40,400 nucleotides of DNA from a virus. The stretch is taken from the IMG/VR virus record IMGVR_UViG_3300035072_000126, positions 1-40,400 of that record, one strand, 5' to 3'. Numbering within the stretch: the first letter of the stretch is position 1; each line of letters starts with the position of its first letter. The notes under the pieces are model-generated. The model made no database searches and was not told the DNA's origin. It saw only the letters and a program-made list of their open reading frames with translations. This document shows, in pieces, positions 1 to 40,400 of this stretch. The translations under genes and the position numbers were made by a program.

Positions 1-201
1 CTATGAATCTTCCTCATCCTCGTTGTCGCCAGTAATTATCAGAGGTGCACTATTGCCCCGCTTCTCCAATTTTTTAATGACTGAAGGTGGATAACTGCTT
101 TTTATCTGATCCAGTAAACCCTGAGTTTTAGCGTAATCCGGTAATTCATCCCATAGTCTTAATAGCTCTACTTCATAAGCCGCAGATTCATCATCATTCA
201 T
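1..201 (-). CDS. Small acidic protein of unknown function
   Basis: A 66-residue ORF with an ATG at 201 and a TAG at positions 1-3, so it is complete at the window edge. The protein is strongly acidic at both ends (it starts MNDDES and ends in a D/E-rich tail) with no recognisable domain, membrane segment or cysteine pair. The sequence before the start has only a weak purine run (AAAGGG, 11-16 bases upstream). It lies outside the phage core, next to other small unknown genes. I do not recognise it, and the coding call rests on ORF integrity and plausible composition only. Confidence 0.4.
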   Translation of the reverse strand: MNDDESAAYEVELLRLWDELPDYAKTQGLLDQIKSSYPPSVIKKLEKRGNSAPLIITGDNEDEEDS

Positions 202-386
202 AAAATTTAACTACCCTTTGATCCGCTTTCAAAAAGCGCGATATTTAAATGATCACGCTTAGCAAAGTCAACACTTCTGTTTAAGGTACAAACGGTTGCC
301 AAAAAATTAGGTAAAAAACCGGCATGGTTAGCCGGTCTTGATGGTTGAATCTCTGGAATTCTCAGTTTTGTGCGCCATCAGCCGTT

Positions 387-653
387 TCATTGGCGATAAG
401 GAAATGCTTCCTGCTGAATTAATAAATCTGGGTAACGGTCAAGGTAATGACTTCTAAAATCCTCGGCTTCGCTCATGCTATCGAACTTCGGACTAACAGG
501 TCGGTAATAAATGAGCGTATCGGTAGACAGGTCTAAAACGACTGTAAACGAAGTATACCAATTAGCGTTGCTATCTTCTGGTCTACTGATTTCGTTATGG
601 TGCAAATTTGCAAAATTAGAATTTCCGTTTCGTTCGGTAAGTGGTGTATTCAT
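387..653 (-). CDS. Hypothetical 88-residue protein
   Basis: The ORF starts with ATG at 653, with GAGA a few bases upstream as a modest ribosome-binding site. The middle of the protein (about residues 30-55) alternates hydrophobic and polar residues like beta strands (NWYTSFTVVLDL, then TLIYYRPV), followed by a charged helical C-terminus. No known motif is visible. It faces away from the 886-1329 gene, with a hairpin-rich spacer between them. Function unknown. It belongs to the flanking accessory DNA rather than the phage core. Confidence 0.45.
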   Translation of the reverse strand: MNTPLTERNGNSNFANLHHNEISRPEDSNANWYTSFTVVLDLSTDTLIYYRPVSPKFDSMSEAEDFRSHYLDRYPDLLIQQEAFPYRQ

Positions 654-731
654 GGCATTATCTCGGCTATTGTTGTTTTTATCGACACCATGATACTAAG
701 CTGACGCCGGGTTGAATCTTGCACACTAAAT

Positions 732-799
732 AACCGCATGATGCGGTTCTGTGCCGGTAATGAACGGAACGCCAATTCCGTGTAGTCAATGTGGACTAC
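732..799. repeat. Cluster of three adjacent inverted repeats
   Basis: Three perfect stems lie within 68 bp: AACCGCAT-G-ATGCGGTT (732-748), ACGGAA-6-TTCCGT (764-781) and GTAGTC-6-GACTAC (782-787 with 794-799). The second and third abut, and CC at 778-779 could alternatively pair with GG at 800-801, so the two stems may compete. The cluster lies between divergent genes (387-653 minus and 886-1329 plus), about 87 bp before the latter. No poly-T tract follows, so it is not a standard terminator. Confidence 0.5.
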
Positions 800-885
800 G
801 GTACAAAGAATAGGGGTTATTACTTATTCGGCCAATCTATTTATGCAGGTAACATTGTGCGCATAACAAGGCGACGAGGAAGACC

Positions 886-1329
886 ATGGAAAAAACAGGC
901 ACTTTATATGAAGCTGAAGACTGTATTGACTGGATTTTAATCAATCCAGTTTTGCCGGATGACTTTGGCAATAAGGATATTTCAGAAAGAAGCCAGAAAG
1001 AAATGTGGTTATGGGACTGTCTGCCATTTATTGAGACGATCAGCTTTGAAGAAAATCAAGCGGATGCATCGTACAATGAATATCACGAACGGATTAAACG
1101 AATCAATGCAGAGTCCAATTCCGATTTACCGACAGAAAGCCGTGATAAATGGGAAGCTGATAGAGAAAAGCGTCGAAAAGAATGGTTAGAAAGCTTTCCA
1201 ACTGGCATACGGTATGAGGTTAGATGTCTGGATAGTGGCGCATGGGATAATTCAACATGGTGGGGGTGGTTCGGCAATATCGATGATGCCGTAGCCTGTG
1301 CTAAATCCGGTAAACCAAGCTGGCGTTAA
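886..1329 (+). CDS. Hypothetical 147-residue protein
   Basis: ATG start at 886 preceded by a good Shine-Dalgarno sequence (GAGGAAG, about 5 bases upstream), which fixes the start. The protein is rich in Trp, Glu and Asp, with a charged helical middle (about residues 60-100) and a Trp-rich C-terminal segment (DNSTWWGWFGNIDDAVACA, about residues 120-138). No catalytic motif or membrane segment is visible. Its good RBS and intact frame make it the best-supported gene of the left flank. It is not recognised, and there is no sign of linkage to the phage. Confidence 0.6.
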   Translation: MEKTGTLYEAEDCIDWILINPVLPDDFGNKDISERSQKEMWLWDCLPFIETISFEENQADASYNEYHERIKRINAESNSDLPTESRDKWEADREKRRKEWLESFPTGIRYEVRCLDSGAWDNSTWWGWFGNIDDAVACAKSGKPSWR

Positions 1330-1847
1330 ATTATTTTCATAGCCTATTAATCGTTTCAGTTCCTTGATCATACCCGGCGTGGAAACCATGACTTGACCTG
1401 ATCGGCATTTGAACCAGAAAAACTTTCCGATCTTGTTTTGAAGTTGTCGTTTATCTTGAATCAGATTTTTTTGTCAAAGGTCGGGAGTGACTAAGGCTGC
1501 TGCGGATTGGTCGCGGCTAAGTTCTCAAGCCATTTTCGGCCTTTGTCATGCTCAAGCCTTAATAACATTCTGAATGCGTCTATAACGACCTACTAAGCTT
1601 GCATCGGTACACAGTTTCACCGTCAACCATGCGCGATGAATGCGAGGCTTTAGCTGGACTAAAAACAGCGTTGCTACGCAATAACTGTTTCTTTTTCTTT
1701 CCTAATTTCAGCCTTGGAACTTATAGGTTGCAAAGATTGGTCCAATGATGCCGCTGCATCACGGTTTATGTAAGCCTATGGTAAGGTGCAAACCGATCCC
1801 TGCTCTGCGCTCCGGGCCACGGCCTCCGGTTCGCCCTTGACTTCGAT
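1330..1847. other. Gene-poor stretch
   Basis: About 500 bases without a supportable gene on either strand. Only short interrupted frames are present, and no RNA gene, terminator or clear repeat is visible. The stretch looks like decayed or non-coding DNA in the prophage flank. Confidence 0.5.
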
Positions 1848-2128
1848 TTATTGCGCTAGGTTATGGGGAAAAACGCTGCCATCATCTACTTCAAAGCGCC
1901 CCATATAACCGGCTTTTTTAATCACTGCATAAGCGCGGTCTAGGCCGGTGTATTCCATCTCTTTTTTTCTCTACTCGGATAGGTTAAGGTGTTGCCGAAC
2001 GTATCTACATTCGGCCTCCCGTGTGCGGCAACAAGCCAAATCATTGTGCCGTCGTTGGATTGACCATGGAGCCTGATAACCTCTATATCTCCGGCTTTAA
2101 TTAAGTTTTCAAGTTCGTTTAGTGTCAT
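1848..2128 (-). pseudogene. Small gene interrupted by, or using, a -1 frameshift at A_AAA_AAG
   Basis: Frame 0 starts at ATG 2128 with a strong RBS (GGAG, 8 bases upstream) and runs 62 residues to a TAG at 1940-1942. At 1962-1969 a run of seven A (minus strand) reads GAA AAA AAG AGA. A -1 slip on A_AAA_AAG continues for about 40 codons to a TAA at 1848-1850, giving a tail with a plausible fold (LDRAYAVIKKAGYMGRFEVD). The fusion would be about 93 residues. The slip site is the efficient dnaX-type heptamer in the correct frame, so either programmed frameshifting or a one-base deletion in a homopolymer could explain it. No function is recognised. Confidence 0.5.
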
Positions 2129-2159
2129 TTGATATCTCCAAGAGTTTCAAATACGTTAA

Positions 2160-2179
2160 AACAAAGTTATAACTTTGTT
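2160..2179. promoter_or_regulatory. Perfect 20-bp palindrome upstream of the 1848-2128 gene
   Basis: AACAAAGTTATAACTTTGTT is a perfect 20-bp dyad without a loop, ending about 32 bp upstream of the ATG at 2128 on the minus strand. Its size and position suit an operator for a dimeric repressor or activator. It lacks the loop and U-tract of a terminator. Confidence 0.5.
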
Positions 2180-2527
2180 AAGCATAAGGCAAAAAAATGT
2201 CGGCATGGCTAGCTGGTCCGGTTGTATGCCGATTACGTATGCTCTTGATTAAGGTTGCAGATGAACGGCGTTTGCCTTTTAAGGTTAAAGCTCCAGCACA
2301 GATGACTGGCAGAGATATTGAGGATTTGCCTACTGATGTGAGCAACGGCGGATGCTAAGTAGTAGTACTTATTTTTTACTGAAACTCTGCAGTATAGAAT
2401 TTACCCGCTAATTCATGGAAGTAACGGTGTTAAGCTCAATTATATGAAGAACGGCTTAACGGTTGAAGCCTAGGCTCATGGTTGAGTCTAGGCTTGGGTA
2501 ATTTGACCTCATGTTGCAACCTCTAAA
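2180..2527. other. Gene-less stretch
   Basis: About 350 bases with only short frames on both strands. I see no supported gene, RNA, terminator or insertion-sequence end here. Confidence 0.45.
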
Positions 2528-2754
2528 TTAAGCTGCGCGTTTCAAGACATTGAAAACTGTTGAAGCGTACTGTTTGCCACCGCGCCGTGTTTTTACGCCC
2601 ATTGCGTTTAACTTTTCAGCTATTGCCGGGAGCGTGCCGCCGCTATTCCTAAATTGCTTGATGGTCGGTAAGACGTTGTCTGCAAAATCAGCCGCTAATT
2701 TTCTATTCCCTGATAGTATGCTTTTAATCTCTCCCGTTGCTCTGGTGTGCTCAT
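2528..2754 (-). pseudogene. Fragment resembling a serine-recombinase C-terminal region, frameshifted at its start
   Basis: The translated C-terminal part contains IAEKLNAMGVKTRRGGKQYA followed by STVFNVLKRA. This pattern (LN..G..TRRGG.W...V.N.L.R) is typical of the C-terminal helix-turn-helix of resolvase/invertase-type recombinases. No catalytic resolvase domain lies upstream. From ATG 2754 the reading is MSTPEQRERLKAYYQGIEN then a stop, while the downstream part is open in a different frame, so a small intact ancestor seems to have been frameshifted near 2700. It lies beside the tail-fibre end of the prophage, where Mu carries its invertase gin, but homology to gin is not shown. Confidence 0.5.
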
Positions 2755-2789
2755 AACCTTGACCTACCCTCACCCTCTATGACTTCGCT

Positions 2790-2827
2790 TTTATTCCGGT
2801 AACGCTTTGCCGCACTTTATTCCGGTA
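2790..2827. repeat. Two 12-bp direct repeats, 26-bp period
   Basis: TTTATTCCGGTA occurs at 2790-2801 and again at 2816-2827. Tandem short repeats with a 26-bp period can mark a transposase or regulator binding region at a mobile-element end. No matching partner end was found in the window. Confidence 0.5.
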
Positions 2828-3204
2828 CCGACAATTCAACGATGTTTAACTTCTCCAGCGGCTAACCCACGATCGCGTTGATAGGATTACCCATGTCAAT
2901 TTCATGACTGAAAAACACAGCGATCAATCGTGGCACATAGTGAAAGCCACTTTCCAGCGACAGGCTATTGTTGAAGTAGCCGTGGTGCATCAGCATAAGT
3001 AATGACACTTATATTCTAATTGTCAATTCGCAGCATACAATACATCCACTCATTTCTAAGGAAAATTGACGCGCCGCGCGATATTTGAACAAAGTTTTGT
3101 GCAATATTTGCCAGGATTGTAAATTACGTAATTATATATTTAATTGCGCATGATGAGATAAACCATCAACATTAACACAGCTATCAGTTAACACAGTATT
3201 ACCG
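2828..3204. other. Gene-less junction between flank and tail operon
   Basis: On the minus strand a 44-codon frame (about 2863-2997) opens with an ATG but has no family resemblance. From 3050 to 3204 the DNA is AT-rich and includes the 12-bp palindrome AATTACGTAATT. This is the likely neighbourhood of one prophage end, but no terminal repeat or end-binding array could be identified. Confidence 0.4.
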
Positions 3205-3663
3205 TTACACGGGGACAGCAACCCCAACACCCCCAAGATATACACAAAGATCATACATCCGCCCGGGGTCGAACTTGTGCGCACCTGGGAAACCTACTGA
3301 ATCCAAGATCGCCTCGCTGCAAAATCGCCTGTCCGGGTTATCCTTGATGACAGGCAGAATGACCGAAGCAAGGCCGCGCACGTCGTAAAGTTCACCATCA
3401 TGGGAAATAAACCACTGCTTTGACCGATTTACATCAAAACACGGCACATCCAGAACATCCCAATGGTTTTGGCGTAACAGGATATCCTTGATACGAACCC
3501 CACCATCGATAAAAGAGGATGAGCCGCACGGCACCGGCCGGTATAAGTCGGCACCGAAAATAGCTTCGCAATGACTATAAAACGAATCCATAGCCCCGCG
3601 CACTCCAATGTTAAACAGACCCTGAGGCATTGGGCGAGTGCCCTTGTAAAACCCGACTAGCAT
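3205..3663 (-). CDS. Permuted papain-like (YiiX/NlpC-P60-type) hydrolase, phage tail-operon gene
   Basis: This 152-residue protein shows the signature of small phage papain-like proteins: an N-terminal FYKGTRP, a SHCEAIF segment with a candidate catalytic His (about residue 31), SFIDGGVRIKDI, a WD..DVP segment, YDVRGL, and a late FCSEAILDSVGF with the candidate catalytic Cys, followed by DPGRMYDL. Such proteins are usually described as permuted NlpC/P60 or YiiX-like amidohydrolases, and homologues recur in prophages. Its ATG (3661-3663) overlaps the stop of the fibre chaperone (TAATG), so it is translationally coupled as the last tail-operon gene. A role in cell-wall cleavage or in modifying a lipid or peptide is inferred, not shown. 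Confidence 0.6.
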   Translation of the reverse strand: MLVGFYKGTRPMPQGLFNIGVRGAMDSFYSHCEAIFGADLYRPVPCGSSSFIDGGVRIKDILLRQNHWDVLDVPCFDVNRSKQWFISHDGELYDVRGLASVILPVIKDNPDRRFCSEAILDSVGFPGAHKFDPGRMYDLCVYLGGVGVAVPV

Positions 3664-4229
3664 TAAAGGCCAACCACTGCCGCTTTTGCCTGGACAACAA
3701 TGTCGTCATGGATTGTTTGAGCCACAACAGTATCAGCAGCCGACGCTATCTCATATTTACGCATCCGCAGGCCACCAAGGTTAACCAGTGCGACTTTAAG
3801 AGCATCGGCTTGCAAAATGATAATATCCGCCGCCTGAGAGGCGGTTTTCCCGGCCGGAGTCGCGAACCCCATCACCCAGGGGCCGGGATCGCCGACGTAA
3901 TTTTCCGCAACAAATGCACGAGCAGCTGCTTCGCGCTCGCGATACTCATCTGAAAACCGGGTAAAGCGTTTGTAAATGCCGTCAATTTCATTATCGATGG
4001 CATTGATCAAACGCGCTTTTACATTGGCCAATGGTTCAGGTTGCTTTGGCTCTATAACCCAGCCATTCTCTCCCATGGTGATCGCGTCACCGTTAGCATG
4101 GGCCGCCCGCAATATCACTTCCTCTTCAGGAGTAACACTTTGAGTATCAGTCGGCCAGGAGCCTGCATCCTCATAATCTTGGCGCTTATCGCTTGGGTAA
4201 AAACTATTTTTTATCACTGAAAAATACAT
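3663..4229 (-). CDS. Tail fibre assembly chaperone (Tfa/gpU-like)
   Basis: The 188-residue protein starts with the typical Tfa N-terminus: aromatic strands (YFSVIKNSFYPSD) followed by a WPTDTQSVTPEEE linker. This matches caudoviral tail fibre assembly proteins that help fibres trimerise and fold. A central charged helix (about residues 70-110) precedes an Ala-rich region (about residues 115-188) of less certain role. It sits directly downstream of the fibre gene (9-bp gap), as in Mu S-U and many other phages, and its stop overlaps the start of the next gene. Confidence 0.75.
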   Translation of the reverse strand: MYFSVIKNSFYPSDKRQDYEDAGSWPTDTQSVTPEEEVILRAAHANGDAITMGENGWVIEPKQPEPLANVKARLINAIDNEIDGIYKRFTRFSDEYREREAAARAFVAENYVGDPGPWVMGFATPAGKTASQAADIIILQADALKVALVNLGGLRMRKYEIASAADTVVAQTIHDDIVVQAKAAVVGL

Positions 4230-4238
4230 AAATTCCCC

Positions 4239-5195
4239 TTAATAACCTATTGCGATATAAAAATAAGAATGCGTAGACGCCGAACCATAAACCTGAGTTT
4301 GGCTGGCCTCGAAATTGGTCGGCGCCAGAGTGCGAATTTTCAGCACGGCAGTCGATAACCAATCAGCGTTGTTAGTCACAGTCACAGACAGACAAGCATT
4401 CGGGAATGCTATTGGGAAATACGTGTAATAAAGAGTAGCATCGGCAGGGAAGTTAGATGTATGCCCCCATTGAATGATGAGATTTTTCCTACTGCCATCA
4501 CTCTTATCGCGGTAAGGGATAGTCACGTAATCGCCAGTGCCACTACCACCAGCGCCAAGCAAACCTGCCAGCAGTGCGGCTGATGTAACGCCTTTGCTGG
4601 CATTGGTGCCAGCAAGCACCTCTGCAGAACTCGCCAGCAATGAGGCTTTTTGCGAAAAGACCAGCGCCGTCGTGCCGATGGTAATCGCGCCGTTGTTCGT
4701 CAACATCCATACCGTGTCGGCATTGATGGTACCTTCTTCGACCGGGAATAGTGCGCTGGCTGTCAAATCGCCTGTGCCATCGGCATCGGTTGATCTGCTC
4801 CAGGCTCCAGCGGCGGCGATATAAATCCCATTCTGACTGCCGGTAGTCTGATCCTTGACCAATACCCGATCATTAGCGACCAGAGTCACTCCGTCGATTG
4901 TCAGCAGGCCAGATAATGCCGCTAAGTTTGCGGTAGTGGCGACGCGGCAGGACGGTTTATAATCGCCGCCGTCGATCATGCTCTGGATAGCCGACTTAAG
5001 CTGATTATTAGTACCTGCGTCCAACGCCATGCCAGCGCCTTCGATGACAGCAGCAATCTCCTCCTGCAAAGCATCACACCAACCGGCATTTAACTGAGTG
5101 GCGGCGACTGTAGTCGCTTTGTTACCATCATTAAATCCGTGCTTGCCAGCGCCGAATTTGTCTACGCTCTTCGTAGCTGTATCTATCCGATGCAT
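4239..5195 (-). CDS. Tail fibre protein (receptor binding)
   Basis: 318 residues. The N-terminal part (about 1-80) has the fibre attachment pattern HRIDTATKSVDKFGAGKHGF...TQLNAGWCDALQEEIAAVIEGAG, seen in Mu- and P2-type fibres. The middle (about 85-190) resembles the repeated phage-fibre module with NRVLVKDQT..QNGIY and VWMLTNNG. The C-terminal 90 residues form a beta-rich, aromatic gp53-like tip ending in SYFYIAIGY. It is short compared with Mu gpS. No second, inverted fibre end was found, so there is no evidence for Mu-type G-segment inversion here. Confidence 0.85.
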   Translation of the reverse strand: MHRIDTATKSVDKFGAGKHGFNDGNKATTVAATQLNAGWCDALQEEIAAVIEGAGMALDAGTNNQLKSAIQSMIDGGDYKPSCRVATTANLAALSGLLTIDGVTLVANDRVLVKDQTTGSQNGIYIAAAGAWSRSTDADGTGDLTASALFPVEEGTINADTVWMLTNNGAITIGTTALVFSQKASLLASSAEVLAGTNASKGVTSAALLAGLLGAGGSGTGDYVTIPYRDKSDGSRKNLIIQWGHTSNFPADATLYYTYFPIAFPNACLSVTVTNNADWLSTAVLKIRTLAPTNFEASQTQVYGSASTHSYFYIAIGY

Positions 5196-5204
5196 ATAAA
5201 CTCC

Positions 5205-5777
5205 TTATGGATACGCAAATAAAACGCTCGTTTGAGCGGGTTTGTTTTTCCTGACGCGGCATTCAATAGCCTCATCCCCCCAGCTTTGCAGGGCGCTGTT
5301 GCAGTCGCTGTTGCAGGTCATCTGAAATACGCCGCCGGTTGATACCGGCAGGTTGAGTTGCCAATAAAAACCGTCCTCTTCGCTATTCAACGCCGCATTG
5401 CAGTCGCTGTTGCAAGTCATCATCGGGAATTCTTCGACCGTTGCGTTGGGGTACCCCATCTTTTCAGCTAAAGCGATAAAATAAGGAATACTCTGGCCGC
5501 CCTTAGTATTAATTTTGGATTCCAGCGCCGCTCTACGCTGCTCCAATGACTGCTCGATGGTGACGCAAGGATCTGGAAGGCCATAGTTACGTTCCCAATC
5601 CGGGAGGGATACCGTTGCTGTAGAGGGAAACATTTCAGCCTGCAACTGATCCGCATACTCTTTAGCCTTATCCAGCTGCTTGCCAACCGCATGCAGCTCA
5701 ACGGACAGACTAGCAGCATTAGCATCGTAACTGACCGGCGGCAAGCATTGCCTTAGAACATCGGCATGATTAATCAT
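5205..5777 (-). CDS. Baseplate/tail protein gp48-like (DUF2313, YmfQ family)
   Basis: The 190-residue protein begins with HADVLRQCLPPVSYD and carries PDWERNYGLPDPC (about residues 60-75), both standard for the DUF2313 family of Mu-like baseplate proteins that sit between gp47 and the fibre. The C-terminal part holds a tandem duplication: MTCNSDCNAAL and then MTCNSDCNSAL about 30 residues later, preceding the usual IECRVRKNKPAQTSVLFAYP end. Homologues I recall carry one such Cys-containing turn. The gene overlaps gp47 by 4 bp (ATGA). Confidence 0.85.
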   Translation of the reverse strand: MINHADVLRQCLPPVSYDANAASLSVELHAVGKQLDKAKEYADQLQAEMFPSTATVSLPDWERNYGLPDPCVTIEQSLEQRRAALESKINTKGGQSIPYFIALAEKMGYPNATVEEFPMMTCNSDCNAALNSEEDGFYWQLNLPVSTGGVFQMTCNSDCNSALQSWGDEAIECRVRKNKPAQTSVLFAYP

Positions 5778-6835
5778 GACAGCGTCACCGGGCCCAGCGT
5801 CAGCAATTGCACATGCGTCGCATCGACCAGCGCCGTTACATTAGCGGCCGGGGCAGCAACCGTACAATCGACGACGCCCGCTACCGACATAATCAGCTTT
5901 TCGATTTGTTTCAAAATAACTGTGTCGCCTGGCTTCAGGGTGCTGAAATAGGCTTGCAACGCCGCAGTGATAAGGGGTGTGACCTCGGCGAGCGTTGTGC
6001 CCGATAAGACCAATGCCGCCGTTACGGGTACCGGTGCTGCCGTAGGGCCTAACACCCAGCAATCGGCGGTAACATTTCGCTTTAATTCAATATGGGCCTG
6101 ACATGCATCAATTAACGGCGCCCCCGGCAGTTCTCCGTTATCGTCCAGGATTACGATATCAACCGAGCGGGTATTACGCCGCTGACTATATATATAAGCA
6201 TAACCGACACCAGGAACCTCGCGCGCCCAACGTTTGTAATCGTCTTTATTGCCGCCCTGGGGAGGCGATTGCAATTCAAACAGCAGACGATCCAATAATG
6301 ATGGCAGGGACTCTTGTTCGTAGCCGCCGGTTGTCGCCGTAGAAATGATAGCCGCCGTATTGATCCCGGTCGGCGCAGAGGTCAATGTCAATGCCGTATT
6401 AACCGGCAGATTGCCGGATACTCCAGCCACAGATGCGCTGATGGCAACCACTGCTGTACTAGCGCCGCCGATTTCCGCAGCAGCGGTTGTGACAAATGCG
6501 ATGCCGTTGACGGTTTTGCCCTCAGTACCGGCCGGGATAGGTGCTCCGATCGACCCCGTTAAAGTAGCCGCACCGATAGAGGCATTTGCGTCCTTCCGGG
6601 AAACGCCATGTTCATCAGCGTGACGAATTAAATTCTCGTCATCGGCAGAATCTGGGAATATCTGCTTAAACAACCACTGCTGATGCTGATACAGTCCCTC
6701 GATCGCGGCCGCTTCGCCGGACGCCCTGACTGCGTAATCGGAATCAGGTCCGACCGCCGCATCAGGTTCTTGGTTGACGATATCGCGTAGGATATCGTCT
6801 TTAATTTTTTGATAGTCAGGTGTAGTGAACGTCAT
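5774..6835 (-). CDS. Baseplate assembly protein J-like (Mu gp47)
   Basis: 353 residues, close to Mu gp47. The N-terminus (TTPDYQKIKDDILRDIVNQEPDA) and the motif ESLPSLLDRLLFELQSPPQGGNKDDYKRWA are characteristic of the baseplate J / gp47 wedge family. The protein is a baseplate wedge component linking the central hub to the fibres during assembly and contraction. It overlaps gp46 by 4 bp and gp48 by 4 bp, giving a tightly coupled series. Confidence 0.93.
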   Translation of the reverse strand: MTFTTPDYQKIKDDILRDIVNQEPDAAVGPDSDYAVRASGEAAAIEGLYQHQQWLFKQIFPDSADDENLIRHADEHGVSRKDANASIGAATLTGSIGAPIPAGTEGKTVNGIAFVTTAAAEIGGASTAVVAISASVAGVSGNLPVNTALTLTSAPTGINTAAIISTATTGGYEQESLPSLLDRLLFELQSPPQGGNKDDYKRWAREVPGVGYAYIYSQRRNTRSVDIVILDDNGELPGAPLIDACQAHIELKRNVTADCWVLGPTAAPVPVTAALVLSGTTLAEVTPLITAALQAYFSTLKPGDTVILKQIEKLIMSVAGVVDCTVAAPAANVTALVDATHVQLLTLGPVTLS

Positions 6836-7209
6836 TGCCCCACCTTTATAGGGTGATTAAATGTTAACTTCTGGCCATTAGCTGCAGTGACGTCGATGGC
6901 CAAACGCAGCCGACCATCATGATTCAGCTGGGTTTGCACGTCGATCGCAGAGGCGCGGCCGTCATCCAACAGACCCTGCAACGCTTGTTCGCTGTATTGC
7001 TTGGCCAGCACGGCCACTCGCGCTAAATCCTTTTCGCGTTGCAGTTCATGCAACCGGCTGCCTAATAATGGCTCAGCCCAATAGCTGCCCAACGGCGTCA
7101 GAATGCGTAGCACAACCGCATTCATCAGGCCGCCTGAACTATCGCGCTGCGCAATGCCATTGCTCACTGTGTAATCGCCGGTCAATGGGGTGATGGCTAT
7201 TGCGGTCAT
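6832..7209 (-). CDS. Baseplate wedge protein gp46-like (gp25/W-type)
   Basis: 125 residues with the gp46 family pattern: a leading DYTVSNG segment, LRILTPLGSYWAEPLLGSRLHEL, then an Ala/Leu helix and a beta C-terminus. These proteins belong to the gpW/gp25 baseplate group. Start and stop overlap neighbours gp45 and gp47 by 4 bp each, typical of the Mu tail operon. Confidence 0.9.
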   Translation of the reverse strand: MTAIAITPLTGDYTVSNGIAQRDSSGGLMNAVVLRILTPLGSYWAEPLLGSRLHELQREKDLARVAVLAKQYSEQALQGLLDDGRASAIDVQTQLNHDGRLRLAIDVTAANGQKLTFNHPIKVGQ

Positions 7210-7730
7210 GCTTGCGGCTCATCAGACAAGGCAGTACCAGTCATTACACCTTTGTTTTTATGGTGCTTCAGCGATACAGTATCGGCCTTAATATCACCGC
7301 CGTTCACTTGCAGCAAAGGCGTGTTCATTTCAACTTTATTGGAAGCATTGATCTTAAAAGTATCTGTAGTCGCCTCAATAAGACGACCACGCTTCAATAC
7401 AATCATGTCTCCTTCGTCTGAATAAATCGCCACCTCGCCGGATTTAAGACTCTTGATACGGTATGAAGCGTGTTCAGTCGCAATAATCACGGCTTGAGAA
7501 GTCTTGCCCCCTAACGGCAAAACAATACCGGTGCTGCCAGCTGGAGGATTCGAACTAAATCCAAAATGCTGCACTATCTCGTTGTCTTGAACTTTTTCAC
7601 CAGCCAAGCCGCCGCCTTGAATTAAAGAGACATTAGGCACCGAGTTAACCAGATTGATGTTGCACCGGAACGGCTGGCGAATGCTAGCCAGTTTCCGGGC
7701 AATGCGGCTATCGATATCTTTAATATTCAT
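7206..7730 (-). CDS. Baseplate spike/puncture protein gp45-like (gpV family)
   Basis: 174 residues, slightly shorter than Mu gp45. It carries the family's PLGGKTSQAVIIATEHASYRI core and the later VALYSDEG-like stretch (VAIYSDEGDMIVLKRGR) of the Mu gp45 / baseplate assembly protein V family, followed by the beta-helical C-terminus that forms the trimeric membrane-piercing spike (IEATTDTFKINASNKVEMNT). It lies between P and gp46, overlapping each by 4 bp. Confidence 0.92.
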   Translation of the reverse strand: MNIKDIDSRIARKLASIRQPFRCNINLVNSVPNVSLIQGGGLAGEKVQDNEIVQHFGFSSNPPAGSTGIVLPLGGKTSQAVIIATEHASYRIKSLKSGEVAIYSDEGDMIVLKRGRLIEATTDTFKINASNKVEMNTPLLQVNGGDIKADTVSLKHHKNKGVMTGTALSDEPQA

Positions 7731-8827
7731 TGCGTCACATCCACAATCTCAAGAGTCTTACCATCCGCAGTTTTGGCTTTTTTATGTTTTTTCTTGTGCG
7801 GGTGGGCATCCAGTGTCCATACGCCATCTTCTTTCAGCCGCAACTCTGTTGTTGTGCCATTAGTACGATTCCGGCTAAAAGAGCGGCCCGTCAAGAAGAA
7901 TATATCGTCAATACCATGAGGCTCCGATTTAACCCGGATACGCTGTCCTGGTGTCCACAACATACCGCCTGCGGTAATGCGGTGCCCTCGCACTACCGCA
8001 GTGAGCGTATAGCTTTCTAACCGTCCATCAGCCAGCAGTTTACGGGCCCGCTGCAACGCTAATTTTTGGCTATCGGACTCGCTATCGATAATGATGCGCG
8101 GCCGATAAACTTTAAGACTGGCATCGGTTGCCTTGCCTAAAATGGCATTATTGCCGTCACTAACCTCAGTACCATGCGATTGGCCCAACACGGTAATTTC
8201 TGAAAACCGGTTAGCTATACTACGTTTACGCGTCAGCGACTTTGCGTTATTGCCCTTGCCGGAACGGGTCATGATAATATCTGCCACCACAGGCGAACTG
8301 TAATCAGCGCCGCCGATAACTAGCGTACCGTCAGGATCGAACCATGGCCACAGACCATTGGCTTCTGCGGCATGCGACAGCACGTCCCAAGCAGTCTCGC
8401 CAGGCTCGACGTTGACTTTTTCAAATGCCCCTTTGCCGTCGATGCGCACCTTATTGATACCCAGCGGCTTAACAAGCTTATTAACCACTTCGGCCAGATT
8501 GACTTGGCGAGACACAAAAATTGGCGCAGAGCAATCAACCAACACTGATGCATAATCGCGGCCTGATAAATTCAAGCTATGTTCGCCCTTGGATATAGGC
8601 TCCTCAATGTCGTCAATCAAGCCACTTAGCACAGTATCATTGCCGATCTTTACTATTACTGGAGCGCCTTCATAGACGCTAGTGGGTATCGGCTGCCGAT
8701 TAATACCCAACGACACCTGCCAATCATCAGCCGGAATCAGCAAATCTGAGTCGATGCGGTAGCTTTCCCAGTTGCTATGACTGTGGCCACCGATCAAAAG
8801 CGATACGTTTTCAGACGGCATAAGCAT
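7727..8827 (-). CDS. P: Baseplate hub protein (Mu gp44/gpP, late control D type)
   Basis: 366 residues. The N-terminus (VSLLIGGHSHSNWESYRIDSDL) and the sequence DDWQVSLGI..QPIP are standard for Mu gp44 hub proteins. A Lys/His-rich segment near the C-terminus (HPHKKKHKKAK, about residues 340-350) precedes a hydrophobic tail. The protein forms the trimeric hub below the tail tube and above the gp45 spike. It overlaps N by 17 bp from the first ATG. An internal ATG two codons later is an alternative start. Confidence 0.92.
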   Translation of the reverse strand: MLMPSENVSLLIGGHSHSNWESYRIDSDLLIPADDWQVSLGINRQPIPTSVYEGAPVIVKIGNDTVLSGLIDDIEEPISKGEHSLNLSGRDYASVLVDCSAPIFVSRQVNLAEVVNKLVKPLGINKVRIDGKGAFEKVNVEPGETAWDVLSHAAEANGLWPWFDPDGTLVIGGADYSSPVVADIIMTRSGKGNNAKSLTRKRSIANRFSEITVLGQSHGTEVSDGNNAILGKATDASLKVYRPRIIIDSESDSQKLALQRARKLLADGRLESYTLTAVVRGHRITAGGMLWTPGQRIRVKSEPHGIDDIFFLTGRSFSRNRTNGTTTELRLKEDGVWTLDAHPHKKKHKKAKTADGKTLEIVDVTQ

Positions 8828-10214
8828 TCAATTGGTCGGTTGCCTGAAGAAAGTTTGGATTAGCCAAACCGTTTAAGCGTTGCAGTTCCTGAGCGCGGTC
8901 ATGATCGCCGTACCAGCGATGCGCCAATACCCGTAACGGCGCGGGCGTAACCACCTGCCGGGTAATCAGCGGAGGGCGCGCTACGATAATGGCTTGGGCC
9001 GTCAATTGCAGCGCCAGCGCGGTATCCTTTAAACTTTCAATAATCGGCCGAGCGGTTTCAATCGGATAGGTAGCACGGGCCAGTTCGATAGCGGCCTCAA
9101 TCTCAGACCTAGCGCTATTGCACACCGTCTCAATTTCAGAGGGGGATAACGTCGCCGTTTCCGCTTCGGACTGCAAAACAACCGTCGCCGCATCGGCTAT
9201 CGTCGCAGCGCGTTCCACTTGGATATGCACTTGTGATGCTTGTATGACGCTGTTCTCAGTCGGGTTACTCATATCGATACGGGGCACGACAGCGCCGCTG
9301 GACAGTATGGCCGCTGAACTCGCTCCGCTGGGCAGCGTACCGGTCACCGTCGTAACGGTACCGACAGATTGCACTCCCGTTACCGTAGAGCCTGCACCCA
9401 ACGGCTCACTGACAAGGGTTGCGCCATTAGCCAGTTGGCTAGTTACGGTGGAGCCGCTAAATTGCGCGTTCGCTACCGTCGATCCGGTCGACAGTACGCC
9501 AGCAAGCCGGGAAAACCCATTGCGATAATCAGACAATAACGTCGATGCCGAAAAGCCGCCGAAATTCATCACGCCGCCGGACAGCGACGTTAAATCACCT
9601 GCCCAGCTCAGAGGGTAGTTAATCACATCCATACCGGCTGCCAATATGCCACTGGCCAACGACTTCAACGCAAATACCGGCGCTAATAGCTGCTGGCGCA
9701 ATGCCGTCAACTGGCTCATCGGGTTCAGCGCCTTCAACTTAGATACGGCATTACTCAACGTCCATGCCGATGCATCGCGCGCAGCTTGTGCTTTTTGGCT
9801 GACCGCCTCGGCTTGTTGCTGCGGCGATTGCTGAGTAAAAAATGGATTTCCGGCTGTTGATTCAATTAGCTCAAAAGACACAGACGCCTGGTCGACGTTA
9901 TCAGCCTCGTGATGGATACTACCTCGCGCTACCTGAGCGTCTTTAATGCTGCCGAATACGGGATGAACCAACTCGTGGGCACCGGGTTTTACCAGCGCTG
10001 TGATAAACGCCTTCAGGCGCTCTTCGTAATCGTCGCCGTAAAAAATGGCTTGAAACGGAATATGTCGCAGGCCTCGGCCCATGTCTTCGAGTTCGCCGCC
10101 GTCTACATACGGAAACACATGCTCGACGACCGCTTTTTCGAAACTATCATCAACGCTGATACACTCAAATTTAACACCATCATAGGTGGCCTCAAGCAAT
10201 GTTTTCGACCACAT
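8811..10214 (-). CDS. N: Tail/DNA circularisation protein gpN-like (Mu gp43)
   Basis: 467 residues. The N-terminal domain (about 1-110) matches the DNA-circularisation N family (LLEATYDGVKFECISVDDSFEKAVVEHVFPYVDG and GDDYEERLKAFI). The C-terminus (about 420-467) ends in the LysM-like HRWYGDHDRAQELQRLNGLANPNFLQ. A low-complexity Ser/Thr/Gly/Val tract with repeated GSTV units occupies about residues 225-310 and looks like an expanded linker. Mu gpN is a baseplate component also tied to circularisation of injected DNA. The stop overlaps P and the start overlaps the tape-measure stop. Confidence 0.9.
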   Translation of the reverse strand: MWSKTLLEATYDGVKFECISVDDSFEKAVVEHVFPYVDGGELEDMGRGLRHIPFQAIFYGDDYEERLKAFITALVKPGAHELVHPVFGSIKDAQVARGSIHHEADNVDQASVSFELIESTAGNPFFTQQSPQQQAEAVSQKAQAARDASAWTLSNAVSKLKALNPMSQLTALRQQLLAPVFALKSLASGILAAGMDVINYPLSWAGDLTSLSGGVMNFGGFSASTLLSDYRNGFSRLAGVLSTGSTVANAQFSGSTVTSQLANGATLVSEPLGAGSTVTGVQSVGTVTTVTGTLPSGASSAAILSSGAVVPRIDMSNPTENSVIQASQVHIQVERAATIADAATVVLQSEAETATLSPSEIETVCNSARSEIEAAIELARATYPIETARPIIESLKDTALALQLTAQAIIVARPPLITRQVVTPAPLRVLAHRWYGDHDRAQELQRLNGLANPNFLQATDQLNAYAV

Positions 10215-12082
10215 TAGTTGCGCCTCGCTTGCTGGCTGTTAGCCTTATTCACCTCGGCAACAATGTTGCCGTTTTTGACATCGACTACGACCTGAACCTT
10301 AACGGGCTTATCAGCTTGTTTTTCCGGAGCGACATTCCAATAATCAGCGACACGCCGGCCGATACCGGCGTTTTTATCCGGCATCCGCATGCTGGTTTTA
10401 TCGGGTTCCATGGCGTGGCGTATCATCGCAAACAGGCCGGTACCGGCTGCCGCCATGCCCGCCAATCCTGTTAAGCCTATTCCTCCTGCTGCCGTTGCTC
10501 CTCCAGCAGCTTCAGCGGCCATCGGTATCTCGCCCGCGTAGGAAATTCCTTTTGCAACCGATACGGCTTTTGTAAGAGTCTCACCACCGACGGCAACTTT
10601 TGCGGCTTTTTCAAGAGCGCCGCCCTTGCCGCCGGTCAGCATACCGGTTAGGCCGGCCGCACCGGCGGCAGCGGCCAAAACGCCCAATGCCGTCGCCGTT
10701 GAGTAAATGGCTGTAGTCAGTATGGGATGCGCTTCGGCCTCAGCGTTGAGTTTGTCCAGCAACTTGCCGAGTGGGGAATCGATAGATGCCAGGGTATCGA
10801 TTGCGGCGAACGCTTTCTTATTACCCATCTGTTCTGTTTTGGCATCCAGCGTATTGGCAACAACTTGGTAACTGGTATCGCCTTCTTTGCCGGTTTCCTT
10901 AGCGGTAATACCTTTAACTTCATCATATTTGTCGCGCTGCTGGATAAACATCAGCAGTTGCATTAAAGCTTGGCGGTCCTGTACCGCCTTGCCGATACTT
11001 TTTTGCTGTAAAATGTCCGCCATAGCCGACAACGTGGCTTTTTTATCGGCACCGGTTTCGGTATCGGCTTTTTTCCTCAGATTCGTATAATTCTTATCCT
11101 GCGAGCCGATTTTTTCCACCAACGCTACAAAGGCTTCCAGCGTGTTCATGCCTTTGCCACGCGCAGCCGCCAATGAACCGGATAAATCAATGCCCTGTTT
11201 TTTAAAGTCTGTAGCCGTATCCTGGCTATTGATCTTAGCTAACAGATTAACCAGGTTGTTCCCTGCCTCATCTGAGGTACCTGCACCGATACGTGATATT
11301 TGATTAGCTGCCAACAGCGATTCAAAACCGCTCATGCCTTTCATACCATTCGTTGCTGCCAGCGCCATTTGCTGCGGTAGCCATTTAGCCATGTCAGTTA
11401 ATTCAAATCCGCCTGCCTGTCCCGCCTTGATCGCCTTAGACAGCATGGCTGGCATATCCTTGTCGGCGATGCCCATAGTCTGCTTTGCCGCTACCAGGAT
11501 TTGTGCCAAATCATTACCCGACGCGCCGCTACCCGTTGAATATTTTTGCACCATCGGCAACAGCGACACAGCCTGATTAGCATTGCCGAAGGCGCCACTG
11601 CCAACCAACGTATTTAACGCGTCAGCCGCTTGTTCCGGCGTACCGCCACCGGCATTGACAGCATTCTTAATGCCTGCGTTCAGATTTTCTTTGGCCGCAA
11701 TCCTGCCCGTTGCGTCCAGATCGGAATTAGCTGTATTCGACAACAACGCCAAACGCCGGTCATACGTCATCGGACGCTCGGCAGCGCTTTTGGCCATATA
11801 GCCGCCCGCCATTACCGCACTGCCAACCTGGGCGCCGGTCCTGCCGATCTGAGCCAAGGTCGATAGCGTGGACTTCGCCGTGTTATGCACTTGCTTCAGC
11901 GATGCATGTAACCGATCTATACCGGTCGGGCGTATCTTATTGACCTCCGCCGCAATGCTCGACAGCGACTTGCCGGCGGAACGCGATTCCTTCTCCACGC
12001 CTTGCATGACCGCCTTCAGGCCTTTGCTCATCTGATCGTTCAGCTTGAGCAGCAATGCGAGTTCAAGGTTTTTTCCGGCCAT
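10214..12082 (-). CDS. Tail tape measure protein (Mu gp42/H-like)
   Basis: 622 residues. The N-terminal helical segment (LELALLLKLNDQMSKGLKAVMQGVEKESRSAG) is followed by the TP901-type tape-measure core: APERPMTYDR-like start, GTPEQAADALNTLVGSGAFG, MPAMLSKAIKAGQAGGFELTDMAKWLPQQMA and SRIGAGTSDEAGNNLVNLLAKI. A hydrophobic Gly/Ala-rich region follows at about residues 455-560. The protein sets tail length and helps DNA entry. Its start lies inside the 3' end of the frameshifted chaperone reading frame (stop 12063), with no obvious RBS, so translational coupling is likely. Confidence 0.93.
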   Translation of the reverse strand: MAGKNLELALLLKLNDQMSKGLKAVMQGVEKESRSAGKSLSSIAAEVNKIRPTGIDRLHASLKQVHNTAKSTLSTLAQIGRTGAQVGSAVMAGGYMAKSAAERPMTYDRRLALLSNTANSDLDATGRIAAKENLNAGIKNAVNAGGGTPEQAADALNTLVGSGAFGNANQAVSLLPMVQKYSTGSGASGNDLAQILVAAKQTMGIADKDMPAMLSKAIKAGQAGGFELTDMAKWLPQQMALAATNGMKGMSGFESLLAANQISRIGAGTSDEAGNNLVNLLAKINSQDTATDFKKQGIDLSGSLAAARGKGMNTLEAFVALVEKIGSQDKNYTNLRKKADTETGADKKATLSAMADILQQKSIGKAVQDRQALMQLLMFIQQRDKYDEVKGITAKETGKEGDTSYQVVANTLDAKTEQMGNKKAFAAIDTLASIDSPLGKLLDKLNAEAEAHPILTTAIYSTATALGVLAAAAGAAGLTGMLTGGKGGALEKAAKVAVGGETLTKAVSVAKGISYAGEIPMAAEAAGGATAAGGIGLTGLAGMAAAGTGLFAMIRHAMEPDKTSMRMPDKNAGIGRRVADYWNVAPEKQADKPVKVQVVVDVKNGNIVAEVNKANSQQARRN

Positions 12083-12559
12083 TTTTTTTGCGTCGAGTAT
12101 TGATGTAAGTTTTATGGCTGTCGCCGTTAGGGGCTACAGCCTTGGGTTTGCGCCCGCTGGTCAGCGTATCGAGAATGCTGACGGCCCTGGCTTCGGTTAA
12201 GTCTCTTGGGTTATCGAATCCGTGTCCTCGGAGGATGACTTCAAGGTCGATGTAGGGCTTGAGGGATTCCTCAAGCCTTTGCGCTTTTTTTCAATCTCAT
12301 CCTGGGCCTCAAGAATCGGATCCACGTCATCCTCGGACAGACTCAACAGCAGCTCGCCATCGATCTCGGTAATATCGCCAATGCGCTCTATTTGCTCAGC
12401 GGCCTTATAAATACGCAGCGTCAGTTTTGAGGCCCCCTCCGGCGCTTTCTCAACGGCTGCAATCGCATCGGCAATGGTAGCCTGGCGCATCACAAAATGA
12501 GTATGCCAAACGCCATCGCACTCAATGCCAATATCTAAATCGTTTTCTACGGTAATCAT
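12063..12559 (-). CDS. Frameshift fusion tail-assembly chaperone (gp41-gp42 type, GT-like product)
   Basis: A -1 slip at A_AAA_AAG (12290 to 12284) joins the first 92 residues of the gp41-like protein to a 73-residue extension that begins AQRLEESLKPYIDLEVILRG and ends KKNGRKKP at a TGA (12063-12065), for 165 residues in total. The extension is open, well composed and overlaps the tape-measure start. Tail chaperone pairs made by frameshifting just upstream of the tape measure are general in long-tailed phages. Mu is reported to use a -2 shift, whereas the sequence here fits a canonical -1 shift. Not verified by expression data. Confidence 0.85.
12197..12559 (-). CDS. Tail assembly chaperone, unshifted product (Mu gp41-like)
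   Basis: 120 residues in frame 0. Residues 1-92 match the gp41 family (TVENDLDIGIECDGVWHTHFVMRQATIADAIAAVE and SEDDVDPILEAQDEIEKK). Residues 93-120 after the slip site are a Ser/Thr-rich tail without homology-like character. This is the shorter partner of the chaperone pair that coats the tape measure during tail assembly. It overlaps the tube-protein stop by 4 bp (ATGA). Confidence 0.88.
   Translation of the reverse strand: MITVENDLDIGIECDGVWHTHFVMRQATIADAIAAVEKAPEGASKLTLRIYKAAEQIERIGDITEIDGELLLSLSEDDVDPILEAQDEIEKKRKGLRNPSSPTSTLKSSSEDTDSITQET
12284..12290 (-). promoter_or_regulatory. Programmed -1 ribosomal frameshift site A_AAA_AAG
   Basis: On the minus strand the codons are GAA AAA AAG CGC, giving the heptamer A_AAA_AAG in frame. 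This is the most efficient slippery heptamer known for E. coli ribosomes (dnaX type). Beyond it the -1 frame is open for 73 codons. Downstream, GCTTGAGGAATCCCTCAAGC-like complementarity (TTGAGG with CCTCAA, about 12263-12278) could form the stimulatory hairpin. Confidence 0.85.
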
Positions 12560-12930
12560 TCTTCCACCTCACGCAAGGCCGCCATGCTCAAATCCTTCTT
12601 GGCTTCGCCATCGACTGTGTATTTTTTGCCTTCTTCCAGCGTAAAGCAGTCCTGGTACGTAGTGCGCTTGCCGCCTGCGGTCAGTGGATAAACCGTAATC
12701 GTCGCTCCTTGTATGCCGCCCCAGTCGATATCGCCAATAGCAGGAATCACAGCAGTAATCTTCAGATCAATCTCGGCAATGCCTTTAGAAAATCCTTTGG
12801 CCCGACCGGTTTTGTTCATGGTCTTGACCAATTTGCGGCCGGTTTTGGTGGTGATGTCCAGTGATTCAATCTCGACCTCCTGGCCATCGACCTCCATCAC
12901 GATCGCGCCCAAATATTCTTCTAATGCCAT
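12556..12930 (-). CDS. M: Tail tube protein (Mu gpM)
   Basis: 124 residues, typical of Mu-like tube proteins. Visible features are GAIVMEVDGQEVEIESLDITTKTGRKLVKTMNKTGRAKGFSKG and the strand-rich KTTYQDC-type C-terminal half. Hexameric rings of this protein form the inner tube of the contractile tail. It follows the sheath gene by 12 bp with AGGAG before its ATG. Confidence 0.92.
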   Translation of the reverse strand: MALEEYLGAIVMEVDGQEVEIESLDITTKTGRKLVKTMNKTGRAKGFSKGIAEIDLKITAVIPAIGDIDWGGIQGATITVYPLTAGGKRTTYQDCFTLEEGKKYTVDGEAKKDLSMAALREVEE

Positions 12931-12942
12931 GTTGCGTGCTCC

Positions 12943-14379
12943 TTACAGTAATAGGTCGATGACGGCGGCGAAGACGTGCATGCCGTTGACCACGTCGGTG
13001 GGTATCTTCGCATCCAGACGGTTAGGGTCTTGCAAGTCGCGTTCGACGATTATCCCTTTTAGGTTGTCGTCAACGTTCTCGACAATTTCCAGCTCTTCCA
13101 GTTTATGCAGCACATCGATTATTTGTGTGCGCACTTTGCCGGGTGTGCGGCTGGATAACTTATCGCGCGGGAACCGCAACGCGATACGCTCGCGAATCGC
13201 CTTTCGTACATAATCCAGCGTCCTGATGGTGGTTAAATCCAGCAGCGCGATATCAGGAATACCGTTCGGATCCAGCGTGTAAGTAGTCACCGCGCGGACA
13301 ATCTGAACTTTATCGCCTGGGCCGACTTCTAACGGTGTTGTTCCGTTGTACAGGCAGACCTCCTGCTCGGTGCGGCCCAGCCTGTTTGCCAGCGGGTTGG
13401 GCAGAATGCCGGTTAACGGCAGGGTGTTCAGCGGCCGGGCGGGATCTTCCTCGTACGCGATTTCCGCACCATATGCCGCCGCCACTTCGTAGCTGTTATC
13501 GTATGCGTTAGGCAGCAACGCGTAGGTTATCCGGCCTGAGTTGATTTGTCCGGCCAGCGTAGTGCCCTGGGACAAGGTGCCGACATGCCCATACACGCCG
13601 ATAGCGCCACGCTGCTCTAGCGGGCCAGACACGGCATCCAAATGGGTGCGCAGGGCGGTCAGGTTGGTTTGGTCGTTCCAGGCACTGATGATAATGTTAT
13701 GGCCAGCACCGAACACGGTCGCCAATGCGGTGGCCAGCGTGGGATCAGTCGCTCCGGCCACACCGTCCGCTACGGTCGCCGTTACGCCTGAAAGCGGCAC
13801 GGAGCCCGCCAACGCCGTAGCGCTGATTTTGATCAGGCTGCCCAGCGTACCTTTGCACTTAGCGGTCAGCGTCACCACGCCCAGAGCCGCAGACGCCGTC
13901 ACCGGCAAACTGGTCTGCCTGTCGAATTGCGCTTTTAACGCTGCGGCCATGTCCGTTGCGGTATCGCCCACAGCAACGGCGGTCTGCACCGCCTGGCCGC
14001 CGACATTAACGGTCAATACGCCTGCGCCGCCAGCCGGGCCGGTAATCGTCACCGTTTTCGTCCCGGCTACACCAGCACCGGCATCATCCAGCGCGATAGC
14101 CTGCAATGATAAATAACGGTTGGCTTTCAGCGCCGCCGCACACATTAAATGTGCAATGGATCCGTAGCCAAAATAGACCGCCGCCTCAATGTCCGAAAAG
14201 ATATCTACCACTGTATTAGCCGCTACCGATCCGGCGGCCAAGCGCTGCCCGACAATCAGTGTTTTTTGCAAGTTTCCCGGGAGCGTGCGAACAGCCAACC
14301 GGGTGTTGAACTCGATATACTTGCCCGGCTTGCGGATGCTGGCGGGGATGGAATCAAAAGCGATATTTGCGCTTGCCAT
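12943..14379 (-). CDS. L: Contractile tail sheath protein (Mu gpL)
   Basis: 478 residues, close to Mu gpL. The N-terminus IAFDSIPASIRKPGKYIEFNTRLAVRTLP and the C-terminal sheath domain with TYTLDPNGIPDIALLDLTTIRTLDYVRKAIRERIALRFPRDKL are diagnostic. The middle (about 110-205) is an Ala/Thr/Gly-rich beta domain likely exposed on the sheath surface. The ATG overlaps the gp38 stop (TAATG). Confidence 0.95.
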   Translation of the reverse strand: MASANIAFDSIPASIRKPGKYIEFNTRLAVRTLPGNLQKTLIVGQRLAAGSVAANTVVDIFSDIEAAVYFGYGSIAHLMCAAALKANRYLSLQAIALDDAGAGVAGTKTVTITGPAGGAGVLTVNVGGQAVQTAVAVGDTATDMAAALKAQFDRQTSLPVTASAALGVVTLTAKCKGTLGSLIKISATALAGSVPLSGVTATVADGVAGATDPTLATALATVFGAGHNIIISAWNDQTNLTALRTHLDAVSGPLEQRGAIGVYGHVGTLSQGTTLAGQINSGRITYALLPNAYDNSYEVAAAYGAEIAYEEDPARPLNTLPLTGILPNPLANRLGRTEQEVCLYNGTTPLEVGPGDKVQIVRAVTTYTLDPNGIPDIALLDLTTIRTLDYVRKAIRERIALRFPRDKLSSRTPGKVRTQIIDVLHKLEELEIVENVDDNLKGIIVERDLQDPNRLDAKIPTDVVNGMHVFAAVIDLLL

Positions 14380-14543
14380 TATTTGGGCTCCTTGACGGGT
14401 TTAACGACAACCAGATCGCCATCATCGATACGGCGCTGATAATAGACAGATTCAATCACCTCAACCGGTTCGGCATCGGTGATATACCTGTTCGTATGAA
14501 ATTCCTTTGGCACTTTAAGGCCGGGGGCGGCTGTCACTAACAT
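14379..14543 (-). CDS. Small connector-region protein gp38-like (DUF2635)
   Basis: A 54-residue gene with TAATG overlaps at both ends. The protein (MLVTAAPGLKVPKEFHTNRY at its start, then VEVIESVYYQRRIDDGDLVV) matches the DUF2635 family found between gp37 and the sheath gene in Mu-like phages (Mu gp38 position). The core PGLKVPKE and a YYxRR..DGDL turn are typical. Its exact function is unknown. The position suggests a role in tail completion or in gp37/sheath joining. Confidence 0.88.
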   Translation of the reverse strand: MLVTAAPGLKVPKEFHTNRYITDAEPVEVIESVYYQRRIDDGDLVVVKPVKEPK

Positions 14544-15127
14544 TAGGGAGTCCTCAGGGTGATTAAATCAGTAGCATCGGCGATGTTGTCGCCAGGTTTC
14601 AGGTAATAGTTGAAGCCAGTACGCAACCAGTCAGGCTGGTTGGCCTCGGCAGGTTGGCTGATGGCATACTGGGTTTTCAATTCCAGGGAAAAAACCGCCA
14701 TCGATTGCGCCAGCAGCTTTTTATTGAATAGGCTTTTCACTGCGCCTGGCTTGAAGTGGTCAATTGCCAGGTTCAGGTCTTGGTTCAGCAGCAACAGCCG
14801 CGTATCCTTAATAATTTGATAAGCGCCGACTTCCGTAGTGGCGTTGGCACTATGACGCGTAAATCGCTCACCGCGAGGGCTATGCGTAGCCACCAACAGC
14901 ATGAAGTCGGCAGCCGCCTTCCATTTATTCCGCGCAGTGCCGACCGGCTTGGGGTCGGATTCGCCTTTAAACGTCACCCACACCGCTGGGAACTGCCGAA
15001 CCAATAACGCTAGGGCTTTATCGTCGCCGCCCAGCTCACCGCCATAACTGGCAACCGTACCCAGCTTGTAGCCGAAGTCTGCGGACTTGACGGCAGCAAC
15101 CAGCGCGTCTTCGATCTCGGCGATCAT
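14543..15127 (-). CDS. Tail terminator/connector gp37-like (DUF1834)
   Basis: 194 residues. The N-terminus IAEIEDALVAAVKSADFGYKL and the central FPAVWVTFKGESDPKP match the DUF1834 (Mu gp37) family, placed just upstream of gp38 and the sheath as expected. A GGAG sits 8 bases before the ATG, and the start codon also overlaps the stop of an 18-codon leader frame (ATGA). It is the first gene after the third late promoter. Confidence 0.88.
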   Translation of the reverse strand: MIAEIEDALVAAVKSADFGYKLGTVASYGGELGGDDKALALLVRQFPAVWVTFKGESDPKPVGTARNKWKAAADFMLLVATHSPRGERFTRHSANATTEVGAYQIIKDTRLLLLNQDLNLAIDHFKPGAVKSLFNKKLLAQSMAVFSLELKTQYAISQPAEANQPDWLRTGFNYYLKPGDNIADATDLITLRTP

Positions 15128-15180
15128 TGACGGCTCCGGGCGTGGCTAAATGTAGTTAAATAAAGAGATTTTAAGTTCAT
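15124..15180 (-). CDS. Putative 18-codon leaderless peptide coupled to gp37
   Basis: The ATG at 15180 lies 7 bases after the -10 hexamer TACACT, so the predicted transcript would begin at or next to this AUG. The frame (MNLKSLYLTTFSHARSRQ) ends in a TGA that overlaps the gp37 ATG (ATGA). No Shine-Dalgarno precedes it. It may be a translational coupling leader, or simply an accidental short frame. Confidence 0.35.
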   Translation of the reverse strand: MNLKSLYLTTFSHARSRQ

Positions 15181-15197
15181 GCCTACAGTGTAGGCAT
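15179..15197. promoter_or_regulatory. 19-bp palindrome overlapping the -10 box of the gp37 promoter
   Basis: ATGCCTACACTGTAGGCAT (minus strand) is a perfect 9+1+9 inverted repeat that contains the -10 hexamer TACACT and the likely start site. It could be an operator that blocks this promoter. The other two late promoters lack it. Confidence 0.5.
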
Positions 15198-15241
15198 ATG
15201 GAGGTAAGCGAAGAATCCGAAGCGCTTCGGAAGCCTCGCTT
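15187..15241 (-). promoter_or_regulatory. Late promoter before gp37 with activator dyad
   Basis: The perfect dyad TCCGAAGCGCTTCGGA (15216-15231) is followed on the minus strand, after exactly 23 bases, by TACACT (15187-15192) as the -10 box. There is no -35 match, as expected for a Mor/C-type activated promoter. An additional outer dyad (TAAGCGA and TCGCTTA, 15205-15211 and 15236-15242) flanks the core symmetrically with 4-base spacers. The same arrangement occurs at 19034-19078 and 31518-31562. Confidence 0.8.
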
Positions 15242-15252
15242 ATAGAGGGAGG

Positions 15253-15666
15253 TTAATAGCTGTCGCGAGAGAATGCAGAGGGGCCTGACGAAAAACTAAC
15301 CGTTGCGTCGGCAGGCTCGTCAACCGTACCGGAAGCGTCCGGAGCAATCGGTATTTTTCCGGATGCTACTTTTTCCAGATACTTGATAGCATCCTCATAA
15401 ACAGTCTGGATATGCTCAGGCACCAGGGGATGAAAGAGAAAATAGTGCGTAATATCGCAGGCTATTTGCTCGAAATCCTCGGGTACATTGGTCAGCGGCA
15501 GATATTGGGTTATATAGCGGTTAATCCGTGCGCCGGCTGCGGCAATTGCAGCATTGAGCACGGTGGCGTTAACGGTGGTTGCGGTCGGATCATCGCGGTT
15601 GGTCAGCTGGACCAGTTCCAGCTGACCAAATCGGTTGAGCAAACTCTGCAGAGTGCAGTACGACAT
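15253..15666 (-). CDS. Head-tail connector gp36-like (DUF1320)
   Basis: 137 residues. The N-terminus MSYCTLQSLLNRFGQLELVQLTNRDDP and the middle AAGARINRYITQYLPL...EQIACDITHYFLF match the DUF1320 (Mu gp36) family, a head-completion protein. The ATG overlaps the stop of the upstream gp35-like gene by one base. It is the last gene before the internal late promoter, so it ends the head transcription unit. Confidence 0.92.
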   Translation of the reverse strand: MSYCTLQSLLNRFGQLELVQLTNRDDPTATTVNATVLNAAIAAAGARINRYITQYLPLTNVPEDFEQIACDITHYFLFHPLVPEHIQTVYEDAIKYLEKVASGKIPIAPDASGTVDEPADATVSFSSGPSAFSRDSY

Positions 15667-15938
15667 TATTTAGCCGGTTTTTTGGCAGGCATGTCGGCAT
15701 CGTCAGATTTGCTTTCATCATCAGATTTTCCTGCGTCGTCAGATTTGTCGGCATCGTCGGATTTGCCAGTATCGCCACCGGCATCATTCGCCAGCACCTC
15801 GACAGCCAGCTTCGGTTCAAACAGCAGCTGCTCCAGCTCGGCCGCAGTAAAGCGGTCATCAGGATACTCGGTGGGCGCGGCTGAATGCGCCACGCCGGCG
15901 CGACGGAAACCCTCACTTAGTGATCTAATACGTATCAT
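15666..15938 (-). CDS. gp35-like protein (HI1506-related) with Ser-Asp-Asp repeats
   Basis: 90 residues. The N-terminal 55 residues (IRIRSLSEGFRRAGVAHSAAPTEY...RFTAAELEQLLFEPKLAVEVL) match the small FluMu HI1506 / Mu gp35 family, whose position between capsid and gp36 is conserved. Residues 57-83 form a degenerate repeat of KSDDA/G units, probably disordered and expandable. A Lys/Pro/Ala tail ends the protein. Likely a head accessory or decoration factor; function is not known. Confidence 0.8.
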   Translation of the reverse strand: MIRIRSLSEGFRRAGVAHSAAPTEYPDDRFTAAELEQLLFEPKLAVEVLANDAGGDTGKSDDADKSDDAGKSDDESKSDDADMPAKKPAK

Positions 15939-15954
15939 GTCAATCTCCCTTCAA

Positions 15955-17004
15955 TTAGCCAGCGCCAGTGCTGCCAACAGACAGCTGCCAAAATCCATAC
16001 ACACCCGTTGCCCTGGCCTCAGCGCCAAATTTGAATTCCTTTTTCATGAACACATCGTCATTTTCCGAGGAAGTTTGAGAAACAAAGGTCGGTCTCTTGC
16101 GCATTTGCACAATGAACGGCTTGATGGGTTTGGTCGTGACATGCAAAAACCAAGTAGTCCGGGAAGTCAGCGCCGGATTGACTAGCAGTTTAGCGGTGCC
16201 CTTATAAGGGTTCGGACTGTTATCATCGAGCTTATCGGAAGTCAGCAACTTGTTAGCGATCGCTTCCAGCGCGGGCGGTACCTCTAACGTATCAGGGATA
16301 AGCCTGAGCGGCATACCTTCATCATCGGTAAATTCCATAATTGCCGTTCTGGCAGCACCATAGCCCGCCGCTGCGGCCGCTGGTGTAGCCGAGCTCAACA
16401 CCGCCACTAACTTATTCGAGACCGATACCCCTTTAACCTCGTGATCAGTATCATAAAAATATTGACCATCGATACATGGACTTGCAAAAGCGCCATTTTT
16501 TAGGCTATCGACAATAATATCATTCAGCTCAGCCGCGCTGCCGCCCGCCATTTGTGCTTGCGTGTTGTAGATACCGAGACGATCGTCCTCAATATCATTG
16601 CGGTTAACCGAAATCGTCGTTTCCCAATCCTCATTGACCTTGGTATATTTTCCGGCCGCAAGCGATTTAACAAACTTTTCCCCCACCCATTTGCGCATCG
16701 CCGGAAATCGGCTCAACCAAGCGTAATCTTCGATGGCCCCAGTACTCGGCACCTCCATAGCTGTCGCCTGCCAATTGCCCGGCTGTGCCATCAGGGCATT
16801 ATTAAAGATCGTTTTTAGGCCGGTAAAAATCGTATTGATAGTTGATGCATTGACCAGTATGCCGCCGAATGCCAGCAGCAGCACCGCATCGGCATCCATC
16901 GACAGCGGCAGGGCCACAGCCGGACCGGAGAAGGCGAACGTCAGCGCCACGGCATAGGCTGCCACGGCCAGTACGCTAAAGAGGGTTCTTTTAATCGTTT
17001 TCAT
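15955..17004 (-). CDS. T: Major capsid protein gpT with hydrophobic N-terminal extension
   Basis: The start is ATG 17004, preceded by AGGAG seven bases upstream (an earlier ATG in the same frame would overlap the preceding gene). Residues from about 49 onward match Mu gpT: LVNASTINTIFTGLKTIFNN, WLSRFPAMRKWVGEKFVKSL, VNRNDIEDDRLGIY, CIDGQYFYDTDHEVKG and a C-terminal RPTFVSQTSSENDDVFMKKEFKFGAEAR. Residues 1-48 are unusual: KTIKR followed by an 18-residue hydrophobic stretch and SGPAVALP, resembling a signal peptide. Mu gpT as I know it begins directly at the conserved part. The extension could be a delta domain removed by gpI, or a small hydrophobic gene fused in. Confidence 0.93.
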   Translation of the reverse strand: MKTIKRTLFSVLAVAAYAVALTFAFSGPAVALPLSMDADAVLLLAFGGILVNASTINTIFTGLKTIFNNALMAQPGNWQATAMEVPSTGAIEDYAWLSRFPAMRKWVGEKFVKSLAAGKYTKVNEDWETTISVNRNDIEDDRLGIYNTQAQMAGGSAAELNDIIVDSLKNGAFASPCIDGQYFYDTDHEVKGVSVSNKLVAVLSSATPAAAAAGYGAARTAIMEFTDDEGMPLRLIPDTLEVPPALEAIANKLLTSDKLDDNSPNPYKGTAKLLVNPALTSRTTWFLHVTTKPIKPFIVQMRKRPTFVSQTSSENDDVFMKKEFKFGAEARATGVYGFWQLSVGSTGAG

Positions 17005-17017
17005 GTGTGCTCCTAAA

Positions 17018-17872
17018 TTAAGCGCTTGGGGTGATGACGAGAACAACGTGGCCGAGTTTTGCCGCGTCATTGGTGCCGCCGACCGTAATCGAAATCACGT
17101 TGCCGACCGCGACGGTTTTGGCGGCAGACGGCGTTACGCTATCCACGTCACCCGCCGCACTACCTGCCTGTGTCACGGTAACCACGCCATCAGTCACGGC
17201 TACCGCGCCGATTTTTGCGGTCAGCGTAGCGTCGCCGGTGGTCAAGGCGCCGTCGATAACGCTGTAAATCTTGTCAATGGTGCCTGCGACCGGCGAAACA
17301 GTACGCTTGACCTCGGCGGTCGCGCCGACCAGATTGATATCGCGGATCTCCAGGATGATTTTGTCAGCGCCGCCGCCCAGATTGGCACGGGCCGTGGATT
17401 TATTATCCAGGTCGGATAAGTTGCTGGCGGCCAATAACGCGCCTGCAGGAGCGACCAGGGCGTCCTGACCCATGCGTACCCAGACACCATCGGAATCGAC
17501 GTCTTCGATAATGCCCGCCGGTGATCGGGTGGCGCCGCCGCTGGTCTTGGCGACGGTTTCGTCATCCACGATGTAGCAGACACTGCCGACCTCGGCCAGG
17601 GTAATGGCATCGGCGGCGGCTGAATTTTTCCAGCGAAAAATGCCGTTTTCTACCGTGCCCCTAACATCGCCCGCATTACCGGCGCTATTGTCGACCTGCG
17701 CACTAATGCGGCCTACGCATTTCAGTCCGGTTGCCGTCGAGCCCTTGGTTAGATAACCGGTGGCATTGATAACACCGATGCTGCCGGCGTACACCTTCGC
17801 AGCTGCCAGCGGATAGCTGAACTGCTGCCCGGACCGTGAGGGGGTATTTCTGTCTTTCGTTAATACAGCCAT
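17018..17872 (-). CDS. Probable head decoration/structural protein
   Basis: 284 residues between the protease/scaffold and the capsid, where several Mu-like phages encode a head decoration protein. The N-terminal half (about 1-150) is beta-rich (RSGQQFSYPLAAAKVYAGSIGVIN, VGSVCYIVDDETVAKTSGG) like decoration proteins. A linker resembling fibre repeats (ASNLSDLDNKSTARANLG, about 150-168) joins it to a C-terminal beta sandwich (about 170-284) that may project from the capsid. It overlaps the I stop (TAATG). The assignment rests on position and composition. Confidence 0.72.
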   Translation of the reverse strand: MAVLTKDRNTPSRSGQQFSYPLAAAKVYAGSIGVINATGYLTKGSTATGLKCVGRISAQVDNSAGNAGDVRGTVENGIFRWKNSAAADAITLAEVGSVCYIVDDETVAKTSGGATRSPAGIIEDVDSDGVWVRMGQDALVAPAGALLAASNLSDLDNKSTARANLGGGADKIILEIRDINLVGATAEVKRTVSPVAGTIDKIYSVIDGALTTGDATLTAKIGAVAVTDGVVTVTQAGSAAGDVDSVTPSAAKTVAVGNVISITVGGTNDAAKLGHVVLVITPSA

Positions 17873-18453
17873 TATTTAGCCTCTTTGGTTTTTTTAAATT
17901 CGTCAGGATCGATGCCCATAGAGCTGCATACCGCCAGCTCATCCGCTGTCAATCCGCTATGCTCTTGGCTGTCGCCTACGGGTTTCTTGCCGCCGGTTTG
18001 CATGCTGGTTAAAGCGGCGATGGGCTGGACCGAATCCAGGTAAGACGACAAGGCCGCCAGGTCTTTTTTGCCCATGTTGGTTAACCAAGCCTTTGCGGGC
18101 TCACCGATGATGCGACCGTCGGCCACACCTTGCTCAATCAGCTTTTCCACACGGTCATCGATCGCGCCAATGGACAAGGCCGCCAATTGGCCGCGCAGTT
18201 CATTAACGACGGCGATCGGGGCGTATTGGGTGGGATCGACGGCGGCGGCAGTGCCGACTTGCGCAGACAATGCCGCTATCTCGGCATTTTTGGCGGACAG
18301 CACATCCAGCAAGCTGGTTGCAGCGGCGTCCGCCGTATTGCTATTGATTAACGCCTTGGCTTTATCCAGCTCGGCGGCTATTTGTTCGATGGTGGCAAGT
18401 GTCGGCAAATTGAACAGCCAACGTAATTGCTCCAACAGCTCATCTATTTCCAT
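17872..18453 (-). CDS. Z: Internal in-frame scaffold protein (Mu gpZ equivalent)
   Basis: An in-frame ATG at 18453 inside I is preceded by AGGA seven bases upstream and starts MEIDELLEQLRWLFNL. The resulting 193-residue protein contains the helical, Ala/Leu/Gln-rich scaffold region without the protease domain. Mu makes its scaffold Z from an internal start in I, so the placement agrees with the family. The internal start is inferred from the RBS and domain boundary. Confidence 0.7.
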   Translation of the reverse strand: MEIDELLEQLRWLFNLPTLATIEQIAAELDKAKALINSNTADAAATSLLDVLSAKNAEIAALSAQVGTAAAVDPTQYAPIAVVNELRGQLAALSIGAIDDRVEKLIEQGVADGRIIGEPAKAWLTNMGKKDLAALSSYLDSVQPIAALTSMQTGGKKPVGDSQEHSGLTADELAVCSSMGIDPDEFKKTKEAK

Positions 18454-19026
18454 AGAGGGTTCCTGTAAGTTAGTTGAGACGGATGCTAAAAGCGAAGTGG
18501 CCGCCACGGTTACAGCCTGCATGCCATCAATCGCGGGGTTATTGGTTAAAGCGACATTAAGAATATCCAGCACCTCGCCGGTTTTGGCGTCGTAGCTAAA
18601 TACTGGGGAGACATAGCGGATTTCATCAGCGGCAATATGCGCCGATGCGGCGGCGGTCCATTTTGGGCTGATCGCAAACAAGCCAGGATGCGCGGCCGGA
18701 GGCTCACGCCATTCCAGCGTCTGCGGCCCGATCCAACCGGCGGCTACAACGGGTTTGCCGTTCTGCGCTGACAATAAGGATTGGTGCTCATAATCAACGA
18801 CGATATCGCTCTTGCGTTGCGAGACGACGCCGATCAAGCGCAAGGCGGAATCGGCATCCAGCCGCCAAGGGCCTTTGCCGCGCAATGCGCCGCGCGGCGC
18901 ATCGAAAGTTCCAGCAGGAAATAATTGCATTGAGCCATCGCCGGAACCGCCCAGTTCAAACGTGCAGGCGGCGACCTCGACTTGAGCATATTGCTGATTA
19001 GATTTAAGAGGCTGTTTTTTGTTCAT
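17872..19026 (-). CDS. I: Prohead protease and scaffold precursor (Mu gpI)
   Basis: From ATG 19026 the protein has 384 residues. It shows the Mu protease pattern: MQLFPAGTFDAPRG near the N-terminus, IVDYEHQSLLSAQNGKPVVAAGWIGP with a conserved His, EIRYVSPVFSYDAKTGEVLDILNVALTNNPAIDGM, then a helical scaffold region and the C-terminal ELAVCSSMGIDPDEFKK. A TTG start at 19050 is open, but it lies upstream of the predicted start of the late transcript (-10 at 19034-19039). The ATG at 19026 sits 8 bases after the -10, so translation from this promoter would be leaderless. The protease cleaves scaffold and capsid during prohead maturation. Confidence 0.9.
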   Translation of the reverse strand: MNKKQPLKSNQQYAQVEVAACTFELGGSGDGSMQLFPAGTFDAPRGALRGKGPWRLDADSALRLIGVVSQRKSDIVVDYEHQSLLSAQNGKPVVAAGWIGPQTLEWREPPAAHPGLFAISPKWTAAASAHIAADEIRYVSPVFSYDAKTGEVLDILNVALTNNPAIDGMQAVTVAATSLLASVSTNLQEPSMEIDELLEQLRWLFNLPTLATIEQIAAELDKAKALINSNTADAAATSLLDVLSAKNAEIAALSAQVGTAAAVDPTQYAPIAVVNELRGQLAALSIGAIDDRVEKLIEQGVADGRIIGEPAKAWLTNMGKKDLAALSSYLDSVQPIAALTSMQTGGKKPVGDSQEHSGLTADELAVCSSMGIDPDEFKKTKEAK

Positions 19027-19033
19027 GGGCTGC

Positions 19034-19078
19034 ATGATAGACAGCCGCAAATGACGGGAGTATCCGAAGCGCTTCGGA
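19034..19078 (-). promoter_or_regulatory. Late promoter PI with activator dyad
   Basis: TCCGAAGCGCTTCGGA (19063-19078), 23 bases, then TATCAT (19034-19039) on the minus strand, with TAAAACC upstream of the dyad. There is no -35 element. The order dyad/-10/I gene equals the position of PI in Mu, which is activated by C. Confidence 0.82.
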
Positions 19079-19174
19079 AGAGGGTTTTACGAGGGAGTAT
19101 TTACACTATAGCAAAATGCAGTTGCCACAACCAATGCAAATGAGCGTTTCAACCGTTTATAAACGCGCTGATGG

Positions 19175-19211
19175 GGCTTTTTTGATTTTAATGATGTGAG
19201 GGTTTACTTAA
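19175..19211 (+). repeat. Left copy of an imperfect direct repeat flanking the SLATT pair
   Basis: GGCTTTTTTGATTTTAAT followed by GGGTTTACTTAA (ending at 19211). The same blocks, with small gaps, recur at 20073-20105 (GGTTTTTTGAGCTTAAT, then AGGTTTACTTAA). The two copies bracket the genes at 19284-19990. Confidence 0.5.
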
Positions 19212-19283
19212 AAGCCGTTTTTGCAGCTGTAGGCGTTTTACGTAGGTATGAGTGCGTAAGGCGTACTGAGCTCATCCTTTCAT

Positions 19284-19811
19284 CTAGCGGAAAAATTGCG
19301 CAGTCCAAGAGTGCCAAAAAGAGGACTCGAAAAAATACTCGGGAGAGTCTTTTTTGGAATAGCCTTCCGCAATCAGTAATTCATTACGGCATAAGCCATC
19401 AAGCACTTGGTAAATAGCCGGCTCATCCTTTTCAATTAATAACCGTTGTTTTTGATAATTCCGCCAACAATCGCCGTCATTAGGGCCGGATATAATCTCA
19501 ATTTCTAAATTAGCAAAGCGCTCACGTAAACTACTATGCAAACTTGCGCGTTGGGCATAACCAATCACCATGTCGATAGCCGCTAATAGAGCAGCAACTG
19601 TGCTAACCCAAATCAGCCAAGTTGCCGTCTCACCTGATTTAGCCAAATCAAACAAGACAGAACCCGCCATTAGGATCGTCAATAAACTGGTTACATGATG
19701 CAGTCGCTCATAAAATGCCCGACGGCGATCATGATAACGGATGGAACGGCGCACATCGAACAACAGTCCGTAATGCTCATGGGATAATTGCAACTGCTGT
19801 TGTAGGTTCAT
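19284..19811 (-). CDS. SLATT-like two-transmembrane protein, prophage accessory gene
   Basis: 175 residues. Residues about 15-38 are basic and helical (LLFDVRRSIRYHDRRRAFYERLHH), followed by two hydrophobic segments (about 40-58 and 64-86) and a long cytoplasmic helical part ending near QRLLIEKDEPAIYQVLDGLCRNE. This layout (basic helix, 2TM, helix) resembles SLATT-type membrane effectors linked to nucleotide-signalling defence systems, and similar proteins occur next to Mu-like repressors. It overlaps the upstream 60-residue gene by 4 bp. A role in superinfection exclusion is inferred from its place in the repressor-linked gene set. Confidence 0.6.
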   Translation of the reverse strand: MNLQQQLQLSHEHYGLLFDVRRSIRYHDRRRAFYERLHHVTSLLTILMAGSVLFDLAKSGETATWLIWVSTVAALLAAIDMVIGYAQRASLHSSLRERFANLEIEIISGPNDGDCWRNYQKQRLLIEKDEPAIYQVLDGLCRNELLIAEGYSKKDSPEYFFESSFWHSWTAQFFR

Positions 19812-19990
19812 TTTGAGTCTTTGCCTCTATTGGGGTTTGGTGGAGGCGGCGCAGCGTTCCTAACCTCGATCGCACCATGTTTACTACTATCACTACCTAA
19901 TACAATCTTGCCGCTTAGCGCTGCATTTGATTCGGATGCACCAGTGGGTTTACGATTATTATCAGATATCTTCTTAGTGTTGTCGGCCAT
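19808..19990 (-). CDS. Small disordered protein coupled to the SLATT-like gene
   Basis: 60 residues, rich in Lys, Asn, Ser and Asp with a Pro-rich stretch (AAPPPPNPNRG) near the C-terminus and no hydrophobic core. It overlaps the SLATT-like gene by 4 bp (ATGA), so the two are co-translated. Short disordered partners of this kind recur with such 2TM genes in prophages, but the function is unknown. Confidence 0.6.
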   Translation of the reverse strand: MADNTKKISDNNRKPTGASESNAALSGKIVLGSDSSKHGAIEVRNAAPPPPNPNRGKDSK

Positions 19991-20072
19991 TATTTAGCTA
20001 CTCTTGAGTGTAAAAAACAATTAAATTTATCGGTAGCTCAAAAAATTAATCAAAAACTCAACTGAATTTAAT

Positions 20073-20105
20073 GGTTTTTTGAGCTTAATTTCAGGTTTAC
20101 TTAAG
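20073..20105 (+). repeat. Right copy of the imperfect direct repeat flanking the SLATT pair
   Basis: GGTTTTTTGAGCTTAAT then AGGTTTACTTAA, matching the blocks at 19175-19211. It lies between the nuclease stop (20122) and the 19990 start. Confidence 0.5.
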
Positions 20106-20121
20106 GGTATCAAATGCACCG

Positions 20122-20763
20122 TTATCGGCAAATCGACTCACAAGGAACGCCGTCATGATCCCGATCCAGGCGACTTAAGCCACACTCATTCAGGTAGAAG
20201 TTGGCTTCAGCGCAATTGCTCATCTCTCCGCATTTCGATTTACCAGCGCATTCAAAGCTGCTGCTGGATGCGGTTTTCTTACTGGATGATTTTGTAGACG
20301 ATTTACCACCATGCCTAAATTCCCAGGGCGGCGTGGGGTTCTCATCAGCCCATAAGCCGGCACCGGCTAATTTGGCTTGCTCTTCCAGATCGGCAATAGA
20401 TTGATCGGTTAAATATTGTTTATACGCCCAGGCCATGCCTCGCTTGACCTGTTCGGCATTGGCGTCTATTCCGTCACAGGTTATACGGCCTAAGGTGCGC
20501 TTGTATTTGTCGGTACTGTGATCATCAACCACGACCGGCTTTTTAAAACACAGATCAGACAGTGACTTTTTAGATTGTGTGCCAAATGCCTGCTTGGATT
20601 CCGGGGCATCAATCTCGGCCAAACGGATTTTGACCTGGCGTTTTTCAGTGCTCAGCACTGTCAGCGTATCGCCGTCCGAGATGCCTACTACGGTCCCGGA
20701 CCATTGCGCAGCTGCAGCAGGTAATGGGGCCAATAAAATCAACAACCAAACAAATAAGTTCAT
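20122..20763 (-). CDS. Secreted thermonuclease (SNase) with C-terminal Excalibur domain
   Basis: 213 residues with a signal peptide (about 1-19, ending PAAAA). The SNase domain spans about residues 20-150: GISDGDTLTVL, KIRLAEIDAPE with Arg47 and Glu55 in the catalytic spacing, and DKYKRTLGRI with Arg89. A Ser/Lys linker follows, then a C-terminal Excalibur-type module with four-plus cysteines and RDHDGVPCE, a calcium-binding loop. A good AAAGGA RBS precedes the ATG. The protein should cut nucleic acid in the periplasm or outside the cell, plausibly degrading incoming DNA. It lies in the repressor operon direction and may be expressed in the lysogen. Confidence 0.85.
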   Translation of the reverse strand: MNLFVWLLILLAPLPAAAAQWSGTVVGISDGDTLTVLSTEKRQVKIRLAEIDAPESKQAFGTQSKKSLSDLCFKKPVVVDDHSTDKYKRTLGRITCDGIDANAEQVKRGMAWAYKQYLTDQSIADLEEQAKLAGAGLWADENPTPPWEFRHGGKSSTKSSSKKTASSSSFECAGKSKCGEMSNCAEANFYLNECGLSRLDRDHDGVPCESICR

Positions 20764-20814
20764 GGGTTATCCTTTAAAAATAAGCAGATAAAGGTTGGTT
20801 ATGAAGATTAGTCT

Positions 20815-21543
20815 CTAAGCCTTTTCTATCGCCGCCTTAATCCGCTTGCCGATATAAGCGGGAGCGATCATATAACTGGCGCTAACGACCAAAGACAATA
20901 CAAGTACCAGGAACAGCGCGCCTTGTTGCGCGAGCTGATACAGAGACGGCTTTACCAAAATGATCTGCGCCATGATCAATACCATTGCAACAGTAGCCAG
21001 TATGGCTACAGCCACGCCTAACAAAGGCTCAATAACCGGCAGCTTAATTTGCAGCCGGCTGTCGTCATAAACCAAGATGCTATTTGACCAGGCTAATTTG
21101 ATTTGCTTGGGATTGATCGGACACGTCGTCATCAGTTTCGTCAGCGCAGCTCGCTCCAGTTTGGATGCCCTAACGCCAGTGCGCCGAAAAAACTCATCAT
21201 ACTCATCCACTTCTTGGGTAAAGACAGCATGGGATTCGTCTTTCGGCGCTTTCTTCTGTAGTGCCGAGCGCATCTCTTCGGCAATAACCTGCAACTTTGT
21301 TAATTGCTCAAGGTTTAGCTCTTTGAAGAAAGAAGTGCCAAACAGCGTCTGGCTGATTTTGTACATTTCCGCCTTGCAGTTGGCTTCATCACAGGTGCTC
21401 AGCAACGAATGTACTGCGCGGCTTATTAGGTCTGACTGGCTCTCGGTAGTGGCTGCCGGTAAGTGGATATGGAAGATATTATTTTTATTGATGATGTCGT
21501 TTCCTGCGACTTGTTCAACCTCACCATTGAATTGCTGACTCAC
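20815..21543 (-). CDS. Repressor-coupled 2TM protein with FN-V-QVA-DI-NK motif
   Basis: 242 residues starting with GTG (21543), which overlaps the repressor TAG (TAGTG) behind GGGGA. Residues 3-20 (QQFNGEVEQVAGNDIINK) share 12 of 19 positions with the repressor C-terminus. The middle (about 30-165) is helical and charged, and two transmembrane helices follow (about 170-195 and 205-230). No enzymatic motif is visible. The shared motif and translational coupling suggest that this protein and the repressor interact, or use the same oligomerising strand. Function is unknown; a sensor or exclusion role is inferred. Confidence 0.75.
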   Translation of the reverse strand: MSQQFNGEVEQVAGNDIINKNNIFHIHLPAATTESQSDLISRAVHSLLSTCDEANCKAEMYKISQTLFGTSFFKELNLEQLTKLQVIAEEMRSALQKKAPKDESHAVFTQEVDEYDEFFRRTGVRASKLERAALTKLMTTCPINPKQIKLAWSNSILVYDDSRLQIKLPVIEPLLGVAVAILATVAMVLIMAQIILVKPSLYQLAQQGALFLVLVLSLVVSASYMIAPAYIGKRIKAAIEKA

Positions 21544-21947
21544 TATTTTCCCCTTTGGCCCAACTTAAGTTTCTTGTTAACAATATCGCCTTGGGCGACT
21601 TGACCGACTGGCGCATTGAATTGTTGTCCAACTGAATCAGGAGATTGGGTTAAGCCGCCAATCATGCCAAAGACTCCGGCTTTGCCTCTGGCATCCAAAA
21701 TTCTATAGCCAGCCAATAACATCTGTTCGTCCGGCGTTAATGCCGCGCTGGAACGGATGCCGATCAGGATGTATTGCACATCGGCACCAGCTGCGGCTAT
21801 AGCAGCGAGAAATTTAGCATCAGGACTAGTCACCCCCTTCTCGTAATCAATCAGAGTTTTCTTTGTTCTACCCGCCAATGCCGCGAAATCCGGCTGGTTA
21901 AAGCCAAGCCGCCGCCGTTCTTCTTTTAATCGTTCCTCAATAGTCAC
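21543..21947 (-). CDS. c: XRE-family lysogeny repressor (c analogue)
   Basis: 134 residues from a GTG at 21947. The N-terminal helix-turn-helix (about 3-65: TIEERLKEERRRLGFNQPDFAALAGRTKKTLIDYEKGVTSPD) is followed by DVQYILIG and a helical part with LTPDEQMLLAGYR, a layout common to Mu-like repressors of the B3/D3112-type rather than Mu c itself. No LexA-like S24 peptidase is present, so RecA-triggered self-cleavage is not expected. The C-terminal 27 residues carry the FN-V-QVA-DI-NK motif shared with the next gene. It is divergent from ner across the operator region at 21952-21996. Confidence 0.88.
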   Translation of the reverse strand: MTIEERLKEERRRLGFNQPDFAALAGRTKKTLIDYEKGVTSPDAKFLAAIAAAGADVQYILIGIRSSAALTPDEQMLLAGYRILDARGKAGVFGMIGGLTQSPDSVGQQFNAPVGQVAQGDIVNKKLKLGQRGK

Positions 21948-21951
21948 TATA

Positions 21952-21996
21952 AGGTTACCTAAAAATATTGACAGGTAACGTTTTCGTTACCATAAT
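21952..21996 (+). promoter_or_regulatory. Early promoter Pe with repressor operators
   Basis: TTGACA (21968-21973), a 17-bp spacer, and CATAAT (21991-21996) form a near-consensus sigma-70 promoter directed towards ner. The spacer is the dyad GGTAACGTTTTCGTTACC (21974-21991), and a second site, AGGTTACCT (21952-21960), shares its GGTWACC core next to the repressor start. Binding there would block Pe and could autoregulate the repressor. A clear promoter for the repressor was not identified. Confidence 0.85.
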
Positions 21997-22048
21997 TACC
22001 ACACACAAACACAACACAACCACTGACCAACTTTAACCGGAGCGAGTC

Positions 22049-22282
22049 ATGAAAAAAACTGAGCAAGTGAAAACCCCCGAACAAGTCAAAGCCGATTTTA
22101 CAGCCAGAGGCATCACTATTTCCCAGTGGGCGCGCGATCATAACTGGACGCCGCGCGAGGTATCCCTGGTTCTCAACGGTCAAGTCAAAGGCAACTACGG
22201 CAAAGGCCACGATATCGCCGTAGCACTTGGCATCAAGCCTGCCCCCGAATCTGACCCCGAGCCTGAGCTAGCAGCCGCTTAG
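22049..22282 (+). CDS. ner: Ner-like DNA-binding protein
   Basis: 77 residues starting behind CCGGAGCG (good SD). The core VKADFTARGITISQWARDHNWTPREVSLVLNGQVKGNYGKGHDIAVALGIK matches the Ner/Nlp winged-HTH family that shuts down early transcription in Mu. The recognition helix is around residues 33-45. First gene of the early transcript, 53 bp from the -10 box. The last residues (ESDPEPELAAA) are an acidic tail. Confidence 0.9.
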   Translation: MKKTEQVKTPEQVKADFTARGITISQWARDHNWTPREVSLVLNGQVKGNYGKGHDIAVALGIKPAPESDPEPELAAA

Positions 22283-22341
22283 GAACTACGTACCCATACC
22301 TAGGCATTCATACCTAAGTAGAACTACTGAGAGAACTAACC

Positions 22342-22494
22342 ATGCCCCAACCAAGCATAACCCCATTGGAAGCAGCACGAGCAAAGCAATTGGAAGCCCG
22401 GCGCAAAATGCAAAACTTGCCAAAACAGCCGGCCAGAGCTGCGACGCCCAACATCGATTGGCATACCCACTACATGCAACGGGTAGCGAAATGA
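22342..22494 (+). CDS. Small early-region protein
   Basis: 50 residues (starts MPQPSITPLEAARAKQLEAR, ends HTHYMQRVAK). The start is preceded by GAGAGAACTAACC, a GAGAG-type leader that recurs before other phage genes in this window. The protein is basic and helical. The TGA overlaps an ATG (ATGA at 22491) of a further plus-strand frame. No homologue is recognised. Confidence 0.6.
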   Translation: MPQPSITPLEAARAKQLEARRKMQNLPKQPARAATPNIDWHTHYMQRVAK

Positions 22495-22542
22495 ATTCAG
22501 CATCAACCCACAACGCATTCGGCTTTTCGCCTGACGGTGTCG

Positions 22543-22839
22543 TTATTGACGATCGATATCGGTCAAGCAGTTCGATTCGTCAGGATCAACATCTGGCCGA
22601 GCCGATTCCAAGCAGAGCGTCATGCGCTCAATTGCGCCATGAAATGCTTGCAGCTGAGCCAATTGATCAGAATTTTCCGGGTCGGCAGGACGAAATTTTC
22701 CGGCCCAGTTTTTCACCGCATCCGTAAATTTAGGACCGTCAATGCTTCGTTCTATTTCCAGCCTGCGCGCGAGACATAAAACCATCTCTTCTAGTGCGCG
22801 TAAATTGCCTGAGAGTTGGTTGAAATCGCCTTTGTTCAT
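22543..22839 (-). CDS. Antisense-oriented hypothetical protein in the early region
   Basis: 98 residues on the minus strand, opposite to its neighbours. The sequence is helical and well composed (LRALEEMVLCLARRLEIERS, DAVKNWAGKFRPADPENSDQLAQLQAFHGAIERMTLCLESA), more protein-like than the competing plus-strand frame from ATG 22491 to 22727 (78 residues, Ser/Arg/His-rich). Only a weak GGGA precedes its ATG. The two frames overlap almost completely, so one is probably false. I favour the minus frame. Confidence 0.5.
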   Translation of the reverse strand: MNKGDFNQLSGNLRALEEMVLCLARRLEIERSIDGPKFTDAVKNWAGKFRPADPENSDQLAQLQAFHGAIERMTLCLESARPDVDPDESNCLTDIDRQ

Positions 22840-22950
22840 TGTGTTATCCCGAGTTGATTTAAGTCGGGTTTATTCTCGCATTGTGAAACATTGTTTCTCC
22901 ATATGCAAGGCGGCTTTTTGTTTGGAAGCCGCCTCGGAGCACCCTCTCCA

Positions 22951-23427
22951 ATGAGCGGGAGAAATTGGAAACGGGTTCAACCCCGCGATTTACGGGACGC
23001 GATGGATTGTTGTCTGGAGTATGCCAAGACCAAACACAACCGCTCTGTTGATAACGTTGCCGACCTGATGGGCTTGGCGAGCAAATGGACATTATACAAA
23101 TGGATGCAGGAAGCCAGTTTGCCGAGCCGATTAATCAAGCCGTTTGAACATGCCTGCGGCATTGATTTTGTTAGCCGATGGCTGGTGGTCAGCGGCGGCA
23201 AACTGGTGATTGACATCCCTAAAGGGCGCAAAGGTGGACCTGCGGATATTCAAGCATTGCAATCCGCCAGCCATGACGCGATCGGCGCATTGATGAAGTT
23301 TTACGAGGACAAGAGCGATGCCGAGGAAACCTTAGCCGCAGTGCAAACCGCCCTAGAGCGCATGGCGTGGCACAAGGGCAATGTTGAAAAGTATAGGCAG
23401 CCTGAGCTGCCGTTTGACGAGGAGTAA
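22951..23427 (+). CDS. Conserved Mu-like early protein, probable DNA-binding
   Basis: 158 residues from the ATG at 22951 (an upstream in-frame start at 22891 adds an atypical segment). The protein reads RVQPRDLRDAMDCCLEYAKTKHNRSVDNVADLMGL, then WTLYKWMQEASLPSRLIKPFEHACGIDFVSRWL, a pattern I associate with a hypothetical family in Mu-like early regions with a helix-turn-helix-like core. The C-terminal part is helical and ends in LPFDEE. It is followed by a 2-bp gap and another regulatory-type gene. The function is unknown. Confidence 0.75.
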   Translation: MSGRNWKRVQPRDLRDAMDCCLEYAKTKHNRSVDNVADLMGLASKWTLYKWMQEASLPSRLIKPFEHACGIDFVSRWLVVSGGKLVIDIPKGRKGGPADIQALQSASHDAIGALMKFYEDKSDAEETLAAVQTALERMAWHKGNVEKYRQPELPFDEE

Positions 23428-23429
23428 AT

Positions 23430-23729
23430 ATGGCATCTCAAGATATTAAAAGCGCGGTCAAGGTATTTGCGGTACTGGATGTGTTGCTTTGTAATTTTGC
23501 CCACGGGTTCAGCCCAAAAGAATTGATCGAGGCGACAGGATTCTCCGGGACTGACATAACACGCTATGTCAGCACACTGATACAGGTCGGCTATGCAGAA
23601 CGCATCCAAGAGACCGGACGAATCCGGCCAAGTGAACGGCTTGCGCGGCATGCAGTACAAATACTCAACTCATTAAATGCCGCCGAAAAACAACTGGCGG
23701 ATCTCAATCAACGTATTAACAGGATTTAA
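23430..23729 (+). CDS. IclR-like winged-helix regulator
   Basis: 99 residues. KVFAVLDVLLCNFAHGFSPKELIEATGFSGTDITRYVSTLIQVGYAERI is an IclR-type winged helix: a first helix, the HTH, and the wing with a Gly-Tyr turn. It lacks the effector-binding domain and instead ends with a short helix (residues 75-99). It lies in the early operon (2-3 bp spacing to both neighbours) and may modulate early genes. Its exact target is unknown. Confidence 0.75.
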   Translation: MASQDIKSAVKVFAVLDVLLCNFAHGFSPKELIEATGFSGTDITRYVSTLIQVGYAERIQETGRIRPSERLARHAVQILNSLNAAEKQLADLNQRINRI

Positions 23730-23731
23730 CC

Positions 23732-24715
23732 ATGACTAACGAGACAACGGCGAATAATGCCTTAACACCAACGCAAGAAGCCAATGTGCAACAGCTGGTT
23801 GAGGCGGGTAATCAGATGTCGATTGCTCACGCAGCAGTTATGGATAGCTTTGATGTTGCAAAGAGTCTTGGACGCATTGAAGCAGCTAACTTTTTTACGA
23901 CGGTCGGAGATAAATTAATTGCTGAAACGGCTTTAAATATCCGTGATAGCAAGAAATACAAGGGTTTGCCGTATAAGGACGAAAACGGAAATCTCCGACA
24001 GGTCGTAGATTTTCCAGAATTTTGTAAAGTATTCCTCGGAAAATCGTACACAAGAACAATGGAACTGATCAGCAATCACAATCTATTAGGTGCCGATCTA
24101 TATGAACAAGCAGAGCGCTTGGGCTTTCGCCAACGCGACTACAACGCCCTTAAAGCTCTGCCAGCCGATGACCGGGCAATCATTGCCGAAGCCATCGAAG
24201 CCGAAGACCTGGACAAGGCTCTCGACCTAATGCAGCAAATGGCGGCCAAACACCATCGCGAAAAAGAAACCACAAGCAAACAACTGGATGAGCTAACTAA
24301 ATCCGTAGAAGCTAAGGACTCAGTCATTAAAGGCAAGAGCGAAGAGCTGGATAAAAAGAACGAGCAGCTGGCCCGGTTGCAGCTGGAAAAAACGTCGAAG
24401 GTGGATGAAGTCGCCATGCCTGGCGAATACCAGCTGATGCGTCTGCAAGAATACTCGCGCGAACTCACGGTAAAAATCACCGCCACGCTAAACAGCGAAA
24501 TCGTCAAGCTGTACAACGAGTTCGGCGGCCAGCCGCCCAAGCACATTGAACTTGCTGCGCGGCAGTCGGTCGGCTTGATCATTACCGCCGCTTACGGTGT
24601 TGCTGAGAACATGGGCTTTGAGCCGATTACCGAACCCGAACTGGCGGATGACGAGCCGGGCAAGGCCGATGCCGAAGCCTTTATGGCATACCAAGCTGCG
24701 CAAGCTGAGGCATAA
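23732..24715 (+). CDS. Coiled-coil early protein upstream of the transposase
   Basis: 327 residues. The N-terminal half contains a globular region with KSLGRIEAANFF and FPEFCKVFLGKSYTRTMELISNHNLLGADLYEQAERLGFRQRDYNALKALP, which resembles a DNA-binding or replication-linked fold. Residues about 160-225 form a long coiled coil of Lys/Glu/Leu heptads. The C-terminal part ends in an acidic helix. Genes of this kind sit just before muA in several Mu-like phages. I do not know a defined function. Confidence 0.65.
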   Translation: MTNETTANNALTPTQEANVQQLVEAGNQMSIAHAAVMDSFDVAKSLGRIEAANFFTTVGDKLIAETALNIRDSKKYKGLPYKDENGNLRQVVDFPEFCKVFLGKSYTRTMELISNHNLLGADLYEQAERLGFRQRDYNALKALPADDRAIIAEAIEAEDLDKALDLMQQMAAKHHREKETTSKQLDELTKSVEAKDSVIKGKSEELDKKNEQLARLQLEKTSKVDEVAMPGEYQLMRLQEYSRELTVKITATLNSEIVKLYNEFGGQPPKHIELAARQSVGLIITAAYGVAENMGFEPITEPELADDEPGKADAEAFMAYQAAQAEA

Positions 24716-24717
24716 CA

Positions 24718-26481
24718 ATGCATCCCGCCTACATACAACAGCTGGTCAGCATTGCCGATGCCGTGGCGGCGGCAGGGCACGGAGAAAAAGAAACCATCTA
24801 CCAGCGCGCCTGCGAGCAACTGAGCAAAAGCCGGAGCACGCTGCTGGCCCATTTAAAAAAGGTTGCGGTCAGCAAGCCCCGCAAGCGCCGGGCCGATGCC
24901 GGAGTAGTGGCCCTGAGCATTGACGATGCCCGCATTATTTCGGCCTATTGCATGGAAGGTTACCGCAAGAACAATCGCAAAATCACAGCATTAAAGGAGG
25001 CTATCCAGGTGCTCAGAGATAACGGTGAAATTGTCGCTGCGACATTAGATGATAAAACCGGTGAGTTGGTACCGCTGTCAGAGTCGGCGATTGCCAACGG
25101 GCTGCGCACCTATAACCTGCACCCGGACCAGCTGCGTCAGGCGACGCCGCACACCAATCTGCAATCGCTGCACCCTAACCATGTGTGGCAAGTGGACGGC
25201 TCGGTATGCGTGATTTATTACCTGCCCGACGGCAGCAGTGAGTTGGTGGAACTGGATGACGCGGTGCACTACAAGAACAAACCGCAGAACCTGAAAGCGA
25301 TTGAGCAGTTCCGGGTGATTCGCTATGTGGTCAGCGACCATGCCAGCGGCGTGGTGCGTTATCGTTATTACCCGCACTCGGAGAGCGGCGAGCACACGGT
25401 GCGCTTTTTGGCCTGGGCAATGGCTCCCAAGACCGGCAATGATCCGTTCCACGGTGCGCCATTCATCGTAATGGTCGATCCGGGGGCGACTTCCGGCGGA
25501 CTGGTACGGCGGTTCTGCTCCCGCATGGGCATTGAGCTGATCGTCAATCGGCGGCGGAATCCACGGGCCAAGGGCAGCGTCGAAAAGGGCAACCATCTGG
25601 TGGAAACCTCTTTTGAGCAGGCGCTGCGCTTTATGAAAAAACGCCCCGCTAATTTTGATGAGCTGAATGCACTGGCGGAAACCTATCAGTTGTGGTGGAA
25701 CGCCACCAAGGAGCATAGCCGGACCAAGCGTACCCGGTTTGCGGTATGGCTGACCATCACCGCCGAGCAGTTGCGCATTACGCCCAGCGCCGAGGTGTTG
25801 CTGAGCCTAGCGACGGATGAGCCGATCAAACGCCAGGTGCGCGGTGATTTAACCGTATCGTTTAAAAACCGCACTTGGAAGGTCGATCACGTGCCCGGTG
25901 TTTACGTTAAGAGCGATGTGTACGTGCACTGGCATCCGTTTATGGTCGATACCGCAATGGCAGTGGTCTGGAGCGAGGACGGACAGGAGCAGCACATTGC
26001 GCTGTACGAAGACAAAACCAATGCGCTGGGCTTTAGGGAGAGTGCTGCGGTGATCGGTCAAAGTCATACCGCCAAGCCGGACACGGTCGCCGATACTAAC
26101 CGCAAGCATGTCCATCAGTTGGCCGCCGGTACCGACACGCTGGCCGCAACCGAAAAGAAGCGCGACAACAAGCATTATGTGCCGTTTGACGGCCGGATTG
26201 ACCCGCTACTGGCGTCCAAGCAGGAGCTGCCGACATTTATGCCTAAGCGCGGTACGGAGCTGGACGTTAAGGCGCCGACGGTTGAGCTATTGAAGCTGAG
26301 CCCGGTGCAGGCGGCAAAGTGGCTGCTGGGGCGCTTGGGTGATGACTATCGGGCCGAGCTGCTGGCCGATGTGCAAGCCCGCTGGCCAGAAGGACCGACA
26401 GGGGAAGATTTAGAACTTGTTTTAGCTGATCTGGCAGCGGGTAGAAACGCGGCGGGTCGAGCTAAATTGCAGGCGGTATAG
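24718..26481 (+). CDS. A: DDE transposase (MuA family)
   Basis: 587 residues versus 663 in Mu. The catalytic core shows HVWQVDGS (Asp160), FIVMVDPGATSGG (Asp254) and PRAKGSVEKGNHLVE (Glu289), the DDE triad. The C-terminal beta-barrel domain follows (QVRGDLTVSFKNRTWKVDHVPGV, about 380-400). The N-terminus contains HTH-like helices for end binding. Together with MuB it would carry out replicative transposition and integration. The start codon is 2 bp after the preceding stop. The protein lacks an obvious C-terminal extension for ClpX as long as in Mu. Confidence 0.96.
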   Translation: MHPAYIQQLVSIADAVAAAGHGEKETIYQRACEQLSKSRSTLLAHLKKVAVSKPRKRRADAGVVALSIDDARIISAYCMEGYRKNNRKITALKEAIQVLRDNGEIVAATLDDKTGELVPLSESAIANGLRTYNLHPDQLRQATPHTNLQSLHPNHVWQVDGSVCVIYYLPDGSSELVELDDAVHYKNKPQNLKAIEQFRVIRYVVSDHASGVVRYRYYPHSESGEHTVRFLAWAMAPKTGNDPFHGAPFIVMVDPGATSGGLVRRFCSRMGIELIVNRRRNPRAKGSVEKGNHLVETSFEQALRFMKKRPANFDELNALAETYQLWWNATKEHSRTKRTRFAVWLTITAEQLRITPSAEVLLSLATDEPIKRQVRGDLTVSFKNRTWKVDHVPGVYVKSDVYVHWHPFMVDTAMAVVWSEDGQEQHIALYEDKTNALGFRESAAVIGQSHTAKPDTVADTNRKHVHQLAAGTDTLAATEKKRDNKHYVPFDGRIDPLLASKQELPTFMPKRGTELDVKAPTVELLKLSPVQAAKWLLGRLGDDYRAELLADVQARWPEGPTGEDLELVLADLAAGRNAAGRAKLQAV

Positions 26482-26483
26482 AG

Positions 26484-26822
26484 ATGAAAATTGATCTACC
26501 CGACGCAGAAAGAGGCAATGTCATCAGTATAGAGGTACTGAGGAAGAGTCGGTTCGAACGCAGGTTATGGCAGACGTGCCCTCACAGCGAAACCCTGATT
26601 GATACGGCACTGGCTAAGGTCAAATGCAAGACCTGCGGCGCAGAGCTTAATCCGATCGAATGGGTGGCGATGATGGCCGAAGAGTGGCACCGGGTAACCC
26701 GGCTGTATCAGCAGTTAAATGAGCAAAAACAGCAGACTGACGCAAAGATTCAGGAGCTTGAAGCAAAGAGCAAGGTGAAGTGCCATTACTGTGGGAAGTT
26801 TACGCTTCGCCGTTATAACTAA
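26484..26822 (+). CDS. Zinc-ribbon early protein
   Basis: 112 residues with CKTCGAEL (CxxC) and a later CHYCGKF (CxxC), plus an upstream CPHSE, making two likely zinc-binding knuckles around a helical middle (about 60-95). The gene follows muA after 2 bp. Proteins of this type are conserved between A and B of Mu-like phages. Function not known; a role in DNA or protein contact is inferred. Confidence 0.75.
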   Translation: MKIDLPDAERGNVISIEVLRKSRFERRLWQTCPHSETLIDTALAKVKCKTCGAELNPIEWVAMMAEEWHRVTRLYQQLNEQKQQTDAKIQELEAKSKVKCHYCGKFTLRRYN

Positions 26823-26830
26823 AACAATAC

Positions 26831-26846
26831 CCCCCAACCAAGAGAG
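26831..26846 (+). repeat. CCCCCAACCAAGAGAG leader box, copy 1
   Basis: 16-bp identical to 27311-27326. Copy 1 ends 11 bp before the ATG of the 26858 gene and provides its GAGAG ribosome-binding region. Confidence 0.6.
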
Positions 26847-26857
26847 AGATAACCAAC

Positions 26858-27070
26858 ATGGCAAAAACAATAATAATCCTGGAAGACGAAGATACGGCCA
26901 CCTCGCTCATCAGCGTAAAGGTGCTGAAATTCACAAAGCACGGCGAACCGGACGCGGATACCCCCATCAAGGTGTTAGGCGGCGTAATCGAAGCGGCGTT
27001 GCAGGACTATTTAACCGGGCACAGTTTTGATGCGTATGTCGGGCCGTTGCACTCAACGGTGCAGCACTAA
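26858..27070 (+). CDS. Small early protein between A and B
   Basis: 70 residues, beta-rich N-terminus (TIIILEDEDTATSLISVKVLKFT) and a helical C-terminus (GGVIEAALQDYLTGHSFDAYVG). The gene lies between A and B and ends 2 bp before muB. No family is recognised. Confidence 0.65.
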   Translation: MAKTIIILEDEDTATSLISVKVLKFTKHGEPDADTPIKVLGGVIEAALQDYLTGHSFDAYVGPLHSTVQH

Positions 27071-27072
27071 CC

Positions 27073-28230
27073 ATGCTGGCGCTAAAACCCTTATTGCAAC
27101 AGCACGGCATCAGCCAGGCGCAACTGGCCCGCGATATCGACCTATCGCCCGCCCTGGTAGCGCAGTTGTTGAATCACGAGAAATGGCCGGCCAGCATCGA
27201 TAAAAACGCCCTAATGGGCACAATTACCGAAGCGCTGGCCGCCCGAGAAATTGCCGTTGATGCGGCAATGTTTGAAGCGGTTGCAGCTTCTGAGTCTGCA
27301 ACCTTTGTCACCCCCAACCAAGAGAGTATAGATATGTTACTACGCAAACAAACCCTGACGCCAGCCGCTAGAAAACATTTTTCGTTATTCCGCGATCCAT
27401 TCAGCGAGGACGTTAACGAGGCCGAGGATGTATTCACCTCGCCGGATATCCGCTATGTCCGCGAATACCTGTGGTCGACCGCCCGGCATGGCGGCTTTGT
27501 CGCCGTGGTCGGCGAGTCCGGTTCCGGAAAGACCACGCTGCGCCGAGACCTGAACGACCGCATTGCCCGCGAGGATGCGCCGATTATCGTCATCGAGCCG
27601 TATGTATTGGGCATGGAGGATAACGACGTGCGCGGTAAAACCCTGAAAGCATCGGCGATTGCCGACAGCATCATCCTGACCCTGGCGCCGCAGGAAAAGC
27701 CCCGGCTGTCGATGGAAGCCAAGAGCCGCCAATTGCACCGGATTTTAAAGGACAGCAAGCGCGCCGGTTTTCACCACTGCCTGATTATCGAGGAAGCGCA
27801 CGGATTGCCCATTGCCACGCTGAAGCACTTGAAACGTTTTTTCGAGTTGGAGGACGGCTTTAAAAAGCTGCTGAGCATCGTGCTGATAGGCCAGACCGAA
27901 CTAAAAATAAAACTTTCCGAGCGCTCCCCCGAGGTGCGCGAAGTCGTGCAGCGCTGCGAGGTGGTCGAGCTGCCGCCGCTGGATGCCCAGCTGGATCAAT
28001 ACCTGGCGTTTAAACTCCAACGCATTGGCAAGCCGTTGGATGAGGTTTTCGACAAAGGGGCGATGGACGGCATCCGGTCAAGGCTGATCTTTACCAAGGC
28101 CGGGAAAACCCGCGAATCGGTCAGCCTGATGTATCCGTTGATGATTAACAATCTAGTCACGGCGGCTATGAACCAAGCGGCGCTGCTGGGCTTTCCCAAA
28201 ATCAGCCATGATTTAATCCGGGAGGCGTAG
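27073..28230 (+). CDS. B: MuB transposition ATPase (AAA+)
   Basis: 385 residues. The N-terminal HTH (about 8-60: QHGISQAQLARDIDLSPALVAQLLNHEKWP) precedes a linker and an AAA+ ATPase with Walker A GESGSGKT (Lys153), Walker B CLIIEEAHGLP and a sensor-like SIVLIGQTELK. MuB selects target DNA and stimulates MuA. The layout (HTH + ATPase) is typical of Mu-like B/ExeA-type proteins. A second start inside the gene could yield the ATPase without the HTH (see 27334). Confidence 0.94.
   Translation: MLALKPLLQQHGISQAQLARDIDLSPALVAQLLNHEKWPASIDKNALMGTITEALAAREIAVDAAMFEAVAASESATFVTPNQESIDMLLRKQTLTPAARKHFSLFRDPFSEDVNEAEDVFTSPDIRYVREYLWSTARHGGFVAVVGESGSGKTTLRRDLNDRIAREDAPIIVIEPYVLGMEDNDVRGKTLKASAIADSIILTLAPQEKPRLSMEAKSRQLHRILKDSKRAGFHHCLIIEEAHGLPIATLKHLKRFFELEDGFKKLLSIVLIGQTELKIKLSERSPEVREVVQRCEVVELPPLDAQLDQYLAFKLQRIGKPLDEVFDKGAMDGIRSRLIFTKAGKTRESVSLMYPLMINNLVTAAMNQAALLGFPKISHDLIREA
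27311..27336 (+). promoter_or_regulatory. Internal ribosome-binding box and in-frame ATG in muB
   Basis: The second copy of CCCCCAACCAAGAGAG (27311-27326) lies 7 bp before an in-frame ATG at 27334. That start would give a 298-residue MuB lacking the N-terminal HTH, beginning MLLRKQTLTPAARKH. Confidence 0.5.
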
Positions 28231-28410
28231 ATGAATCGGTTAACGCTCCTTGAGGCCAAATTTAAGGCTAGGCCGCAGTTGCAATTACCCGTTAATAAAC
28301 GTTTTTTCTGGAAATTAGGGCGACGGTTCTTGGCGGCATTAAATCGCAAGCGGCGCGGAAAATCCTTAATGGAAACCATTCTACAACTCCCTGATTTGAG
28401 GACAGACTAA
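28231..28410 (+). CDS. Small basic early protein
   Basis: 59 residues (MNRLTLLEAKFKARPQLQLP, then KRFFWKLGRRFLAALNRKRRG and MET..LQLPDLRTD). The ATG directly follows the muB TAG and its TAA overlaps the next ATG (TAATG). The protein is strongly basic with a helical core, and may bind nucleic acid. No family is recognised. Confidence 0.65.
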   Translation: MNRLTLLEAKFKARPQLQLPVNKRFFWKLGRRFLAALNRKRRGKSLMETILQLPDLRTD

Positions 28411-28739
28411 TGAAAAGCTATGAACTCGTCGGTACACATCACGATCCTGAAGCAGTCGAACAAATCAGCGGGGTTGTCAACAGGCTGCATTTTTTAGGGC
28501 TGGTCATCATCAAGGCACAACCTGGCCGAACGCCATCCATCCATGTCCAGCCGACTGCCGCTACCCGGCGGCTGGAGTCGGTCTATACCGGCCAAGGCTG
28601 GGAAGACGGAAAAATGTACAGGTCCTACGCGGCGGTTATCGATGGGGTCAAGATCGTCTGGCATAAGCCGATGCGAGCGCCGGAAGCGTCCAACGTCATC
28701 AAATGGCCTGGGCAGGGCTATCGGCGGGCGGCACGCTAA
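28410..28739 (+). CDS. Hypothetical early protein
   Basis: 109 residues. The first half looks like an alpha/beta fold (YELVGTHHDPEAVEQISGVVNRLHFLGLVIIKAQPG), the second half ends in basic residues (WPGQGYRRAAR). The start overlaps the preceding stop (TAATG), and its stop overlaps the next small gene. Function unknown. Confidence 0.65.
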   Translation: MKSYELVGTHHDPEAVEQISGVVNRLHFLGLVIIKAQPGRTPSIHVQPTAATRRLESVYTGQGWEDGKMYRSYAAVIDGVKIVWHKPMRAPEASNVIKWPGQGYRRAAR

Positions 28740-28804
28740 TGGACGGTGTAGCGTTGCTGGCGATAGTACTGATGGCGGTGCCTTTAATAATACGTTTTTG
28801 GTAA
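28739..28804 (+). CDS. 21-residue membrane microprotein
   Basis: ATG overlaps the preceding stop (TAATG). The peptide MDGVALLAIVLMAVPLIIRF plus W is a single hydrophobic segment ending in Arg-Phe-Trp, typical of a small single-pass membrane protein. It is followed at 28810-28822 by the AT-rich junction motif. Its coupling to the operon supports expression, but no function is known. Confidence 0.5.
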   Translation: MDGVALLAIVLMAVPLIIRFW

Positions 28805-28809
28805 CAACG

Positions 28810-28822
28810 ATTTTTTTTAAAC
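28810..28822 (+). repeat. ATTTTTTTTAAAC junction motif, copy 1
   Basis: Sits between the membrane microprotein and the DUF3164 gene, and precedes GAGAGAGAGACGACA-ATG. Related to 30897-30908 and 34557-34568. Confidence 0.45.
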
Positions 28823-28837
28823 GAGAGAGAGACGACA

Positions 28838-29452
28838 ATGGAACAAAACGAAATACCCACCGGATATTTAAGAAACAGCCATGGCCACTTAGTGCCTCTA
28901 TCACTGGTCAGCGACATAGATAAAACCCGCAATGACTTAGTTCATGAGATCGTTTCTAAAGCCGACGATCTGCGAGCGTTACTGGCCGACTTCAAAACCG
29001 ATACCTTTGGCGAAATTCAGGCATTTGCTGAGCTTTCGGCAGAAAAATATAACATCAAGCTGGGCGGGGTTAAGGGCAATATCACCCTGTGCAGCTTTGA
29101 CGGCCGCTACCAGATCAAGCTATCTCAGGCTGATGTCAAAGTGTTTGATGAACGCCTTCAGGCGGCCAAGCAACTGGTTGACAGTTGTATACACCGCTGG
29201 ACAGAAGGCAGTCGCGCCGAAATTAAAGCGCTAGTTGAGCATGCCTTTCAGACCGATAGAGAGGGGAAAATCAGTTTAGGCCGCATCTATACGCTGATGC
29301 AGCTGGAAATCGATGATGAAGAATGGCAACAGGCTATGCAGGCTTTGCGTGATTCAATGCAGGTGGTCAGCACCAAGTCTTACCTACGTATTTATGAACG
29401 CAATAAACAGGGTAAGTTTGATCAATTGGCGCTGGATTTAGCGGGGGTGTGA
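28838..29452 (+). CDS. DUF3164 family protein
   Basis: 204 residues. MEQNEIPTGYLRNSHGHLVPLSLV and the KLGGVKGNITLCSFDGRYQIKLSQ core plus RIYTLMQLEIDDEEWQQAMQALRDSMQVVSTKSYLRIYER are characteristic of DUF3164, a common Mu-like early protein near the Gam position (distinct from Gam). A GAGAG leader precedes the ATG. The stop overlaps the next ATG (TGATG). Function unknown. Confidence 0.9.
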   Translation: MEQNEIPTGYLRNSHGHLVPLSLVSDIDKTRNDLVHEIVSKADDLRALLADFKTDTFGEIQAFAELSAEKYNIKLGGVKGNITLCSFDGRYQIKLSQADVKVFDERLQAAKQLVDSCIHRWTEGSRAEIKALVEHAFQTDREGKISLGRIYTLMQLEIDDEEWQQAMQALRDSMQVVSTKSYLRIYERNKQGKFDQLALDLAGV

Positions 29453-30006
29453 TGAGTTGCAGTTTTGATTGCCCTTACTGCGGCAAAGCAATCGATATCA
29501 TTCAGGGCATGGAGTTGGCGGCTGGTAACGAGTGGACGGCGCTGATCCAAAGCATACCGCCGAGCCTGATCGGCGCGCTGCTGCGTTACCTGGAGCTGTT
29601 TAAGCCCACTAAACAATCCCTGCGCTGGTCAAGACGGCTGGCCTTGACTCAGGAGCTGATGCCGATGATTAAGTCCGGTACCGTGGAGCGTGGCAGCATG
29701 ACCTATGCGATGCCGATGCAGGCCTGGGAAGCGGAAATGATGAAGCTGGTCAGCAACAAGCCGGCCTCGCTGGTGTTGCCGCTGAAATCCAACGGCTATC
29801 TGTTGTCGATCATGGTTGGCCGGGTCGAAAAGAACCTGGCGGCCGCTGAAGCTCAGCAGATCGAGGCGCAGCGCAACCGTGGGCATGTCGGCGCACAGAC
29901 CGGTATGCAGCCGATCGGCGCGGTGGTCACGAAAGCGGCTGAACCTAAACAAAGAAAAGGCCCCCCGGCGAATTGGGGAGGCAAGGCTAAAAAGGCTACA
30001 TTATGA
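29452..30006 (+). CDS. Early protein with N-terminal zinc knuckle
   Basis: 184 residues from the ATG at 29452 (an adjacent GTG is also possible). The start has CSFDCPYCGK, a short zinc-binding segment, followed by helical sequence (SLIGALLRYLELFKPTKQSLRWSRRLALTQEL) and a Gln/Arg-rich linker, ending with basic residues PPANWGGKAKKATL. Proteins with this LLRYLxLF motif sit before gemA in Mu-like phages; function unknown. It overlaps gemA by 4 bp. Confidence 0.72.
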   Translation: MSCSFDCPYCGKAIDIIQGMELAAGNEWTALIQSIPPSLIGALLRYLELFKPTKQSLRWSRRLALTQELMPMIKSGTVERGSMTYAMPMQAWEAEMMKLVSNKPASLVLPLKSNGYLLSIMVGRVEKNLAAAEAQQIEAQRNRGHVGAQTGMQPIGAVVTKAAEPKQRKGPPANWGGKAKKATL

Positions 30007-30485
30007 ATTACAGACATTACAAACCGCGTTCCGAGACAGATAACCGCAAAAACTACTATACTCTGCTGCAAGTCGGTAAAGCCGAACTGGGCTGGGACGA
30101 TGAGTTCTATTACGGCATCTGGCTGCCGATGCAGGGCGCTACCCTTAAAGACGGCCGGTATTCGGCTTCAACGCTGTCTATCGGCCAGCTGTGCCAGGCT
30201 GTGGAAACCATGAAGGCTCAAGGATTCAAGGTCAAGCATCGCAAAGATAAATCGTCCAGGAAGCTGGCTGGCGATGCGCAGTCCAAAAAAATCCGTGCCT
30301 TATGGCTGGAAATGCATGGACAGAGCATCGTTCGCGATCCGTCCGAGGCGAGCCTGGCTAAATACGTCAAGCGTTTAACGGATGTTGATGCGTTGCAGTG
30401 GCTGGATACCCAGCAGGCCAGCGGCGTAATCGAGGCGTTGAAGAAATGGCAAAAGCGCTGCGGTAAAACGACAGCAACCGCATAA
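30003..30485 (+). CDS. gemA: GemA-like regulatory protein (gp16 family, DUF1018)
   Basis: 160 residues. NYYTLLQVGKAELGWDDEFYYGIWLPMQGATLKDGRYSASTLSIGQL and the C-terminal IEALKKWQKRCGK are diagnostic of DUF1018 (Mu gp16/GemA), a modulator of host functions in Mu. It lies directly before the Mor/C-type activator, as in Mu-like phages. It overlaps the preceding gene by 4 bp. Confidence 0.9.
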   Translation: MNYRHYKPRSETDNRKNYYTLLQVGKAELGWDDEFYYGIWLPMQGATLKDGRYSASTLSIGQLCQAVETMKAQGFKVKHRKDKSSRKLAGDAQSKKIRALWLEMHGQSIVRDPSEASLAKYVKRLTDVDALQWLDTQQASGVIEALKKWQKRCGKTTATA

Positions 30486-30494
30486 GGCCAAGCT

Positions 30495-30896
30495 ATGTAC
30501 CAGTTACCCAGACACTTGCTGCCCGAAAAGCTGAAAGAAATCGCCGACTATTGCGGAGATCAAACCGCGATGGACTTGCTCCAGCATTATGGCGGCGGTC
30601 ATCTATGTGTGCCGCAGCAGGTGGATGCCCTGCATCAGTTGAGCCAGGTGCTGGGACCGAAAGCAGCGGCCGTGTTTTGCCAGAACTTCGCCGGGGAAAC
30701 GATCCAGATACCTAAGGCGGCTAAGGCGTTTAGGACCTTGCGCAATGCCGAGATTCGGCGGTTGCGCAAAGAGCGCGAACCGCTGTTTAACGTAGCCCGC
30801 AAGTTCGGTTTGACCGAGCGGCAGGTTCTGACCATCTGCAACAATATGGATGAGGAGGATTACCAGCAGGTGGATCTGTTCGCTATTGAAGATTAA
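30495..30896 (+). CDS. mor: Late transcription activator (Mor/C family)
   Basis: 133 residues with the Mor family dimerisation region (LPEKLKEIADYCGDQTAMDLLQHYGGGHLCVPQQ) and a C-terminal HTH (RKEREPLFNVARKFGLTERQVLTICN). Mu uses two relatives, Mor (middle) and C (late). Only one is found here, so it is the candidate activator for the three late promoters at 15187-15241, 19034-19078 and 31507-31562. Mor/C bind dyads upstream of promoters with weak -35 elements. Confidence 0.92.
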   Translation: MYQLPRHLLPEKLKEIADYCGDQTAMDLLQHYGGGHLCVPQQVDALHQLSQVLGPKAAAVFCQNFAGETIQIPKAAKAFRTLRNAEIRRLRKEREPLFNVARKFGLTERQVLTICNNMDEEDYQQVDLFAIED

Positions 30897-30908
30897 ATTT
30901 TTTAAACT
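30897..30908 (+). repeat. ATTTTTTAAACT junction motif, copy 2
   Basis: Directly follows the Mor stop and precedes the secreted-protein insert. 12-bp identical to 34557-34568. Confidence 0.5.
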
Positions 30909-30937
30909 GCCGATTTAGGCACAACCCAGGAGCAATT

Positions 30938-31450
30938 ATGAAACTAAAAAAAACCGCCTATCTGATCCTGATGAGCATGAGTCTTAGCGCTAACTCTGCA
31001 TCAAAATTATTTACACCCGATCAATTTACTGCATTATTTGATGAAGCGGCGATTGAAAAGGTACCGAAACTTAAAACCACCTCATGCAAAGTAATACGAG
31101 TAGAAAAGACGCCCAACAAAACAATTACAGAATGCGAAACAGTGATAAACAACTCCTTATTAACTATTGATGCATCGAATAATAAGGCTACAAGCGTTTG
31201 GCTTATGTTAGATTTTACAAAGCTTAATCATCCTACAGATTTATGGCGATCTGCGGCTTTATTGGTCAGGGTAGCTAGAGGCGGAGAAAGTCTTGGTAAT
31301 TATTTACAAGTAGGTACAGATACATTAAGAGGCATGCAGCAGTTAAATGGAAAAAGATATTGTCTTGATGATAAAGAATCCGCATCACGACTATGCATGG
31401 AAACTAACGATGGAAGCATTTACAACATAACTCTAGACCTTCCTAAATGA
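30938..31450 (+). CDS. Secreted protein of unknown function, probable moron
   Basis: 170 residues with a signal peptide (KKTAYLILMSMSLSANSAS, about 1-21). The mature part has four cysteines likely forming disulfides and an alternating beta-type pattern (SVWLMLDFTKLNHPTDLWRSAALLVRVARGG). An AGGAG lies before the ATG. The gene is more AT-rich than its neighbours and sits between the activator and the late promoter with its own spacing, so it appears inserted. No family recognised; a lysogenic-conversion factor is possible. Confidence 0.7.
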   Translation: MKLKKTAYLILMSMSLSANSASKLFTPDQFTALFDEAAIEKVPKLKTTSCKVIRVEKTPNKTITECETVINNSLLTIDASNNKATSVWLMLDFTKLNHPTDLWRSAALLVRVARGGESLGNYLQVGTDTLRGMQQLNGKRYCLDDKESASRLCMETNDGSIYNITLDLPK

Positions 31451-31506
31451 ATGTCGTAATCGATTGCAAGAACAGCATTGCCCGACCTGCTTTCTCCATC
31501 CCCATA

Positions 31507-31562
31507 TAAACCCCTCTTCCGAACTGCTTCGGATACTCGCTAAATCCCTAAACTCATAAACT
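31507..31562 (+). promoter_or_regulatory. Late promoter Plys with activator dyad
   Basis: TAAACCC upstream, dyad TCCGAACTGCTTCGGA (31518-31533), 23 bases, then TAAACT (31557-31562). The inferred transcript would start near 31569, about 18 bases before the amidase ATG, with AAGGGGG as SD. The arrangement matches the other two late promoters and the position of Plys in Mu. Confidence 0.82.
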
Positions 31563-31586
31563 GGCCCCTACTTTTAAGGGGGCTTT

Positions 31587-32120
31587 ATGAGCAATCGCCG
31601 CGCTACAGCGCAAATCAAATTTATTATCATTCATTGTTCAGCCACGCCGAACGGTAGAGTGACCACGGCGGCTGACATTGACAGCTGGCACAAACAGCGC
31701 GGTTTCACCCGCGACATGTCGCTATTCCCACACCATGCCCCGACGCTGAAATACATCGGCTATCACCTGGTCAACCGTATTGACGGGGTGGCTGAGTGCG
31801 GCCGCTATGAACTGGAAACCGGCGCGCATTGCATCGGCTATAACACCAACGGTATCGGCATCTGCATGGTCGGTACCGACGCCTTTAGCCTGGAACAATG
31901 GGCAACCCTCAAATCTCAAGTCGAGATTTTCAAAAAACGCTACCCCGGCATTACGGTAATGGGCCATCGCGATACCTCGCCGGACACTAATCACAATGGC
32001 CGCGTTGACCCGCAGGAATGGCTGAAAACCTGTCCTGGCTTTGATGTAAGCCAGTGGCTGGCTGGCGGCATGGCTCCGTTAGCGGGGCATATTTTTCCCG
32101 AGGTTCAAGACAATGCTTAA
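31587..32120 (+). CDS. N-acetylmuramoyl-L-alanine amidase (endolysin)
   Basis: 177 residues of the Amidase_2/PGRP type. Ligands visible: His16 in FIIIHCSAT, a later His in MGHRDTSPDTNHNGRVDP, and Cys in LKTCPGFDV (zinc site). WHKQRGFTRDM and GYHLVNRIDG are also typical. The protein cleaves the amide bond of peptidoglycan for lysis. It carries no signal peptide, so it depends on a holin-like channel. First gene of the late plus-strand operon. Confidence 0.94.
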   Translation: MSNRRATAQIKFIIIHCSATPNGRVTTAADIDSWHKQRGFTRDMSLFPHHAPTLKYIGYHLVNRIDGVAECGRYELETGAHCIGYNTNGIGICMVGTDAFSLEQWATLKSQVEIFKKRYPGITVMGHRDTSPDTNHNGRVDPQEWLKTCPGFDVSQWLAGGMAPLAGHIFPEVQDNA

Positions 32121-32385
32121 CAATTTTCTTTTACTCTGCCGCGCCCTTCGCGCCGGCGAATCTCTTGCTGATCCTGCGACTTGGAAGCAACGGCAACTGC
32201 GGTTGAATGCGCTACTGGCTATTTTGTGGTTGCTGGCTAAGTTGTTGCCTGTCGAGTTAGCGCCTGATGATATCGATGCTCTAGCAAACGGCATCGGCAT
32301 GATTGGCGGAACATTGGTTAATGGTTATTTGACAGTGGCCACCACCGTTAAGATTGGTTTCGGACGCTTGCGAGGTGAGTCATGA
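32113..32385 (+). CDS. Holin-like small membrane protein
   Basis: 90 residues. RALRAGESLADPATWKQRQLRLNALLAILWLLAKLLPVEL and VNGYLTVATTVKIGF match small proteins directly downstream of the Mu-like amidase, with two hydrophobic segments (about 31-46 and 61-82). Position and hydrophobicity suggest a holin or holin partner. It overlaps the amidase stop by 8 bp and the Rz gene by 4 bp. Confidence 0.7.
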   Translation: MLNNFLLLCRALRAGESLADPATWKQRQLRLNALLAILWLLAKLLPVELAPDDIDALANGIGMIGGTLVNGYLTVATTVKIGFGRLRGES

Positions 32386-32762
32386 GTTATTTAATTGTAG
32401 CTGGACTGCTAGGTCTGCTTGGCTCAGTGTTACTCGCCATGTTGTATCGGCATAACGCCAACATTAACAAGATCGATGCCGACTATGAGCGAAACCGCGC
32501 CGCCCTGGCCGAACAAGCCAACACTAGCCGGCAGCAGTTGGATAAAGCGCTGCAAACTCTCCATGAAACCCACCGCGAGGAAACTATCGATGCTACAAAC
32601 CCGACACATTTGGCTGCTCGTGACGATTTTGCTAATGCTTGGTCTGGTGATGACGGGCTGCACAGATCAGAAACCGATTCAGGTGATGCAACAGGCGCTA
32701 CCGCTGCCGACTCGACCGGCGCTGCCGCCCATCATGTCAGCCGAACTGACTTGTCTAAGTGA
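32382..32762 (+). CDS. Rz: i-spanin Rz-like protein
   Basis: 126 residues with an N-terminal transmembrane helix (about 3-21, YLIVAGLLGLLGSVLLAML) followed by a charged coiled-coil (ADYERNRAALAEQANTSRQQLDKALQTL). The C-terminal half is Asp/Ala/Gly/Thr-rich low complexity, read in the frame overlapping Rz1. This is the inner-membrane subunit of the spanin pair. The start overlaps the holin-like stop (ATGA). Confidence 0.82.
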   Translation: MSYLIVAGLLGLLGSVLLAMLYRHNANINKIDADYERNRAALAEQANTSRQQLDKALQTLHETHREETIDATNPTHLAARDDFANAWSGDDGLHRSETDSGDATGATAADSTGAAAHHVSRTDLSK

Positions 32763-32874
32763 TGAAGCTTATGAACGCCTAGCCACGCGTAATCGGCTAC
32801 TACGGCAATATTCTGAAGAACTGGAAGTCATTATTAAATCAACTGCCCGGATAAGGGATTCTCCAAATGACTGA
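32590..32874 (+). CDS. Rz1: o-spanin Rz1-like lipoprotein nested in Rz
   Basis: 94 residues in the +1 frame relative to Rz. The start (MLQTRHIWLLVTILLMLGLV) behind GAGG leads to a lipobox (MTGC) and a Pro-rich segment (ALPLPTRPALPPI) typical of Rz1, then a helical charged tail. The lipoprotein spans to the outer membrane and pairs with Rz. About 173 bases of the gene lie inside the Rz coding region, a standard overlap in spanin loci. Confidence 0.85.
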   Translation: MLQTRHIWLLVTILLMLGLVMTGCTDQKPIQVMQQALPLPTRPALPPIMSAELTCLSDEAYERLATRNRLLRQYSEELEVIIKSTARIRDSPND

Positions 32875-33094
32875 TCCTATAGACCGCGCTAATGATACGG
32901 CGCAATTCAATAATGACTTGGCTATTCAACAGCACCGGATCGATCACGCGCTACCTGCGCAGTTGGTGGTCGACGGTGTTGTTGAATGCATTGATTGCGG
33001 GATTGATATACCGGCCGATAGGCTAGCGGCATTGCCGAACTGCGTGCGCTGTATTGATTGCCAGACAATACATGAGATAAGGGAAAAGCAATGA
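32867..33094 (+). CDS. TraR/DksA-type zinc-finger protein
   Basis: 75 residues with a C4 zinc finger CIDCGIDIPADRLAALPNCVRCIDC and a preceding helix rich in charged residues. DksA/TraR-type proteins alter RNA polymerase response at certain promoters. It overlaps the Rz1 stop (ATGACTGA). Occurrence in the late operon of Mu-like phages is usual; its target here is unknown. Confidence 0.9.
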   Translation: MTDPIDRANDTAQFNNDLAIQQHRIDHALPAQLVVDGVVECIDCGIDIPADRLAALPNCVRCIDCQTIHEIREKQ

Positions 33095-33480
33095 CGATTA
33101 GCGTGGATGTATGGGAATTGCTGGGGTTACTGGGTTCTTTACTAGCTGCGTTTTCGGTGGTGATGTTTACAGCCGGAAAGCTGTTAATCGGTCAATTTGA
33201 TCGCCGTCTAACTGAGCGCTTTGCGGCTCAGGATAAAGCGCGCGAAGTGTCGCAAAAGCATTGGGATACTAAATTCACCGCGCTGGAAAATGCTGCCGCC
33301 ACAGAGGCTAAGGAGTGGCAGCGCATTGAAAAAGATATTTTGCTGATGAAGGCTGAACTGCCTAATCAGTATGTACGCCGAGATGATTACATTCGCAATC
33401 AGTCGGTGATTGAATCAAAAATTGACGGGCTGGCCGTCCGCATTGAAAACGCTATTCTAAAAGGGGAACGCCATGGCTGA
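33091..33480 (+). CDS. Membrane-anchored coiled-coil late protein
   Basis: 129 residues with one N-terminal transmembrane helix (about 9-30, LLGLLGSLLAAFSVVMFTAGKLL) and a long charged helix (about 35-125). The pattern matches a hypothetical protein preceding the VpaChn25_0724-type gene in many Mu-like phages. Function unknown. It overlaps both neighbours by a few bases. Confidence 0.78.
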   Translation: MTISVDVWELLGLLGSLLAAFSVVMFTAGKLLIGQFDRRLTERFAAQDKAREVSQKHWDTKFTALENAAATEAKEWQRIEKDILLMKAELPNQYVRRDDYIRNQSVIESKIDGLAVRIENAILKGERHG

Positions 33481-33784
33481 TTTAGCCAAAGTACGCCGTG
33501 AAAACATCAGATGGATGATTTTGTTAACGCTGAACAATGCCGCACCGCACGGTGCATTTGAGAGCATTGTACTGTCGGTCATTAGGGCCGAATACCCGGA
33601 TGCTACGCAGGAAGAGCTACGCAAAAATCTGGACTATCTGGACATGCGTGATCTGATCAGTATCGATCATCAGCCGGATGGCCGCTGGTTCTGCAAGCTG
33701 GAGCGCTACGGTGTGGATGTGGTTGAGTACACAGTGGATGTGGAACCAGGGATTGCTCGGCCGGGGAAGTATTTCAATGCCTAA
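33473..33784 (+). CDS. VpaChn25_0724-family phage protein
   Basis: 103 residues. RENIRWMILLTLNNAAPHGAFESIVLSVIRAEYPDATQEELRKNLDYLDMRDLI is a winged-helix-like segment typical of this Mu-like family (Mu gp26 position), placed just before the terminase small subunit region. A DNA-binding or packaging-related role is possible. Coupled to both neighbours by overlaps. Confidence 0.82.
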   Translation: MADLAKVRRENIRWMILLTLNNAAPHGAFESIVLSVIRAEYPDATQEELRKNLDYLDMRDLISIDHQPDGRWFCKLERYGVDVVEYTVDVEPGIARPGKYFNA

Positions 33785-34016
33785 GTTGAAGTTATCCGGG
33801 CCTCAGAAAGAGATTGTCGACGTTCTTGCTCATATTATGGCTGCAAGTCATATTGCCTCTAATATCGATGGCATGTCGAACTTTCTTAATTATTACATTG
33901 AAAACGGTCTGTCAGACAGACAGCGCGCTATTTATAGCGAATCGAACGATCGTTCTATCCGCGTTAGGCAGGATATAGCCGATATGCTGGAGAAAGAGGA
34001 TAAGGCTAATGCCTAG
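33777..34016 (+). CDS. Small late protein before terminase
   Basis: 79 residues (MPKLKLSGPQKEIVDVLAHI start), helical with a charged C-terminus. The ATG at 33777 overlaps the previous gene by 8 bp. A longer upstream start in the same frame would overlap that gene fully and lacks an RBS. Function unknown. Confidence 0.7.
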   Translation: MPKLKLSGPQKEIVDVLAHIMAASHIASNIDGMSNFLNYYIENGLSDRQRAIYSESNDRSIRVRQDIADMLEKEDKANA

Positions 34017-34557
34017 GCCATCTCCTATCGATGATCTATCTGCCGAACAGCGCACAAAATTTGAAGCTGAGCTGATCCGGCGCAATTTTAAAGATTACGA
34101 TGGCTTAGCGGAATGGCTGCGCGCAAATGGGCTGGAGATTTCGCGCAGTTCCGCCTATCGGCACGGCTCAAAGTTGCAGCGCCGGTTGCAGAATGTCCGC
34201 AACTCCACTGAAGCGGCCCGGCTGATTGCCGAGGCAGCGCCTGATGATGCGGATTTGCGATCGGCGGCGGTGATATCGCTGGTGCAGTCTGAATTATTCG
34301 ATGTAATGGTGACGTTGCAGGATCTAGATGAAGCTAAACCCGAAGAACGAGTAGTTCTGCTGAAAGAATGCGCGCGGTCGGTGCTGGATATGACTAAGGC
34401 CAGTGTGCTACAAAAACAATGGGCAGAGAAAGCTAAGGCCAAGCTGCAAGCGGCAGCGGCAGAAGCTGAGCCTATCGCTAAAAAGGCTGGATTATCAGAT
34501 TCGGATTGGGCGGCGATTCGGGCTAAGTTCCTGGGCGTTGAGGTTGAATCAGCGTGA
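34009..34557 (+). CDS. Terminase small subunit (DUF3486, Mu gp27-like)
   Basis: 182 residues. PRPSPIDDLSAEQRTKFEAELIRRNFKDYDGLAEWLRANGLEISRSSAYRHGSKLQ is the DUF3486 HTH-type N-terminus, followed by a helical dimerisation part. It recognises phage DNA ends for headful packaging. In Mu the large subunit gene follows at once. Here an Acb2-like gene (34585-34911) is inserted between them. Confidence 0.92.
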   Translation: MPRPSPIDDLSAEQRTKFEAELIRRNFKDYDGLAEWLRANGLEISRSSAYRHGSKLQRRLQNVRNSTEAARLIAEAAPDDADLRSAAVISLVQSELFDVMVTLQDLDEAKPEERVVLLKECARSVLDMTKASVLQKQWAEKAKAKLQAAAAEAEPIAKKAGLSDSDWAAIRAKFLGVEVESA

Positions 34558-34568
34558 TTTTTTAAACT
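34557..34568 (+). repeat. ATTTTTTAAACT junction motif, copy 3
   Basis: Lies at the stop of the terminase small subunit and precedes the Acb2-like gene with its GAGAG leader. 12-bp identical to 30897-30908. Confidence 0.5.
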
Positions 34569-34584
34569 AAAAAAGAGAGAAATA

Positions 34585-34911
34585 ATGAAAAACCAACATC
34601 AAAAAATTAAGGGCTACCGCGAGCTAAATCAGGAAGAAATTGATTTGATGAATCGCATCAAGACCAAGGGCGAAGAACTTATGCAACTTCAACATGAGTT
34701 GCAATGTCGTCTGAATACAGACCTTGAGGTAAAAACATCGGCTGCTGATAAATCTAAGTTAGCGCCAAATGATGAGGCTAGCGATGAATGCATCGAACTT
34801 CGTCGTTTTAAGGCAGCCGAACCGCACCGCTGGGCAGCTATCGGAAAAACTGATATTCAGACTGGAATTATGGCGCTAGTACGTGCCGTAGCCCAGCCTA
34901 CAACTGCGTAG
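34585..34911 (+). CDS. acb2: Acb2-like cyclic-nucleotide sponge (anti-CBASS/Thoeris type)
   Basis: 108 residues. The N-terminus KIKGYRELNQEEIDLMNRIKTKGEEL places Tyr at residue 11 and Lys at residue 26, the positions reported as ligand-binding in Pseudomonas phage Acb2. The C-terminus RWAAIGKTDIQTGIMALVRAVAQPT matches the second helix of the Acb2/Tad1 hairpin domain. An acidic spacer (about 55-75) joins the two. Acb2 proteins bind cyclic oligonucleotides and blunt CBASS, and some relatives blunt Thoeris signalling. The gene has its own GAGAG-type RBS and stands between the two terminase genes as an insert. Assignment is by recognition, not by a search. Confidence 0.85.
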   Translation: MKNQHQKIKGYRELNQEEIDLMNRIKTKGEELMQLQHELQCRLNTDLEVKTSAADKSKLAPNDEASDECIELRRFKAAEPHRWAAIGKTDIQTGIMALVRAVAQPTTA

Positions 34912-34924
34912 AGGTTGAAACGGC

Positions 34925-36538
34925 GTGAGCGAATCCGTCAGCGTAGAACCGATCGAGGTTTCAGCCGGGGAAAAAAAAGACCTGCTCGATCTGGTTGATG
35001 AGCAGCAAGCGTTACGCGCCACCCGCAAGTTGCCGCCCGATCAAGTCCCTAAAATTTTACTGCCTTATCAAATCCGCTGGCATTTGGATCAATCTAATGT
35101 CCGCATTGCGGAAAAATCACGCCGGATTGGCTGGTCGTGGGGCTGCATAGCGGCTGAAGGGGCTTTGGAAGCCGCCGCCGAGCACGGCATGAACCAGTAT
35201 TACATGGGCTACAACATGGGCATGGCGGCCGAAAATATCGGCGACGCGCTGACCTTTGCCCGCGCCTATGGCATGGCGTGCTCAGCTATCGATATTAGCC
35301 GTGAGCGCGAGGTGATCGGCGAAAAGCGGCAGGATATTACCCGGTTCCGGTTGACCTTCGCCAGCGGCCATATTTACGAGGCGCTATCGTCTTCGCCCTG
35401 GAACTGGCGGGGCCGCCAAGGTCATGCGTTGATCGATGAGGCGGCGTTTCATCGTAATTTGCGCGAGGTGATCAAAGGGGCGCTGGCGTTTTTAATGTGG
35501 GGCGGCCGTGTCGATATCATTTCTACGCACAACTCTGAAGAAAATGATTTTTTCGATCTGATCCGCGATGTGAAGACCGGCAAGTTGCCGACCTGGAGTC
35601 TGCATCATATCGATTTTGATCAGGCGATACGTGAGGGTTTTTATCAGCGGATCTGTTTGGTTACCGGCCGTGAATGGAGCAAGGAAAGTGAGCAGGCATG
35701 GCGGGATGAGCAGTATGCCAGTTATCCCAGTCAGGAAGATGCTAATGAGGAGTTGGGATGCATCGCTAAGCGCGGTTCGGGCGCTTATTTTACGCGGATG
35801 CTGCTTGAGCAATGCATGATTGATGGTGTGCCGGTGATTACCTGGTCTAAGCCTGCCGATTGGGTTACCGATCCTAACCGGCTGGCGGAAACCGATATCT
35901 GGATTAAGGATAATCTAAAGCCCGTTATCGACAATATGACTCAGCATAAATCGGTATATGGCCAGGATTTCGGGCGGTCTGGCGATTTATCAGTTACGGA
36001 TGTTCTGCAACAGCGCGACCCCAGCCGCTGGACGATGGCGTTCAGACTGGAACTGCGCAATATCCCGTTTGATGTGCAGGCCAAAATCCGCGATTACATT
36101 TTAAAGGCTATGCCGATGCTGCATCATGCGGCGTTTGATGCGAGGGGCAATGGTCAATCGCATGCTGAAGGTGCGTTACAGCTGTTCGGCCAGGCGCGTG
36201 TGTCATGCATGATGGCGACTGCGCAGATGTATATGGATTTTTTCCCTAAATATAAACAATGCCTGGAAGAGCGGTCGTTTTTGATTGCGCGGCATGAAGA
36301 TACAGTTTCGGATCATCGCCGGGTGGTGCTGCGTAAGGGCAATCCTACGATGGATGATGGTCATGATAAAGGCGCGGACGGCCAGCTTCGGCATGGGGAT
36401 AGCGCCATTGCCGGGTTGATGTCGTTTATTGCGACCTTGGCTGCTGGCGGCATGATCGAATATATCCCCATCCCCAGCAAAGAAGACCGCTACTGGGAAA
36501 AAGATGATTTAGATATTGGACGAAAAGGGGCGTATTAA
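34925..36538 (+). CDS. Terminase large subunit (Mu gp28-like)
   Basis: 537 residues from a GTG start (GAGG upstream). The ATPase part shows RIAEKSRRIGWSWG (P-loop-like), HALIDEAAF (Walker B) and a later IISTHNSEEN. The RNase H-like nuclease shows YGQDFGRSGDLS, AFDARGNGQ and RHGDSAIAG acidic residues. This is the packaging motor and DNA cutter. The stop overlaps the portal start (TAATG). Confidence 0.94.
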   Translation: MSESVSVEPIEVSAGEKKDLLDLVDEQQALRATRKLPPDQVPKILLPYQIRWHLDQSNVRIAEKSRRIGWSWGCIAAEGALEAAAEHGMNQYYMGYNMGMAAENIGDALTFARAYGMACSAIDISREREVIGEKRQDITRFRLTFASGHIYEALSSSPWNWRGRQGHALIDEAAFHRNLREVIKGALAFLMWGGRVDIISTHNSEENDFFDLIRDVKTGKLPTWSLHHIDFDQAIREGFYQRICLVTGREWSKESEQAWRDEQYASYPSQEDANEELGCIAKRGSGAYFTRMLLEQCMIDGVPVITWSKPADWVTDPNRLAETDIWIKDNLKPVIDNMTQHKSVYGQDFGRSGDLSVTDVLQQRDPSRWTMAFRLELRNIPFDVQAKIRDYILKAMPMLHHAAFDARGNGQSHAEGALQLFGQARVSCMMATAQMYMDFFPKYKQCLEERSFLIARHEDTVSDHRRVVLRKGNPTMDDGHDKGADGQLRHGDSAIAGLMSFIATLAAGGMIEYIPIPSKEDRYWEKDDLDIGRKGAY

Positions 36539-38211
36539 TGAATTTAATCATGGATTGGCTGGCATTGCTTGGCTCAAAACTGACATCTTCGGCTGTTAAA
36601 GAGAAGCAAACCGATTCGCCAACATCGGCCACATTGCACCGCGAATTTGCAACGCATCCATCTTCCGGCCTAACGCCGGCCCGTTTGGCGGCTATTTTTA
36701 TCGAGGCTGAGCAAGGCAATCTGATTGCGCAGGCCGAGCTGTTCCAGGACATGCAAGAAAAAGATACGCATATTGCTGCAGAGATGAGTAAGCGGATGAT
36801 GGCGGTCAAGAAATTGGATTGGGAGTTACGGCCGCCGCGCGACGCCACGGCAACTGAAAAAAAGAACACTAAATATTTGCAGGACCTGATTACCGATGAG
36901 ATCGATGTCGGCAATTTGAGGATGGATGCGTTGGATGCGATCGGGCACGGTTATTCCTGTATAGAACTGGGTTGGGGGCGAAATTTACAGGACAAATGGT
37001 TTCCGAATCAGCTGGAGCATCGCCCGCCGACGTGGTTTACCACGCCGCCTGACCAGCGTAATACCTTGCATTTACGCGACAGCGGCACTGCGTATGGGGT
37101 GCCGCTGCAGCCGTTTGGCTGGATTCCGCATTTTCATAAGTCGCGGGCCGGGTATATTGCCAGAACCGGGCTGTTTCGTGCGCTGGCTTGGCCGTATTTG
37201 TACAAGAATTACTCGGTGCGTGATATGGCTGAGTTCCTGGAGATTTATGGGCTGCCGATTCGGATAGGTAAATATCCATCGACAGCCAGCGAAAAAGAAA
37301 AGCGGGATCTGCTACGTGCCGTACTCAGTATCGGCCATAACGCAGCCGGTATTATCCCGGATACGATGCAGTTCGATCTGGCGAAGGTGGTAGGTTCAGG
37401 AAATGCCGATTCGTTTATGGCGATGATTAATTGGTGCGAAGCCAGTCAATCTAAAGCGATTTTAGGCGGCACGCTGACCAGTTCGACCGGCGCGAACGGC
37501 AATCGCTCGTTGGGTGATGTGCATAATGAGGTACGGCTGGATATCCGGGATGATGATGCGACGCAATTGGATCAAACGCTGAGTAGTTATCTGGTTTATC
37601 CGATAGCGATGCTGAACGGGTTATTTGCGGATAATCGTTGTCCTAGTTGGGTGAGTGATACGCAGGAGCCGGATGATCTGGCACTGTATGCCGACGCGCT
37701 GCCTAAGCTGGCTGCAGCCGGGGTTCGGATTGGTGTGGACTATCCAAATTTAAAGCTTAAGATTCCGATTCCAGATGAGGGTAAGCCAATATTAGGTGCT
37801 GGGTTAGAGTCGAGTTCCCCGCCTGGAACCCGTGCCGCAGCACAGCCGGCTGCTAATCAGGCCGGGGCCGCAGCTATGGCGGGTCTAATTACGAATACCT
37901 CCTTGACCACGGACGGGAAGACTAGCATGGCTGCTACCAGTCAGCCTGGGCAGGGGGATAATCCTGTTCAGTTGGGTGATTCTATCGATTCACATACCGA
38001 TTTGCTGACGGCAGCGGCCGGGGTATCGATCAAATCGATGGTGAGTGCGATACAGACGAAGGTTGAGCAAGCCGAAAGCCTGGAAGCACTACGCGACGAC
38101 CTGATTAACAGTTACGGCGATCTGGATAGCGACAGCTTGTCCCGTGTCATGGCGCTGGCGTTTGCGACGGCGGATTTGTCAGGACGGTTTGATGTGAGCG
38201 AGGGGAATTAA
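36538..38211 (+). CDS. Portal protein (DUF935, Mu gp29-like)
   Basis: 557 residues. LHREFATHPSSGLTPARLAAIFIEAEQGNLIAQAELFQDMQEKDTHIAAEMSKR and the middle LFRALAWPYLYKNYSVRDMAEFLEIYGLPIRIGKYP are hallmark DUF935. The portal ring is the site of packaging and tail attachment. A Gly/Ala/Gln-rich segment (about 420-460) is a disordered insertion before the helical C-terminus. Coupled to terminase by TAATG. Confidence 0.94.
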   Translation: MNLIMDWLALLGSKLTSSAVKEKQTDSPTSATLHREFATHPSSGLTPARLAAIFIEAEQGNLIAQAELFQDMQEKDTHIAAEMSKRMMAVKKLDWELRPPRDATATEKKNTKYLQDLITDEIDVGNLRMDALDAIGHGYSCIELGWGRNLQDKWFPNQLEHRPPTWFTTPPDQRNTLHLRDSGTAYGVPLQPFGWIPHFHKSRAGYIARTGLFRALAWPYLYKNYSVRDMAEFLEIYGLPIRIGKYPSTASEKEKRDLLRAVLSIGHNAAGIIPDTMQFDLAKVVGSGNADSFMAMINWCEASQSKAILGGTLTSSTGANGNRSLGDVHNEVRLDIRDDDATQLDQTLSSYLVYPIAMLNGLFADNRCPSWVSDTQEPDDLALYADALPKLAAAGVRIGVDYPNLKLKIPIPDEGKPILGAGLESSSPPGTRAAAQPAANQAGAAAMAGLITNTSLTTDGKTSMAATSQPGQGDNPVQLGDSIDSHTDLLTAAAGVSIKSMVSAIQTKVEQAESLEALRDDLINSYGDLDSDSLSRVMALAFATADLSGRFDVSEGN

Positions 38212-38212
38212 G

Positions 38213-38362
38213 GTGGTAGTCGGCGTTTTATTTAACCCCTGTGCGTTTTGGATAGGTGCGCATTACTCTATATATAATAGGTGTCTCTGCATCAATGTGC
38301 TGCCTCTGCTGACTATTTGGATTGTGTTTAAAGGCGGGGTTGTGCCTAAATCATGCCGTTAA
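38213..38362 (+). CDS. Conserved small phage protein (FNPCAFWIGAHYS type)
   Basis: 49 residues from a GTG at 38213 with GAGGGG about 8 bases upstream. The sequence (VGVLFNPCAFWIGAHYSIYN, then CLCINVLPLLTIWIVFKGG) matches a short protein family that I recognise from many phage genomes, with conserved Cys, Trp, His and Tyr. It overlaps the MuF-type gene start by 10 bp. The function is not known to me. Confidence 0.75.
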   Translation: MVVGVLFNPCAFWIGAHYSIYNRCLCINVLPLLTIWIVFKGGVVPKSCR

Positions 38363-39789
38363 AGCTATCTCCCACCCAGCTGGCTTTCAATGCCCGAGGC
38401 GATGGCAAGTTCGGCTTGCCATTCCAGGAGCAGATCGATTTTTTCCGGCAAAAACTCAATCTTCCTACCGAGTATTACGATGATATTTTGGCCGAGGCCC
38501 ACAATCGCGCTTTTGTGGTGGCTGGGGCGGCCAAGGCCGACCTGCTGGCCGATCTACGCGGCGCTGTCGATAAAGCGATCGCCGACGGCAAAACCATTCA
38601 GTGGTTCAGGAAGGAGTTTACCGGGATTGTGCGAGCACATGGTTGGGAAGGCTGGGCGGGGTCTGATACTCAGGCGGGCCGTGACTGGCGGACGCGGGTG
38701 ATCTACAGCACCAACATCCAGGCCAGCTACAACGCGGGCCGCTATGCCCAGCTGACCCACCCCGATTTGCTTAAGTATTATCCAAACTGGAAATATGTCC
38801 ATAACGATACGGTAGCGCATCCACGGCCACTGCATCAAAGCTGGTCGGGTACGGTTTTGCCGCATGACGATCCTTGGTGGGACACGCACTTTACGCCTAA
38901 CGGCTATGGCTGCCGATGCCGTATTACCTCGGCCAATCCCGGCGAATATAAAGGCCATCCAGCCCCGAATGACGGAACCTATGAAAAAATAGACCGCAAC
39001 GGCGTGGTGCATACCCTGCCCAAAGGCGTTGATTATGGGTTTGACTATAAGCCGGGAGCGCCGGTTTCAGGCCAGATGAAGGGTTTTATCGATAATAAGG
39101 CTGCAAGTCTGCCGAAGGAGCTGGGCAAGGCGTTTCAGAAAGATATGGAAGCCCGTAAAAGCTCAGCGCCTCTCATCAGCAGTGCGTTTGAATTGCCTAA
39201 AAGCGGCCTGGCTAAAACTGCCGTCAATACGGTGTTAATGGAAATAGACGGACTGCATAGTGCGGTTGAATTACCTAAGATTCCGGTAAAAAACAGCACC
39301 AGTTATAAGTTTCAGGGGCGGTATGTCTATCAAGAGTTAAGCAAAAAGCCTGTCGAGATTGCTATATCTAAAGCGTCGGTAAATCCAGAACTGACCGCCG
39401 CACATGAGATCGGGCATTTTATCGATCATCAGGCATTGTGGGATATTGGGGTGTATGCTTCGGTTAAAGCCCCGATTCTGGAAAATTGGCGTGCTGCTAT
39501 CGAGGCGAGTGCTGCTACGGATAATTTAAAAACGGTTCTGAAGACGCACAGCGATTTTAGGACTCGGAGCAAGGCGTCATATTATCTAGCCGCCTGGGAG
39601 CAATGGGCACGGTCCTATGCTCAGTGGGTAGCGACGCGCAGCAATAATACTGCTATGATTGAACAAGTACAGAAAATCACGCAAGCCAGCAATCCGGCAT
39701 ATAGCGCGTCCCAGTGGGATGCCTCGGATTTTGAGCCGATAGCAGCGGCTATAGATGAAATTTTCATAAAATTGGGGTGGTTAAGATGA
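38353..39789 (+). CDS. MuF/SPP1 gp7-type head protein with C-terminal zincin (HEIGH) domain
   Basis: 478 residues. The N-terminal half (about 1-215) is the head morphogenesis domain: IYSTNIQASYNAGRYAQL, HPRPLHQSWSGTVLPHDDPWW and NGYGCRCRI. The C-terminal part (about 255-478) is different. It contains AAHEIGHFIDH (His351, Glu352, His355) and, 61 residues after His355, WEQWARSY with Glu416 as a likely third zinc ligand, the layout of zincin metallopeptidases. MuF proteins with toxin-like C-terminal domains are known as polymorphic phage-borne toxins; this one looks like a metalloprotease member. The stop overlaps the next ATG (ATGA). Confidence 0.88.
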   Translation: MPLKLSPTQLAFNARGDGKFGLPFQEQIDFFRQKLNLPTEYYDDILAEAHNRAFVVAGAAKADLLADLRGAVDKAIADGKTIQWFRKEFTGIVRAHGWEGWAGSDTQAGRDWRTRVIYSTNIQASYNAGRYAQLTHPDLLKYYPNWKYVHNDTVAHPRPLHQSWSGTVLPHDDPWWDTHFTPNGYGCRCRITSANPGEYKGHPAPNDGTYEKIDRNGVVHTLPKGVDYGFDYKPGAPVSGQMKGFIDNKAASLPKELGKAFQKDMEARKSSAPLISSAFELPKSGLAKTAVNTVLMEIDGLHSAVELPKIPVKNSTSYKFQGRYVYQELSKKPVEIAISKASVNPELTAAHEIGHFIDHQALWDIGVYASVKAPILENWRAAIEASAATDNLKTVLKTHSDFRTRSKASYYLAAWEQWARSYAQWVATRSNNTAMIEQVQKITQASNPAYSASQWDASDFEPIAAAIDEIFIKLGWLR

Positions 39790-39944
39790 TTGAGAATATG
39801 GATAGCATCATTTACGACATCATGCAGCAATATCCTGAAAATGAATGGCTGGAACGTTCCCGTGAGGCGCTGCCTGGTATCGATGACGGTGAAATCCTGA
39901 GCGCCATAGAGATATTCAGCGGCGGCGATGTTGAAGCGGTATAA
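39786..39944 (+). CDS. Small acidic protein coupled to the MuF-zincin gene
   Basis: 52 residues (MIENMDSIIYDIMQQYPENE start; GIDDGEILSAIEIFSGGDVE near the end), strongly acidic and helical. The ATG overlaps the upstream stop (ATGA), so the two are co-translated. Placement immediately after a candidate toxin domain fits an immunity or antitoxin protein. No family is recognised, so this role is inferred only from position and charge. Confidence 0.6.
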   Translation: MIENMDSIIYDIMQQYPENEWLERSREALPGIDDGEILSAIEIFSGGDVEAV

Positions 39945-39959
39945 GCACGGATAATACCT

Positions 39960-40400
39960 GTGATCAAAGGAGCCATAGTAACTGGCCCGGTCTTGGCTGA
40001 ATTAAATAGGCTACACCAGAATACCGCTAATCTATCGCCAGCCGCGCGGAAGATTGGCGAAACGCTAAAAGAATCCACTCAGAAGCGGTTTGAATCTGCC
40101 ACTGCTCCAGACGGCACAGCATGGGCTCTTAATAAGCCATCAACGCTTGAACACAAAAAAGGCAGCCGCCCGCTAACCGATGGCGGTACTCTTGGCGATA
40201 CCATTGATTATCAACTCCGTGGCGAATATTCTTTATTAATAGGCAGCCCCGCAGAGCAAGCTGCTATGATGCAATTTGGTGGAACTAAATCAGAGTTTCC
40301 CAATCTTTGGGGTGATATTGAAGGCAGGGCTTTTTTGGGGATTTCCGATGAAGATGAAACCGACATCCTCAACATTCTTGAGCGCCATTTAAACTTGTAA
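39960..40400 (+). CDS. G: Virion morphogenesis protein (Mu gpG-like, tail completion)
   Basis: 146 residues from a GTG at 39960 with no clear SD. The protein shows LAELNRLHQNTANLSPAARKIGETLKESTQKRFESATAPDGTAWALNKPSTLEHKKG and the terminal YSLLIGSPAEQAAMMQFGGTKSEFP...GRAFLGISDEDE, both standard for the phage virion morphogenesis family (Mu gpG). Its stop is the last base of the window. In Mu the protease gene I follows directly, but here I lies about 21 kb away on the other strand. Confidence 0.92.
   Translation: MIKGAIVTGPVLAELNRLHQNTANLSPAARKIGETLKESTQKRFESATAPDGTAWALNKPSTLEHKKGSRPLTDGGTLGDTIDYQLRGEYSLLIGSPAEQAAMMQFGGTKSEFPNLWGDIEGRAFLGISDEDETDILNILERHLNL

What the first reader, a model, noticed from the sequence alone, without database searches (positions are those of the whole stretch)
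34585..34911. Acb2-like anti-defence sponge between the terminase genes
A 108-residue protein has the Acb2/Tad1 hairpin signature (KGYRELNQEEIDLMNRIK and GIMALVRAVAQPT), with Tyr11 and Lys26 at the positions known to bind ligand in Pseudomonas Acb2. It separates the two terminase genes, which are normally adjacent, and has its own GAGAG leader behind a repeated AT-rich junction motif. This suggests an inserted anti-CBASS or anti-Thoeris gene in a Mu-like prophage.
Basis: partly seen in the sequence, partly recalled or inferred. Interest (0 to 1): 0.72.

Follow-up and report, generated by a model that had tools for sequence, protein, structure and literature searches.

The report
Acb2 sponge gene inserted between terminases
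A Mu-like phage of methane-eating bacteria carries, between its two DNA-packaging genes, a small extra gene for a known kind of protein (Acb2) that soaks up the bacterium's alarm molecules; the protein family is known, and what is new is the host group and a clear footprint of how the gene was inserted.

Summary
Window 34585-34911 (+) encodes a 108-residue Acb2 protein: it scores above the Pfam Acb2/Tad1-hairpin cut-off, belongs to PHROG 717, matches solved Pseudomonas-phage Acb2, and its AlphaFold monomer has Acb2 structures as its eight best PDB matches. Tyr11, Lys26 and Arg100 fall on residues that contact cGAMP in T4 Acb2 (Vs.4). It is not Tad1: the N-terminal beta-sheet domain is missing. 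The gene is an insertion. In relatives with 71-96% identical large terminases (including a Methylobacter MAG, which points to a methanotroph host) the two terminase genes overlap or nearly touch, without acb2. In the window a 23-bp copy of that junction flanks the gene on each side (20/23 identical; chance expectation 0.00), so the small-terminase stop and the large-terminase start are both intact. A very distant acb2 occupies the same junction in another Mu-like phage. Others sit at portal, capsid and tail junctions. CD-NTases occur in 18 of 151 genomes sampled from the host family; three of the four loci fetched lie beside a 2TM effector gene. Most likely it is a late-expressed sponge for CBASS cyclic nucleotides. 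Ligand range and hexamer are untested. New member of a known kind.

The parts
34009..34557 (+). terS, small terminase subunit (Mu gp27 family), left neighbour, intact
   Evidence: Pfam Phage_Mu_Gp27 2.2e-38, PHROG 426 1.1e-38
34535..34557 (+). left copy of 23-bp direct repeat = 3' end of terS (GCGTTGAGGTTGAATCAGCGTGA)
   Evidence: the repeat finder and pattern search, 20/23 identical to the right copy, 0.00 expected in shuffles; single copy in empty-site relatives
34558..34584 (+). AT-rich leader of the inserted cassette, TTTTTTAAACTAAAAAAGAGAGAAATA, with weak Shine-Dalgarno-like GAGAG at 34575-34579
   Evidence: direct reading; occurs once in the window; its 3' part with the first codons has no exact match in viral contigs
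34585..34911 (+). acb2: 108-aa cyclic-nucleotide sponge; Tyr11 codon 34615-34617, Lys26 34660-34662, Arg100 34882-34884
   Evidence: PF24729 6.4e-17; PHROG 717 6.7e-28; PDB 8h2j 1.6e-22; AF2 pLDDT 89.7; Foldseek 8h2j E 9.8e-6, TM 0.66/0.75
34906..34928 (+). right copy of the 23-bp repeat (GCGTAGAGGTTGAAACGGCGTGA); holds the acb2 stop codon, the region just upstream of terL and the terL GTG start
   Evidence: its last 17 bases (AGGTTGAAACGGCGTGA) are identical to the single junction of L091
34925..36538 (+). terL, large terminase subunit, right neighbour, intact
   Evidence: Terminase_6N 5.5e-8, PHROG 2 1.9e-28; 96% identical to a Methylobacter MAG copy

Best explanation
The gene is a bona fide acb2, gained by a Mu-like phage of methanotrophs (Methylobacter or a close relative) as a single-gene cassette of about 350-370 bp at the overlapping terS/terL junction. 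Gain duplicated about 17-23 bp of that junction, so terS keeps its stop and terL keeps its upstream region and GTG start. Transcribed with the late packaging genes, it makes a helical-hairpin protein that by family precedent assembles as a hexamer. Three pockets between protomers (Tyr11, Lys26, Arg100) trap cyclic dinucleotides, and two sites on the trimer axis trap cyclic trinucleotides. This keeps the CBASS effector of the cell from being activated while heads are built and filled. Shown here: family membership, fold, pocket residues, insertion and junction duplication, CD-NTases with adjacent 2TM effector genes in some genomes of the host family. Inferred: hexamer, ligands, late expression, protection from CBASS, recombination as the route of gain.
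For: PF24729 6.4e-17, over cut-off. PHROG 717, the family used to define Vs.4 homologues (PMC10097602), 6.7e-28. PDB p26/Acb2 8h2j 1.6e-22 and 8ixz 3.9e-22. AF2 model pLDDT 89.7, all-helical; its eight best PDB matches are all Acb2/Vs.4. K26 and R100 invariant and Y11 at least 90% in 41 relatives; they align with Vs.4 Y8, K23, R79 (PMC10097602). 213 phage records and 89 viral-contig stretches hold relatives. Empty sites in relatives 71-96% identical in TerL. 23-bp junction duplication; the single junction of L159 and of L097 aligns to both flanks with about 21 bp of overlap. terL relatives in two Methylobacter genomes. SMODS CD-NTase in 18/151 genomes of that host family; three of the four loci fetched (L160-L162) have a 2TM effector beside it.
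Against: No binding or protection data for this protein. T4 contacts H11 and F82 are not kept (L14, A103), although PaP2-type Acb2 also lacks them, so ligand preference may differ. Neither Methylobacter genome that carries a relative of the terminase has a SMODS CD-NTase, so CBASS in the actual host is unproven. No promoter-like site was found by the scan at the gene, and late expression rests on position alone. The left repeat copy differs from the right by a whole codon (TCA/ACG), so a simple transposition-type target duplication is not shown.
Confidence: 0.88

Rival explanations
1. It is a Tad1-type anti-Thoeris sponge that traps gcADPR rather than CBASS nucleotides.
For: The Pfam family joins the hairpin domains of Acb2 and Tad1.
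Against: Tad1 has an N-terminal antiparallel beta-sheet before the two helices (PMC12043709); this protein has about 15 residues before the first helix and no strand of 3 or more residues in the model. The best structural and PDB sequence matches are all Acb2/Vs.4, none Tad1.
Confidence: 0.03
2. Acb2 fold kept, but the main ligand is another cyclic nucleotide (cUA, c-di-AMP, cA3 or a methanotroph-specific product); it blocks CBASS of a specificity other than 3',3'-cGAMP.
For: Pocket differs from T4 at two contacts (L14, A103). Acb2 homologues differ in ligand spectrum (PMC12043709). CBASS seen in the host family uses SMODS cyclases with 2TM (SLATT_4) effectors, not a CapV-type phospholipase in the loci examined.
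Against: PaP2-type Acb2, which binds 3',3'-cGAMP (8h2j), has the same L and A at these two places.
Confidence: 0.3
3. A terminase accessory or regulator acquired with the packaging genes, with a packaging role.
For: Lies between terS and terL; another acb2 is at the same junction in L138/L144.
Against: Close relatives with terminases up to 96% identical lack it. Related genes sit at tail, capsid, portal and lysis junctions as well. The cyclic-nucleotide pocket is conserved.
Confidence: 0.02
4. The terS/terL pair with acb2 is ancestral and acb2 was lost in the relatives; the repeat is coincidence.
For: A distant acb2 also sits between terS and terL in L138/L144.
Against: That protein is only 38% identical and far away in the tree. 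The junction repeat is not expected by chance (0.00 in shuffles). Relatives 71-96% identical, including deeper ones (L097-L099, L101), are all empty.
Confidence: 0.06

Closest known systems
Acb2 of Pseudomonas phage PaP2 and its near-identical PaMx33-group homologues (p26; PDB 8h2j, 8h2x, 8ixz)
   Same: Hairpin fold, NQH..KIKGYR N-terminus, Y11, K26, RAxAQP C-terminus; 8h2j is the best PDB match by sequence and by fold
   Different: 45% identical; helix 1-helix 2 linker about 15 residues longer here; located next to a capsid gene in PaP2
Acb2 homologue of Beetrevirus JBD67 / PM105 (transposable Pseudomonas phages)
   Same: 70.5% identical, same length (108 aa), same clade in the tree with 99/90 support
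   Different: Lies downstream of the major capsid gene, before the head-tail adaptor, not between terminases
Vs.4 / Acb2 of phage T4 (PDB 7uq2)
   Same: Same fold; Y8, K23 and R79 correspond to Y11, K26 and R100 (PMC10097602)
   Different: Distant sequence; H11 and F82 are L14 and A103 here
p26 of Vibrio phage VP882
   Same: 67.8% identical
   Different: Next to a DNA adenine methylase gene downstream of tail genes; linker longer
Tad1 (anti-Thoeris)
   Same: Shares the C-terminal hairpin Pfam domain
   Different: Tad1 has an N-terminal beta-sheet domain and binds gcADPR; this protein lacks the domain

Membership tests
Acb2 (Vs.4, PHROG 717) | Sequence similarity to the family above curated cut-off | tested here: met
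   PF24729 61.9 bits against a cut-off of 27; PHROG 717 6.7e-28; PDB Acb2 1.6e-22
Acb2 (Vs.4, PHROG 717) | Fold: two long antiparallel helices with C-terminal kink, no beta domain | tested here: met
   AF2 pLDDT 89.7, helices 16-57, 67-78, 80-103; eight best PDB matches are Acb2/Vs.4
Acb2 (Vs.4, PHROG 717) | Cyclic-dinucleotide pocket residues (T4 Y8, K23, R79; also H11, F82) | tested here: inconclusive
   Y11, K26, R100 present; H11 and F82 positions are L14 and A103, as in PaP2 Acb2
Acb2 (Vs.4, PHROG 717) | Homohexamer | not testable with these tools
   Only monomer prediction was offered
Acb2 (Vs.4, PHROG 717) | Binds and sequesters cyclic di- and trinucleotides without cleaving them | not testable with these tools
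   Needs ITC or native gel
Acb2 (Vs.4, PHROG 717) | Protects phage from CBASS | not testable with these tools
   Needs plating assay
Acb2 (Vs.4, PHROG 717) | Phage-encoded | tested here: met
   Flanked by terS, terL, portal of a Mu-like phage
Tad1 | N-terminal antiparallel beta-sheet ahead of the hairpin | tested here: not met
   No strand of 3 or more residues; first helix starts at residue 16
Tad1 | gcADPR binding | not testable with these tools
   Needs a binding assay

The most novel reading that the evidence does not exclude
acb2 behaves as a roaming one-gene cassette that enters translation-coupled junctions of late operons by a recombination event that duplicates the junction, so it adds a counter-defence gene without breaking either neighbour; the duplication in this window is a footprint of that process, and similar leader repeats in some other acb2 loci (L080, L082, weaker L007) reflect the same route.
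Probability: 0.3. Interest if true: 0.5.

Novelty: new member of a known kind. Interest (0 to 1): 0.3.

Why it matters
It extends Acb2, studied in Pseudomonas, Vibrio and T4-like phages, to a phage group tied to methane-oxidising bacteria, and pairs it with CD-NTase genes in that host family. The before-and-after comparison (empty junction in a 96% terminase relative, filled junction with duplicated ends here) gives a readable record of how a small anti-defence gene enters an essential operon without harming it.

Tried and rejected
PADLOC and NCBIfam gave no match for the protein, which reflects what the libraries hold. Low GC of the insert as proof of foreign origin was rejected: 12% of windows of that size are as low, and acb2 GC follows its phage's GC across loci (r = 0.93, z of this window -1.8). 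A terminator-like hairpin at the terS end was seen but folding is no better than shuffles (z 0.04), so it is not claimed. A general flanking-repeat rule for acb2 was tested on 57 loci: three besides the window reach p about 0.0006 (L033, L080, L082), one of them (L033) being a terminator-like T-rich stretch rather than a leader repeat, so it is not general. Exact searches for the cassette leader and the left junction in viral contigs gave no informative relative. The original Acb2 papers in Cell and Mol Cell are not in the library.

Full report
Observation. The ORF at 34585-34911 (+) is real, starts with ATG, is 108 residues long and holds the quoted motifs. It lies between a Mu gp27-type small terminase (34009-34557) and the large terminase (34925-36538), followed by a Mu portal, a gpF-like gene and a gpG-like gene. 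The window is the whole of a 40.4-kb virus record.

What the protein is. Pfam Acb2_Tad1_hairpin matches at 6.4e-17, 61.9 bits against a cut-off of 27. PHROG 717, the family from which Jenson et al. drew Vs.4 homologues (PMC10097602), matches at 6.7e-28. By sequence alone it matches solved Acb2 (p26; 8h2j 1.6e-22, 8ixz 3.9e-22). With a profile of 41 relatives, T4 Vs.4 (7uq2) also appears, weakly. AlphaFold2 on an alignment of 35 own and locus sequences gives pLDDT 89.7, pTM 0.73, helices 16-57, 67-78 and 80-103 and no strand of 3 or more residues. Foldseek against the PDB puts five Acb2 chains first (E 9.8e-6 to 3.8e-5, probability 1.00), then three Vs.4 chains.

Pocket. In T4 Vs.4, Y8 and F82 stack on the bases of cGAMP, and Y8, H11, K23 and R79 make hydrogen bonds or salt bridges (PMC10097602). 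In the profile alignment Y8, K23 and R79 fall on Y11, K26 and R100 of the window protein (allowing one extra residue at the start of the PDB chain). K26 and R100 are invariant and Y11 is at least 90% conserved in 41 sequences.

It is an insertion. Large-terminase relatives that are 71-96% identical have no acb2: terS and terL overlap by 4 bp (GTGA in L091 and L159, ATGA in L097-L099) or lie 2 bp apart as aligned (L089, L101, L104). Some relatives with 87% terL have a 97-bp spacer with no homologue of acb2 (L092 and copies). The closest, L159, is in a Methylobacter MAG with terL 95.9%, terS 82% and portal 70% identical. Aligned to it, window 34206-34557 matches L159 7653-8004 and window 34908-37712 matches L159 7984-10779, so 21 bp of the empty site occur on both sides of acb2. 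L097 behaves the same. In the window this is a 23-bp direct repeat, 34535-34557 and 34906-34928, 20 of 23 identical, the only repeat in the region, with no match in 100 shuffles. The last 17 bases of the right copy, from just after the acb2 stop through the terL start (AGGTTGAAACGGCGTGA), are identical to the single junction of L091; the left copy differs in one codon (TCA for ACG). The right copy contains the acb2 stop, the stretch just upstream of terL and the terL GTG. The net effect is that both neighbours stay whole. That this arose by recombination at or near the junction is inference; the one-codon difference argues against a fresh transposition-type duplication.

How widely acb2 roams. 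213 phage records and at least 89 viral-contig stretches carry relatives. They sit downstream of the major capsid gene in JBD67/PM105, after the tail tube in R20L, beside a methylase in VP882, between portal and protease in L063 and in L164, which is in a genome of the Methylobacter family, between large terminase and portal in L044, between portal and gpF in L020 and L029, upstream of tail genes in L010 and after the endolysin gene in L009. L138 and L144 (two contigs with the same junction sequence) hold a 73-residue acb2, 38% identical, between terS and terL: a very distant protein at the same junction (tree), although long branches make its place uncertain. The window protein groups with JBD67-type and other Mu-like phage copies (support 99/90).

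A control on 57 representative acb2 loci: 14 have a terminator-like hairpin within 70 bp upstream against 13 of 341 other ORF starts (odds ratio 8.2, p = 1.6e-6). acb2 is thus often an add-on unit behind a terminator. The loci are related to each other, so the p value is too small. Flanking repeats stand out from the cross-locus null in the window, L080 and L082 (p about 0.0006), in L033 at the same level but there as a terminator-like T-rich stretch, and weakly in L007, so repeats are seen in a minority only.

Is there a target in the hosts? terL relatives in genomes were found only in two Methylobacter records. Neither has a SMODS CD-NTase. In 151 genomes sampled from that family, 18 do. Four of these loci were fetched. 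Three (L160, L161, L162) have a 2TM (SLATT_4) effector gene beside the cyclase, as expected of CBASS; L163 holds only a shortened cyclase frame and was not scanned. Acb2 itself is rare there: 1 of 201 genomes over the cut-off. CBASS is therefore present in the wider host group; for the actual host it is unknown.

How it works. By precedent, Acb2 is a hexamer that binds three cyclic dinucleotides in pockets between protomers and cyclic trinucleotides at the ends of the central channel, without cleaving them (PMC10097602, PMC12043709). The best explanation is that this phage makes the sponge with its late packaging proteins and keeps CBASS effectors off until heads are filled. The cost, by precedent, is that Acb2 triggers Panoptes, which guards the nucleotide pool (PMC12657218). 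Which ligands this protein prefers is open.

Novelty and verdict. The protein is a new member of a known kind. New here are the methanotroph-associated phage group and the legible insertion scar between terminase genes.

Noticed in passing
window 31517-31533 (+), 19062-19079 (-), 15215-15232 (-): A palindrome TTCCGAA-NN-GCTTCGGA occurs three times: just before the lysis/packaging operon, just before the head-protease gene, and upstream of the minus-strand gene ending the tail operon start near 15.1 kb (0.01 expected in shuffles); also in relative L092. It looks like an operator or late-promoter element.
   Followed up: partly
window 3205-19050 (-) against 31587-40400 (+): The late genes are split: protease, capsid and tail on the minus strand, lysis to gpG on the plus strand. 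In L159 protease and capsid follow gpG on the same strand. Either an inversion or a chimeric or permuted contig.
   Followed up: partly
57 representative acb2 loci (L002-L088, L138 and window): acb2 is preceded by a terminator-like hairpin much more often than other ORFs (14/57 against 13/341).
   Followed up: partly
L138 6541-6759, L144 6541-6759: A 73-residue minimal acb2 with His instead of Tyr11 between terS and terL of another Mu-like phage.
   Followed up: partly
L033 5001-5324, L088 5001-5321: Two relatives have Cys in place of Tyr11 (GCREL), a change that may disable dinucleotide binding.
   Followed up: no
window 20122-20763 (-): A staphylococcal-nuclease-like protein with an Excalibur domain lies beside the repressor-like region.
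   Followed up: no
L092 5904-6000 and copies: A 97-bp spacer with a short frame sits between terS and terL in 87% relatives, so this junction varies in other ways too.
   Followed up: no
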